Shown here: positions 1 to 64,000 of the stretch, piece by piece
Layout: each line of letters opens with the position of its first letter
Position numbering within the stretch: the first letter of the stretch is position 1
NCBI GenBank assembly: GCA_950295325.1
Contig: OX485805.1
Location: forward strand, 44,850,758 to 44,914,757
Origin: Polytrichum commune
Taxonomy: Eukaryota > Streptophyta > Polytrichopsida > Polytrichales > Polytrichaceae
Reading direction: 5' to 3'
Length of the DNA: 64,000 bases
Program-made: the position numbers and the translations under genes
Notes under the pieces: generated by a model
Told to the model about the DNA's origin: nothing
Seen by the model: only the letters and a program-made list of their open reading frames with translations
Database searches by the model: none

Positions 1-585
1 GTAGTATGTGACACTATGGAATAACACAAAGGGAATGTGTCTGAGGACAATTTGAATTCGTTCTCCTGTCACCTACGCTAGTGTGGTCCACTCCACTTGG
101 GAATTCCCGGGTGATGTGGTGGACACATGCACCAACATTCAACAAGTGGCATAAGAAGAAGAAGAATAAGAATAAGCTGACACTCCACATGTTGACACAT
201 GGCGCAATGCGAGGGTGTGGGTTGAATTCTTTGGTGGTTTGCATTACTAACAATTTCCATGATATAAGGGAGAGAAATGTGACAATAAGGAGTGAAATTT
301 GAACTACAGACATCCATTCCCTAGGGTTTTGGGATATTAGAGAGTGAGTGACTTTATGGAGGTTGACATTACGGAGTTTAGGGTGTACCTACTTAGAACG
401 TAGCATTCACTGTATAAGATCTCGTTGGCGTGTCGCGTCCTCATTGGACATGAGCATGACGTATATAGATTAACACGATATTCAATATTTTGAGAGAGTG
501 GGATCTTCTCAAAATAATATTGGCCATTTGGACACTTAAAAGTCATGTTAGGTTGATAAATACTAGATTATACTTCAGACGTGTA
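1..585. other. Intergenic, no gene seen
   Basis: I see no supported coding sequence here. Open frames on both strands are short and carry no recognisable domain. A short purine-rich run (gaagaagaagaataagaat) lies near 155-175. The stretch ends at the left terminal inverted repeat of the element at 586-902. Confidence 0.5.
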
Positions 586-902
586 GTTTCCATTAAAATG
601 AGAGTATGTTAAGTTGGGAAATCGACTCAATGAGGTTGAGTCGACCTAAATGAGGACAATATTTTGTCAATTTAGGTTGAGTCGATCTAAATGAAGACAT
701 TATGTTGTCAATTTAGGTTGAGTCGACCTAAATGAGGACAATTATGTTAGTCAATTTAGGTTGAGTCGAACTAAATGAGGACAATATGTTAGTCAATTTA
801 GGTTGAGTCGACCTAAATGAGGACAGTATGTTGTCAATTTAGGTTGAGTCGACCTAAATGAGTCGATTTCCCAACTTAACATACTCTCATTTTAATGGAA
901 AC
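586..902. mobile_element. 317-bp MITE-like foldback element with internal tandem repeats
   Basis: The two ends are perfect 44-bp inverted repeats (586-629 and 859-902), each reading inward GTTTCCATTAAAATGAGAGT and onward. Both ends are bordered by TA, as in a TA target duplication, which suggests a Tc1/mariner (Stowaway-like) non-autonomous element. Between the ends are about five to six copies of a 40-50 bp unit centred on the near-palindrome TTTAGGT..GA..C..ACCTAAA. There is no coding capacity. The superfamily assignment is an inference from the TA borders. Confidence 0.82.
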
Positions 903-1606
903 TACGGCGGAATTTACGACGGAAAATCAAATGTTATTTTTTTACTTGTACTCTCCAACTTTCCAATGGTTTTCATTTCATTCTTGGATTAATAGTTTGC
1001 TTTATGTACTCTCAATTCACTGGAAAACTATCATTTTAATGAATATTGTGTTGATTGTAGCACGTGGACCTCATGACATGATGAATGTTAAGTCTATTAT
1101 TGTACACATGTCGTCCTACTACACTCCCATAGCAAGGCTCCTCATGTATAATATTTAATACATAAAATCTTATTTTATTTAAGCTGAGTGTCACGCTCTA
1201 TCACCGATGGAAATTGGACGGTACATATTTGAATGTGGTAAAAATTGGTATCACGATAATAGAAGGTTATTATGAACTTTCAAGAGTTGAATTATTATCT
1301 GCTAATTTGTTTTTCTAAACTCAACAAGATAAATTTCAAGGAGTAGAATGTGAAAGTGAGACAACTAAATTCTAAGTGAATCTAGACTCATACATGAATT
1401 TTGGATGTAACGAAACTACATACATGCAATTCTATTGGAAGACTCTATGATAGAAATAAAAATTTGAACCTTAAATGTAGGGTAGGTACATATCTTGTCA
1501 ATCATAATTCACCTACCAAATAAAGGTTTTGAGTTGTTGAAAATGTTTACCTAAGGAAGCTTTATAAACATCCATTGTTATCGAATCCACCTCTTGGTGG
1601 CACTAA

Positions 1607-2103
1607 GGGCTACTTCACACTATGGCCGTCCAAGTCGAGAGGCCGTGGGATTGAATGGCCAAACTTTGTTGAGAGTCCAAAGAAATGGGCTGAAAATAGC
1701 CAATAAAATATAAGAATTGGAGCCTTCGGCTGGGCACAATGTGAAGTCTCCAAAGGCCAAGCCCAAAGTCCAAAGAAAGGAGGGCCATCCCACTTCATTC
1801 CTTGTCCAAAACAACTCGTGCAATCTAACGGCCAAGATCTGGTTAAAGGTTAATTTTTTTATGAAAAAATATCGACGGCCTCTCAACCATAGTTTGGGAT
1901 TCCATTCCCATCTTACCCAAACTTCATGCGAGAGTATGTCGCCTTGGTCAAAAACTACTGCCATGTAGACATTTTGAATTGTGACGACCTTAAGACTTTG
2001 GCCTCCAGTGTGAAAAGTCGAGAGACTAAATTCTGGGTTCCTTGCAATGTGATTGGTGAAAATTGACAGCCTCTCAACCTTCAGCCATAGTGTGAAGCGG
2101 CCC
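1607..2103. mobile_element. 497-bp TIR element (PIF/Harbinger-like MITE)
   Basis: The ends form an imperfect inverted repeat of about 40 bp. The left end starts GGGCTACTTCACACTATGGC and the right end, reverse-complemented, starts GGGCCGCTTCACACTATGGC. TAA flanks both sides (1604-1606 and 2104-2106), matching the 3-bp duplication of PIF/Harbinger elements. A second member of similar length (498 bp) lies at 52179-52676. Open frames inside are shadows without domains. Confidence 0.72.
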
Positions 2104-3390
2104 TAAGAGCATGGTCCAAGAGAGAGTCCAAAGGATTTAAAGCCAAAAGTCCAAAAGAATGAGATTCAATCTAACAACAATACATGTCACATTCAATATA
2201 CAGATGTGGCATATTGTACATAAGATCTAACATCCATCCAATTCACTAAATCCTAGTGTATACATGTGTCTTGCATCCATCTTGAAATGTTGATTGCATG
2301 CATAGTTGCCTAGCATTATGTTCATACAAAATATCAATGCATTCAATCTTGGGTTATGGGCTGTCAAAGTTGTGAGGTCCTTGACTTATAGGTAAGTACA
2401 TGCTTCAATTTTACCCAATGGATGGTTATTCAAGGTAATTCATATGCTTAAGACAATATTGATCAAGTTAATTCTTAAATGTCCCAAGAGGCTCAGATTG
2501 AGCCTCTGCATGCACAAAAACATGTGTCTGAACTAAATGCTTTCATATTTAGTTACTCTTGTCAAAAGTGATCATGACCAAAATTAGCATGTTCTTGAAG
2601 TGCACTTTTTGAATCAACTAAATATCTTGATGTGATTGAAGATTTAAGTTCAGGTACATAGCATGGGTGTCTTCTTTTCCATATACAAATGTTGCATCTT
2701 GATCATCAATGTAGAGTACGAGAAATTATTTATTCTCATCAATATAAGCCAATATATAAAACAAGGTTTCAACCCCCCCCCCCACCCGCCCCACACACAC
2801 ACACACACACACTGTGTGTGTTACATGTGTTGTGACATTCTATTTTTGTTCTGAATTTGGATGTATTCAACAAACTAAATTGTTCGCACATGTGATCCAG
2901 TAATTTCAATTATCTTGATGGCCACTTCCATGTGGAGTTGAGGAGGGGGGGGGGCATATGATGGACTATAGTTGCCTAGTTGTCAAACACGCAAATTGGA
3001 TATATGGCCATCCTCACACTCACCCAATCTGAATGTTACACGAGTGGATTGTCATAATAATCATAAGAATATGGCATCTACTTCATGAAAAAAAAAATTG
3101 ATGTAAATTACAACAATCTTTGGCCCACACCAACAAGTTTATGATAGTCAAGTCTTTTCCACTCAACTGAAAGTCAATTCTCAAATTCCAAAAAGAGAGG
3201 CAATCAAACTCCCCCTCCTCAAACTTATGCAACTATCAATCATGCCACCCGTTGACTTTTGTATTCTAGAGAAATTTAGCACACAAACTCCCACGCAGAA
3301 GAAGAAGAGAGGGAGGGTCCAGACTTTTCTCATCTCATCTAAGCGGTTTTTGCCGACTGTCGCCAGCACACGGAAATGTGCCTTAATGAG
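2104..3390. other. Intergenic with simple repeats
   Basis: No gene is supported. The stretch holds a C-rich run followed by (CA)n and then (TG)n at about 2772-2822, a short poly-G at 2945-2954, and low-complexity DNA. The right part (about 3180-3390) lies just downstream of the minus-strand stop codon at 3391 and is probably the 3' untranslated region of the repeat-module gene. Confidence 0.45.
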
Positions 3391-6300
3391 TTAATGCCCT
3401 TGGGCGAGGCGTTTTGCAATGCTCTCCGCCTTTTGTTGAGGGGTTCGGAACGATTGGCGCCCTGGTGGCGTGAGGTTCGGGGACACACTAGGGTCCGTGA
3501 TATAGCACTTAGCCCTACCGTGCCAAGGAACGTCGTGGTGAGGGTCACCCACTTCACCCGACACCAACTTCGATGATAAACTCGGGCTTAGTTGCGCCTT
3601 CCGCTTCGACACCGAGCTCGGCGGCCTTGGGCACTTGATCGCGGGGATTTTGGGGCGTATGGGAGGGCCACGGAGCTTCTTCTTGTTGCAACACGGGCTT
3701 GCTAGAGGTCTAAGACCTGCAAAGGCAAAGAAGAAGCAAAAAAAAAACACAACTTCTAGTTGGTTAGTTAGAAAACACAAGCCGTTGCAATATAAGGTAG
3801 ATGGGTCCGAAAGGATTACTACTTTTTTCCTTCCAATTAGCTCACTTCTCGTACAACGTGAAACACACAATTAGTATAAGGTGGTTAGCAAATCCATATT
3901 GAGGCTGTAGTTGCAATTCCTCATGGTTTTTGTATTATGAAAGTGAAGATTTTCGTGCTCATTAAGTGGTCATATAGCACTAGCCTCCCCCCAAACACAC
4001 ACACACACACACACACACTTACTTATATTGACTATTGAGTTTAGAGTGGCTATCATATTATGAGTACACAACCCAATCTCATTTTAAAACATGGTTTTCC
4101 CAAATTTGTTCTTGGAGCCACATCAGACCACATATCACTCAAATACATGTAACTTAATAAGAAAAGTAATTGAATAAGGATTGTTTACCTTACCCGTGTG
4201 GGAGGATAGGTGGGGCGAACTCTCGTGTAGACTTATGAAACACATTGAAAGAAAGGGGTACTTTCTTTAGGGCTATGAAATAAGGCGCATATGCATGGTT
4301 GTGAACATTCTTGAAATGTACTGACTAAAATCTTTACTTTTTTTTTTTTAACATCCTTCTAACTAAAAAACGAGGCAATATCATAATCCACACTAGTGGT
4401 AACATTGGAATCATCTTTCTTTCCTTTCTTTCTTGGATATTATGATTTTTTCTAAGAATTTTATGAATTGTACTTTGAAATATTCAAATGGGGCCCTAAT
4501 ACTTGTCGCACTGCGATTTCTAGTGGAACACCGCCCCGCCCCCCTCTTGCCCTTGCTCAAACCTCTATCCAATTGGTTTCACTATGCACCGAGACTTAAA
4601 ACCACCATGACCTATAAAAAACATGTCCCCGTGTTTGCGAATTACCTTTGGTTGCAAGTCTTATGCAAGACATGACGCAATGATACAACTGTTTCAATCT
4701 ATGTTAAGTGGTAAGAGTGGAAATTTCTTGTTGAATATACACCCCCAAAGAAATTAAATTTAAGTTTGTTTTTCCATACGAGACATACAGATGTTTATGT
4801 TTTTTTGAATCAATATACTTTCAACCACTTAACATTATTCAGATCCATAACAATGTTTTGTTGGACTAACAGTATTTCACGAAATATTCTATGTATTATC
4901 GTTATGGATTTGAATAATCCATAACAATATCCACAGAATCCCACATAACATTGTTATGGGTTTGCATAATGTTATGCAATAAAAAAAACGACCTTCTTTT
5001 TCCATAACCAACATGTTTGAATATAAAAAACTAAACAAGAATTTTATTTTTATTTTTAAAAAACGCATCTAAAGCTAATAAATACATCAAGGCATTAGGA
5101 ACCGGTAATAAGTATGATGGGTTGAAGGATTGTACCTGACTGAAGTTGGTCCCTCCATCTTAGATTTGGAGGAGGTTGTAGTGTCCGGGGTTGTACTCCA
5201 TGCAATTTGCACTTCATGGTGCGTTTACAACGTGGTGATGAAACCCTAGGTGGAGACTTTGGCTTGAACCGGCACTTTGGTGCATTCTCTTTTGGAGAGG
5301 CCGGTGCTGCATTTAACATGCAAGTATCGGAATAACATATGGGAATTTTTATTATATTTTATTTGAGAAGTTTGTTGGGTGGAAAGGTGTACATTTTGAT
5401 CTACTTGCACAGTTTTATGGTGTTTAGTGTCACATGCATAAGACTGTCACTTATCCTATTTTGAGGCGTATGTTAGGTTACACTAATGATCAACAACTTC
5501 ACCATTAGTGTCACCTCATGACTCTTGGTGGGTCTCAGGTGTGCGCGTTTACTGATATCTTGGCATGAGTGTGTGCAATAATGTCACGAGGTGTATGTTT
5601 GTGACACAATGGTCTACAAGTTCACTAAAGTGTACACAAATGACACTTGACATGAGTATGCTCAATAAGATCTTCCCCTTGCATACTAGAACGCAAAACT
5701 ATCATCTCAAGTATCCCCAATGTGTTGTACTAAATATCATAATGTAACAAAACAAATTAACTTAAAGAAGTTACTTAAGTTGACAAATAGTGTCACACTG
5801 ACAATTAGTAGACATAGCATTTTGAGACCTCTAGGCATCTAGTTGATAGCCTTTGCAAATAGTGTATGTGACACTAAATACCATACACAGTGTAGTAGTA
5901 GTATTGTTTATAGGTGTGATGTAATTATCTATCACTAAGACATGTAGAATCATTCACCATGGACGTTAACCCATATTACAATGAGAACAAAAGAGAAAAC
6001 TATGCCAATCTTCTTAATTGACGATGACAACAACAACAACAATTAATTGAAGGAACTACAACTGAATATCAAATTTGATTTGCAAGTCTTGCACCATAGG
6101 TATTTATAGCTACATCAAATTTTTGGTCCAAGGAAGGTAAGGTGAACCCCTTATGTTCCTTGTCATGTTCGAATGGAAAGTGGTCAAGAAGTCCATGGAA
6201 AATAGGGGGAAAAGGAAATATGAAAAAAAAAAAAAAAACACTTCCTATCAATTTCTCTCACCAAGAGATATAAGATGTTGAAATTATTATACCTGACTTA

Positions 6301-7908
6301 AAGTTAGGGGAAAAAATGAAGAAAATACTACGTACACACATAAAATATGCAATGTGACCACAAGATGATGCAAGTGACATTACCATTTTGAAAAGTAGGT
6401 GTAAAGTGGCTTGAAAGTGCATTCAATACGTTGTTTTGCATATTTCAACACAATGGTGCCGTCAGTAGAATCGTAGACTTTAAGATTACCAATTACTTTT
6501 GTATTCCGAAGGTTGTTCACATATAAATGAAAAGAAGAGTAAATTGAAAATCTTGTAGCTACATTTCAAGTGCACTTCCCATGTGTTATACACTAGTTTC
6601 TACTTCAAGAGTTGGAGATCTATTCTTAAGAATGTAGTTGAGGGTACCATAAATATTGTATTAAAGTAATGGTTATATTTGGCACCAGTTCATGCTTTTG
6701 GATGGAAATTTTCATAAATGAACTAACAGAGACACTCTTTGGTTCACTCTACCTTGCTTGGACCCTTTTTGGTTCCGTTTTAAAGACATTAGAGGCAAGC
6801 ATGACATATCAAACTCTATCTAATATGATATTGTAGTTAGGAATTATTGGGGTGCATGAAGTGTATAGAAGTACTGACCTGATGGCGGTGGTGATGTTGG
6901 AGACTTAGGAGGGGATTGGGCAACAGCAGGCTTCGCACACGGCTCACATTTGGGAGGTTGTTTAGCACACGCGGCATCAACCACTGGCTCCGATCCACGA
7001 GGCGGCGACGCGAACCTCTTCACAGATTTGCCGAGCGGGATTCGGGCGTCACGATCGGCTCCTTGGTTGGGGACGGGGACAAACGTCATGGCGTGCTTCG
7101 CGCCGTCCCCGTCCGGAGGCCGTCCCGGCGGTGTTAGGTTAGGTGACACGGCATAATCCGTGATGTACGATTTCGTTCTACCAAAGTACGTGGCATCGAA
7201 TTCCGGGACCAAGATTTTGAGGTCGGGTGGAGGGAACTCTTTCCCTGACTTACCCACGGGTTGCCCGGGAGAGTTTCGTTTCTTCGGCGGCGGTTTACCG
7301 GACGCGCCTTTATTCACAGGTTTTGCCGGTGGGTCTTTCCTCTGTGAGCGGGCCAGGGCGTTCAATATGCCTTGTAGTTTGCTCACCGCTTTCCCTAGTG
7401 GGATTTGATCCTCCCGTGATTTGGCCGGCCACGTCATTGCGTCTCGGGTGCCCACCCCATCGAACGGCCTCCCCGGCGGTGTGAGGTTGGGCGACACGGA
7501 CGGGTCGGTTACGTAAGACTTCGGCCTCCCCCAAAAGACCTCCCCAAGAGGGTTCACCACAAACGGGACGTGGTGCTTCAAATGCTCGGTCACGTCGGTC
7601 TTCTCCCGCCCGTGGAAATAATCGAACTCCGTGGGCTTCGATCCACTCACGTGCCGCATCATCTCCGTGACATCACACCCCTCGCGCCCATAGTAGGGTT
7701 CGGGTTGGTCGAGAAGCGCCCGGTCGTATGCATGGGACGGGGGTGGCAAGTGATCAAACAACGTAATGTCCGTTCCGTTGTGAGGGTAACGGAATTGGGA
7801 GTGGCTTGACTTCTCCTTACTCGGTTTGTTCCATGGCCCTCGAATTTGGTTAAACCTATGTGGGTAATCTGAGGTGTTTAAGAATGACGGTTGTATCTTT
7901 TGCCCCAT
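3391..7908 (-). CDS. Unrecognised modular protein with GR-x-K..TD / SPNLTPPGR repeats (three-exon model)
   Basis: Exon model on the minus strand: 7908-6879, 5306-5136 and 3716-3391 (508 residues). Both introns have GT/AG ends and all junctions are phase 1, so the exons join in frame. I do not recognise the family. Exon 1 carries two long modules of the form GR-x-KSY-(V/I)-TD..VSPNLTPPGRP, each followed by an IPLGK-(A/S)-V segment. Exon 3 carries a third module (GRAKCYITDPSVSPNLTPPGR). Two shorter relatives (YYGREGCDVTE and FHGREKTDVTE) precede them, so the Y/F-x-GR-x-K-x-x-V/I-T-D/E core occurs five times. Exon 2 is short and basic. The frame extends upstream to 7974, but that extension is a Phe-rich translation of an AAAAG microsatellite, so I prefer the ATG at 7908 (MGQKIQPSF). 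No signal peptide or membrane segment is evident from that start. Intron 1 contains a TIR element and intron 2 a foldback. Downstream exons could have been missed. Confidence 0.62.
4830..4974. repeat. 145-bp foldback (inverted repeat) in an intron
   Basis: Inverted repeats of about 28 bp (4830-4857 and 4947-4974; core CCATAACAATGTT) border a short spacer that holds a further smaller inverted pair around 4897-4928. It lies inside intron 2 (5135-3717) of the modular-repeat gene. It looks like a small MITE remnant. No target duplication was identified. Confidence 0.6.
5408..5892. mobile_element. 485-bp TIR element, copy 1 (CAC...GTG ends)
   Basis: The ends are imperfect inverted repeats of about 32 bp with the shared core TTTAGTGTCACAT, beginning CAC and ending GTG. 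A diverged copy in the same orientation lies at 47182-47659. Internal sequence aligns along its whole length by eye (for example GTCTACAAGTT..ACTAAAGTGTACACAA). It sits in intron 1 (6878-5307) of the modular-repeat gene. I found no convincing target duplication, so the superfamily is open. CACTA-like is possible because copy 2 begins CACTA. Confidence 0.62.
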
Positions 7909-10900
7909 CTTGAAGAAAAGCAAAGCAAAGAAAAGAAAAGAAAAGAAAGCCGTGAAAACCGAATCAACCTCCAATCTTTTTCCTAGATCCTTACCTCAAG
8001 TCTCACACTCAGTCATTGAAGGATGATGTAACATCCCTTGTGCCCAAACATCATCATGTGTGCCAAAAACATGTGACCAAACCTATCAACCGGGAGTTGC
8101 CACTCAAATAGTTTTGAGTTGAGTTTGCGATTGCGGATAAGCGTCCAACCAACATCAATTTCTCATTGAAGATTTGTGTCTTGTTTTGATCCATTTTCAA
8201 CATGAAGTGGATGTTTCGAAAGATAGTATGTTAGAGTCGTTCAACTGCCACAATGAGACAAACTAGTATTGTTTTATTGGATGAATGGCAGACAATCAAA
8301 TGGAATGCACATGTCCGGGATTGAATTTCCAACTCTACTTCAAGGAGCTGCAAAGAGTCTCGTTGTTGATGCTCAAATGTTTGAGAGGAAAATATTCCAC
8401 TCCAACATCATTTTGCAAGAAGATATTTGAGAGAAATTCCTTTGTTAATCTCCAACACCTGCAACATGATCTTCCACATCATTTGTAAAGTAGCAGCAAA
8501 GACACCACAATTAAAGCAACAACATGTATATTAGAGGTGAAGTGCCTTGTTAGCCTCTTTCCCTTGCCAAATGATCCGTGGATTTTGGTGTGCTAATGAC
8601 ATGTGTATGTTATTTAGTCATCTCAGAGACACGCTCTCTTCGACTTCCTAACTTGGGCAATCTTTATGTCCTACATCTGGACCTAGAAACCATGCCCCTT
8701 GTATTTCCTTGGGATACGTCTATTTATATGTAATTACGATGAATTGGTAGAATGACATATTTATTTGGAAACTTTGTATGTTATCAATAGGTTAAAGGCT
8801 ATGGAGCAACTACCTTTTGCAAACGACTATCATGATATTCCACATGCAAGTCCTTGCTAAATCAAATATTGTTTGTGTTCTTTTACTCAATATTGTAGTG
8901 TGTAAGTAGCAACTACGGGTTTCATTTCTATCACCATGATTGTCATTGCTTGTATTATATGAGATACAACCATAATCGGAAAATCAGCATCCCACCCATT
9001 CAAGTCACTTACAACATAGTTGATAATTTGCTTTTCAGAGTTAAAATATTCGAAAGATTGTATGTACATGAGACAATGGAAGGATGATTACATGAGGTTT
9101 GGCGATGTGAAAATTGCAAAACATCTAGTGCAATAGAATCTTGTAAGATCGGTAGCAATGTATTTCTAAATGAGACCTACATATGTTTGTCATAACAACC
9201 CATCGACCATCACTAAGAACATGAAAAAGAATACTAAACAATGGAGAGGAAGAGATCCTTAACTGCTTATATGATACTTGGTGTTGATAGGTCCACATGT
9301 GCCAAAACAAGGTTGAAAGTGCATCATATTTGATAATCAAAAGCATTAGAGGTTGTTGTTTTTCTCTATAAAAAAAATTCATGCACATGGAGCATAAGCC
9401 TTTCTCCCCTTGCACTTCATTGCTCTTATTTCCACCGACCTGTAACATTTTCCCATGCATCCAAACACAAATTGGTCAAATTCCAATAAGATTGATTGAA
9501 GTCTCAATCATGTGTCTTGCCTAAGTCAATCATTTTGCAGACAAAATGAACATTTTCCTCAAAATAATTGCCACACAAATGTACACGACTCTCCAAAACA
9601 AGAAATGTGCAAGTGATACCTACCTAGCATTTATGCTTTTAACATCGGAATTTGTCCGATATTGATAGTTTAACAATTGAAATCAACATAATTTGAGGTT
9701 GAGTTTTTTCAAGAGTTATTGGACCATAATTGGTCATACCAACAATTGTAAAGAGGCGTACTCAATTGGAACTTCAATATGATGGCAAGTGTGGGCAAAC
9801 ATTCATGCATTGCTTAGGAGACAATTGAAACCGACATTCTCATGGATGAATGTTGGAAGATGAAACAATAAGTTCATGGATGATATTCTTGCTATGAACA
9901 TACTTGGATCCCACCGAGCAAATATTCTTAGAGAATTGGGGACAATCTATGATATTTAAGTCCCTATTATATGAAACATAAGCAAAATTATATATTAGTA
10001 TAGTAGATTAATTATTATGATCAAGGCATGACAAAAGGTCTCACTAAGGTTCAACAATGTTCTTGTTTTTCAATAATTATACTTATTTCAAAGGGGGCAA
10101 GCTTCATGAAGGCCCCACTTAGATGAGCAACTGAAATTATGTTGCCATGTAATGTGATTGTGTGAATGTAAACGATTACAAATGTGGATGTGTTCACAAA
10201 GTTACACCTTTTGTATGTTCTCACACACTTTAATTTTTTGTTGCAAGGTTTGCAAACCATTTCTCTTTCATGGGTAGTGAGTGGGTAGTTATCTCATTTC
10301 ATGTGTTTTGTTATTTGAGAGTGAATGTATGTAGTATTGTGGTGTGTTAAAAATTGTCCATGCTATTAAAAAAATCCTTGTTATAATGACATTTGGAAAA
10401 TAATTATGTAAATGATGGCATTTAACCAATGAAAGTATAAAACTACAAAACAATAGGGTGCCCATTTTTAAGACCAACACACATAACATGTCCTTTGATA
10501 TAACATTGATTTGATCGAGGAGGTTGACATTCACATGAGGAGTGTCCCCCCAAGGGCATGGAGTGACAAATTCCTGGTCTCAATGATTTTTATAATAATC
10601 AAATCGAGTTTATGGTCCCTTTGATTTATGAAGGTAATTATGATGTTAATATCAAAATTAGTGGTATGGACCACAAATGCATAAACTTCACATAACTAGC
10701 AAGAGGTTGTGTTGCCAGTTTAAAATAACACTTACGATTTTGTGCTTATTTTCTTGATTGTTTTGTACCATAGATTGTGGTTGGGTTCTTTGTTGCATGA
10801 CAAATCGTTCTTATTGAATATAACAATTTATGAAAATCTTACTATCATGAATTTCAACTTAGACACTATCTTCCACCTTTTTTGTACATTGTATTTCTAA

Positions 10901-13900
10901 CATTATGAATGATTTCCTTGAGAGCAATAACCGGAAATCAAAATCATGAGAACAAATGTGCAATGAGTTCAAGAGTACTTATGTGTGTGTTTGTTAGGGC
11001 TCTATGTCCATTTTGACATAATCAAATTGTTGATCCCATTCATCTTTGGGTTTGTTGCAATTTCGGAGTTAATGTAATTGTGACCACTATCATGTCAATC
11101 TATTCCCCATCAAGAAGCACATATACTAGAGTAATTCCTCAAAGCACGAGTATTGGATTTTATTGAGTCATGATTGTGTTCATAGGAGTTTATACAAAAT
11201 AATGACCTCAATTAATTTAAGGCTCATGCGACATAGATGAGAATGTGTACATTAAGCAAGCACGAGTATCCATTTCAATAGTCATGATATTGGGAATAAT
11301 CTATATGGACTATAAATATACTAGGATCCATAACACTTTTTTTTTTCTTGTCTTGCACATTTTTTGGGATGAAAAACCCTTCATATAAATCATCTTGGAG
11401 ACAATGCATATTCTATCTCACCGAGTAACGATGACATGATGGAAAAATTTAGAGAAAAGTTTGAGCACAATTTTGAGTAGAGGATTTTGTTTCATTCCTT
11501 GTAAGCATAACATATTATATTCCCAATGCAATAGTGACACCATGACAAGTTTCAAGATTTAAATATGTCAATGAAGAATTTCTCATGAGATGGAATGAAC
11601 ATCCAAGCATAGCCTTGTTCGTACATGTATGCCTACTCTCTATGTCAGAGTACTAGCAAGAGAATGTGCTTATGTCAATCAACATGTGTCCATGATAACC
11701 TAAGGTTTCAAGTTGAATCTTGAAAATTTTGACGAAGGATGTGTTCATGCAAAGAATTCAGGTTCAAGGGAGTTTCAACAATGGCCATTGCTCGAACATT
11801 ATAGCGTTTTTGTAGTTAGAGAGGTTAAATTTTTGGATGAGAAAAAGATATTGAATAGTGGGCTCTCAAGAATGTTACCAAGTTGGTTACAATTTGTAAT
11901 GAAGAAATTGAAGTATCTTCATAATGTCGTGACATGAGTTAGACAATATCTCATGCCTAAGGAAGTCACTTCCAATGTTCTAAAATGATGTGTGAATAAA
12001 TATTAGGTCTAGAGTAATGATTGTAAGTAGAGTTCACAACCAAAAAAGAAGAAAAGACTTTTATTTTCTTTACTTAAAAAAAAAATTAAGGTTGGTCCAC
12101 ACATATACTAGAATAAGAATTCTTGGAAAGTTGTGAATACTAATCCCAAATACTTTTCTTAAGTACTTTATGGGATGGATGCTTATTAATGAGACAAGGG
12201 TTGTCATTACAAATTTCACCACTAGGATTGGGCTCCAATGTATCGAGTTAGTTTTTAAGTTTAAATTGTTTTATTAATCTTATTTGTGTGTGAAGAATTT
12301 CCCTTGACAATGGCACATTGAGGAGTCCAATTGACCTTCTCAGCAAATCCACACAAGAAGGAACAAAAAGTAGTGATGCTTAAATCATATTCCTTTTCAT
12401 GTAGGTTTCAAATGGAAAGGGCCATGTGAAGTTTAAATAAATCAATGCTAAGCGGATTGGTATAGATAGTGTAATCATTTTTCTTTATCCCTTTTTTTAA
12501 TAGAGCTCAAAATGATCTTGATGAATTTGTAAATGCATTTGCATCGATTTAATAAGTCAAAATGGTTAAAATATTCATTATACTTTGGTGAGTTAACATA
12601 TACTGCTACAATATATTTTATTTTTCAAAACAACAAGTAAAAAGCAACTTATAACAAATCATGAGGGTGTATTAGATGTATTATATAAGGTGGGGTGTAT
12701 TCACTCATGCCCTCCCATTTTTTATTGCGTTGCTCAAACCCTCCCCCCCCCCCCCCCAAAAAAAAAAAACTTCTCATTGGCATATTGCTTGACACGTTTT
12801 CATGGTAAATCATTTGCAACATTGGCATTCGGTTGGACCACCAACTTCATAAAAAACCACATATAATTTGATTGTTAAGGAATAAGAGTTTGTTGAACAT
12901 AAATTGAAACCATGATTTTGGCAAATATTTCACCCTAGTCATTTGTATAATTGATGTAACAAAGTCTTTGATGAAATGCTCCTTCGGTAAGACGAGTTCA
13001 TAGAAGTGCAAAGTCAATTTCATGAAGCTTCCAAGCTAGGTCATGAACCTTCTAGTGATTGTTACTTGAGTGCTCTACCAACTTCACGAACCTTCTAAAT
13101 GGGTCCTCTTTGACATTCTTGCGCAATCCCTCGTTACACTCGGTATGCAACCTAAAAACCTATATACAAGAAATACATATATGAAGGCTAGATAATAGAG
13201 ACTTGCACCTAAAACAGTTTGACCTCCTTTGGAATGCCCGTTGGATCATTGACACCCAAACAACACAAGTCCTAAAATTTAGATATGGTAGATACTTAGG
13301 TAATTGTTGTAAACGACTCATCCGCATGCAAAACATATAACCACTATGCCACCTTTGCCCACTTAAACAAAATGATAAATGCTTCTGTCTACCATCTTGC
13401 TACACATATAAACATATAAATAATCTCCACACCAATCGACATAACAAGTTAATACATGCACTAGCCAACACCCTATTGGCACACCCCTTGACAAGATGCT
13501 TCACGCTCAGAAACATTGGAAAACTGAACAATTGGATGCCAAAAAATATTGTGCCCTCATGGCCCCTCCCATGCACATGCTACCTCCAACCTTGGCCGCC
13601 TATGACCGTATATACTATGTGTACTCGGCATAATCCCCACCAATCAACCCCCATTCATGCCTAACCCAACATTAAATCCAATTCATTGAATTTACATATT
13701 ACAACAATAGATCTCCCATAAGATGCTACTACTTGAAAATTGGAAAAATACAACATACTCCAACCACTACTACCCAACAAGGTTGGGCAGTCCTGTCCCA
13801 ACAAATCATCTTAGTTGGCATCAGAGGAATTGCCCATGCAAACACCATACAACCTCTATTGGATCTACACGTACCCAATATCATAATATGCAAATTAATG

Positions 13901-15308
13901 GAATCATTCTCTCAAAACTCCATAAAATACCTAACTCACATCATGCTAAACACAGGAGAACTTGAAAAGAACCAATGTCCTATCCCACTTGACTACCCTC
14001 CCAAGTAAAACACTACCCACCCAAAATAAAGATATATCTATTTGTATACATACATACATACATACATAGAATATAAATAACAACTTGAGAGATATGTACT
14101 TTAAAATGGTCCACCTATTGAAGGATAGGAACTAAGCCACCCCCACCCTCATGGCTATGCAGACATGAGAAAGAGGTGGTGAACGGGCATCCTTTGTCAA
14201 CATAAGAACGTGTTGATTTTATTTATTTATTTATTTATTTGGCAAACTTGGGAGGCACTCTAGCAATACCAATTGATCTCCTTTCACATATGCTTTCAAG
14301 ATTATGAATGCAATTTGAAGATTAGCACTTGTGTTGGAATATTGGTTTGTAAGATATAAACCAAACATTATCGATGCATATATTGGTTGAATGCTTTTGT
14401 TTTATTTTATATCTACAATAAGTGACTAGTTGTTATTCACATTGACACAATTGCCCATACTCCTTAATGTGTACATATTGTGCCAAAATTGATAATGTTT
14501 ACATTAAAGTTATGTGGTCTAAAAACCAAATAATGGTGTAACCATTTGAAACTTATGACTAAACATGATGATTGATTTTTTAGAGTATGATTATGTTTAC
14601 ATTATTCTTCAAAAGGCGACATACAAAAAACCAAAATTGGATACCTATCACCATCATCTCAAATAAACCTAAGAGAATGCTACTCCATGTTATGGGGGGG
14701 GGGGGGGGGGATACCAAAGTAACTTTGAAAGCATGTGCTAGAGCCACTTTTGCTTTGAGGCACTGCATGTGCTTGTGGCATGACCAGATGATAAAGGGTG
14801 TTGTGCTTTGGAACAAGCTTTGAACACACCCCTCTACAATTGTTTTGCCATTGTCCTATTGTGTATGACCCCTTCAACCTTTTTTTAAAGTTATTTTTTA
14901 TGTGAAATTGATCATGTGAAAAGAGAGAAGGCCTTGGAGATCCCCACAATCTTATGAATACATGTGTATGAAGGAAAATGCATGAAAATTCGGTGAAGCA
15001 TTGCACAAATAATGCATTATTTGCATATTGTTTTATGAAAATGAGTTCATAACACAAGGGTTGTCAGGCAGATGTTACATGACTTCTTGAATTGGTTGGA
15101 GGAGAATATTCAAGGTGCAAATTTTGATATCAAACAATTATGCTTCAAAACTACAAATCCTTGTTTTGCACTGCATTATTATTAGTATTTCATTAAATTT
15201 TCTTAATGCTCGTTCAAGTGTCAAAATATCATTAACATCGAGGGATTGGTGGCAAAATTAATGGTAACTTGTACACAATTTATGATGTGCAATGCAGACC
15301 CTTCAAAA
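7909..15308. other. 7.4-kb intergenic stretch, no supported gene
   Basis: The first part (7909-8030) is the presumed promoter and 5' untranslated region of the minus-strand modular-repeat gene, including an AAAAG microsatellite near 7920-7950. Beyond that I see only short open frames without domains. Simple repeats are poly-C/poly-A at about 12745-12770, (CATA)n at about 14050-14067, (TTTA)n at about 14219-14240, and a 17-base G run at 14694-14710. No RNA gene was recognised. Confidence 0.45.
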
Positions 15309-17104
15309 ATGGCAGGGGATCATGGAAGTGTTATGATTGTGAATAGCAAAAGTGCTTGGCAAAGTAAAATTGAGGAGGCTAGGACACGTGGAAAAATCGT
15401 ATGCCCCATACCGATTTGGAACAAGATAGAAATAATAGTGCTACACAACTTTAATTTGCATCGATTGTTCATGCTTGACCATGTTGATGATTGTATACGT
15501 GTAACACTTCGAGAATGTGCATTTGTGTAGAGATATATTCGATTGGGTTAATGCCTACTTTGTGGACAAGTAGCCTAATACTAACACACAATTTTTATCA
15601 TGATTTTCAAAGGTTGTCGTTGACTTCACGGCAACATGGTGTGGACCGTGCCGGATCATGAGCCCAATATTCACTGAACTAAGCAAGAAGTATGAAAACC
15701 TACTTTTGTTCATCAAGGTTGATGTTGACGAAGTTCAGGTGAACATGAATTTAAATTAAAGTTTGGGAGCTTCCTTTTGGATTGAAATCTTCTTGGCCAT
15801 AAAAATCCTTCATGTAGAATATATTGAGATTGAATGAATTTTATATGATATGTATACTATGGCATTGATGGTGTCAAGTTATGGTGAGAGAACCGGTTGA
15901 GTTATGTCATTGGGAGGTACAATATGGATGTCGATTTCTCCTATGTCAATTTGTGTGATACATGTGTCTCAATGTGGTTAAACCACATGTTTAAGAGCAC
16001 ATAAGATCACCCCATGAAGTGTTTATCATAGTTAATTATGCGTGTGGGAAGCGACTTATTCAAATCATTTAGGAAATCATAGCAAGACCCCATACATCTA
16101 AACTTAAAGTGAGACTATTTTCTTGATATTGTCAATTGCATGCATGCACATTTTCTTGCTATTGTCAAATGTTGAGGCCATGTGAGCTATGACAACATGT
16201 TTGTCCCTTCATTTATAACTAATAACATGACTTATTGTACACTTATCATGTTATAGAGGGCCTCTCTTTAAAGGCCTTCTTTGGGTAAATATTCTCTGAT
16301 CATAGGCACCCTTCTATAACATAATCCGTGGATAATGAGTAATGTTCATGGTAAATGGAGGGCCAAGCATGTTGTGTACCTTTGGAAGCCTAAAAAATCC
16401 ATGTTAGTGAGGACGATGTTTTTGCTCTCATGACAATCCCCTTATACAAAACATTACTAAATTAGGTTTCCATTCTAAAGTAGACAACCCCTTATCAATT
16501 GCTTTTTTTATTAGCATACCTAGAATTGAGTGACACGAAGTTTGATGTGGATGAAAAAATGGATACCAAAAACACATGTGTTTAGAGAAGATTGGAATGC
16601 ATGCTCAGAATACGTTAACCCATTCTACACTCGACAATCAACATAGATCAAAGCGCTTAACAACCACAAGAATCCCCACTTCGCTGAGCTATACATCATA
16701 TGAGCTCCAAATATCACGAGGAATGCGACTTACGGCCTCAACTTGGAATCGCTAACATGTTTTAAATCCTAGAGAAGTGAGCTAGTCGGGAATAAAACTT
16801 GACCATACCTTTAAGACCGTCTACCATATACTTAAACACACACCTACATCTATTCGTAAACGAACGTTATTACATTGAGTCAACATACGCTCTCGTAAAT
16901 GAAGCTATGATACATACTAGTCCATGTTTTGATCAATGTTGATGATGGTGGATTTGTGTGTAGGAGTTGACGTCGGAGTGGGAGATTCATGCCATGCCCA
17001 CGTTCTTATTCATCAAGGATGGCAAGCAACTCGATAAGATAGTGGGAGCTAACAAGGACGACCTAGAAAAGAAGTGCCACCAATATGCGTCCAATCAATC
17101 GTAG
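15309..17104 (+). CDS. TRXH: Thioredoxin h (cytosolic-type), three exons
   Basis: A 118-residue thioredoxin is encoded by exons 15309-15398, 15613-15738 and 16964-17104, all phase 0, with GT/AG introns. The protein starts [17 protein letters not shown]. It has the redox site WCGPC at residues 39-43, preceded by VVVDFTAT, then KVDVDEV, and the cis-proline loop AMPTF with Pro84. It ends TCG-TAG at 17102-17104. Length, lack of a transit peptide and the two-intron structure fit plant thioredoxin h, which reduces protein disulfides in the cytosol using NADPH-thioredoxin reductase. A more upstream start in the same frame (about 15246) would add 21 residues, but the chosen ATG gives the usual length. 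Intron 2 is about 1.2 kb. No neighbour lies within several kb. Confidence 0.94.
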
Positions 17105-17944
17105 GCCCCATCGCATCACGGGTGATGGGGTTGAAAAGCATGGTAGTTCACGCTGTGATTATTTTAACTGCACAAATTGTTCTTGTTGGGGAAGAGTCGA
17201 GTCGTCATCCGTGTCACATGTATATGGTCGCCACATAACTTAACCATAAGAGTAGTCACATTGTTAGCCCTTAAACCTAAGGCGTACGTAATCTTAAGTT
17301 CACTACAACAATACGTGGACTTATGTTGCCTCACACTAATATATATCGACATTCTTCCACATTACCTAGAAATTTCGTTACCACAATAACAAAGCATATG
17401 AGTTGTATGTGTATTGATTTGTTGTGGTTTCTATACGGACGAGAAACCAAAGGTATAAGTTTTGTGATCTGATTTTGATCCAAAGTAATTTGCATCTTGT
17501 TAAAGAGGCGACCTATTTGCAAAGGTCACCTAGTTGCACGTATCAGTGTACAAGCGTATGTGTCAGGAGCAAGTAGCACGCGTCATTGGAAGCTTGTTCT
17601 ACTTCTTGCAAACTTTGCGAGTCTACCTCCAGTGATAGATTTGCATTGTTATTTCACCAATGCGTGATGATTGCCTAGGACTCGTGTGGTGGTGGCACTT
17701 CATTTATGTTATTGTGGGTCATAGGTGCATACATAAATGAGGTCGTGTTCATAGAGTGAACGTAAACTCCATAAACATCAATGCCATGAAATTCTTTAGT
17801 CGTACTAATATGTTTAAATAGTAATCTTGGTTTTTATCACCCTACGGTGTTAAGAATCATTCTCAATTCACAAAAAGTCAAGCATCTAGGATGTTTGTTT
17901 CATGGACATTACTATGTTATTCTCTAGGTCCATTGACTAATATG
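17105..17944. other. Downstream of thioredoxin, no gene
   Basis: The first few hundred bases are presumably the 3' untranslated region of the thioredoxin gene. The open frames on either strand around 17160-17520 overlap one another and carry no domain, so I do not call them. The stretch ends with CTAATATG (17937-17944), the left target duplication of the next element. Confidence 0.4.
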
Positions 17945-18355
17945 CACGGGGAGGTCACTTCATTGTCAAGTTGACACCACGTGCGGACAAAGTTTGCTAC
18001 CCCTATATTACATGCCATATATAATTTTAAAATTTATGATATTTTTTCTACATATACATAACCATTGATAGTATCTTTTGTATACTTTTTTGAAAATTTT
18101 AGTCATCTTTATTTTTTTTTAGTAATTGTTTTAGTTCGATTATGTGTCATTCTAGTTAGAAATGGTATGTTTTATGAAAAAAGAAAATCATCAAATTTAA
18201 TTACCACTTTTGACTATGTCATAGGTACTATGTATATCTACTCATGAAAAAAAAATGATAAAATTTTGACCCATTTTGGTGGTGCAACTTACCAAAAGAA
18301 GATTTTTTTTGGTCGCATGTGGTGTTCAACTTGACAATGGAGTGATCTACCCGTG
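17945..18355. mobile_element. 411-bp hAT-type MITE, copy 1, with 8-bp target duplication
   Basis: The element starts CACGGGGAGGTCACTTCATT and ends with the complementary arrangement ...GTGATCTACCCGTG, giving terminal inverted repeats of about 40 bp. It is flanked by an exact 8-bp direct repeat CTAATATG (17937-17944 and 18356-18363). An 8-bp duplication with CA..TG-type ends is the hAT signature. The interior is AT-rich and non-coding. A second copy with a different exact 8-bp duplication is at 55044-55452. Confidence 0.9.
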
Positions 18356-21300
18356 CTAATATGGGTGATCAAAAAAATGTTATGCATGGTCTCACATACT
18401 TGTGCATTGTGTATAAATTTTCTACTAGGTTTAGAGTAGATACACTACTAACATACAGTAGGGTCGACTATAGAGGATTGTTTTGTGCAAATTTTCTTTC
18501 TTAGCAATGTTCGTCAAAGATTGCATCCAACTCAAGTAAGTACCTCATCAATCTAAAATGATAACACCTCCATAATGTTGTTAATTTAACTACTCATTGG
18601 TTACTCCTAGTCGAAGAATAAAGAGCAATTATACATTTTTGGTTTAATAAATAATAATGAGTTAATGTAAATTACATATTTGGATTGGATAACATTCTTT
18701 AAGTTGCCAAGTGCACCTAGTCTTGTTGTTAAAGATAACTATATGAATAATGCTTGCATACGTTTATGACAATCATTTTTTAAGTCTTAATATGAATTAA
18801 CTCGATGATACGATGGCGGAAGTAGAACTGTAAACACGAAAGGGAGTGTATAATAAGTAATCCTTGAAGAATATAATATACATTGCATGTATGTTTACTC
18901 ACCCTATATATGCTAGGTTGCCTAGGCTAGGGTTAGCATACATGTGTATTAAGTTATAATATTAGAATTATGCTTAAAGTTTTTAAAAAAATCATGTTAT
19001 TATTGAAGTGGTGTGGCAATTCCCCCCCTCAATTATGGTGAAATGAAGGGGAGCCATTTGATTTCCATGTCGTGATGATTTTTTATTTTTTATTTTTTTA
19101 AATGAAAGTCTTATGTCAAGATGTCTGACACTTATCTTGCGGCTTGACAGGGGGTACTCTAACATGCCGGGTGTGATCAATTTGTCAAGTGGCTCTCAAC
19201 AACAATCCAACCAACAACCCCCTCCACCAACTTGTTGCTCAATTTCTTGAGTGGATACGAGCATTCAATATTTTTTACAACAAATTGTTCATATGTTGAA
19301 TGAATTTTTTTGAGTTGTTCATGTCCTTGTCTTCCCTTATTGCAAGGACAAAACACACCAACACGGATTCAAGGTAGTGGCAAATTGGATTGCAGCTGCA
19401 AGTGGCTAAATCTATGGATAATGCGCTCCCCAAATTCATTAATCTTACAATGTGACACAAATTGATTGAGCATGAGGATCTTCTTAAGCCCCCCCCCCCC
19501 CCCCCCCACAAAACAAACAATGATTCATTAATTGAGTTGAAATGAATCTCATGTGGACATGATGCAAAGATGTTAATCCAAGAGGCCCACTTTGAACAAC
19601 TCCCGTGTCTGAATTGGTTGTAGTATTCTGACATGTCATTCATAATAGATGAGGATGTCTCCACTAGTCGGATTTGTCAAGTTCTTGGAATTTTTGTTTG
19701 TGGAAAATGGCAAAGGCATGTTGGTTTGAACATCCCCAAAATAGTCACCTAATTTGGAGGCATCACATGCTAGCGGATGTGGTCAGATTGCTCTAGAATT
19801 TATGACAACAAGTTAATTATAGTAGTTAGTTGAATATTCGATCAAACATGTGTAGGCATCGCTACTAAAGTGAAAACACTAGCCCTAGTATTGGGGGTCA
19901 CAAAAAACAATGTACGAGAAATTCAATGTTTTGGGGCTCCAATAAAGGCTTGACATGTAAAATAATAGCAATCATGATTGACAATAAAAAAATTTAAAAT
20001 AAGGTGGAGATGCCCATTTCTGTTCATGTACCCATTCTTGTTATGATGACTTGTTCCCAAAAGTATTATCAAAACTACCAACATCCTTGATCTCATTGAT
20101 TGCTTTTGGAATTCATAGGGTTTGATTTTGCAACCAACTATGTAACACTTTTAGTGGTCTAGGCCACTTTTTGATTTCAAATTCATAGTAATGACATGCC
20201 TTGTCCCAAAAATTATGTCTTAAAAGTAAATTAAATTCATAATTTCAATTATTAAGTCTACAACATGCTATTTGTTGAGTAAAATGCCTCCAACTATGCT
20301 ATGTTTATTAAAAGTAAGGTATTTAGATGTTTCCACCTTACACAATTTCCTTGTTGAAGCCATAAAAGGCAAGAAGTCAAGAACTATGATACAAATTGAA
20401 AATTTTGGTAATGTGACTTACAATATTTGATGCATGTCACACTTTTTGGGAATAGAGAGAACCAATGGTTATGTGGAAAGGGACCACAATGAGTCGTGTG
20501 TCTTGTGTCCTAAAGTGGGTTTTTCTGTTGCATGGTGCTCTTTCGTTGCAAGTCCCCCTTCCATATTTCAGCCATTTGTTTCCATCAAACATTCACTATA
20601 GCGGAGGATGTGGATTGTGGTCAACCTTCATGCCCTTAAGATCCTAATATGGCTCAAAAATGACGAGGCCTTCAATATTCCAATGTTGCTAAACGATGGT
20701 GGCTCCCGTATTCTTATATTGTAATTGCCTTCATATTGAACACCACATCGACAAAGAACTATTTTATTGTCTAAATTAGAGGTTGGCAACTTCACAAAAT
20801 CTCCAAAAGAAACTTGAAAAAGTTAGGCAATCTCAAAATTCAATTGATTTGTGCCAAATTTGATAGGCAACTACTATAGGTTTTTATGCAAATGTAGTTC
20901 AAGTTTGGGCTACCAATGTTTGGAAGATTGGGATACCAACCTCACCGGCGGGCTTGCCCTTATGAACAATGATTCTAGATACAAACTCGGGGGGTTCACT
21001 AGCGAAAATCGTAGAACAACATGCGATAAAAAATAGGGTCCAATATATTCATTGTAGATAAATTTTGTAAAAAATGTATATGTAAAATAAGGGATTTTAA
21101 AATAGTGAAACATGTTTACATGTAAAATACCATCACCTTATAATCTTTTCTACAAGGTAAATACCCCCCCCCCCAATAAATAAGTCCCGAACGCACGTGT
21201 ATGCAAAATATAAGAGGGAGTGAACCCCCCGAGGATACAAATATTTGATAAAATATTGAAACCAATATATACAAAATTATCATAATATTTTATTTCAATA

Positions 21301-23879
21301 TGGTATTTATTAAAAATGTATAAAATTATTCAACATATGTTCATTTAAATAAAATGTGAATTGCATTTGAAAAATATATAATACGAGTAAGTGAGTTTGT
21401 TCAACATATGTTATGAATAAATGTTTTATAGATACGATATATAAACTGATATGTTATTTTTTAATTAAATCAAGTTGATGCATAGAATGTTGGATAAACT
21501 TGGGAACGTGTGAAAGATACATTTTATAAGTGACAAAGTTCATTCCAATCATGAGGTTGCTCATAAAAATCCATTTGAAGCCAATGTTTGAAGACCAATT
21601 ATGTGCAAGAGGTGCATTCAATCAAGTACACAATTAGCAAGTCTACTAATACTAATACTTGCCTCAATGCCGACCTAAACACCCATGTTAAGTAGGTAGG
21701 GCTATAACAAACACTTCCAATAACGTACATAAGAAGGGATGAACTGTACCATTCAATTGTTTTCATGACCCCATCTTGAAGAATGCTAACATATACAACT
21801 TGTGTCATCTTCCCCTTTATCTTGCACATGTAACCCATGCCACAGAAAGTCATACAACCACGCATAAAAAATGCACCACCTTCATGTTTAATTATCTAAC
21901 TCGCATGATGAGCTTGTAAAAAAATTCCATCTCTCACCACCACCAAGCATGATCATCCGTCTAAAATTAATTGATCTTGGTACACATGTATGCTAACCCT
22001 ACACTGATCATGAATAGCCCAATCTTGATGATATTGAGCAAATTCCAACATGGAATGCACATTACTAGCAGTGAGCACTGTGAGCACCGGCTTCTTCTAC
22101 TTCTTCAATGACCCAATATTTGTTTCGTGAAGTGCACACCTCGTCGTGTTGGTGCTCACTAAGCTTACCACATTCAGGTGCTCACTCAAAGCATTCTTCA
22201 CATTTGCACCGTTATCTAGTCCACCAATTGTGATGGTTTCTACACACGCTCATCGTTGAGCAAGGGTGATGCTTCTTGGGCACCCCCTCTTGAAGGCTCC
22301 ACATGAGGTACACACTTTCTACAAATCCTAGAGTATGTAGATGGAGAATTACCCAACAATCTTGACACTTCATGTGGGCTACGCCATGTTGTAACATGAC
22401 TAGAGCATTCAACCTCCTCTCCTTTGATAATGCTCTCATGGGCAAAGAAAACTTTCAAAACTGTAGGAGGAGATGTCCTAAGAGACCACAATACCAACCA
22501 AAAATGAGAGGAAGAACCCTAAGTGGTGTTGTGAATTTATTCTTGCAATTGAAGGTGGACGATGAAAACATTTCCAAAACTAAATCAATAAACCTAAGTT
22601 CATTCAAAACACAATTTATCTCTTGTTGCTATAGTACTTAAGCTAGAATTTGAAAAGATGATAGCCAACTTGGTTGCACATCTAAGTCAATATATATATA
22701 AGAATATAAGAACCTTGAGAAGTTGGTAGTGGTAAAGACTATGTCAAAAGTTTGGTGCAATTTTATTTTACCTTGATGATAATGAAGATTGTACATAATT
22801 CAAATCAATTTATGTGAAAATACTCCTAACCGTATACATGATTGAAGCCTAGTAAAGTTTGAGATTTGTTTTGAAGGTGTTTAATTCATTTCAATGTTTG
22901 TTGTATTGAACTACTTGGTTCTATCTATGAACATTTTGAAAGGTCCAATTTTCACATTTCGAGTTTGTCATAGTGGGGCGCGATCTTCATCAACCAATCT
23001 AGCTTCTCCCAATAAAATGTTGGATGTGCTTCTTAGTTGTTATGACATGCTCATGGTACACAACCTACACAGACAAAGCATGTGCAAGCCCTAAACATGG
23101 GTGAATGACTCACAACTTATGGATTCTTTACAATGAGACAAGTTCCATACCAAGGGAGCTTTTGTGGTGTGACAAAAAAAAAATGTAATAGCCAACTTGA
23201 AGTTTTCCAATTTGTTTGGATTGGATCGGAAGTCGATTCAATTTCCACTCACTTCATTGAACTTGTAGTTGTTCATGAATGTCACACGCTTTCTTCATGT
23301 GTTTTTTTTAGCACCACTAGGTGGGATAATTTGTTTCCTTCCGTGAATCAAACACTTTTGTTGTATCAATGTAAATATGTACAAGGATCTCTAACACCTG
23401 TATACAATGGTATACAACATCTATATAAAACATAGTTTGTGGTGGTGAGACTCTACAAAGATGGACATATGTTCAACTAGCTTTCCAAGGAAAAAAGACC
23501 ACATGCCAAAATGCTTTCCCAAACAAACATATGACCGAAATACAAAATAAAAAATCCATAACAAATGTGGGCATGGTAGGGAAAACTAGAGTGTTGACTC
23601 AAAATAGGGTGAGTTGACGCTATTACGCATGTGACATTGAATACCATAAACCGTGTAATACATCCAATGCTCCTTTCTAACAGGTCCACCTTCATTTCAT
23701 TTGATGGGTTACAAATTGTTTTGCCTTTCAATGTGATGGACAACATCAAAACTACCTTTCACATGATGGGTTGAGAGAATCTTAATCTTTCACACAAAAG
23801 TGAAGAACAAATCATGTTCTTTCAAATATAAATGTAGAGAAGTTTGAACCTCTTATAATATTGAATTCAAACTAAGAAC
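18356..23879. other. 5.5-kb intergenic stretch, no supported gene
   Basis: I see no coding sequence with a recognisable domain. A C run at about 19491-19507 lies inside an otherwise open minus-strand frame of 129 codons, which I treat as chance. AT-rich low-complexity DNA is prominent at 21240-21480. A segment around 23380-23620 resembles 43380-43580 (shared GTGGGCATGGTGGGGAAA-like text), so part of this stretch belongs to a dispersed repeat family. Confidence 0.4.
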
Positions 23880-24330
23880 TCTTTGATTCTTCATGTTGCA
23901 CCGTAACTCAAATACTGCCCTCCAATCCATATTCTCCACCTCTATGCTACATTATTCTCGCATTAAAGCATCCAAAGTGCCCAACTTCAATGAAGCTTGC
24001 AAGTGGCTCTTAATAACATTTTATTTTGAAAATCCCCTTTCACAAATTGCAATACTTGAGGGAATGACAAGTATTTTTTTGCCAAAGTTTCATGAGATGT
24101 GGCCAATTGGTATACCACTCGTTGATGCCCCCACAAAATTGCCATGCCTCATACAATGTTTTGTCACATTCATGCCTTGAAGTTTTTACAAACTCAAGCA
24201 ACTCAACTCTATTTGCATCGCTTTCAACCACCGTCCATCCAAATTTTACAATCAATCTTTTCAACCATTGCTCAAACATAGTTATACAAACTTCTTCATC
24301 ATTGGATGATACTTTGGACTGAAATTTTTT
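23880..24330 (-). pseudogene. Decayed hAT transposase, C-terminal dimerisation region
   Basis: On the minus strand, conceptual translation gives WPHLMKLWQ, then after a one-base frame change ILVIPSSIAICERGFSK, then NVIKSHLQASLKLGTLDALMR and ENMDWRAVFEL. This order (IPSS..CERGFS..N.IKS.L....LDALMR) is the conserved C-terminal dimerisation block of hAT transposases. It is broken by at least one frameshift near 24075 and by in-frame stops after GFSK and after LMR-E. The N-terminal half and zinc finger are not seen. It is unlikely to be functional. It belongs to the same superfamily as the MITEs at 17945 and 55044, but no direct link is shown. Confidence 0.7.
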
Positions 24331-25400
24331 GATGTGTTGAAAACATGTAAATCAAGAAACCTTCATCCCAAGTCAAGTTTGAAGCACATCTGTAAAGAAG
24401 ATGAGGTTTTAGCTTATTAAAAAATAGTTTAGTGGCCTAATGGTAGTCTACATCAATTTTTTTTTGTAGGGTGCACGATGCAATGATTACTAACCTTTTA
24501 GCCAACCCCACCAAACTTTGACCCTACTAATTGCTTCCGAACACCCATCTCACAACAAACTATCAATGAATGGGGAGAACCGACTGCCAATTACATATCA
24601 ATCAGTTGAGTTTGAGGAACAACCGGTTGGAGTTCAAGACTTTAGAATCCCCCCCCCCAAATTTAGTAAAGAAAATTTCGAAAGATCGCAACATGTAACC
24701 AATTGGACGTAGCACACTAGGCTTTTGACCAATTATGCCCAAAATCCTACTTGGACACAACAAGCTATGACTGTGACTTGGACATGATTCACAGTTGCTC
24801 CTCTAAGAATCACATAAATTACTTTTCTACATACATATTGTCTCTCATCACTATCACTATCACATTGAAAACTCAACACAATTTCAAATTGGTTTGAATT
24901 AGGTGTCACTTATAAGTGTAGAAGTTTGATTCGTATCTCCTAAGTCACTACAAAATTGACGCATGGCTTATATATTACGGGATACAACATTGTTTGCCCA
25001 TAATCATGGGATATAATTGACGGATCTTAATCGAGAGGACCTTTCCTTTAACATGTTGGATTTTTTTGCTTCTCCATATAACATGCATTATTCCATTTTC
25101 GCTTTTCTTTCAACGGGCAAGATTAATTTCAGACTTTACATGCCTTTCTTTTGGCTTGTGACGGGTGCAAAACAAGCCTTGAATACCTCTCCCATTTAGT
25201 AGGTCAACCATAGTCTAGAGAAGGCTCTCTATTGGCAGACAATCGGGTTCACTATACGACATGAATTGATAGAATCCAAATCCATTCTTGCAAACTTGGA
25301 TTCTGTCACCAATAGAACCGTGATTGGTGTAACCTTAGTGTCACTTGAATGGATAGACCATAGATGAGCATTATTTCTTGATTTCCACTTGGGACACGCT
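24331..25400. other. Intergenic with a dispersed repeat
   Basis: The part at about 24530-24740 is a diverged copy of a repeat also found at about 49085-49320. Both encode in one frame a stretch similar to VEFE-x-QPV-x-VQDFR, followed by a C- or A-rich interruption. Neither has a long enough frame to call a gene. The rest shows no feature. Confidence 0.4.
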
Positions 25401-26958
25401 GATTCGCCTGGGTTGGGATGTGCAGGTTTGCCCGGGTTGGTTGTATTTTGGGTTCTTTCTTGCAATTGATTTTCAATTTGTGCCCAAAAACAAAAAACAC
25501 ACAACATGAATTGAGCCGGGTTGCCCACTCATTGGGCAGCACGGGCGCGGGTAGGCCCCCCCACCCGGGCCGTTCCCGCCATTCAAGCCTTCGATTAAGC
25601 TTCGAAGCCTCTTCTTCACGCTTCTCGCTGGCTGTGAGATCTCCATCGCCGCTCCACTCGCCTCACACCATTCCTACCTTCCCTCTCTGCTTTTCTTCGC
25701 ACTCGATAACCTCTTCTTTTAGCAACTCGTAAGTCGCTTACAACATCTTCGATTCTAAGGAATTTAGAACACTTCTATAAGTAGGCACATTCAAGTGCTT
25801 TCACCATACGAAGTGGCTTCATTCGTACGTCGAGGATGCGTTCTTTTGTGTGTGTGTGTGTGTGTGTGTTTCTGTTTCTTCAAGACATTATGTCAGCTCG
25901 AGTGCCAGTTGTGTGGCTTTGATATGAAAAGCGAGTTCCCAGTGTGACGATATGTTGCACCTCTCAGGCAGAATGCAATGCGTTACTTGCATTGAGAATA
26001 AAGTGTGGGAGAGTCTTCTCGTTGGAAGATAAAAGAGCGTTCTATTTATCTCTCTTATTCCAGGCAAGATGAAGTAGTAGACGTATCGGCATTTTCGTCA
26101 ACCGGTAGTAGCCCCTGCACCTCGAATTCAAATACGGAGCCAGGGAGCATTTTGAGCTAGATCAATCTGTTCTACTCCTTTTTTGAACTCGTATATTTGA
26201 TGGCTTATAAAGCGTGAGTGGACTTAAATTTTTTCTGGACGCCGTTATTTATTTGGTGTCGTGCAGCTTGTCTACTTCATATATGGAAATTAACAGCAAG
26301 CAGTTGTCAATATTTGACAAGTAAATTCATATGAAAGAGGTATAATGAAAGAGACACCAAACTTGTTGTGATGGTGGCATTGTTCCCTAATTACATCAGT
26401 CATATATATGCTTAAAATTGTGTGCCTAATAACTTGCGTGTGGTGTGAAGGCTAATGTCATAATTTTCTTTTAGGGTTTAGCAAATTAAGCTAGATCAAT
26501 CTGTTCTATTCCTGTTTTGAACTCTTAGATTTGATGGCTTATAGATCGTATGTGGACTTAAAAAGGTTCTGGACGTAGCTATTTATATGGTGTCGTGCAG
26601 CTTGTCCACTTCATGTATGGAAATTGCAGCTAGCAGTTGTCAATATTTGAGAAGAAAATTCATATGAAAATGGTTTAAAGTAAGAGAGACCGAACTTGTT
26701 GTGATGGTGGCATTAAAGAAATGTGTGCCTAATAACTTGCGCGTGTTGTGCAGGCTGATGTCATAATTTCCTACTAGGTTTTAGCAGTCATTTTGCAACA
26801 ATTACCTTCAACGCGCCTCAGGGTTCATCAACTCTATTTTGAAAGTGTTCAAGTGCTCAGAGTTTGATTGGTATTATGTCACAAGGAGCTCCGGGGGGTT
26901 TACACTTGCAAAGGATGATAGAAGCCAGTTTCGAGCTTAGGTCTTGAGGAATTAAGAC
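25400..26958 (+). promoter_or_regulatory. Presumed promoter and spliced 5' leader of FIGL1
   Basis: This GC-richer stretch (about 25500-25740) with pyrimidine-rich text precedes FIGL1 and ends in a donor-like AACTC-GTAAGTC at about 25730, followed by a (TG)n run at 25847-25869. An acceptor-like GTTTTAGCAG occurs near 26786. Together these suggest a 5' untranslated exon and a leader intron of about 1 kb. This is an inference without transcript support. The putative leader intron holds the tandem duplication at 26156-26787. Confidence 0.35.
26156..26787. repeat. Imperfect tandem duplication of about 330 bp
   Basis: Two adjacent copies (about 26156-26489 and 26490-26787) both begin GCTAGATCAATCTGTTCTA and share blocks such as GGTGTCGTGCAGCTTGTC and AACTTGTTGTGATGGTGGC in the same order. 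The second copy lacks about 35 bp present in the first (around 26385-26420). It lies directly upstream of the FIGL1 start codon region, probably within a leader intron. Confidence 0.8.
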
Positions 26959-29900
26959 ATGGACAGTTTACAGGAAGAGACTGCAACAGGGGACATTGCA
27001 AAGGGCGAGGTGCAGCAAAAGATCGGGAGGTTGCACTCTCTTCTTTTTGGCGTAGATGCAGCGTCTACCAAAGGGGAGACAGAGATTGCTCTTGGCTTGG
27101 GACTTCGTCTTCTTGGCTTTTTGGAAAGTGAATGTCAGACAGCAGAGGATATAATGTATGTAGAACCAATCAAGAGGCAAGTGCTCCAGAAGCTTGATGG
27201 AGCAGTTCAAAGGACAGAAATTCAGAAGTAAGCTATTTGTACTGGCCATGTACTTATCATGGCAATATCTATGAGTCAAGTGATTGTTGAGAGAAAAATG
27301 TATATCCGAGGATCAACTGAGCTGTAATGTGTCAACATTTCCATTTAGGGATGGATTTTCATTCTGTAAATTTCTGATTACATGCTGATTTTATTCCATG
27401 TGCGTATCTACCACATTTAATTCAACTTACTAATTCACAATAGCTGCGGGAAGTGATGCCAACTTTGTTTCGTATGTAGAGTTAAATGGACAATGAGTGA
27501 CTGTGCATCTAGGCGAGACTTTGAACCTAGTCCTGGATGAGTATTTGTATGTTTGTGAATAGATATAACATAGCAACGTCTCATTTATGCATCTACGCAG
27601 TCTGTTGTGGATCTCAATATCTTTCATCTTCGTAAATTGCCTCTACATGCAAAACTATAAAATTGATCATTTACATTTTCTGTAGAGTATATTGTAAACT
27701 AGATTTTGTTTGTCCAATTGCAGGGAAGCTTTGGAACAGGCGAAGGTTCCGGAAGGCTTCACATTCAAGTTGCATAAGGCCGTTGAGTTTGAGAAGATCA
27801 TAAATTCCAGATTCTATAACAGCTTCACGCCAAGGCCAGAAGCTCCTGGAAATACAGTCAGTGCTCTTTACTAACATCCTTCCTCACAATTCTGCAGATT
27901 GTGGATCAGGCTATACATTTTAATATTCATGATGACTAGTTGTGATCCATAGCCTACTGCAAAATGATAGCCATTTTCTGTAACAAATTTGGTAATTTAC
28001 AGCTCCATCACTACACAATGTCTCTACCTTAACTAGTTCTATCTCTATTTCTTACTAGAAACAATGGTCTCATGTTGGACATGTTGGCTTTTTGTTGCTT
28101 CTGTCAGGCTCAGTGTAGCATGAAAGAAATTTTAAACTCAGTTTCTGTAAAGGTGCCCTCCACAATAGAAGTGGCACATCAGAATGGGACTAGTGATAAA
28201 AAAGAAGATGGTGAAATCCTGAGAAGCAGTCGAGCTATGACACAATCGAGGCTTCCAACTCTGTACAGCAATGGGTTTCAGAAGGTGGTTGAACCTGCTC
28301 GTGATCTGACAGGTAGATTCTAAAGTAGTTTTATTTCAAAAACCATCTGTACATAGGACCTTGTCATTACCATGCAGGACATATGGAGACCTTAATTACA
28401 GAACCTTGTTTTATAGTCCATGCTTTTCTTTGCTCATAAATATGGTCAACGTCTTGACTTCCCCCAAGTCAAGAGAGTGGCTCATTTTGCTTTCTAAACA
28501 TTTACAATCTTATATGTGTACGTAAATGGACACTGTGTTAGGACAAATAGATTCAGCAGCATGCCAAGGTACTGAGAACACATGTGCTATTTATCTCGTT
28601 TGACAGATTCAAGCCAGCCTGAGCCTGGTTCTAGAGCAAAAGACATCGCATCTGTCAATGCAAATTCTGGTCCTTACCGCAGACTACTAACAGAATGCAA
28701 AGACATCGACGCTCTGCCCACCTCTGAGGCAGAAGAAAAGATAAACTTCTCTGGTTTGAACCGGAAACGACCTGGCAGTTTTTATGGAGCCAAAAGGAGG
28801 CCTGAGAAATTTAAGATGACTGCTAGGGATGTACCTAGGGAGGATATCAGCAGTGAAGATGATGCCCCTGCCGAGCCTCCAACACTCAACTTTGTGACAG
28901 CAAAACAGAAATGGGTAGGTTGAGTAAGCTTGTCGAGATTCTTCACAATGATCAGTTTCACCCACACTTTTTAAAAGCACTGACCCTGCATGTCCACCAG
29001 TAGCAGATCTGATGCACCAACATGTCTTCGGAAGCAAGCCCCTGGATGCTCTGGGAACAAAGAGTTTTAAATACCTGAATATGGACATATTATTGAAATT
29101 ATATCAGCTAATATGTTTGTCTTGCCACAGGCCAAATTTTATAATTGTTCAGTTTTCTTTTGAAAGTGACTCGCTATACAAATGATTATCAGGCTTGCAC
29201 ACAATTCTTCCAGTTGAGACATGGTTCCATCTGTGCCTGCAGGCTATTGATGCAGCGAAAAAGAATGGGGGCGTGTCAACTTCCTATCAGAGTGTGCCGA
29301 ATACCTCAGTGTCAACTTCCTATCAGAGCTTGCCTAATGCCACAGTGGCTCCAAGACCTACTGGTAAAACCTTAGGAATGTCAAGGCGAGGTGTCCGAGG
29401 CTCCTTCATACCTCCTATGCGGGGTGCAAATGGGGCTTCTGCAGGAGGTGCTCCTACTCCTGCTGCTGCTGCTGTGCCACGTGGGAATTCTAGCACTGAG
29501 AATGGACAGGAGGAGGCAACTCGCAAATGGTGAGCTTGCAGCAATTATATATATTTGATATAATATTAGAGAAATTTTTGGACACCTCATAGCACCTAGT
29601 ATAGAGCAGAAATATCCACCAACAGTTGATCTCTAAGAGAATTGCTGTTTATCTATTCACTTTTAAAGTGATAGCTGTGTTATTTTGAAGTTGGTGGATT
29701 AAATTGATTGTCATTGTGAATGAAAGGTGTAGATCTACCATTGTTGTACCTAATTATAGTAAACATGACGTGTGTATTTGTTATGTAGCATGGAGTTGCT
29801 AGCTGGACCAGATGGGGAGCTACCAGATAGATTGAAAAATTTGGAGCCTCGTCTCTTAGAGCATGTGAGCAATGAGATCATGGATCAAGATCCTAATGTT

Positions 29901-32596
29901 AGATGGGATGACATTGGTAAGTATCTTTTGATCAAGGGAACTGTTATAGTTGCTACAAGATGTGAATTCCCGAGTCTCTGTTGTTATTTGTGTATGGTTT
30001 ACTGAATTGAAGGGGATTTAGGATTTTGTACTAATTTTCAAGTATCTTTTTCAATGCAATTTGTCTCTGCACAAAGCAGTTGCTTGAATTCAACCTCGGT
30101 GTTTGTTCAGTCTCTCTCACCTGGTGCCAGTATTATTTTGGAGGCTTTCTGTCTATTGTATTGTGAATTTCCTCTGTTTGGATGGAAGTGCAACTTGTCA
30201 TATTACTCACTTCTAGACATGGGCGTTTCTTGCAGCTGGACTTGAGCATGCCAAGAAATGTGTCACAGAAATGGTTATTTGGCCCCTTCTTCGTCCCGAC
30301 ATATTTCAAGGCTGTCGAGCACCTGGCAAAGGGCTTCTGCTCTTTGGCCCTCCTGTAAGTTACATAGATCAAGATGAACTGCTGCATTATTAAGGCTAGT
30401 CTTGCTTCAAGAGTTACCTATATTAGACGAATCCTCAAAGTGGAAGTCTCCAGCTGGAGAAACTATTCTTCCCTGTCATTTCTGACAGCCAACCCATGAC
30501 TATGACATCTGTTTAATGGTCTTCTATGATGATCCTGTTCCATGTTATGCAAATCAGGGGACAGGGAAAACCATGATTGGCAAGGCAATAGCTGGTGAAG
30601 CGAAGGCAACATTCTTCTCCATATCAGCAAGTTCTCTAACAAGCAAATGGGTATGTTGGAAGATTCAATCAGTAGCAAGGGTTGACTTTTTCAAGTGGAG
30701 GTATTGCACAATTCAATGGTCCACGCCAGGTTCATATAGGACTTGTTTAGAGTGACACTGGTGAGGTGATTATATATGTTTGCACTACCTGTGTGCTATG
30801 AAAAGAGGACATGATGAATTGGAACGGATGTGGGTGTTGCAGATTGGTGAAGGTGAAAAGCTTGTCAGAGCTCTGTTTGGTGTTGCTAGCTGTCGTCAGC
30901 CAGCTGTGATATTCATCGATGAGGTTGACTCCTTGTTGTCACAGGTAGGTGCTTGAGTGGGGATGCAATATGGGTTTGCCTGCCTCTAACAGTACCCTCT
31001 ACACTTTCATATCAAGTTTTCATGCTAATGATATATTGAGAAATCCTGTGATGTTGCCTGATATTACTGGCTTGTGCTAATGCAGCGAAAATCTGAAGGA
31101 GAGCATGAGTCTAGCCGAAGGTTGAAGACCCAGTTTTTGATTGAGATGGAGGGGTGTGGAAGTGGGTCAGAGCAGATTCTTCTTATTGGTGTGTGAACCA
31201 CTATTTATTAAACAATAGCTAGGTCTTGAAAGAGTAAACGGTCGTTCCGTAAGAATCCACTGTCAGCAAAATTACTGCAATGTTTTTTTGGAGGAAGATA
31301 TCTAATTTAATTCATGAGATACCGATGTTAAACTTGACTGGAAATGCCCTCCAGATACTCTAAGTCTGCAGGGTGGCCAATATTTATTTATGTGGTCCCA
31401 GTGTTTTTGTGTAAGAACAATAGCATCTGTATAGAAGTTTCAAGTGTGTTCCAACTTTGGAGGCTAGTTTGCTATACTAATTCATGAGTGTGTTTTCACA
31501 AGTTTTGTGGTACTGCCTTGTTACTCTGGGCAGGAGCAACAAATAGACCTCAGGAGCTAGATGAAGCAGCACGCCGTCGTCTTTCTAAGCGTCTCTACAT
31601 CCCTCTTCCTTCCCATGGTACTACCTTTGTGCACATGGCCGGTTGGTATCATAAAAGTTAATAGGAATGTAATTCAATTGCAATGACAAAGCTAAGTGCA
31701 CTAGGTTTGCAATCAAGTTGGGATGTTAATGGATCTGGTTTCTTGTTGTTTTACAGCTGCAAGAGCATGGATAATTCGTAGCCTTTTACAGAGAGATGGG
31801 CTTCTTTCTCTAACAGATGAAGATATTGACTCCATCTGCAAGACCACTGATGGTAATTTCTTCAGCTCTTTCCCCAAGATGACTGTCATCCTTTGCTTTG
31901 GAGCTGAGTGCACAAAAATGGCCCTGAATGTTATTATCTCATGAATGTGATGACGGAACAGTAACATCTTTGAAAGAGACCATTGTGAAGCCGTTTTCAT
32001 CATTGCAACATTTACGTTGTTGGTAAAGCTTCATTTGCTTCAAAAGTTAAAAAATCATATTGTTCTGCTATTGTTAACACTAGCATTATTGCTTTTTTTA
32101 ACAAGATCAATATTAATGGCTTAGGATCTATTTGTGCATTTGCAGGATACTCTGGCTCAGACATGAAGAACCTTGTCAAAGAGGCCTCAATGGGCCCGCT
32201 CCGAGAAGCCTTGTCACAAGACCAAGATATTAACAACATCAGTAATGATAAACTGAGGCCCATCTCTCTGCAGGTCTGCTTTTTTCCTTTATTGAAACAC
32301 ATGAAAGATCTCATCCTGGTTGTTTGAACTCTGTTTACTTGTTTGATTGAATATAGAGTATCTGCTCATCAAGTTTATCACTTCAACCATGCTGAAAATC
32401 ACCTTGTTTTCAGGTATTTCTGCCAAGTTTGTTGACGGCCATGAATTTCTTTGATGTTGACATGCCTGGTGACATTGGTGATTATTCACTGCAGGATTTT
32501 GTGAGCGCCCTGCAACAAGTTAGACCTTCTGTCTCCCAAAGTGAGCTTGGGTTGTACGAGGACTGGAATCGACAATTTGGTAGCTTAGCCCTATAG
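26959..32596 (+). CDS. FIGL1: FIDGETIN-like 1 AAA ATPase (meiotic recombination regulator)
   Basis: Fourteen exons: 26959-27227, 27724-27856, 28108-28312, 28607-28914, 29243-29529, 29789-29916, 30236-30354, 30558-30650, 30843-30944, 31086-31188, 31534-31617, 31757-31852, 32146-32273, 32495-32596. All junctions are GT/AG and phases match, giving 718 residues. The C-terminal half is a single AAA+ module: [26 protein letters not shown], Walker A GPPGTGKT (481-488, split by an intron), SASSLTSKW, Walker B VIFIDE (536-541), [15 protein letters not shown] with sensor and arginine-finger residues, and the Vps4-type end [10 protein letters not shown]...[10 protein letters not shown]. The N-terminal half carries FVTAKQKW (Phe298-Ala301), matching the FxxA-type RAD51-binding motif of FIGNL1. 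FIGL1 restrains meiotic crossovers by remodelling RAD51/DMC1 filaments in the nucleus. The start ATG opens [12 protein letters not shown] and has no better upstream alternative in frame. Confidence 0.95.
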
Positions 32597-34515
32597 TACC
32601 CACAAGAGCCTGGGATAACTACTGTAAATTCATCTACACATCACCTTTTGCATCCTCTGCTGACTTTCAAAGCATCGGATGTTGTTGTACAAGTGTTAGC
32701 ATTGTCATGGAGGGTTATCTTAAAGCTGACCCAGTGGAGCCTTATCAAATGCCTACTAAAGGTTCCGAGTAAAAGATAGAAAATAACCAGAGAAACTTTT
32801 TCACGCTCATGATCATTGTTATTACCAATGGCAAGAGAGAGAGTCAGAAGAAACTGTTCAGGAAACCAGAATACAGATATAGGTAAGATTTGTTCTCACA
32901 TTCCAACCTTACTTGCTGAAGTTTGTTCCAGCAGACTGAAATTCACAGCACAGGCAATAGCGGACAGGTACTTCAGCAAACCACTCTCTACACCTAGATA
33001 AATGACTATGCAATTTTTTTTTACTACAATCTGGTCCTAGATTTATGGCACTGTAACAAAGACTGGCATGGGTTGCTTGAAACCCACCCCATCTTGGAAT
33101 TTTTTTTTCGTGGTCAGAAATGAAATCAGACAACGAGTACCAAAGACATCAGCTTAGACTTGGGATCTGCATTTAAGAACCAACAATAGGCCTTGCTTGT
33201 TGGTTTTCAAATATTTTGGCTAAGGACATTGTTCCACATTGTAAGGAACACATTACATTACTAAGGACATTGCACCACATAACATTACTAAGGACTATGA
33301 ACACAGTGTTATTTTCAAGTTATTTGCAATAAAAAAACATGTCCCCTACAAGTTGAGGGGACTAGAACCTGGGGAAAACTGATCTTCTATTGGTTGTCAG
33401 TTCATGTATTCATGGATATTTTATGGAGGAAGCAACACTTGCAAGGGGACATATGTCCAATTTCCAATCCTATTTTTGCATCTGTTTCATCATAGATTTG
33501 ATGACCCAACACGAGTTTCCTTGTGTACATATAATTGATAGAAGTTGGAGCACGTGAAAAATCAACCAAATAACACTCACATACCTTAAGTTTTGACATC
33601 ACCATGTCTTGTTGTAGGTTTTTTGATGGCTTTGGCTGAAAGTGGGAATGTGCTCATATAGGCCCCCCAGGCCCTAAGTGGCTGCCTTTCTTGGTCAATC
33701 TAGTTATCCTCCAAAATCCAAAATTATATGGCAATCACCTTGAAAGTTATACTACTAAGCACCATTTGCCTCAACGTTGCCAATTTTCTAGAGGTGATGG
33801 ACATAGAAAAAAGTAGCTTGAAAACCGCATCACAAGCTTTATTTACACAAAATTTGTCCTAATGTTGTCACCTAATGAGTCCACTAAGCTAATAAGGTAT
33901 GTTTACTGTATACATACCAATGTAAAGCTACATTCTTGTGATGCCATAATTCATGGATCCTTGCCATACATGTGTGCATCCATTGCACTAGTGATACACA
34001 AGGATGCATGGTAAACTCAAGTATGAGGTGCTTGAGTATGTTGAGATCACAAAAATTCTTGGTCAAAAAATTATAAAGTAATACCAAAATGTCTTTCTAG
34101 TGTGTGTAGGTGTGCATTTGTTTGTTTGTTTGTTAAATTATTTTTCAAAAAACTTTCATTCAATGTGTAGCTTGATATTGATGTTATGAGTACTCAACTC
34201 TACAATATCAAAATCATATCCCCAAAGAACATCACTAAAAGTATGTCCACAAACAAATGACTATATTTGGTTCTAGACACAAATCTCATGACCTTAATAT
34301 TTCTTGAGATCATAACATATTTCTTGCAAGGAAAGTATTAATATATATGTGTTTTTAGCCTATTTTCTTGAATTGACACTTTTTTGTTTTTGTTTTTGTT
34401 TTCGAGTCAATATGAACTACTTCTACCATCTTTAAAATATACACAATTTTGGAAGAAAAGAATTAGCCTATTTTCTTGAGTTGATACTTTTTTTTGGTTT
34501 TTTTTTGGTTTGAGT
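32597..34515. other. Intergenic between FIGL1 and SRP19
   Basis: The first few hundred bases are the presumed FIGL1 3' untranslated region. The remainder has no supported gene. Short open frames on the minus strand (33402-33605, 33884-34087) have no domain. The text near 33220-33300 repeats ACATTACTAAGGAC several times, a small local repeat. T-rich (TTTTTG)n sequence lies at 34380-34402. Confidence 0.45.
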
Positions 34516-34880
34516 CACTTTCCATGACAGAGTGATTTTAGGGTTTGGAGGACGAGACCTTTCGTCAACACGTACCTTAGCTATGCTCTGTCTCGTCAAG
34601 GTTGCATAGGATTAGGGTTTGCGAAACCCCTTAATCAACCTTGACTTTCCAATACGGAGTGTTTTTGGGGTTTGGAGGACGAGACCATTCATCAACACGT
34701 ACCTTCGCTATACTCTGTCTCGTCAAGGTTGCAGAGGGTTAGGGTTTGCAAAACCCCTTGATCAACCGTGACTTTCCGTGACGAAGTGAATTTAAGATCA
34801 GAGGACGAGACCTTTCATCAACACGTACCTTGTCTACACTCTGTTTCGTCGAGGTTTCAGAGGATTAGGGTTTGAAAGGG
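34516..34880 (+). promoter_or_regulatory. 127-bp tandem repeats with telo-box motifs upstream of SRP19
   Basis: Three tandem copies start at 34516, 34643 and 34770, an exact 127-bp spacing. Each contains ACTTTCC, GGACGAGACC, TCAACACGTACCTT and CTCTGT(C/T)TCGTC, and ends with TAGGGTTT, the telo-box (AAACCCTA on the other strand). The first two copies also form GGGTTTGC(G/A)AAACCC hairpins. The last copy runs to within 25 bp of the SRP19 start codon, so the array is promoter or 5' leader. Telo-boxes are typical of plant genes for the translation machinery. Confidence 0.8.
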
Positions 34881-34904
34881 TCTGGCGGAGCATCATCTGC
34901 GACG

Positions 34905-35797
34905 ATGGACACAAGCGCCACACTCGACGTTTCGCGCTGGACTGTCTTCTACCCGATCTACATTAACAACAAGAAGACGGCTGCGGAGGGCCGTCGAATA
35001 AGTATCTCGAACGCGTGCGAGAATCCGACGTGTGTGGAGATCGGCGATTGCTGTCAATACTTGAAACTACCGTGCGCAATTGAGGTTTGTGTCTTGTTCA
35101 TTCCCTGTTTCTTAATGAGTTTCTTCTTTTAGTGCTGTGATTTTGGTCTGAATTGCGAATTCGATGCACTTGGCAGTTGGATAAAGCGTACTCAAGGGAC
35201 TTCATGCAAAAGGGGCGTGTGAGAGTGCAGCTGAAACGAGAGGACGGGTCACTTATTAATCCGGCCATTCCCTCACGTAAGATCTCTCAAATTTTCAAAG
35301 TTGATCTTGTGTATAGTCCAAGTAATTGAAATTTCCATAATGTATGTTAGTGCACCACAATTCTTCAAGCAAGAATGCATGTCCCCAAAGTCTACTTCAC
35401 TCTTACTTTCTAAATATCGATAACTGTGAATGTAGACTCTACAAAACTTAGAGGCAAACCTTGCGCAATTTTTTTGGTGCAGATGCGCCATCTCGATATC
35501 ACCATTTTCCTCCTCAAACCTTTCTGCATCACTGGGGGCGTGTCTTTTCTAGGCATTGTTTCCATAACAGCAATATTGATCCCTCTGTCTTGACTATTTT
35601 GCTGCAATTTACAGCGTAGAGGATTGAGAAATACGTGGCTTTTATGATTGTGAACAGGTAAGGCATTGTGGACAAAGGTAGCGGAGCTTGTGCCGAAGCA
35701 TCAAGGTCGCACCAAAAAGCAGGAACCATCTGCGTCAGCTTCTGGTTCCAGTACTCCTGCAGGAAAATCTGGAAAGAGTGGAAAGAAAAAGAGATAA
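34905..35797 (+). CDS. SRP19: Signal recognition particle 19 kDa subunit
   Basis: Exons 34905-35084, 35177-35276 and 35658-35797 join in frame to 139 residues. The protein reads MDTSATLDVSRWTVFYPIYI, then NKKTAAEGRRIS, ACENPTC, and the highly conserved KAYSRDFMQKGRVRVQL and REDGSLINPAIPSRK, followed by LVPKHQGRTKKQE and a basic tail GKSGKSGKKKR. This order and length match eukaryotic SRP19, which binds helices 6 and 8 of SRP RNA and lets SRP54 join the particle that targets nascent chains to the ER. I chose the ATG at 34905 because the upstream in-frame extension starts only with TTG. The gene runs toward the SINA gene (convergent 3' ends). Confidence 0.97.
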
Positions 35798-36953
35798 ATC
35801 CATTTTCGCAACTTGCTGATCTCCTACTTTCTGTCTCCACACTGCTCTGCTCAGCCCTACTACAAGCTGAGATTTCAGGTACTACAGGCGCTGCCACGCA
35901 CACACAAGAGGGTTTCTTCTTCCAGAGAGAAAATCTAGCTTTCCCAAGCCATTGGTTTGCAAAATTATTAGTGGGAGTTAGTGATGGCAACCTTTGAACA
36001 CTCCTTGACACTCCTGCAGTCTCAATTTCCTAGGGTGATGTTCTGCATGTGAATTTTAAGCCATTTTTTCTCAGATTGCAGACTTATTTTTTGTTGTATC
36101 CATTGCTTCTGCTTTGTGTATACAATCCATTGAATTGGCCAACAATTCACGAGAATCTAGTCCTCCATCAGGGAATGCACATCAATTTGAAACCAAATTC
36201 TCCTAACCCTGAACCGTTTTTATAGAAGCAACACATTCTGCGGTGGCAACTTGTTAGCCATTTCCTGTCCCTTCTTAGACACGATTGGTATGCCCAATGT
36301 ATGGTGTAAGAGAATGTTCAGTGCGTGGTTATATAAATATATATGTTGAATATATGCAACTTGCAACCATACAAAATGAACAAGTCTTTCTGAGGTATAA
36401 AGTAACAAACACGACAATGACATTGTCCATACATCCACTTGAATTAACGGTGTTTTGAGTTCATAATTTCAGCAGCAGCAGCAGTGTTGCTTCATAGACT
36501 ATGGATAGGTCCACTTCTAATTTTGTAAATTTAGGCATCGTGGTTTGATACTGAAATTGGGATACTTCTCAATAGCTCTAGGTATATTTAAGTAGATATG
36601 TTTAGGCAATTTGGAGACCTCATCCGCATATATGACAACAATAACCTAAGAGACGTCATTTTCTCAGCAGTTGTTGCTTGTGAATCCCACTTTGATAATG
36701 GTGGCACAACTCCTATGATGGAGTAACACCAGGTGCAGAGTTTCTTCGGTTGCTTTTTTATGATATGATTTTGTGAGATTTATTCAAAAAGTTGTCAAGC
36801 TTTGGAGGCGATGATGAACATTTCATATGAGCCTTGTCAGAACTCTGTCAAGGTTTGCCATGAAGGATGGGTTTCATGTTAGGGGAGCAAGAATAAGTCC
36901 AAGTTCAAGACCTTTTGGGATGGGGAGAGAGCACCAAGTCTCTGGACTTCCTT
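35798..36953. other. Convergent intergenic region between SRP19 and the SINA gene
   Basis: This stretch holds the 3' untranslated regions of two genes that point at each other. A minus-strand open frame covering 35529-36011 overlaps SRP19 exon 3 and is a shadow. A short AGC run occurs at about 36472-36485. No other gene is seen. Confidence 0.5.
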
Positions 36954-39104
36954 TTAAGATTGAAGATGTATTTCTCTCCCTTGCACCTCTCGCTTGGCAT
37001 TCAGGAGCCAAGCGTACCTCTCTTTGAGTGCTGGGTTCTTGGCCAAATTACTTCCTCTTGGACTAGAGTTGTAAAGCGTCTGTTCATCAATCCCCTTCTC
37101 AAAATTTGCAGTGCTCTCTTTTCCCTGTCTGTCATTTAGAAAACGCACACTGACTTTGAATGGTGATGAAGATTGGGGCTGCTTTGGAACAGACAGAAAA
37201 TGTTTCATCCATTCTTTTGGTTTGTGATTCTCAATAGTGGTAGTCTCCATTGTATACAGTGTTGTCATCTCCTTGTCTGGGACACTTATTTGGATGTGAA
37301 ATGTTTTCTTCTCAACAAATGATGTGATGAAGAATGCTCTTCCCTCTGCCGGAGCTGGTAAAGTCACATGATGGAGGAGGTAAAACTCATCTTTTGCTTC
37401 CAAAATTATGTATCTTTCCAGGTTTCCAACGATGAACGATTCAGCTTCTCCCCATTCTTTTATGTGCACAGTTTTTGTGTTGTGGTTCTGTGAGAAATGG
37501 ACAGAGAATATGCACCTGGGGCCACGGTAATTGCATGTGTTGATTGGGCATTCAAGAGGAATGTACTTACAGCTGCTTTCGTGTAGTTTGCGTGTGTTCA
37601 ATTTCAACATTTCATTGCACCCGTGAGCAACGTGCGCACAACTTACTTTGAGTGATTCAAGAATCTTCTCGATGGCTCGGTTTCTGATGACTCCGATTGG
37701 CTTCAAACATGAGGGACATCCCTTGATGAGCTTCTTGCAGCAGGCTGAGCAGGCAAGATGGCCATTTTGACACTGTTTCCACACAACATATTCAGAACAC
37801 CAAATATATCACTGTGTTGAGCAGAGCTAGCTGCATACCATAATCTTACCCTGGTAAGTCTATACATCGAAATCAAGGGTGAGGACATGACTGGAAGATT
37901 TTGAAGAACAAAGATCAATTGAGGCTCAACATAATGACTAATAGACAGAGTGACTCTGTCGCTCTGTTGGCCTGCTAAACTGCGGACTGTCAGCATCAAA
38001 TCCACGCATGGGAGTCGTTCCTCCCATGTCAACTTTCCTCCCGCAACTGTTGATAAGCTCAATTCAGAACTTTCACGAAGAGACAGGCTAACTCTAACAC
38101 TGTCTCCACACATTCTGAAAACCAAAAGACACCCAATTGTTTTGAGCAGCGCTATATACCATATTCTTACCCTAGTAAGGCTATATATTTAATTCAAGGG
38201 TGGGGATGTGAATGAAATTCTAATTTTTTTGAAGAGCAAAGATCAATTCAGTCTCAATGTGATGACTAACAGGCAGAGTGTGACTTTGTCACTGTCTCGG
38301 CCGGCTGAACTTATACAGACTGTTAGCATCAAATTATGATTCATCTCCAAATTTCCTTCCACAACTGAATTATGAGCTGAATTCGGAACTTTCACCAAGC
38401 GATTAGATAGCTAGTTTCAGAACGTAATGACCACTACCAAGAATACCTTACTGAGCTTCATGACTTGGAAGAGCATCATGCTCCGTGCATTAGCGTTCCA
38501 TTTTTTTCTTTCTTTCTAAAAACCTTCGTGAGTCCATGGCAAGCAGCTCTCAGATTCAAGCAAGATCACAGCTGTATACACAATGAGGAATATCATAAGT
38601 GAGTACCTGAAACACTGGGGATGAGAAGTGCTCCATGCAGATAGTGCAGTCCAGGGTGTCTAGGTCAAAGTCATACTTGGGCTTGGCAATAATGTTTTCT
38701 CCGTCATGTGCAATAGAAGGGGCTTTTCCAGCATCGATGCTAATCTCTCCATGGGATCTCTTCACACCTTTCGCAGCCACGCTTTCCAGTGGGTTTTGGC
38801 TCTGCGTTAGAAGGAATAGACGAAAAGGAAATTTAGCATAATAAAACCGTTAATTACACGTACACTTAATCCTCCACCAGATTTCCACTACACAGCCCTA
38901 ATTAAACGTCTTAAGAGGTCACCGTTGCCACCTCTTCAATATATTCTCCAAGAGCCCGGGACTCACATCCCATAAATGACCGCAACACGTGAGATTCATT
39001 ACAACAATAGTCGATCTTGCATCGAATACACACACCTTCATCTCTTGCTCCTCCTCTGCTCCTCTGGCTCTGCAAAGCAATGAAGGAGCCCTTCCTAACC
39101 CCAT
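36954..39104 (-). CDS. SINA-like RING E3 ubiquitin ligase
   Basis: Minus-strand exons: first exon ending at 39036 (start at 39104 or, internally, 39041), 38801-38607, and 37772-36954, all phase 0. This gives 360 or 339 residues. Numbered from the 39041 start, the C3HC4 RING finger uses C54, C57, C68, H72, C75, C78, C86 and C89 (CTICMEHF, CQNGHLACSACC, CPSC). An intron splits it between C57 and C68. A SIAH-type zinc-finger region follows (CAHVAHGCNEML, HESSCKYIPLECP, FSVHFSQNH), then a TRAF-like C-terminal domain. SINA proteins dimerise and ubiquitylate substrates for proteasomal degradation. The start is uncertain because exon 1 is tiny and was inferred from a donor AAG-GTGTGT and an acceptor TTCTAACGCAG. 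The RING intron holds a tandemly duplicated exon-like segment. Confidence 0.9.
37816..38420 (-). repeat. Tandem duplication (about 324 bp) inside the SINA RING intron, one copy exon-like
   Basis: Copy A (about 37816-38138) and copy B (about 38139-38420) share order and sequence throughout, such as GAGCA(A)AGATCAATT and GACTAA(T/C)AG(A/G)CAGAGTG. On the minus strand copy A is open for about 99 codons and bounded by a good acceptor (TTTTGGTTTTCAG, exon would start 38114) and donor (GGTAAGA, exon would end 37850). Copy B is broken by stops. The 265-nt exon would not keep frame between the SINA exons, so it is probably not part of the normal message. Confidence 0.6.
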
Positions 39105-39461
39105 CCTAACACAGTGTTGGCAAATGGAAACAGTACATAGTAATTGCTATCCGGAATATCAAACACTTCCTAAAACTTAGGGCCCAGCCGTTTCTTTATA
39201 CTTCTCCAAACTGGCCGCCAAGATTTGTTAATTTTGTTTGGTGCTTCTTGGCAGTAAGAAGTAGTGGGTCTCCGCTTCTTGGCACTCTTCAACATGTCTG
39301 TCAAGGTTTGCCAGACTTTCCTTGCATCCAAGGCTCCTCAACTTCAGATTCTACTCTTTCAAGCTGAATTTTGGAGATGACATTCTCAGGTCACCGAACT
39401 GCAATATCAAAGCAGGAATGTGCCATTGTAAGAATCATTTATGATTATTCACATACATGAG
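39105..39461. other. Upstream of SINA gene, presumed promoter
   Basis: No coding sequence is supported. This short stretch between the SINA first exon and the beta-glucosidase fragment presumably contains the SINA promoter and 5' leader. I recognise no specific element. Confidence 0.35.
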
Positions 39462-40017
39462 AGGATGCGGGACCATGCAATTGAGAAGGGTATGCATCCA
39501 TGCCCAAATCTTTCATCAACCAGATGTCCTCCTGCACAGCATTAACATTCCATTCACAAATTGTCTTCAAATAGCGTAAAATGAGAAATGTAAATTCATA
39601 GCACGTGAGAAAATGGTCCCATACTTCTAAGTTTGCACTCTCTTCTGTCAAACAGAATTTTATGACAGATAGAAAATATGCTCATGAAACATAATTCATG
39701 CAAATACCTCAAAACGGTGATATTGGTCAACAGCAATGTCTCCATTGGTGTTCCCAAGAATCTTCCCTGCAGGTTTGGAGGCATTAATATTCGCAGTCAA
39801 TTAGTTCTGATGGACAACTGACTCGACTTGTTGGCTATTCTGTATTTATCATCACGTTTACATATCCAGGCCAAATACTTGCAACAAAACTGAGATTTAA
39901 ACATACTCGTATGGCATTCTCAAGAGGTCAAAATATCCTTGTAAAAATCACTTCCGTGTGACTGTAGGTGTCGCAAATACTGTGACCTTTGCCATCTTCC
40001 ATAGCTGCTCCTTCATA
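39462..40017 (-). pseudogene. Glycoside hydrolase family 1 (beta-glucosidase) fragment, broken
   Basis: Three minus-strand exon remnants give consecutive GH1 motifs. 40017-39952: YEGAAMEDGKGHSICDTYSH. 39766-39708: GKILGNTNGDIAVDQYHRFE. From 39531: EDIWLMKDLGMDAY, then in a shifted frame FSIAWSRIL. Functional GH1 enzymes read ...YEGA..EDG+G.SIWDTFSHTPGKI..G.NGDVAVD.YHR..EDI.LMKD+GMDAYRFSI.WSR. Lesions: one base is missing in the Arg codon after DAY, and the donor after the first remnant lacks a G (GAAG-TGATTT), so exon phases no longer match. No catalytic glutamates, N-terminal exon or C-terminal barrel were found. It lies upstream of the SINA gene on the same strand. Confidence 0.8.
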
Positions 40018-40286
40018 CTGCAGCGCAAGCCATGTGACAGTGTGCAACAAATCATTCCATGCATCCCACATTATGAAACTCGAAACTAAGATGTGTGCAT
40101 CTCAGCTCTCTAAAGCAAGCTCAGATCAAGGGTTGTCGGTTTTTATTTTATTTTCGTTTTCACAAAAGGAACTCACTCTTGTTTTTACAATACATGAATT
40201 CATTGGAGCATAACCGTTAAGCAATCAAATAAAGTTTATATGCATGAACTGCCTTTGGAAAGTAAATAGATTCTATGAATAGTAAT

Positions 40287-40660
40287 AGATGAAAAGAGGG
40301 GATTTTGGCATGGAATTTGTCAATACAAAACAAAAATCATATAAAAAAATGTAAATGAGAAGTAAAAAAAGAAGAAGATGTGAAGGCTTGACATGTAGAG
40401 TTAAAAAAAAACAATAAATTTTATAAAAATAATTGATGGAGGAGGGCATTTTTGCATGGCATTTGTGGATTAATTTTTAAAATTAAATAATTTTGGTTTT
40501 AAAAGACATGAAGGCTTGACATGTAAAACAAAATAAGATAAAATAAAACATTGATGAAAAGAGATTTATGAATGGAGGCCATTTTTGCATGGTATTTGTG
40601 GATAACAAAACAATTAGAAAAAATGTAAATAGAAAGTTGAAAGAGAAGAAGACGTGGCTA
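40287..40660. repeat. Three degenerate tandem copies of a roughly 110-130 bp AT-rich unit
   Basis: Copies near 40287-40405, 40435-40525 and 40548-40660 share GATGAAAAGAG or GGAGG, then TTTTGCATGG(C/A/T)ATTTGTGGAT and GAAGGCTTGACATGTA or its variant. The order of blocks is the same, with insertions of A/T-rich text. No function is evident. Confidence 0.6.
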
Positions 40661-43600
40661 TCAAACCACATTGAAGATATATCTAGAGCACCCAAGCCAT
40701 GGGGTTCTACAAATATATACATATTAATCATAGTCCTCGTTGAAAATACTCACTTGTCACACATCGTTTGAGCAACATTATTTTAGTGCATCTCCCAAAC
40801 TCCGTACATACATAGAAATCACGGTTTTAAAATGCAAACAACAACTACAAATCTATGTATCAAACTTGTGTGTCTACTTCACAAATACTTTAAAATGTTA
40901 ATGCAATACATTAGGGGTGGCTTAAACCCAAGGCCTTAACGTGGATCTCATGGAATCTCATACATTGGGTGCTTCTATATTGTCTCTAGCGGTTGTCTCA
41001 GGCCCCTCACAATACAATCATGCCAAAACCATCTAGCAATGACGTTGTTTCATGAGTTAGACTCTAGTTCGAATATGCCCAATGCCCAATACAAGTTTGA
41101 CTCAACTCTAATCATATAGCAGCGCCGTGCATTGGACCGCCGCCATATCACATTTTCACATGTAAGAGAACAAGATAGACAACTCTTCAAAGGTTGTTTA
41201 CACCATGGACTGGGTTGTTGCCCCATGTTAGAGGGCATTTTCCCATGGTCACACTTCATGGTCCGATCTCTTAAAAATGCAATTTAAAGCCTTTGGGCCC
41301 CTAACTAGGTGTAACCCAAATGTGGACCAAGAGAGGTGATCATGCACCAAAAAGTGGATGTGTTGATTTTTTTAATATACATTTGTCCAAAGAAGGCAAT
41401 TTTGGGGAAAAAATCATTTGTTTGACCTTCTCCCCTTCTTTCCTCGTAACTTTGGAAACGTTTGGCCAAGTGTGCGTACGTGTTTGTGTGTTAAACATCG
41501 TTGTCACAACTCACACATGACTTCATTTTTTCTTCGTTTTTTATTTCGTTGTCCTGATCATGAAGTAGTATGATCGACCAAGTAAAACTTTATATGAATA
41601 CTTGTTGGAGGGTTGGTAAAAATTGCCATGTATCTCATAGAAATAAAACCCCGAGCCTTTAGGGGTAAACAATTATTAAACATGTAAAAACACTTTGAGG
41701 TGCATTGAGCCTTTAGATTCTTTTACTCTTACTATCTTCATCTAGTGGTTGAGATAAGAAAGACAAGAAGAGAAGTGATTGCTTGAAGGGCCAATCTCAT
41801 CCCAATCTCATGGTCAAATGGAAACTCAAATGTTGGGCAATGTGCACAACATACAACCACCGTTACAATTTTGATAATAAAAACAATGGAAAAGGCATGC
41901 ATGATAGTCAAAAAGAAGGAGAACCTTCACATTGACAACTTTTCCATTTTCACTCTACTTCTAGGTTTTGAAATGACAATCTTCAAGTAGATCATACATG
42001 ATCATTCGCAATTCCTAGCCACGTGAGACAATCCATTATTTGGTCCACAAGGCCTAAGAAATTGTTTGTGGAGTTGGAAGTGCCCATAATAGGACCACAT
42101 GCCTTAGATGAGATCTCAAATTGGTACGAATTCCATTTCCAAGCCTTCGAAAGAGGGACATCTTTACCCTTGAAGCATAGATTCTTAAAATGATGATCCA
42201 TTGTTTTTAATTTGGAATTCTGAACACTAAAAATGAAACATTCTACAAATTTTCCATGTACGAAATCGTCCATAAAAAATCCCTAAAAATCATTTCAAAA
42301 AATGGATGAAAATTCCAACTTCTATATGAAATTGGATGGAATTTTTGTGTAATCACCCATATGTGGCTTTGTACTCCAGTGATTTAAAGCCAATGCTCCT
42401 CTCTTGGAAACCTGGAAATTAAATCTAAAACATTAATTCTTTAATTTTGGAAAAAACCCTCAGTGCCTTACAATGTCTAGGGAGATTTTTGGGCATAAGT
42501 GGTCAATATCCTAGTGTTTTCAAGTTCAACCGGTTACATGTTGGGACCAACTTGCAATTTTTCTCAACTGGGTTTTCCTCAAAGTCAACAAGTTCATCTG
42601 TAACTAAGTTAGCGTTGGTTCCCCTATTCATTGTTGCCTTCAAGACACACTATATCAGGCCTCATTGATTAGTCTTTCTATAAATAAATGCATAAAACGC
42701 ATAAAACAATTAGACCGGTGCGCATAAATTAAGATAAAAACATTTTGAAACTACTCATGGAGCATCTCGACAACAAGTCTGCGGAGTCCGATGCGTAGTT
42801 CGCACTCCTAACAGTCGTCCTTGTTGATCAAAATATTCTCACTGTGAACACAATAAAACACACCACACACAATGCCACATGAAACACTCTCTAGTTGTCC
42901 AATTCGGAACACTTTCCAACCATTTCTTATTTTATGCGCCCCGAGAGCACAGTGCACATAAAATAAGCTAATATATTTAATTAATGCGAACGCCTAATTT
43001 TATGAGGCCTGCACTATATGGTTGTCATCCAAGCTACAATCACTCTCGGGGACACTTATTGCAAGCTGCTTGTGCCATGCTCGTCCTTGAAGTTCAAACC
43101 ATGTCCTATCTATGCGTCACTCGGGACAACAACAAGACATGATTGATTGCCAAAAATTAAAGTCGGTAAATGTATATTCATGGTGTGTGGGCATGATGAT
43201 CATTGCATTACAGTTTAAATGCCTTCTACTTGCATTATCTTCTATTTCAATTCATTATGAATGGACTTATGTCAACAAGGTTTGCCCAAACCTAACGGGT
43301 ATCAACATGAAGCATGTCACGATTTCCACTTACAAATGTCTTGAATTACTGTCATTTTTCATCCCAAGTAAAGTTTCCTTCCATCTATATACAAATGAAG
43401 CTTGTGACGGTGGGAGTTTACGAAAGATCGTGAACACATGTCCAAGTAGCTTTGCAAAAAAAAAGGATACATGTCAAATATTCTTTTCCGAAATAAACAT
43501 GTCACAAAAAGGAAACAAATGTAGAAAGGTGGGAACTACACGTGCAAACGGTGGGCATGGTGGGGAAACTAGGGGGAGGTGGCGGGCGTGCAGCTAAGGT

Positions 43601-45757
43601 GACGACATGGCATGGGGGATAGGAGAAAGCATGCATGACTATCAATTCAAAACAACTTTTCCCCTCCTTTTCTTAAAGCTATAATTTTGTCTAATTAGTG
43701 TGGGTTATCATTTGAAGTTATGAATTGCTAAGTACTTTTTTAGTGAGGTATTATTTTTTATCCAAATAATATAAGTGGTTGGTATGCACATTGAAGAATA
43801 TGATATAACTTAGTTGGTTAATAATGATAACATCAGTATAAAGATATGGCAATGAGTAGCTCCAAATGGTAACCTTGGCACACTAATTAGACAAAAAAAT
43901 GTATATGGGGGCATGGTGGCATCGTGGTTGGTCATTGGGGGGTGGGGGGGCTTATGTTCATGATCATGGGCATGGGCATACATGCGTATGGTAGGTAAAC
44001 AACGGCATGGGTGCATGGATGCATGGGTGCTCAACGTTTGGTTCACCTAGGATATTAATTCATATGCAGGGGTGCAACGGATTGGAGTGGCATGGGTTCA
44101 AGCTAGTATCATTCATGTGTACTCATAATTGGATGGAGACTAGGTCTAAATGCTCCCATTGGTCTAGACCTCGTGACTTGTAGTTGTAATTTTGATACCC
44201 TTACCCATACATGATTGACTCTTGTGTTTGATATATCATGTGGTGTCATCCATATGGCCATTCTATTTTGTCATTAGTATCTTATACATTGTAGAAGGCT
44301 CACTATTTCATCTTTACCTATGTCGGAATGTAGTTTTCACGTGGGATACAAATGGTCTTAGCAATTGTGAGCATGACACATGCCAAACATTTAGGGGAAA
44401 GTTATTATTTTATGACAAAATAAAGAGACATCCATGGTACCATATGATTAAGTCATTTAAATCAAAGAAATTGACCATGACTAGTGATACATGAAAGCTT
44501 ATGAGGTATTTTCAAAGGAGTACAATTTAGTGGTATTTAGAATATATTATTTAAGTTAATTTTTATTTTCAAATTATAATATACAATTAAAATCACATCA
44601 TAATTATACTTCTACACCTATTCACCTAACTATGTAACGGAATCCTTACTGGAAATGCATGAAGATGGTGATCATGTTTGTGATGTATCTAGCTTATTCT
44701 TATAGCATTTGGAATTAGGAATTTATTTGAAGTACTTATCAATTTATTAGATACATAAATTAATTTATGTTTTGCATTATTTGATCTACGATTTATTCAT
44801 TTGGCATGGGTTAGTTTGCACCCCTCACATACTTAATATTGGCTATGCATATATGACAGGTGTGTGACCATTGCAAAGACGTATCAATTTCCCATTCATG
44901 TGTTTGAGTCGTGATTATCTATTGGACACACTAGTTAGAATTGCCCTTTGGAGGTCAACCCCATATTCCTAAACCCTAAAGCCATGTATCAAGGTGATTC
45001 TTTAAAATTATGGTTCTCAAAACTTCAAATAGTTGCACTTTATTCATATATGTGATTGTTTAAAATCAAAACCCAATCAAAAAACCTTCTTAAAAACCGT
45101 TGGTTCTTTGTTGGATCTTTAAAAAAAAATTAAATAAACAGGGCCAAAGGTTCATATATTATGAAAACTCTCAAAACCTGAAAACCAAAGGTTCTTTGCT
45201 TCTAGATTTGTTTGTGAAAAGTGGAACTGGAAGTTAGTAACAAAATCAAATACCCACCCAAAATTGGTAAAAACCTCAATGCACACAAATACAAACTAAA
45301 TTGGATGGAAGACCTCTTTGTTGAGCTCAAATAATAATGTTTAACTCAACATGATCATATGCAGGACATAAACATGAGGGTATGATCTAAATCCATAGCA
45401 CAAAATTGGACTCTCAACCACAAAAGAACCTTAAGCCGCAAGATTACTCTAACCCAACAACCAAGCTATCAATGACAATAAAACCTCGAGCCGCTCCAAT
45501 ACTCTAAACCAAAATCTAAACTCTTTCTCATAGCAAATCCTACGGCAACACCAACAATCTCAAGCAAAAAACAAAACCCACAGCCACAACGTAGGGAGAA
45601 CTTGGAAACCCTAGGAAAGACGTTGACAACTAAACCCTTGTCATCCACCCTCTGTAGGTCCAAAATGAACATAAATTTCATCAATTAATTTCAATTCAAC
45701 CCATTTATATTTTCACCAATTTTTTTCCTTCTCTAACATCATAACATTAAATAACAA

Positions 45758-46862
45758 GAGCAAAGGTAGCTCTACTTTTGAGTTTTACTTAGGCTATATT
45801 TAATCTATTTGGGTAGTTACTTTCAATGCTTAGAATTAATTATGTCGGTTTCTAGGACAAAGCTAATGCCAAGTGGTGGCAAAGGTTCTAATCTAGGCTA
45901 ATTATGATCTAAACAAATCTAAATAGCTATAAAGCAGCGCGAAAGTTGGCGAGGTCAAAAAGGTAGTTGCACTTTTTGGAAAATTCTCCCAATACCCGCA
46001 TTGGAAACCTCTTTGATACCTTTTTGAAGCTATTGTATTTGATTAATTATCCATTCATTCACCCTTGCTTTGCAAGCTCTTCCCTTCTTGTTAAGGTAAT
46101 ATTGTGGGTACTCAAAGGGTACCCTCCTAGCATTGCTACTTAATGTTATGAATCATTATTGGAGAACATGTATTACTTCTAAGGAAAATATAATATTCCC
46201 ACATTCTTGCACCTCTATCTTAATTATAATTCATTTTTCCCATTTTGGAATACCCTTGATTTTTCTAAATAATTTTCAAAAATTTATCCATATGTATTAT
46301 GTGTCACCCTATAATTGTTTCCATTTTGTTTCTAGGTTACTAGAGGCTCTAAATTATTCTAGTGAGGTTGATTGGGGATGGATAAAAAACAAACCTGAAG
46401 TAGCAAGCCCGGATTGACCTTCCCAAAAGAGCATCAAACCAACGCGTGCCGGTTTGGTGCTCTTTTAAGAGCAAAGGTAGCACTAAGTTTGAGTTTAGTA
46501 GGCTATTTTTAATCTATTTGCGTAGTTACGTTTAATGCTTAGTATTTATTATGTCGGTGTCTAGGACAAAACAAATGCCAAGTGGTGGTAAAGGTTCTAA
46601 TCTACGCTAAATTACGATCTAAACAAATCTAAATAGCTATAAAGCAACGGGAAAGTTGGTGAGATCATAAAGGTAGTTGCACTTTTTGGGAAAGTCTCCT
46701 GACACCCGCATTGGAAATGTCTTTGATACCTTTTTGAAGATTCTATATTTGATAATTATCCATTCATTCACCCTTGCTTTGCAAACGTTTCCCTTCTTGT
46801 TGAGGTAAATTTGCGGGTACTCAAAGGGTACCCTCCTAGCATTGCTACTTAATGTCATGATT
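45758..46862. repeat. Direct repeats of about 390 bp separated by about 320 bp
   Basis: Copy 1 (about 45758-46151) and copy 2 (about 46469-46862) both begin GAGCAAAGGTAGC and end GCATTGCTACTTAATGT(T/C)ATGA, with close similarity throughout (for example GCCAAGTGGTGG and GGGTACTCAAAGGGTACCCTCC). The arrangement could be a small non-autonomous LTR element or a segmental duplication. I see no primer-binding site or TG..CA ends, so LTR identity is not supported. Confidence 0.75.
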
Positions 46863-47181
46863 CCCCTAGGTAGGCCTTGTAATGGCAATTAATGTTAATT
46901 AATATTGAAATTTCCATGTTAACATTTTTTCCCCCCCATGGACATAACACAAATTAGAAGTATAGGAATTACAAAACAAAGGAAGGATTGCTTGATGTAT
47001 GAGATATTTTCCAATGAAAATTTGGAGTACCTCATAAATCCATATGGATCAATTTCAACAATATCTTGGATTCTTAAGTTACCAAATACATGGTACATGT
47101 AATTCAATCTTCATGTCCCAAGACATATATTCCTTCATATTAGATGTATTTGCACTCCAAATACATGATTGAGTATAATAG

Positions 47182-47659
47182 CACTACATAATTTTTGGTA
47201 TTTAGTGTCGCATGTGTAATAGCATGACTTCCCCAATTTTGAGGCGTATGCTCGGTTAAACTTATGATCGACAACTTCATCACAAGGGTCACCTCATGAC
47301 ACTTGGAGTTCAAGTGCGCTTACTAATATATTGGCATGAGTATGTTAAACAATGTTATGAGGTGTATGCTTATGTTACACAATGGTCTACAAGTTGACTA
47401 AAGTGTACACAAATGACACTTGGCATTAGTATGCTCAAAAATATCTTCCTCTTGCATACTAAAATGCAAAACTATCATCTCAAGTATTCCAAAGTGCTAC
47501 GCTAAATGTCATAATGTTTTCTCACCTAATAAAGTTACTTATGATGACAAATAGTAATAATATTGGCAATTAGTGGACATAACATTTTGAAACCTTTACA
47601 CATCTAGTTTAGGCCATTTGCAAATAGTGTCTATGACACTAAATACCATAAATGATGTG
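47182..47659. mobile_element. 478-bp TIR element, copy 2 (CAC...GTG ends)
   Basis: This is a diverged relative of 5408-5892, in the same orientation. It begins CACTACATAATTTTTGG, includes GGTATTTAGTGTCGCATG near the left end, and has the complementary GACACTAAATACCATAAATG near the right end. Internal blocks such as GTCTACAAGTTGACTAAAG and ACTATCATCTCAAGTAT align with copy 1. No target duplication was found. Confidence 0.6.
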
Positions 47660-49400
47660 CAATGATTAACCTACAATATAGTAATAGTAAATTATAATAA
47701 GATAGTATCACTAGGTATATTTAGATGTCATTAGGTAATTTGTAAATGATATATCGAGATTAATAAACCTCAATCAATTAATAAGCCTTAATCTATTATA
47801 CATTTGTGTAGATATACAATTTATATTTGTGCATGATGCAAAGTATGCTTGCATACATGCTTGAGGTTTGTGGCATGTATGTAAACTCATCCATTATGGA
47901 TGAGAGGAATCCAATAAAAGCATGTCCCCTATAGGTTGAGGGTCAATTCATTCCCACTAGACTTCATCAAACTAATTTTGGGTTCTTGATGTCATTTTCA
48001 TAACCAACAAAAAATAAAACATTTATCAGCTACCTAAAATTGGAAATAATGTAATGACATGGATTAGCATCCTAGGGCTTTGGTTTCCAGTGCATTCTAC
48101 CACTATGGACCATTCAATCGTAGTGGGATATTTAGGTGAACCGTAATAGATTACTTTGCAGTGCATGACCCTACCAAATGGAATTGTATATTACTTTTGA
48201 CAAGCCATGTTGCACACCCGGTCAGAATAAGGAGCCCTCTCCAATAACGATAATTTCAACTGAACAGGTGTGAACTTAAGGGTTTGCCTTTGACTAAGAT
48301 TTACATGTGCCCATTCATTGTGGTGTTTACCTTTAAAATGATGCAATATTCTTTAAGATCCCTTTCACTTTTGTGATTCAATTTAGGAGTTACAGAAAGG
48401 CAAAGAGCTTGTGGCAAAAAAAAGAAAATTAGATCAACTTGAAGATGAAGCAATAGCATAATTCATGTTGGTGACAAACCTAAGTAGGCTCTTTTCCTTC
48501 GGTTTCTTCCAATTGGTGGTGTGGACTTTGAATACTCAAATCTCATACTTAATGGGCTTGGACCTATTGAACCATGTGTGCATGTGGTGTAATCGGTAAT
48601 TCATACATGCCACATCATATGTGACATGTCAATTGTAGGGTGACCTTCTAAGGATTTCCGGTGCACTTTACCACTATGGATCACCTAATGGATGGGATGG
48701 CAAATATTGTTCAAGTGATCTACATGCATGCCGACTTTGGATCAAATCATGAGACTTGTGAGAATTTTGTCATTGGTAGACACATGTGCATTATAAAAGG
48801 ACACGATTCTTTCATATCTCGCATTCAATCAAGAGCAACGGAAGATGTTTGAGACATCTTGCAAAATGCAACAAAGAAAGCAATATCATCAATTTGGTTA
48901 AGGTGTTAGTGTTTGATATGATGATGATGATGATGATGATGATGCTCGGCAAAACGTTGGGCAATATCATTCTTGTGTTTCTCTATATTTGTGGCTAGGA
49001 CGAACCAACTTGTACACTGGTTCCTTGGAGGCAAGGGTTTAGGCATCCAACAAGAAACAAGTGTATGGGTTGGTTCGCCCAAATCCTAAATTTGGATGCC
49101 AAGGCCTATGATCGGAAAGAACCGGCAACTAGTTATAGATGAACTGGTTGAGTTTGAAAAACAACCAGTTGAAGTTCAAGACTTCAGAAATATTACCAAT
49201 CATTTTAGAGGAATCTATAGAAGAATATACCCCAATTTATTAAAGGAAACCCACAGATGCCAACATTTAACCGGTTGGACTTGCAAACACTAGCATCTCA
49301 ACCGATTATGCCCCAAAATCTCCCCGATCACTGGCCAAGGCTTGAGGCCAGAATGTTGGTGGGATGTCTCGAAGCTCGGGAAAGTGAATAGTCTCAATGG
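47660..49400. other. Intergenic with an exon-like fragment and an (ATG)n run
   Basis: No complete gene is seen. At 48387-48461 an acceptor-like TTTAG precedes a 24-codon frame ELQKGKELVAKKRKLDQLED..., ending in TAA, which looks like a terminal exon but has no partner I can find. An (ATG)n microsatellite lies at 48918-48944. The part at 49085-49320 is related to 24530-24740. Confidence 0.35.
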
Positions 49401-49580
49401 CCTTTGGCCAGTAATCAAGAGCTACATATATCACAAGGAAGGAAAACGGAGCAATTAATTAATGGAGTATTAAGTATACATGTTGCGTGCAGCCACAATA
49501 GACCAAGCACTCGGAAGCGACTCCCGAGTAGATATGTACAGACAATTTGGAAGGAGCACCATAAATTTAGGGCTGGCATT

Positions 49581-50799
49581 CAACCTCCCCCTACGAGCTT
49601 TTCGGGGGAGGAAGATCCGGGCAAGGGCAACCCTCTAAAAAGAAATCAAGATTTTCTGGACCTGACCAAAAACTTCTGCCCGTTTCGTCTGACTTCGAAA
49701 AGACCATTGCCCTTGCATTCTTGAAGCCCACTTATCCACAAATCTCATATTGAGTGCACTTCACCTTCAAGGTCCAAAACCCAGTATATTTGTTCACTTC
49801 CATTGAGTAAATGAGCAATTCACCGGGATTTTACTTTGGATGTGCAACCGTCAATAAAACATGTAATCAACTTGGAAGCCAAAAACATTACAAAACCCTC
49901 ATTAGCATTGAGGTTAGAATTTTTGTGACTTACCATTGAAAGGGTCTTTGTCATTCTAAAATGGAACTAAAATTAGTTTTATTTATTTATTTTTAGTATA
50001 TTTATTCTATAATAGTTTAAGGTAATACCTTCTACTTCCACAAAGTATTCATACACATTCAAACTAATTAAGTGTGATTGAATGTAATTAAGTCTAATTA
50101 ATCCTAATTAAATAAATTAAATCAAGAAGTATGCTAACAAAATTAATTAAGCCTAATTAATTATATAATAACAAACTGGAATTAAAGATGATTAATTCAG
50201 ATATGAGGAACGATGTGCTAAATTACACTTGTTTGGAATGTGTATGTATTCTTGTAGAAACCTAGGCCTTGCGCTCAATTACCTTCTAATATGGTTATTT
50301 AGACTTAATTACATTCAATCACACTTAATTAGTTGAAATGTGTATGCATACTTTGTGAGAGTAGAAGGTATTAACCTGAACTATTATAAAATAAACATAC
50401 TAGAAATAAAACATTATTTGTAGTCCCTTCCATTTTAGAATGACAAAGACGCTTTGAATGGTAAGTTACAAAAATTATGACCCCAATGCCAATGAGGGTT
50501 TTGTAATATTTTCAACTTCCAAGTTAATTACATGCTTTATTGACAGTTCACTTCCGGAATGAAATCCCAATCAATGGTTACTTTATTAAGTGGAAGTACA
50601 CACACATACACATATTAGATTTTGAACCTTGAAGGTGAAGTGTACTCCATATGGGATTTGTGGACAAGTGACCTTCAAGAATGCAAGGGCAATGATTTTT
50701 TTGAAGTTTGGCAGGGCGGTCCAGAAAATCTTGATTTCTTTTGGGAGGGTTGCCCCTGCCCATATCTACCTCCCCCGAAAAGCTCGTAGGGGGAGGTTG
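49581..50799. repeat. 1.2-kb foldback: about 500-nt inverted arms, 205-nt loop
   Basis: The left arm (49581-50095) and right arm (50301-50799) are inverted copies. The outer ends pair as CAACCTCCCCCTACGAGCTT with its complement at 50780-50799, and the innermost 34 bases (50062-50095 and 50301-50334) pair perfectly. Mid-arm blocks such as CATTCTAAAATG (49952) and CATTTTAGAATG (50431) fall at the expected mirror positions. The loop is AT-rich. If transcribed it would form a long double-stranded hairpin. It may be a foldback transposon. Confidence 0.85.
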
Positions 50800-52178
50800 A
50801 AGGTCGGCTGAAATTGAGTCCAAGGTCCAGGTGTCGGTACTTAGGGACCTGGACTTTGCAACCCATGAAGGTAGGGCCAGGACTAGATGCCCAAGGCTTG
50901 CGTAACTCAAACGCAGAACAGTGCAAGGACGGCAGAGCTCCAGTAAATACAGATACTTTATGTAGGACAGTAACAGCTAAAGTAGAGGGAATCTTCCCAA
51001 GAATTCGGGCCCTGAGGTATCACTGAGTGCAGGTGACTGCGTCTTATGAAAATCTGGCCATGATCCTGGCAAGGAAATGCACTCTGCGCCCAGCTTCTTC
51101 TTCCCCGCCATAGCCACCTTCCTCTTGCGCTGCCGTCTCTCATTCTACTACTCTCTGAGCTCCCTCTCCAAGTGGGAGGAATTCATGTTCTATCCCGCCT
51201 GATTGACGACCAGAAGGTTGTCAAGCGTCTGTTGTTGTTTCACAATCCGTTGAGTCTGTTAATATGGGTGCGTTCAGCTCGCGTCTGTACGTCCTGCTAG
51301 AATTCTCACTATTGAATTTCTCCATATAGATCCAACACCCCGAATACATAGGATGAAACAACATCTCCACTGCCAGCCGTGATCGACCACGCAACGGAAT
51401 TGGGTTAGTGAGTCTTTTGAAATGAGTGGTTGTTCTTCGGAATCTCTGTGCTGGGTGTTGAAAGACACGGTTCGTGAGGATGACGAGCGGGAATCTGGAG
51501 GGCGATTGATCTCAAGACACATATATATATCCGGCTTCTTACATAGGTATGCGTAACCCCTTCCTATTTGAAAATTGCATGACTTTCTCTCCAGATTAGT
51601 TTGTTCAGATCCTTTTGCATGCTAGTAGAATGATTTGGGGAGTTAGTTATGAAGCGCATCACAAGTGCACACTGGAGTTTCAGGTAGGGACCCAACTCAA
51701 AGACGTGGGAGTCTAGCCCTGGTCATGACGATATATAGTCACCAATGAAAGTAACCCACTCCGTTGTAGACCCCTCCTTCCCTGCCATAGCCACCCTTCG
51801 CTCCTCTTGCCATTGGCTCTCGTCGTCCAACATAGCTCGCTCTCGCGATCAACCAGTTAGCACCACTTTGTGATGCCGGACAGGAAGCACATGACGAGTG
51901 ATGCAAGTTGTGGTGAAAATTTTGATAAGTTAGTGCAGAATAGTGTACATTGAGTTCCGGCTCCATTAATTTCTTGGTTCAAGTCTGTTGGCTCCACACA
52001 TCCTGTAGTGTCCTGTACCAATCTGTTGTCCGTTTTCATGTGAGATTTTATTCTAAACCAAATCTAGAGTTGGAGGATCTTAAATTTCATGAGAGGCAAG
52101 TTCAAATATATTTTCGAATTCAGTGGTTTCAAATATGTTGATATGGACTCTGGCAAGCTTATGCCTGTAGGTGTCTAA

Positions 52179-52676
52179 GGGCCACTTCACACATGAGCCA
52201 AGAGCCATGACCATGAATTTTTGAGAGCCCAAAAGAAGTGTTTTAAGGCCGTCCTGAGACATTTCCCAAAATCATGTAGTGTGGTCACAGGCCCTCAAGT
52301 GTAATGTGAAGTCATATGTGGTTGTGTCCTCAACCGAATGCTTTTTCAACGAGTTCTATTCATCGGGGTCCTTACACATGATGAAATGCAGTAACTCAAC
52401 AGTTGTGAGGTTTCGAAGTGCCATGGTCACTTGGTTTTGTGTTAGGCCTACCTCCCAGAGGTGGTTTGGAGAATAGTCCAAGTGACCATGAAACATGATC
52501 CACTTGATGCCATGTTGGAATCCATGTAGACTTTACATCCATCTTGCATCAACTTACTCAGTGGGTCCCTGAAGCGTAGTATGAAGCGAATTTACACCGA
52601 CTCCACCTTTTCCACCAGTGAGATTTGCTTGAAGTGCAATGGAAACGGGCCCTGAGTCTCGTGTGTGAAGTGGCCC
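52179..52676. mobile_element. 498-bp TIR element related to the one at 1607-2103
   Basis: The left end is GGGCCACTTCACACATGAG and the right end, reverse-complemented, is GGGCCACTTCACACACGAG. The left flank is TAA (52176-52178) and the right flank CAA, one mismatch from a 3-bp duplication. Length and terminal sequence match the element at 1607-2103. A left-truncated relative of its right half, with the same right flank, lies near 53500-53763, produced by segmental duplication. Confidence 0.65.
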
Positions 52677-53995
52677 CAAGTTAAACATGAACTATCTACC
52701 TCTATTGTAACAAAAAAATTTCTAGATTTTTCTCGCCAGGCCATTTTTTTGGTGGTGAGTAGACATGCCCAATTCGGTTGAAGCCTGGCATACTACACTG
52801 ATGACTTTAGTTTGCTGGGTTCTAAGAATACTTCATAAGTAACATGTAATCCAATATAAAACACTTCTTGGGCAGAGTGAGTCTGCGTTACAATCCATCA
52901 CAGTCATTTATGCTCCAATGATCCCAATGGGTTCAAGGGCCACTTGCAGGGGATTCGGGGAAGCTTCTATCCGATGCTCCGAGGTCCAAGCATCTACTCA
53001 GAAGTTCACAACCAGAGTAGGCAGGACAGAGGGCGTGAATCGCGACTAAATAAGTATAGATAATCCGGTCAGCAAAGGTGGATCCTGGAGGAAGAAACTA
53101 CAGAATCTGGTACCTATTTAAAGTTCGAGTGTCGATCATTGCCCGGCGCCGCAGCTCATGCATATGGACTCGACAAGAAATGAAAGATTATTACATTGAA
53201 TTACTGTAGGTGTCTCTCGAACCCAGAACAGTGCAAGGACGGCGCGGCTCGAGTAAATATAAGCTTAGATACTTTGGCCAGTAATAGCTACAGCACAGGG
53301 AAGTAATACGGAGTAATAGAATATTTAGTGTTCCACTTACAGTCACAACAAGGAAAAAGGACTCTGGAGCGAATCCTGAGTAGATAGGTACGGACAATTT
53401 GGGAGGAGCACCAGAAATTCAGTCCAAGGTCCAGGTGTCGATCTTTAGGGACCTCCATGATGGTAGGGAAGATTCCCAAGAATATAGTATAATAAATCAA
53501 CGGTTGTGAGGTGTCGGAGTGCCATGGTCTCCCGGTTTTCTGTTAAGCCTATCTCCAAGAGGTGGTCTTGAAAAATAATCCAAGAAACATGATCCATTTG
53601 ATGCCATGTAGGAATCCATGTCGATTTTACATCCATCTTGCATCAACTTACTCAGTTGGTTCCTGAAGCGTAGTGTGAAGCGAACGTAGACCGGTTCCAC
53701 CTTTTCCACCAGTGAGATTTGCTTGAAGTGCAATGGTCACATGCCTTGAGTCTCGTGTGTGAAGTGGCCCCAGGTTAAACATGAACTATCTGCCTCTATT
53801 GTAGTTAAAAAATATCTAGATTTTTCTTGCCATGCCATTTTTTGGTATTGAGGAGACATGCCCAATTCGGTTGAAGCCTGGCATACTACACTGAAGAACT
53901 TCAATTTGTTGGGTTCTAAGAATCCTTTATAAAGTAAACTGTAATCCAATACAAAACACTTCTTAAGTAGAGTGCATTTGCATTACAAGCCGTCA

Positions 53996-55043
53996 TAGTC
54001 ATACATGAACCAAAATTATGGGTTGCGATGTCAGCATGAGCTTACAATTGCTTTTGGGAATCATGTTTGACAAATTTGAATAAGTTGCGGATGAATGATG
54101 ATGTGATGTTTACCCGACTTGAGGTGATCCATGTCTCAACACATTACAATAAGGTAGTTCAAACTTTTGTAAATGATAATGTACTTCAGTTGGTTAAAGG
54201 AAATTGACTCATTTGCTATGATAAATAGTTCTATTATTGTGGGCTGTAGGAATTGCCTTGAGCTCACACCAATTCACATTTGAAGAAGCAACGAGGTTGT
54301 GTTCATTCTTAATCCATGCCCATTTTCTAGATTAAAATTAGTGTGAGGCACATTAATTGTTTTTCTAGGATATTGAAGGGGGTCATGTTTTTAATTACAT
54401 AAGGTGTTGGTTGGAAGTCTCAAGGAAGACCAACTTCGGCAAGACAATGTCTTCACCCACATTATTTTCACCCAACTAGAGAATTATAATGGCCACGTTA
54501 ATTATTTTTACTTTAATTTTTTGACGACATTACTTCAACTATTTAGTGTAATTGATACATGACCTAACTCAACTAGGGCTATGAATGCTAGGAAGTTTAG
54601 TCCTCCAATTTAATGACATGGTCATGTGGGAAGAATTGTGTCATTTAGGAAGTGAATCCCTTTTGAGGTAGTGAGTAGGTCTAAATTGCTCATCCATCAA
54701 GCCAAGCTGGTCTGGAAACTTGGGACTTGCTTTTGCATGATGGAAAGAGTATGTAGCTACATGATCAACCACTTTAAGTAGACATCATGCACATGTGTTG
54801 GAGTGTCTTGCATATGTCTCTCAAATTGTGACTCCTATTGTGAATGCAGAGAGCAAAGAGCACCATGGTCACTATTCACTCAATTACAACATTATGAAAC
54901 ATGATGCGGATTCTTTCAAATCAATTCAAGATGTCTTCTGAAATTTTGGATGTGCATTGAGAGGGTGACCCCGTTATAAGGAGGTGACGTTGATGCATAG
55001 GTATGTCATCTCCCTTTAAGAGTTGGGGAATCTAGTATGCTAC
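53996..55043. other. Intergenic, no gene seen
   Basis: No supported coding sequence or RNA gene. The stretch ends at TATGCTAC (55036-55043), the left target duplication of the following element. Confidence 0.4.
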
Positions 55044-55452
55044 CACGGGGGGATCACACCCCCTTACATTTCATAACCACGTGCGATAAAAGTTTGCTAC
55101 CCTATATTACATGCCATAGATAATTTTTAAAATTATGATATTTTTTCTACATACACATAACCATTGATAATATCTTTTGTATATTTTTTTGAAATTTTTA
55201 GTCATCTTCATTTTTGTAGTAATTTGTTTAGTTCAATGTTGCGTCATTCTAGTTAGAAACGGTATGTTTTATAAAAAAAACAAATCATCAAATTTGGTTA
55301 CCAATTTTTACTATGTAATAGATACTATGTATATCTACTCATGAAAAAAAATTCATAAACTTTTGAACCATTTTGGTGATGCTTTATGTAAAAAGTAGAT
55401 TTTGTTTTATCGCACGTGGTGTTCAACTTGACAATGAAGTGCACCCCCCGTG
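55044..55452. mobile_element. 409-bp hAT-type MITE, copy 2, with 8-bp target duplication
   Basis: This is the same family as 17945-18355. It starts CACGGGGGGATCAC and ends GTGCACCCCCCGTG. An exact 8-bp duplication TATGCTAC flanks it (55036-55043 and 55453-55460). The interior aligns with copy 1 end to end (for example GTTTGCTACCC and TAACCATTGATA). Part of the left inverted repeat has diverged, but the right one keeps GTTCAACTTGACAATG. Confidence 0.9.
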
Positions 55453-57035
55453 TATGCTACTTGAATAATGTCATGGCATGTTGCCAATATTGTTGGCAAC
55501 GCTTCGAGGATTTATATCTTTTGACTTGTTAAGATATTGGTTTGTTGACTACGCTCATTGCATTTCAAAAGACTAAAACATATGAATTCGGGTTCTCGCT
55601 TTCAAATCAATGTCATGAATAAGAAGGAGGCAATGCACTTCAATTGCACTTGTATTGTCCACTTCTAGAATTGTTATCATCAACAAGCTTGGAAGTAATA
55701 TATTGCAATCAATGTCGACTTCTATCCATGATTCTTGTCTAAACTCAATTGCAACTCAGTTGATAAGAAAACTCACATAATATCTTGTGGTAACATCATA
55801 GAGAGCACAAACTTAGGGCCTTAAGCCCTAAAGGTTGAGGCAATTTTCTCCAAGAAGTCACCGTTGACCGTTCTAGTGAAAACACTTACATTATAATATT
55901 TTGATTTTGGACATACGGTCAGCTAAACAATCCTAACATTACAAAGATGCCATTGGTATGATCAAATCTACATTAAGATGTACATACGTTCTTCAATAAG
56001 CCATTAAATTGGATTGGACAGTTTTACTTTGGCCTTTAGGGGTAATATTTGGATTCCATGTGAGTTTTGAGTGTCAGGAAAGCATGTGTTAAGAAGGTCA
56101 AAATAATGAACTAAATGGGTGACCTTTGTGACACATGGTTTCTAATGAATTTCATAATCCTTTTTATATATGGTAAGAAATTAGAATTTGTTATGAAATT
56201 ATAGAATATGGTTCAAATATTTAAATTGGGGCTACATCTAATAGTTTTGTTGGAATTTCTTGTCACTCACAATAATTTAAACTTGGGATCAAACTCTAAA
56301 TTCTTGAAGGCCCTTATCTTTTCACATGTTAGCAAGGCTTTCCCATCCTATTGTTAACGTACATATTTCAAAATTAACAATTATCACATCTTTTGTGTGT
56401 TATTCATTTCAATCTATAGGTAGATGTTCGTACATATTATGAAAATAATCAAAATACTCTTTACGATATGTTCAAACATCATTCTATTGTCCGCGTGTGC
56501 CAATTCAATGTTGGATCACATTCCTATATTATTTTCATGTAATATGAGCATTGGGCTAAAGCAGAGTTGTTGTTTTGTTAATTAAGTAGTTATCACTATA
56601 TAAACCACATAAAATACATAGTTGATATCAACTTTAAAAGGTTTTGTTCAAATCTAGTTGACGACCTTCATCTCAAACTATAACTTATCATAATTAAAGA
56701 TCACTTACATGTTTGCTTGTGCCAAAGAGGATAAGCAAGTGCACATCATACTTTGAATATGAACTCTTTTGTGGTCAGAGGTTGGTCCGGGGATGCATAT
56801 GTTGATGTCCATTATATTAAAGATAGAATTATCATTTGCTCAAATTTTAAGTTGTGTAAGAATCATTTTATATTAAAATTTTATGAGAAATTTAATTTTT
56901 TAATTTAATTTTTGCATCAATATTTGATGGTTTTTATAGGTTCAGGTTCTAGTGGAGTTGATTGGTTACTAGTTATACTTCAAGCATACAATACAACAAA
57001 ATCAAGATTTGTGAACATTCATTATATCTCTAAAA
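55453..57035. other. Intergenic and presumed promoter of the kinase-NB-ARC-LRR gene
   Basis: No domain-bearing frame is seen. The last part before 57036 presumably contains promoter and 5' leader. A plus-strand frame at 56912-57112 overlaps the start of the receptor gene in another phase and is not called. Confidence 0.4.
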
Positions 57036-60000
57036 ATGGCAAATGTTATGCGGCTAGCAATGGGGAGTGTGGAATTTCCTGCAATATCATTGTTGGACGA
57101 AGTATTGAATAGAAGACAATGCGAGAATTTGTTCTTTAACTTTCAAAATGGTGTGCAAGCATTGCAAAGCATCACAAGTGGTCATAACGAGGTGTTCCGC
57201 AAAGCAGAAGAAGATCTATATCAAATTGTATACAAAGCAAAAGTGCTAATTGAAGATTGTTGCAGAGAAGATTGGTGTCGCGTTGTAGTGACACAATTGA
57301 CCAACAAAGAGGGCTTCAGAGAACTCCTTTTGGACTTTGAAAATTGTTTTCGTACAATTTGTGATATATCTTGCTTTCACCATTTGGCTCAAGAATCGAA
57401 AATTCTTGCGATCAAGAATGATATGACATTCTACCCAGCATCCATCGATGTAGTTAAAGAGGATCAAACTTCAATATGTGGAAGGTTTTCTAAGCATTTG
57501 GATTCATGCACAACCACGGATTGCGATAATTGCAAACTTGCGCAATACCTTAAGGAGTACCTAAGGAGTCTACAACATGTTGAAGGTGGTGGATTGGACA
57601 AAATTGATTTTCCTTACAATTATCCTCGCCCCAAATATAAAGGAAATCCACCTAAGGTTTTGGGAAGGTCAAACAACATATGTGTGTTCTTGACAGATTG
57701 GTTGGGTTTGGAGTCTGCAACAAAGGTGTTTGACATCCGTGATCCCAAGGACATAAAACGACTTTGGAAAGAAGCAAGTATTTTGGGAGGGTTGAATCAT
57801 CCAAACATCATCAAGTTTTATTGTTGTGGTTTTCTTGAGGTGGAAAACCAATTTGAGCTTGTTATGGAATGTGGAAAGAAAACCTTATCTGATCATCTAA
57901 ATGAAGAAGGTCCTCTTGAAGAGACAAATGCAATGGAAATTATGTTACAAATTGCAAATGGAATGTGCTACCTTCATGATATGAAGGTGGCTCATCGTGA
58001 CCTAAAGCCTGGTAATGTTGTTGTGAGTCTACCAAATGATTCGACGTTGAAAAATCTCGGGTGCATACAAGTGAAATTACTTGATTTTGGTATTTCAAAG
58101 GTTGAAGTGAAAGATTATAAGGAGGTGCCCACAGGTCGATACATAGGAACTCATGGATACATGGCGCCAGAGATCATGACGAATGAATTATCGGAGGTGG
58201 ATGCTTTGAGAGCTGATGTGTTTAGTTTTGGCATGTTGTGTTCTGATATTCTTTCGGCAAAGAAACATCCTTGTGATTCATTACGTGAATATCGAAAGTA
58301 CATATTAGAAGATTCAAGTAGACCAAAGCTGCCAGAATCCTATTCAGAAGGATTAAGATCAATGGTGCATGATTGTTGGTCGTTGGATCCTTTGGAAAGA
58401 CCAACATTTCTTGATATTCACAACAAACTTACAAGTTTGAAAAGACCTACAATCCTCAAGGATGTGGTTACGATCAGAGGAGCTACAAATGATACACGTG
58501 GCTCCTTATGGAAAATTTTATCATACTTATGCTTTGTTTTGGTCTCTTGGATTCGATACTTATGGTTTATATTCAAATTCAAACATGCTAATCGTCCAAC
58601 CTTATTTCCAAGCGCCCACAAGGTCTCTAATGGATCATCATCAAATCCATTTTCCGTGAAGGTAAGCGTGTGGTTGAGTTTATAAATGGAAGTCACTAGA
58701 TTTCAATTTTATTTGGGATAATTGAAGAGGCCTCACCAACCCTATCATGTTAATAACACTCACTGAATTTGAGAAGTTGGAAATTTTGTAGGTCAACAAT
58801 GATGACAACATGAAAGAATTGTCCAAATTAATTGGAGTCCAAGACAAAGTTTTCCAATTGGAAAGGCAACTTCAAAGTGTTGATTGTCTAGGACTTGTTG
58901 GCATGGGCGGAAGTGGCAAGTCAACGTTGGCTAAGGCTTTGAGTGACCACATCTCCAAGGGATTTGATGCAACATGTTTTGTGTACGACTTGAAGGATGA
59001 AACTTGTACATTGCAAGAACAACACAACTCCAAAGGCATGCAAGATTCACGTCCCCAAGCCAAAACATTGATAAAGACACAAGAGATATTGAAAAATATT
59101 CAAAGAACAAAAACAATTCTCATTGTGGTGGACAATGTGGGCAAACAAAGTCAACTACAACAACTATTGGATGATGGTTTATTCAGAAATGCCAATGGTA
59201 GTAGGTTGATTGCAAGTTCTCGTGATTGGAACTCCTTGGAACAACATGTACCCATGGATGGTAAAGTAGACATGCAAACCCTAGATGGGACCCAAGCTAT
59301 GGAGCTATTTTTAATGTGTGCGTTTGGGACCAATCAATCATGTTCACCTCATTTAAAACACGTGGTTGAAAAGATTGTGGATGCATGTTGTGGGCTTCCT
59401 TTGAGTTTGGAGGTGATGGGCAAATGCATGCAAGGGGAAGCACGATTGAGAATATGGGAGCGAACATTGTATAGAGTGTTGAGGGCAAGACATGATGGAG
59501 GTTCAGATGAGAAGATTTGGAAGACATTGAGGATAAGCTTTGATGAGCTAAATGATCTAGAAAGAAACATGTTTCTAGACATAGCATGTTTCTTTTGTGA
59601 AGATGCATATCTTGATGATGTTTATCCAACAAAAGAATCATATCTTAAAATGTGGGATGTTGATAACAACATTGCCAAAAATGTCTTGAAAAGGCTTCAA
59701 GAAAAATCATTGTTGAAAGTGAACGACTGGGAAGGTTTTTACATTCATGATCAATTGCGTGAGATGGGCCGTCTGATTACGGAAATGGATTTTACGGGGA
59801 CTCGAATTTTTAATATAAGTTACCCAGCATTCCTCAATCGTTGTAAAGAAAAGGTATATGGTTTGGGTTTTGTACAAGTTGATATTCCTTATTAACTTCT
59901 TGACAAGTTATATTAAATTGCACAAGTTGATCTTATATGCCAATAGCTCTAAATCCATTGTATTTGAGATGAAAAAAAATCAACTTAATATGTGTTTTGT

Positions 60001-62213
60001 TGTGTATGTAGGGCATAGAACTTGTCCAAGGCCTATCAATTACAAATTTGGAGAACAAGTCAATGCATGAAGGAGATGTGGAAATAAAATCGATGGAAAA
60101 ACTTTCTCTACTCCAAGTCCGATGTTGTGAAAATGTTAACATGCTTTCTGCTATTGTGAAGAAATCACCCAATCTGAAAGGGTTGGGCATCCAATTCTCA
60201 CCCAAACATATTGACTCTACAATGTTGACAAACCAATTCATTGGGAAATTTTTCATTGATACCCTAGAAAATCTCCAAAATTTGCGATTGCTTGCGATGT
60301 CCAATTGCAATTTGTTGGGATCAATTTCTTGTGAATACTTGAATATGATGCAGATTCGGGTATTATCATTCTCAAATTGCGAACAATTGGATCAATTCCT
60401 CATTGGAGTTGATAAACTCATCACCTTAGAAGAGTTATGCTTCCACAATTGCAAAGACCTTGATGGCACCTCTATTCAGCTAGCCAACCTCTCAGCCTTG
60501 GAAGAATTATACTTTTTCAAATGTCGATATTTAAGAACAATACCACAAGGCTTTCGTAACTTGATAAAACTAAAAATATTGTGCTTGTGTGAATGCGAGG
60601 CTTTGGAGGAGTTCCCTGTTGGAGTAAGCAACCTTGTAGCACTGGAGCAACTCCATTTCGCAAGATGTCGGGCATTGAAAAGGATCCCGGAAAGCTTTGG
60701 CAACTTGACGAAACTAAAAATACTGCGCATGTATGAATGTGAGGCTTTGGAGGAGTTCCCTGTTGGAGTGAGCAACCTCGTAGCCCTGGAGGAGCTCAAT
60801 TTCGTGAGATGTCAGGCACTGAAAACGATCCCGGAAAGCTTTGGAAACTTGACAAAATTGAAAATACTGCGCATGTGGGAATGTGAGGCTTTGGAGGAGT
60901 TCCCTGTTGGAGTGAGCAACCTTGTAGCCCTGGAGGAGCTCGATTTTGCAAGATGTCGGGCATTGAAAACGATCCTGGAAAGCTTTGGCAACTTGACGAA
61001 ACTAAAAATACTGCGCATGTATGAATGTGAGGCTTTGGAGGAGTTCCCTATTGGAGTAAGCAACCTGATAGCGTTGGAGGAGCTCGATTACGCAAGATGT
61101 CCGGCATTGAAAACGATCCCGGAAAGCTTTGGCAACTTGACGAAACTGAAAATGTTGTACATGTCTGGATGCAAGGCTTTGGAGGAGTTCCCTGTTGGAG
61201 TAAGCAACCTTGTAGCCCTGGAGGAGCTCCATTTTGCAAGATGTCGGGCATTGAAAACGATCCCCGAAAGCTTTGGCAACTTGACGAAACTAAAAATACT
61301 GCACATGTATGAATGTGAGGCTTTGGAGGAGTTCCCTATTGGAGTAAGCAATCTTATAGCCCTTGAGGAGCTCCATTTCCAAACATGTTGGGCATTGAAA
61401 ACGATCCCGGAAAGCTTTGGCAACTTGACAAAACTGAAAATGTTGTACATGTCTCGATGCGAGGCTTTGGAGGAGTTCCCTGTTGGAGTAAGCAACCTTG
61501 TAGCCCTTGAGGAGCTCCATTTCCAAGCATGTCGGGCATTGAAAACGATCCCGGAAAGCTTTGGCAACTTGACAAAACTGAAAATGTTGTACATGTCTCG
61601 ATGCGAGGCTTTGGAGGAGTTCCCTATTGGAGTAAGCAACCTTGTAGCCCTTGAGGAGCTCCATTTCCAAACATGTCGGGCATTGAAAACGATCCCGGAA
61701 AGCTTTGGCAACTTGACGAAACTTAAAATACTGCGCATGTCTGAATGTAAGGCTTTGGAGGAGTTCCCTGTTGGAGTAAGCAACCTCGTAGCCCTGGAGG
61801 AGCTCCATTTTGCAAGATGTCCGGCATTGAAAACGATCCCGGAAAGCTTTGGCAACTTGACGAAACTGAAAATGTTGTACATGTCTGGATGCAAGGCTTT
61901 GGAGGAGTTCCCTGTTGGAGTAAGCAACCTTGTAGCCTTGGAGGAGCTCGATTTCGCAAGATGTCGGGCATTCAAAACGATCCCGGAAAGCTTTGGCAAC
62001 TTGACAAAACTAAAAATACTGCGCATGTATGAATGTGAGGCTTTGGAGGAGTTCCCTATTGGAGTAAGCAACCTGATAGCGTTGGAGGAGCTCAATTACG
62101 CAAGATGTCCGGCATTGAAAACGATCCCGGAAAGCTTTGGCAACTTGACAAAACTGAAAATATTGCGCAGATGTATGAATGTGAGGCTTTGGAGGAGTTC
62201 CCTGTTGGAGTGA
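57036..62213 (+). CDS. Protein kinase - NB-ARC - LRR receptor-like protein (moss PNL class)
   Basis: Exons 57036-58661, 58792-59853 and 60012-62213 are all phase 0 and encode 1,629 residues. Residues 1-200: helical region recalling the HeLo/DUF1221 bundle of plant MLKL-like kinases (weak, by eye). About 205-470: kinase with beta-3 Lys230, HRD (320-322), DFG (350-352) and APE (377-379), but a degenerate glycine loop (LGRSNNI). 491-514: hydrophobic segment, possibly membrane-spanning. 543-896: NB-ARC with P-loop GMGGSGKST (579-587), kinase-2 ILIVVDNV, RNBS-B GSRLIASSRD, GLPL motif CCGLPLSLEV, TIR-type FLDIACFF and an MHD variant IHD. 897 onward: LRRs, ending in eleven 48-residue repeats (ALEEFP.GVSNL.ALEEL / ALKTIPESFGNLTKLK). 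NB-ARC-LRR proteins are intracellular immune receptors. The frame ends at 62213 because of a 2-base insertion at about 62169. LRR coding continues beyond in other frames. Confidence 0.92.
60879..62176 (+). repeat. LRR macro-repeat unit 1 (1,298 bp)
   Basis: Nine 144-bp repeats plus two extra bases (AG in GCGCAGATGTATG, about 62169-62170, where other copies read GCGCATGTATG). The next unit begins at 62177. All coding repeats of unit 1 are in the frame of the receptor gene. The two bases shift the frame and lead to the stop at 62211-62213. Confidence 0.9.
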
Positions 62214-63474
62214 GCAACCTTGTAGCCCTGGAGGAGCTCGATTTTGCAAGATGTCGGGCATTGAAAACGATCCTGGAAAGCTTTGGCAACTTGACGAAAC
62301 TAAAAATACTGCGCATGTATGAATGTGAGGCTTTGGAGGAGTTCCCTATTGGAGTAAGCAACCTGATAGCGTTGGAGGAGCTCGATTACGCAAGATGTCC
62401 GGCATTGAAAACGATCCCGGAAAGCTTTGGCAACTTGACGAAACTGAAAATGTTGTACATGTCTGGATGCAAGGCTTTGGAGGAGTTCCCTGTTGGAGTA
62501 AGCAACCTTGTAGCCCTGGAGGAGCTCCATTTTGCAAGATGTCGGGCATTGAAAACGATCCCCGAAAGCTTTGGCAACTTGACGAAACTAAAAATACTGC
62601 ACATGTATGAATGTGAGGCTTTGGAGGAGTTCCCTATTGGAGTAAGCAATCTTATAGCCCTTGAGGAGCTCCATTTCCAAACATGTTGGGCATTGAAAAC
62701 GATCCCGGAAAGCTTTGGCAACTTGACAAAACTGAAAATGTTGTACATGTCTCGATGCGAGGCTTTGGAGGAGTTCCCTGTTGGAGTAAGCAACCTTGTA
62801 GCCCTTGAGGAGCTCCATTTCCAAGCATGTCGGGCATTGAAAACGATCCCGGAAAGCTTTGGCAACTTGACAAAACTGAAAATGTTGTACATGTCTCGAT
62901 GCGAGGCTTTGGAGGAGTTCCCTATTGGAGTAAGCAACCTTGTAGCCCTTGAGGAGCTCCATTTCCAAACATGTCGGGCATTGAAAACGATCCCGGAAAG
63001 CTTTGGCAACTTGACGAAACTTAAAATACTGCGCATGTCTGAATGTAAGGCTTTGGAGGAGTTCCCTGTTGGAGTAAGCAACCTCGTAGCCCTGGAGGAG
63101 CTCCATTTTGCAAGATGTCCGGCATTGAAAACGATCCCGGAAAGCTTTGGCAACTTGACGAAACTGAAAATGTTGTACATGTCTGGATGCAAGGCTTTGG
63201 AGGAGTTCCCTGTTGGAGTAAGCAACCTTGTAGCCTTGGAGGAGCTCGATTTCGCAAGATGTCGGGCATTCAAAACGATCCCGGAAAGCTTTGGCAACTT
63301 GACAAAACTAAAAATACTGCGCATGTATGAATGTGAGGCTTTGGAGGAGTTCCCTATTGGAGTAAGCAACCTGATAGCGTTGGAGGAGCTCAATTACGCA
63401 AGATGTCCGGCATTGAAAACGATCCCGGAAAGCTTTGGCAACTTGACAAAACTGAAAATATTGCGCAGATGTAT
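62177..63474 (+). repeat. LRR macro-repeat unit 2 (1,298 bp), open in a shifted frame
   Basis: This is a near-identical copy of unit 1 at an offset of exactly 1,298 bp (for example TTGCGCAG at 62163 and 63461). It encodes the same nine LRR repeats without interruption, but in a different frame from the upstream gene (continuous from 62105 to the stop at 63511). It carries the same two-base insertion at its right junction. It is either untranslated tail, a second coding part joined by splicing, or a recently duplicated piece. Confidence 0.88.
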
Positions 63475-64000
63475 GAATGTGAGGCTTTGGAGGAGTTCCC
63501 TGTTGGAGTGAGCAACCTTGTAGCCCTGGAGGAGCTCGATTTTGCAAGATGTCGGGCATTGAAAACGATCCTGGAAAGCTTTGGCAACTTGACGAAACTA
63601 AAAATACTGCGCATGTATGAATGTGAGGCTTTGGAGGAGTTCCCTATTGGAGTAAGCAACCTGATAGCGTTGGAGGAGCTCGATTACGCAAGATGTCCGG
63701 CATTGAAAACGATCACGGAAAGCTTTGGCAACTTGACGAAACTGAAAATGTTGTACATGTCTGGATGCAAGGCTTTGGAGGAGTTCCCTGTTGGAGTAAG
63801 CAACCTTGTAGCCCTGGAGGAGCTCCATTTTGCAAGATGTCGGGCATTGAAAACGATCCCCGAAAGCTTTGGCAACTTGACGAAACTAAAAATACTGCAC
63901 ATGTATGAATGTGAGGCTTTGGAGGAGTTCCCTATTGGAGTAAGCAATCTTATAGCCCTTGAGGAGCTCCATTTCCAAACATGTTGGGCATTGAAAACGA
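63475..64000 (+). repeat. LRR macro-repeat unit 3, partial
   Basis: This is the third copy, cut by the window end after about 3.6 of the 144-bp repeats, in the third frame. It differs from unit 2 at 63715 (A instead of C, changing a conserved Pro codon in ESFGN-preceding text to Thr), so it is not a simple assembly echo of unit 2 at that position. Confidence 0.85.

What the first reader, a model, noticed from the sequence alone, without database searches (positions are those of the whole stretch)
60879..64000. LRR macro-satellite whose 1,298-bp period breaks the reading frame at every junction
The sequence shows a 144-bp coding repeat packaged into near-identical 1,298-bp units (9 x 144 + 2). 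The two extra bases shift the frame, so units 1, 2 and 3 are each open in a different frame. The frameshift is present in both complete units, so it arose before the duplication spread. This looks like very recent expansion or homogenisation in an immune-receptor gene, possibly a reservoir of LRR variants, or a collapsed or duplicated assembly.
Basis: seen in the sequence. Interest (0 to 1): 0.85.

Follow-up and report, generated by a model that had tools for sequence, protein, structure and literature searches.

The report
Moss-type immune gene with frame-broken repeats
The end of this window holds a moss-type plant immune-receptor gene whose repeated recognition region was recently copied in a large block with two extra bases, so as sequenced only the first block can be read as protein; growth of such repeats is known, while the frame-breaking block is an unusual twist that could also be an assembly error.

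Summary
From 60879 a 1,298-bp period (nine 144-bp monomers plus 2 nt) runs to the window end. Units 1 and 2 are identical over 1,298 bases; the visible 526 bases of unit 3 differ once. The 2 nt sit at both visible junctions, not at the entrance to unit 1. Each unit is open in its own frame; the frame from upstream meets TGA 41 nt after the extra bases. The array is the LRR exon of a gene with kinase and NB-ARC exons and two phase-0 introns, as in the moss PNL class. As assembled it encodes 1,629 aa. Changes between monomers favour predicted exposed beta-strand positions; the rest is constrained, so the monomers diverged as coding sequence before the block copy. Best reading: a recognition domain growing by unequal exchange at two levels, the latest step carrying a truncating frameshift. 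Near-identical, copy-variable LRR repeats are known (rice Xa1/Xo1, flax L/M, melon Vat); the frame-breaking block is the new part. A 'reservoir' role is untested. Assembly error is not excluded: own-genome search and structure prediction did not complete.

The parts
57036..58661 (+). Exon 1: N-terminal region and protein kinase domain (542 aa), with a hydrophobic stretch near its end
   Evidence: Pfam Pkinase E 3.1e-39; frame opens at 57015 after a stop; GT donor at 58662 read from sequence; start codon inferred
58662..58791 (+). Intron 1, phase 0, GT-AG, 130 bp, 65% A+T
   Evidence: read from sequence; no cDNA
58792..59853 (+). Exon 2: NB-ARC and winged-helix domain
   Evidence: Pfam NB-ARC E 3.5e-22, WHD_ROQ1 E 1.6e-6; best solved relative Roq1 E 9.3e-31
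59854..60011 (+). Intron 2, phase 0, GT-AG, 158 bp, 72% A+T
   Evidence: read from sequence; no cDNA
60012..62213 (+). Exon 3 open frame: LRR domain up to TGA at 62211-62213; 25 matches to an LRR strand pattern; ends with the out-of-frame tail RCMNVRLWRSSLLE
60603..62168 (+). Ten full in-frame 144-bp monomers (48 aa, two 24-aa LRRs each) and most of an eleventh; the first two begin before unit 1
60879..62176 (+). Unit 1 of the 1,298-bp block repeat
62169..62171 (+). Junction 1: two extra nucleotides (AG or GA) that shift the frame
62177..63474 (+). Unit 2, identical to unit 1 over 1,298 bp; open in the frame 62039-63511; untranslated if exon 3 is read straight through
63467..63469 (+). Junction 2: the same two extra nucleotides
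63475..64000 (+). Unit 3, first 526 bp; one difference from units 1 and 2 (63715 C>A); cut by the window end

Best explanation
This is the LRR exon of a plant NLR immune-receptor gene of the moss PNL (protein kinase-NB-ARC-LRR) class. The LRR domain grew first by repeated unequal exchange of a 144-bp unit (two 24-aa LRRs), under selection that kept the scaffold and changed the predicted ligand-facing positions. More recently a nine-monomer block, with a 2-nt insertion at or near its breakpoint, was duplicated and copied again; the copies differ by one base in what is visible. The 2 nt shift the frame, so the encoded receptor ends at 62211-62213, just past the eleventh monomer, and units 2 and 3 are untranslated 3' sequence. 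Shown: the domain order, the repeat, the frame break, the pattern of changes. Inferred: exon borders without cDNA, unequal exchange as mechanism, truncation of a real transcript, recognition as function. Because the monomers stay homologous across the junction, a later in-register exchange could remove it, so the broken state need not be final (inference).
For: Kinase, NB-ARC and LRR domains in order; two phase-0 introns at the domain borders as published for PNL genes; unit 1 = unit 2 over 1,298 bp. At the ten xxLxLxx exposed codons pN 0.226 and pS 0.080, elsewhere pN 0.036 and pS 0.217; by minimum changes 16 N: 2 S inside and 10 N: 18 S outside, Fisher p 0.0006; 0 of 50,000 random sets of ten codons reach the observed share. 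Exact tracts of 73-126 bp between non-identical monomers at shifts of 1, 2, 5 and 7 monomers fit repeated exchange. Precedents: rice Xa1/Xo1, flax L/M, melon Vat with unequal crossing-over.
Against: No transcript, second individual or raw reads; array exit not in the window; species unnamed; assembly error not excluded. Over all codons pN/pS is 0.40, and the excess at exposed codons rests on only 2 synonymous changes there. Pairwise counts among monomers are not independent. Kinase-type NLRs also occur in monocots, so the moss source is an inference.
Confidence: 0.6

Rival explanations
1. Assembly artefact: a single nine-monomer stretch was copied, or a longer array collapsed, during assembly of near-identical repeats, and the 2 nt are a consensus error at the seam.
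For: Units 1 and 2 are perfectly identical. Near-identical tandem repeats are a known source of assembly errors (PMC6868369, passages), and the melon Vat gene is called misassembled and/or mispredicted in whole genomes (PMC8012345, abstract start). The window ends inside the array.
Against: The same 2 nt recur at both seams, while nine other places read GCGCATG without them, so a context-driven base-calling error is less likely. Unit 3 carries its own base difference. A loop through the 144-bp homology would be expected to give a multiple of 144, not 1,298 (inference).
Confidence: 0.22
2. A plain pseudogene: the receptor is dead, and the frameshift and the block copying are neutral decay. (Overlaps with the best explanation in anatomy; differs in that nothing functional is made.)
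For: The frame break truncates the LRR domain and leaves a long untranslated tail; shortened PNL-class genes are common in Physcomitrium (39 of 45; PMC3352924 passages).
Against: Upstream of the junction the gene is open: kinase, NB-ARC and a 733-codon LRR frame, with GT-AG introns; the only lesions I saw in the gene are the two copies of the junction.
Confidence: 0.2
3. The junction is silently bypassed in RNA or in translation: a 107-nt mini-intron (62064-62170, GTAAGC...GCGCAG) or ribosomal frameshifting carries the reading frame into unit 2.
For: The inserted AG makes a CAG acceptor directly before the ATG of the unit-2 frame. Each of the 24 monomer starts has GTAAGC (20) or GTGAGC (4) after GGA. 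Joining the two would be in frame, both phase 0.
Against: The candidate intron has 54% A+T and 21% T, like exon 3 (56%, 27%) and unlike the gene's own introns (65% and 72% A+T); the exon side of the donor is GGA, not the AAG of intron 1. No in-frame -1 slippery heptamer between 62036 and 62211. No RNA data.
Confidence: 0.04

Closest known systems
PNL (PK-NBS-LRR) class of moss NLR genes (PMC3352924, passages)
   Same: Kinase, NB-ARC and LRR in that order; phase-0 introns between PK and NBS and between NBS and LRR
   Different: The passages I saw describe no near-identical LRR block array and no frame-breaking junction
Rice Xa1/Xo1 NLRs with nearly identical 93-aa (279-bp) LRR repeats (PMC7004385, passages)
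   Same: Near-identical tandem LRR units whose number differs between the three genes compared (five, four, three full repeats)
   Different: zfBED/CC NLRs; one repeat level; repeats within the coding sequence, no frame break described in the passages
Melon Vat NLRs with near-perfect 65-aa repeats, one to seven copies (PMC8012345, passages)
   Same: Repeat gain and loss attributed to unequal crossover or gene conversion; nonsynonymous changes more frequent than expected inside the repeats
   Different: One repeat level; pseudo-Vat sequences with premature stops or insertions exist, but the passages do not tie them to the repeat period
Flax L and M rust-resistance genes, ~150-aa repeats (as reported in PMC7004385 and PMC8012345, passages)
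   Same: TIR-class NLRs with large near-identical LRR repeats; unequal crossover reported at M
   Different: Not known to be built from nine smaller coding monomers or to break the frame (recalled, not tested)
Higher-order repeats of alpha-satellite DNA (recalled)
   Same: Divergent monomers copied as a near-identical multi-monomer block
   Different: Non-coding; here the monomers encode LRRs

Membership tests
PNL (PK-NBS-LRR) NLR | N-terminal protein kinase domain | tested here: met
   Pkinase E 3.1e-39
PNL (PK-NBS-LRR) NLR | Central NB-ARC domain | tested here: met
   NB-ARC E 3.5e-22; Roq1 best solved relative
PNL (PK-NBS-LRR) NLR | C-terminal LRR domain | tested here: met
   LRR_14 E 8.9e-72; 25 strand-pattern matches; its C-terminal end is cut by the frameshift
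PNL (PK-NBS-LRR) NLR | Phase-0 introns between PK and NBS and between NBS and LRR | tested here: met
   Splice sites and phases read from sequence against PMC3352924; not confirmed by cDNA
PNL (PK-NBS-LRR) NLR | NBS domain groups with moss PNL genes in a tree | not tested
   No moss sequences in the collections at hand
Near-identical LRR-repeat NLRs (Xa1/Xo1, L/M, Vat kind) | Tandem LRR units nearly identical in DNA | tested here: met
   1,298 of 1,298 between units 1 and 2
Near-identical LRR-repeat NLRs (Xa1/Xo1, L/M, Vat kind) | Repeats in frame, so copy number changes receptor length | tested here: not met
   2-nt frameshift at both junctions; stop 41 nt after the extra bases. Met only for the 144-bp monomers up to the end of unit 1
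Near-identical LRR-repeat NLRs (Xa1/Xo1, L/M, Vat kind) | Copy number varies between individuals | not testable with these tools
   One assembly only

The most novel reading that the evidence does not exclude
The frame-breaking block is a contingency device. The 2-nt junction confines translation to the first unit, so the array can grow and exchange out of sight of selection, and exchanges across the junction move new monomer sets into the translated part. A stronger form: the junction's AG is a de novo 3' splice site that lets the plant splice in extra units.
Probability: 0.06. Interest if true: 0.8.

Novelty: new variant of a known kind. Interest (0 to 1): 0.4.

Why it matters
It shows two-level growth of a recognition domain within one gene: older monomers diversified at the predicted binding surface, then a young block copy caught with almost no divergence. 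If real, it is a natural test of how plants make and lose receptor variants by array recombination, in a kinase-type NLR class of mosses.

Tried and rejected
Ribosomal frameshifting: no in-frame -1 slippery heptamer (X XXY YYZ) between 62036 and 62211; in any frame of 60012-62211 there are six, all before 60280. Hairpin-driven rearrangement: no inverted repeat of 14 nt or more (seed 9) in 60400-64000. Minus-strand genes: the two 335-aa minus frames (61088-62095, 62386-63393) are 1,298 bp apart and follow from the repeat. One of the two was scanned: its weak Pfam hits are to unrelated families over short stretches (MYEOV2 E 8.4e-6, just under its cut-off; Bac_RepA_C E 1.5e-5, 25.8 bits, just over its cut-off of 25). 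The LRR exon itself also draws such hits (MitoNEET_N E 2.8e-8); I take them as repeat bias. Second NLR copy in the window: outside the gene the kinase, NB-ARC and first-LRR pieces gave no tblastn match better than E 0.27; the rows of the repeat piece were cut at the 60-row print limit, and those shown lie in the array or just before it. Prokaryote relatives: one GTDB scan gave 1 relative from 33 pattern matches (29% identity, Bacteroidaceae MAG), taken as a generic LRR likeness and not studied. N-terminal 228 aa: no Pfam family at E up to 5.

Literature: eight searches. Among the rows listed (at most 20 each) I saw no title or abstract start that describes an LRR block repeat breaking its own frame. 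Six papers were opened, for passages only (PMC3352924, PMC11218826, PMC7004385, PMC8012345, PMC8226289, PMC6868369), so absence from print is not shown.

Limits of the codon test: the eight-codon mask was drawn after seeing the per-codon table (0 of 100,000 random sets reach it; sliding it out of register, the next-best share is 0.478 against 0.684). The ten-codon mask is the standard LxxLxLxx set, but it too was run after that table. Monomer 11 was used only over its first 126 nt, because its end holds the insertion; its distances are inflated for that reason.

Full report
OBSERVATION. Tandem Repeats Finder reports a 144-bp array from 60550 to the window end. At offset 1,298, identity starts at 60879 and holds to the end with one mismatch in 1,824 positions. 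Units 1 (60879-62176) and 2 (62177-63474) are identical; the visible 526 bases of unit 3 differ once, at 63715. Anchor spacing is 144 in 21 of 23 intervals and 146 in the two at the junctions. The extra 2 nt are absent at the entrance to unit 1, where the sequence reads GCGCATG as at eight other places of the array. Units 1, 2 and 3 are open in three different frames.

GENE. The array is the third exon of a gene whose start lies in the window and whose end does not. Exon 1 (57036-58661) encodes a protein kinase domain, exon 2 (58792-59853) an NB-ARC domain with a Roq1-like winged helix, exon 3 (from 60012) LRRs. Both introns are GT-AG and phase 0 as read from the sequence. A published survey gives these introns for the moss PNL class: between kinase and NBS, phase 0, and between NBS and LRR, phase 0 (PMC3352924, passages). 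A later survey describes kinase-type NLRs as enriched in non-flowering lineages and places the majority of bryophyte ones near bryophyte TIR-NLRs, while monocot kinase-NLRs fall in the CC clade (PMC11218826, passages). The best solved relative of the NB-ARC exon here is Roq1, which has a TIR domain (recalled). The source is therefore most likely a moss; this is an inference, and no species could be named.

FRAME. Read through from exon 1, the protein is 1,629 aa, with 25 matches to an LRR strand pattern in exon 3, and ends at TGA 62211-62213 after a 14-residue out-of-frame tail. In that frame there are 47 stops between 62101 and 63600. Units 2 and 3 are thus untranslated unless RNA processing intervenes. 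Adding units would not restore the frame, because the stop comes before the next junction.

SELECTION. Over all codons of the eleven in-frame monomers (60603-62168) pN/pS is 0.40. At the ten exposed positions of the LxxLxLxx strand motif the changes are mostly amino-acid changing (pN 0.226, pS 0.080), while the rest is conserved (pN 0.036, pS 0.217). Counting minimum changes, 16 N to 2 S inside and 10 N to 18 S outside (Fisher p 0.0006); 0 of 50,000 random sets of ten codons hold as large a share. Such positions form the concave surface of plant NLR LRR domains (PMC8226289, passages). So the monomers diverged as coding sequence, and the frame break is younger. Limits: only 2 synonymous changes at the exposed codons, pairwise counts that are not independent, and exchange between monomers, which violates a tree.

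HISTORY. Monomers 1 to 10 (the first two begin before unit 1) differ pairwise by 5 to 25 of 144 positions, with exact shared tracts of 73-126 bp at shifts of 1, 2, 5 and 7 monomers: repeated exchange. The block copy is far younger. With an assumed 7e-9 changes per site and generation (recalled for Arabidopsis, not for moss), the 95% upper bound on its age, or on its last homogenisation, is about 2e5 generations. The left edge of the identity lies about 6 nt right of the extra bases, and the ten other monomers match unit 1 from there for at most 44 nt, so the founding breakpoint lies about 6-50 nt from the 2 nt. By a rough uniform expectation over 1,298 bp (my arithmetic) that is about 4% by chance, which mildly favours one event making both; the array exit, outside the window, would decide.

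ALTERNATIVES. An assembly error is the main rival. The window's own genome could not be searched: nine identical requests did not complete. Against an error: the same 2 nt at both seams, a private base in unit 3, and a period that is not a multiple of 144. For it: perfect identity of units 1 and 2, and the known difficulty of such arrays (PMC6868369, passages). A mini-intron from GTAAGC at 62064 to CAG at 62170 would join in frame, but its base composition is exonic. Ribosomal frameshifting finds no slippery site.

PLACE AMONG KNOWN THINGS. Near-identical LRR repeats varying in number are known in rice Xa1/Xo1 (93 aa) and flax L/M (about 150 aa) and in melon Vat (65 aa, one to seven copies, unequal crossover or conversion, pseudo-Vat sequences with premature stops). 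This locus shares the process. It differs in having two nested repeat levels, a moss-type kinase NLR, and a block period that breaks the frame. I rate it a new variant of a known kind.

Noticed in passing
58515-58571 (end of exon 1): A strongly hydrophobic 19-residue stretch (ILSYLCFVLVSWIRYLWFI, mean hydropathy 1.83) between the kinase and NB-ARC domains could be a membrane-spanning helix.
   Followed up: partly
57036-57720: The 228 residues before the kinase match no Pfam family at E up to 5; their fold was not predicted.
   Followed up: partly
583-905: A 323-bp region that is its own imperfect inverted repeat (78%), with a 41-bp tandem repeat inside: perhaps a foldback or MITE-like element.
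   Followed up: no
52392-52918 and 53493-54013; 45756-46154 and 46467-46863: Direct repeats of about 530 bp (85%) and 400 bp (88%), starting roughly 1.1 kb and 0.7 kb apart, possibly remnants of mobile elements.
   Followed up: no
49579-50101 and 50295-50801: Inverted pair of about 530 bp (80%) with a spacer of about 190 bp, a large foldback element or hairpin source.
   Followed up: no
17976-18355 and 55076-55452: Direct repeat of about 380 bp (86%) 37 kb apart, probably a dispersed element.
   Followed up: no
36954-37808 (minus strand): A 284-aa frame with SINA zinc-finger similarity (E 9.9e-11): a SINA-type E3 ubiquitin ligase gene or fragment.
   Followed up: no
6844-7995 (minus strand): A 383-aa open frame with no Pfam match at E up to 0.1.
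   Followed up: partly
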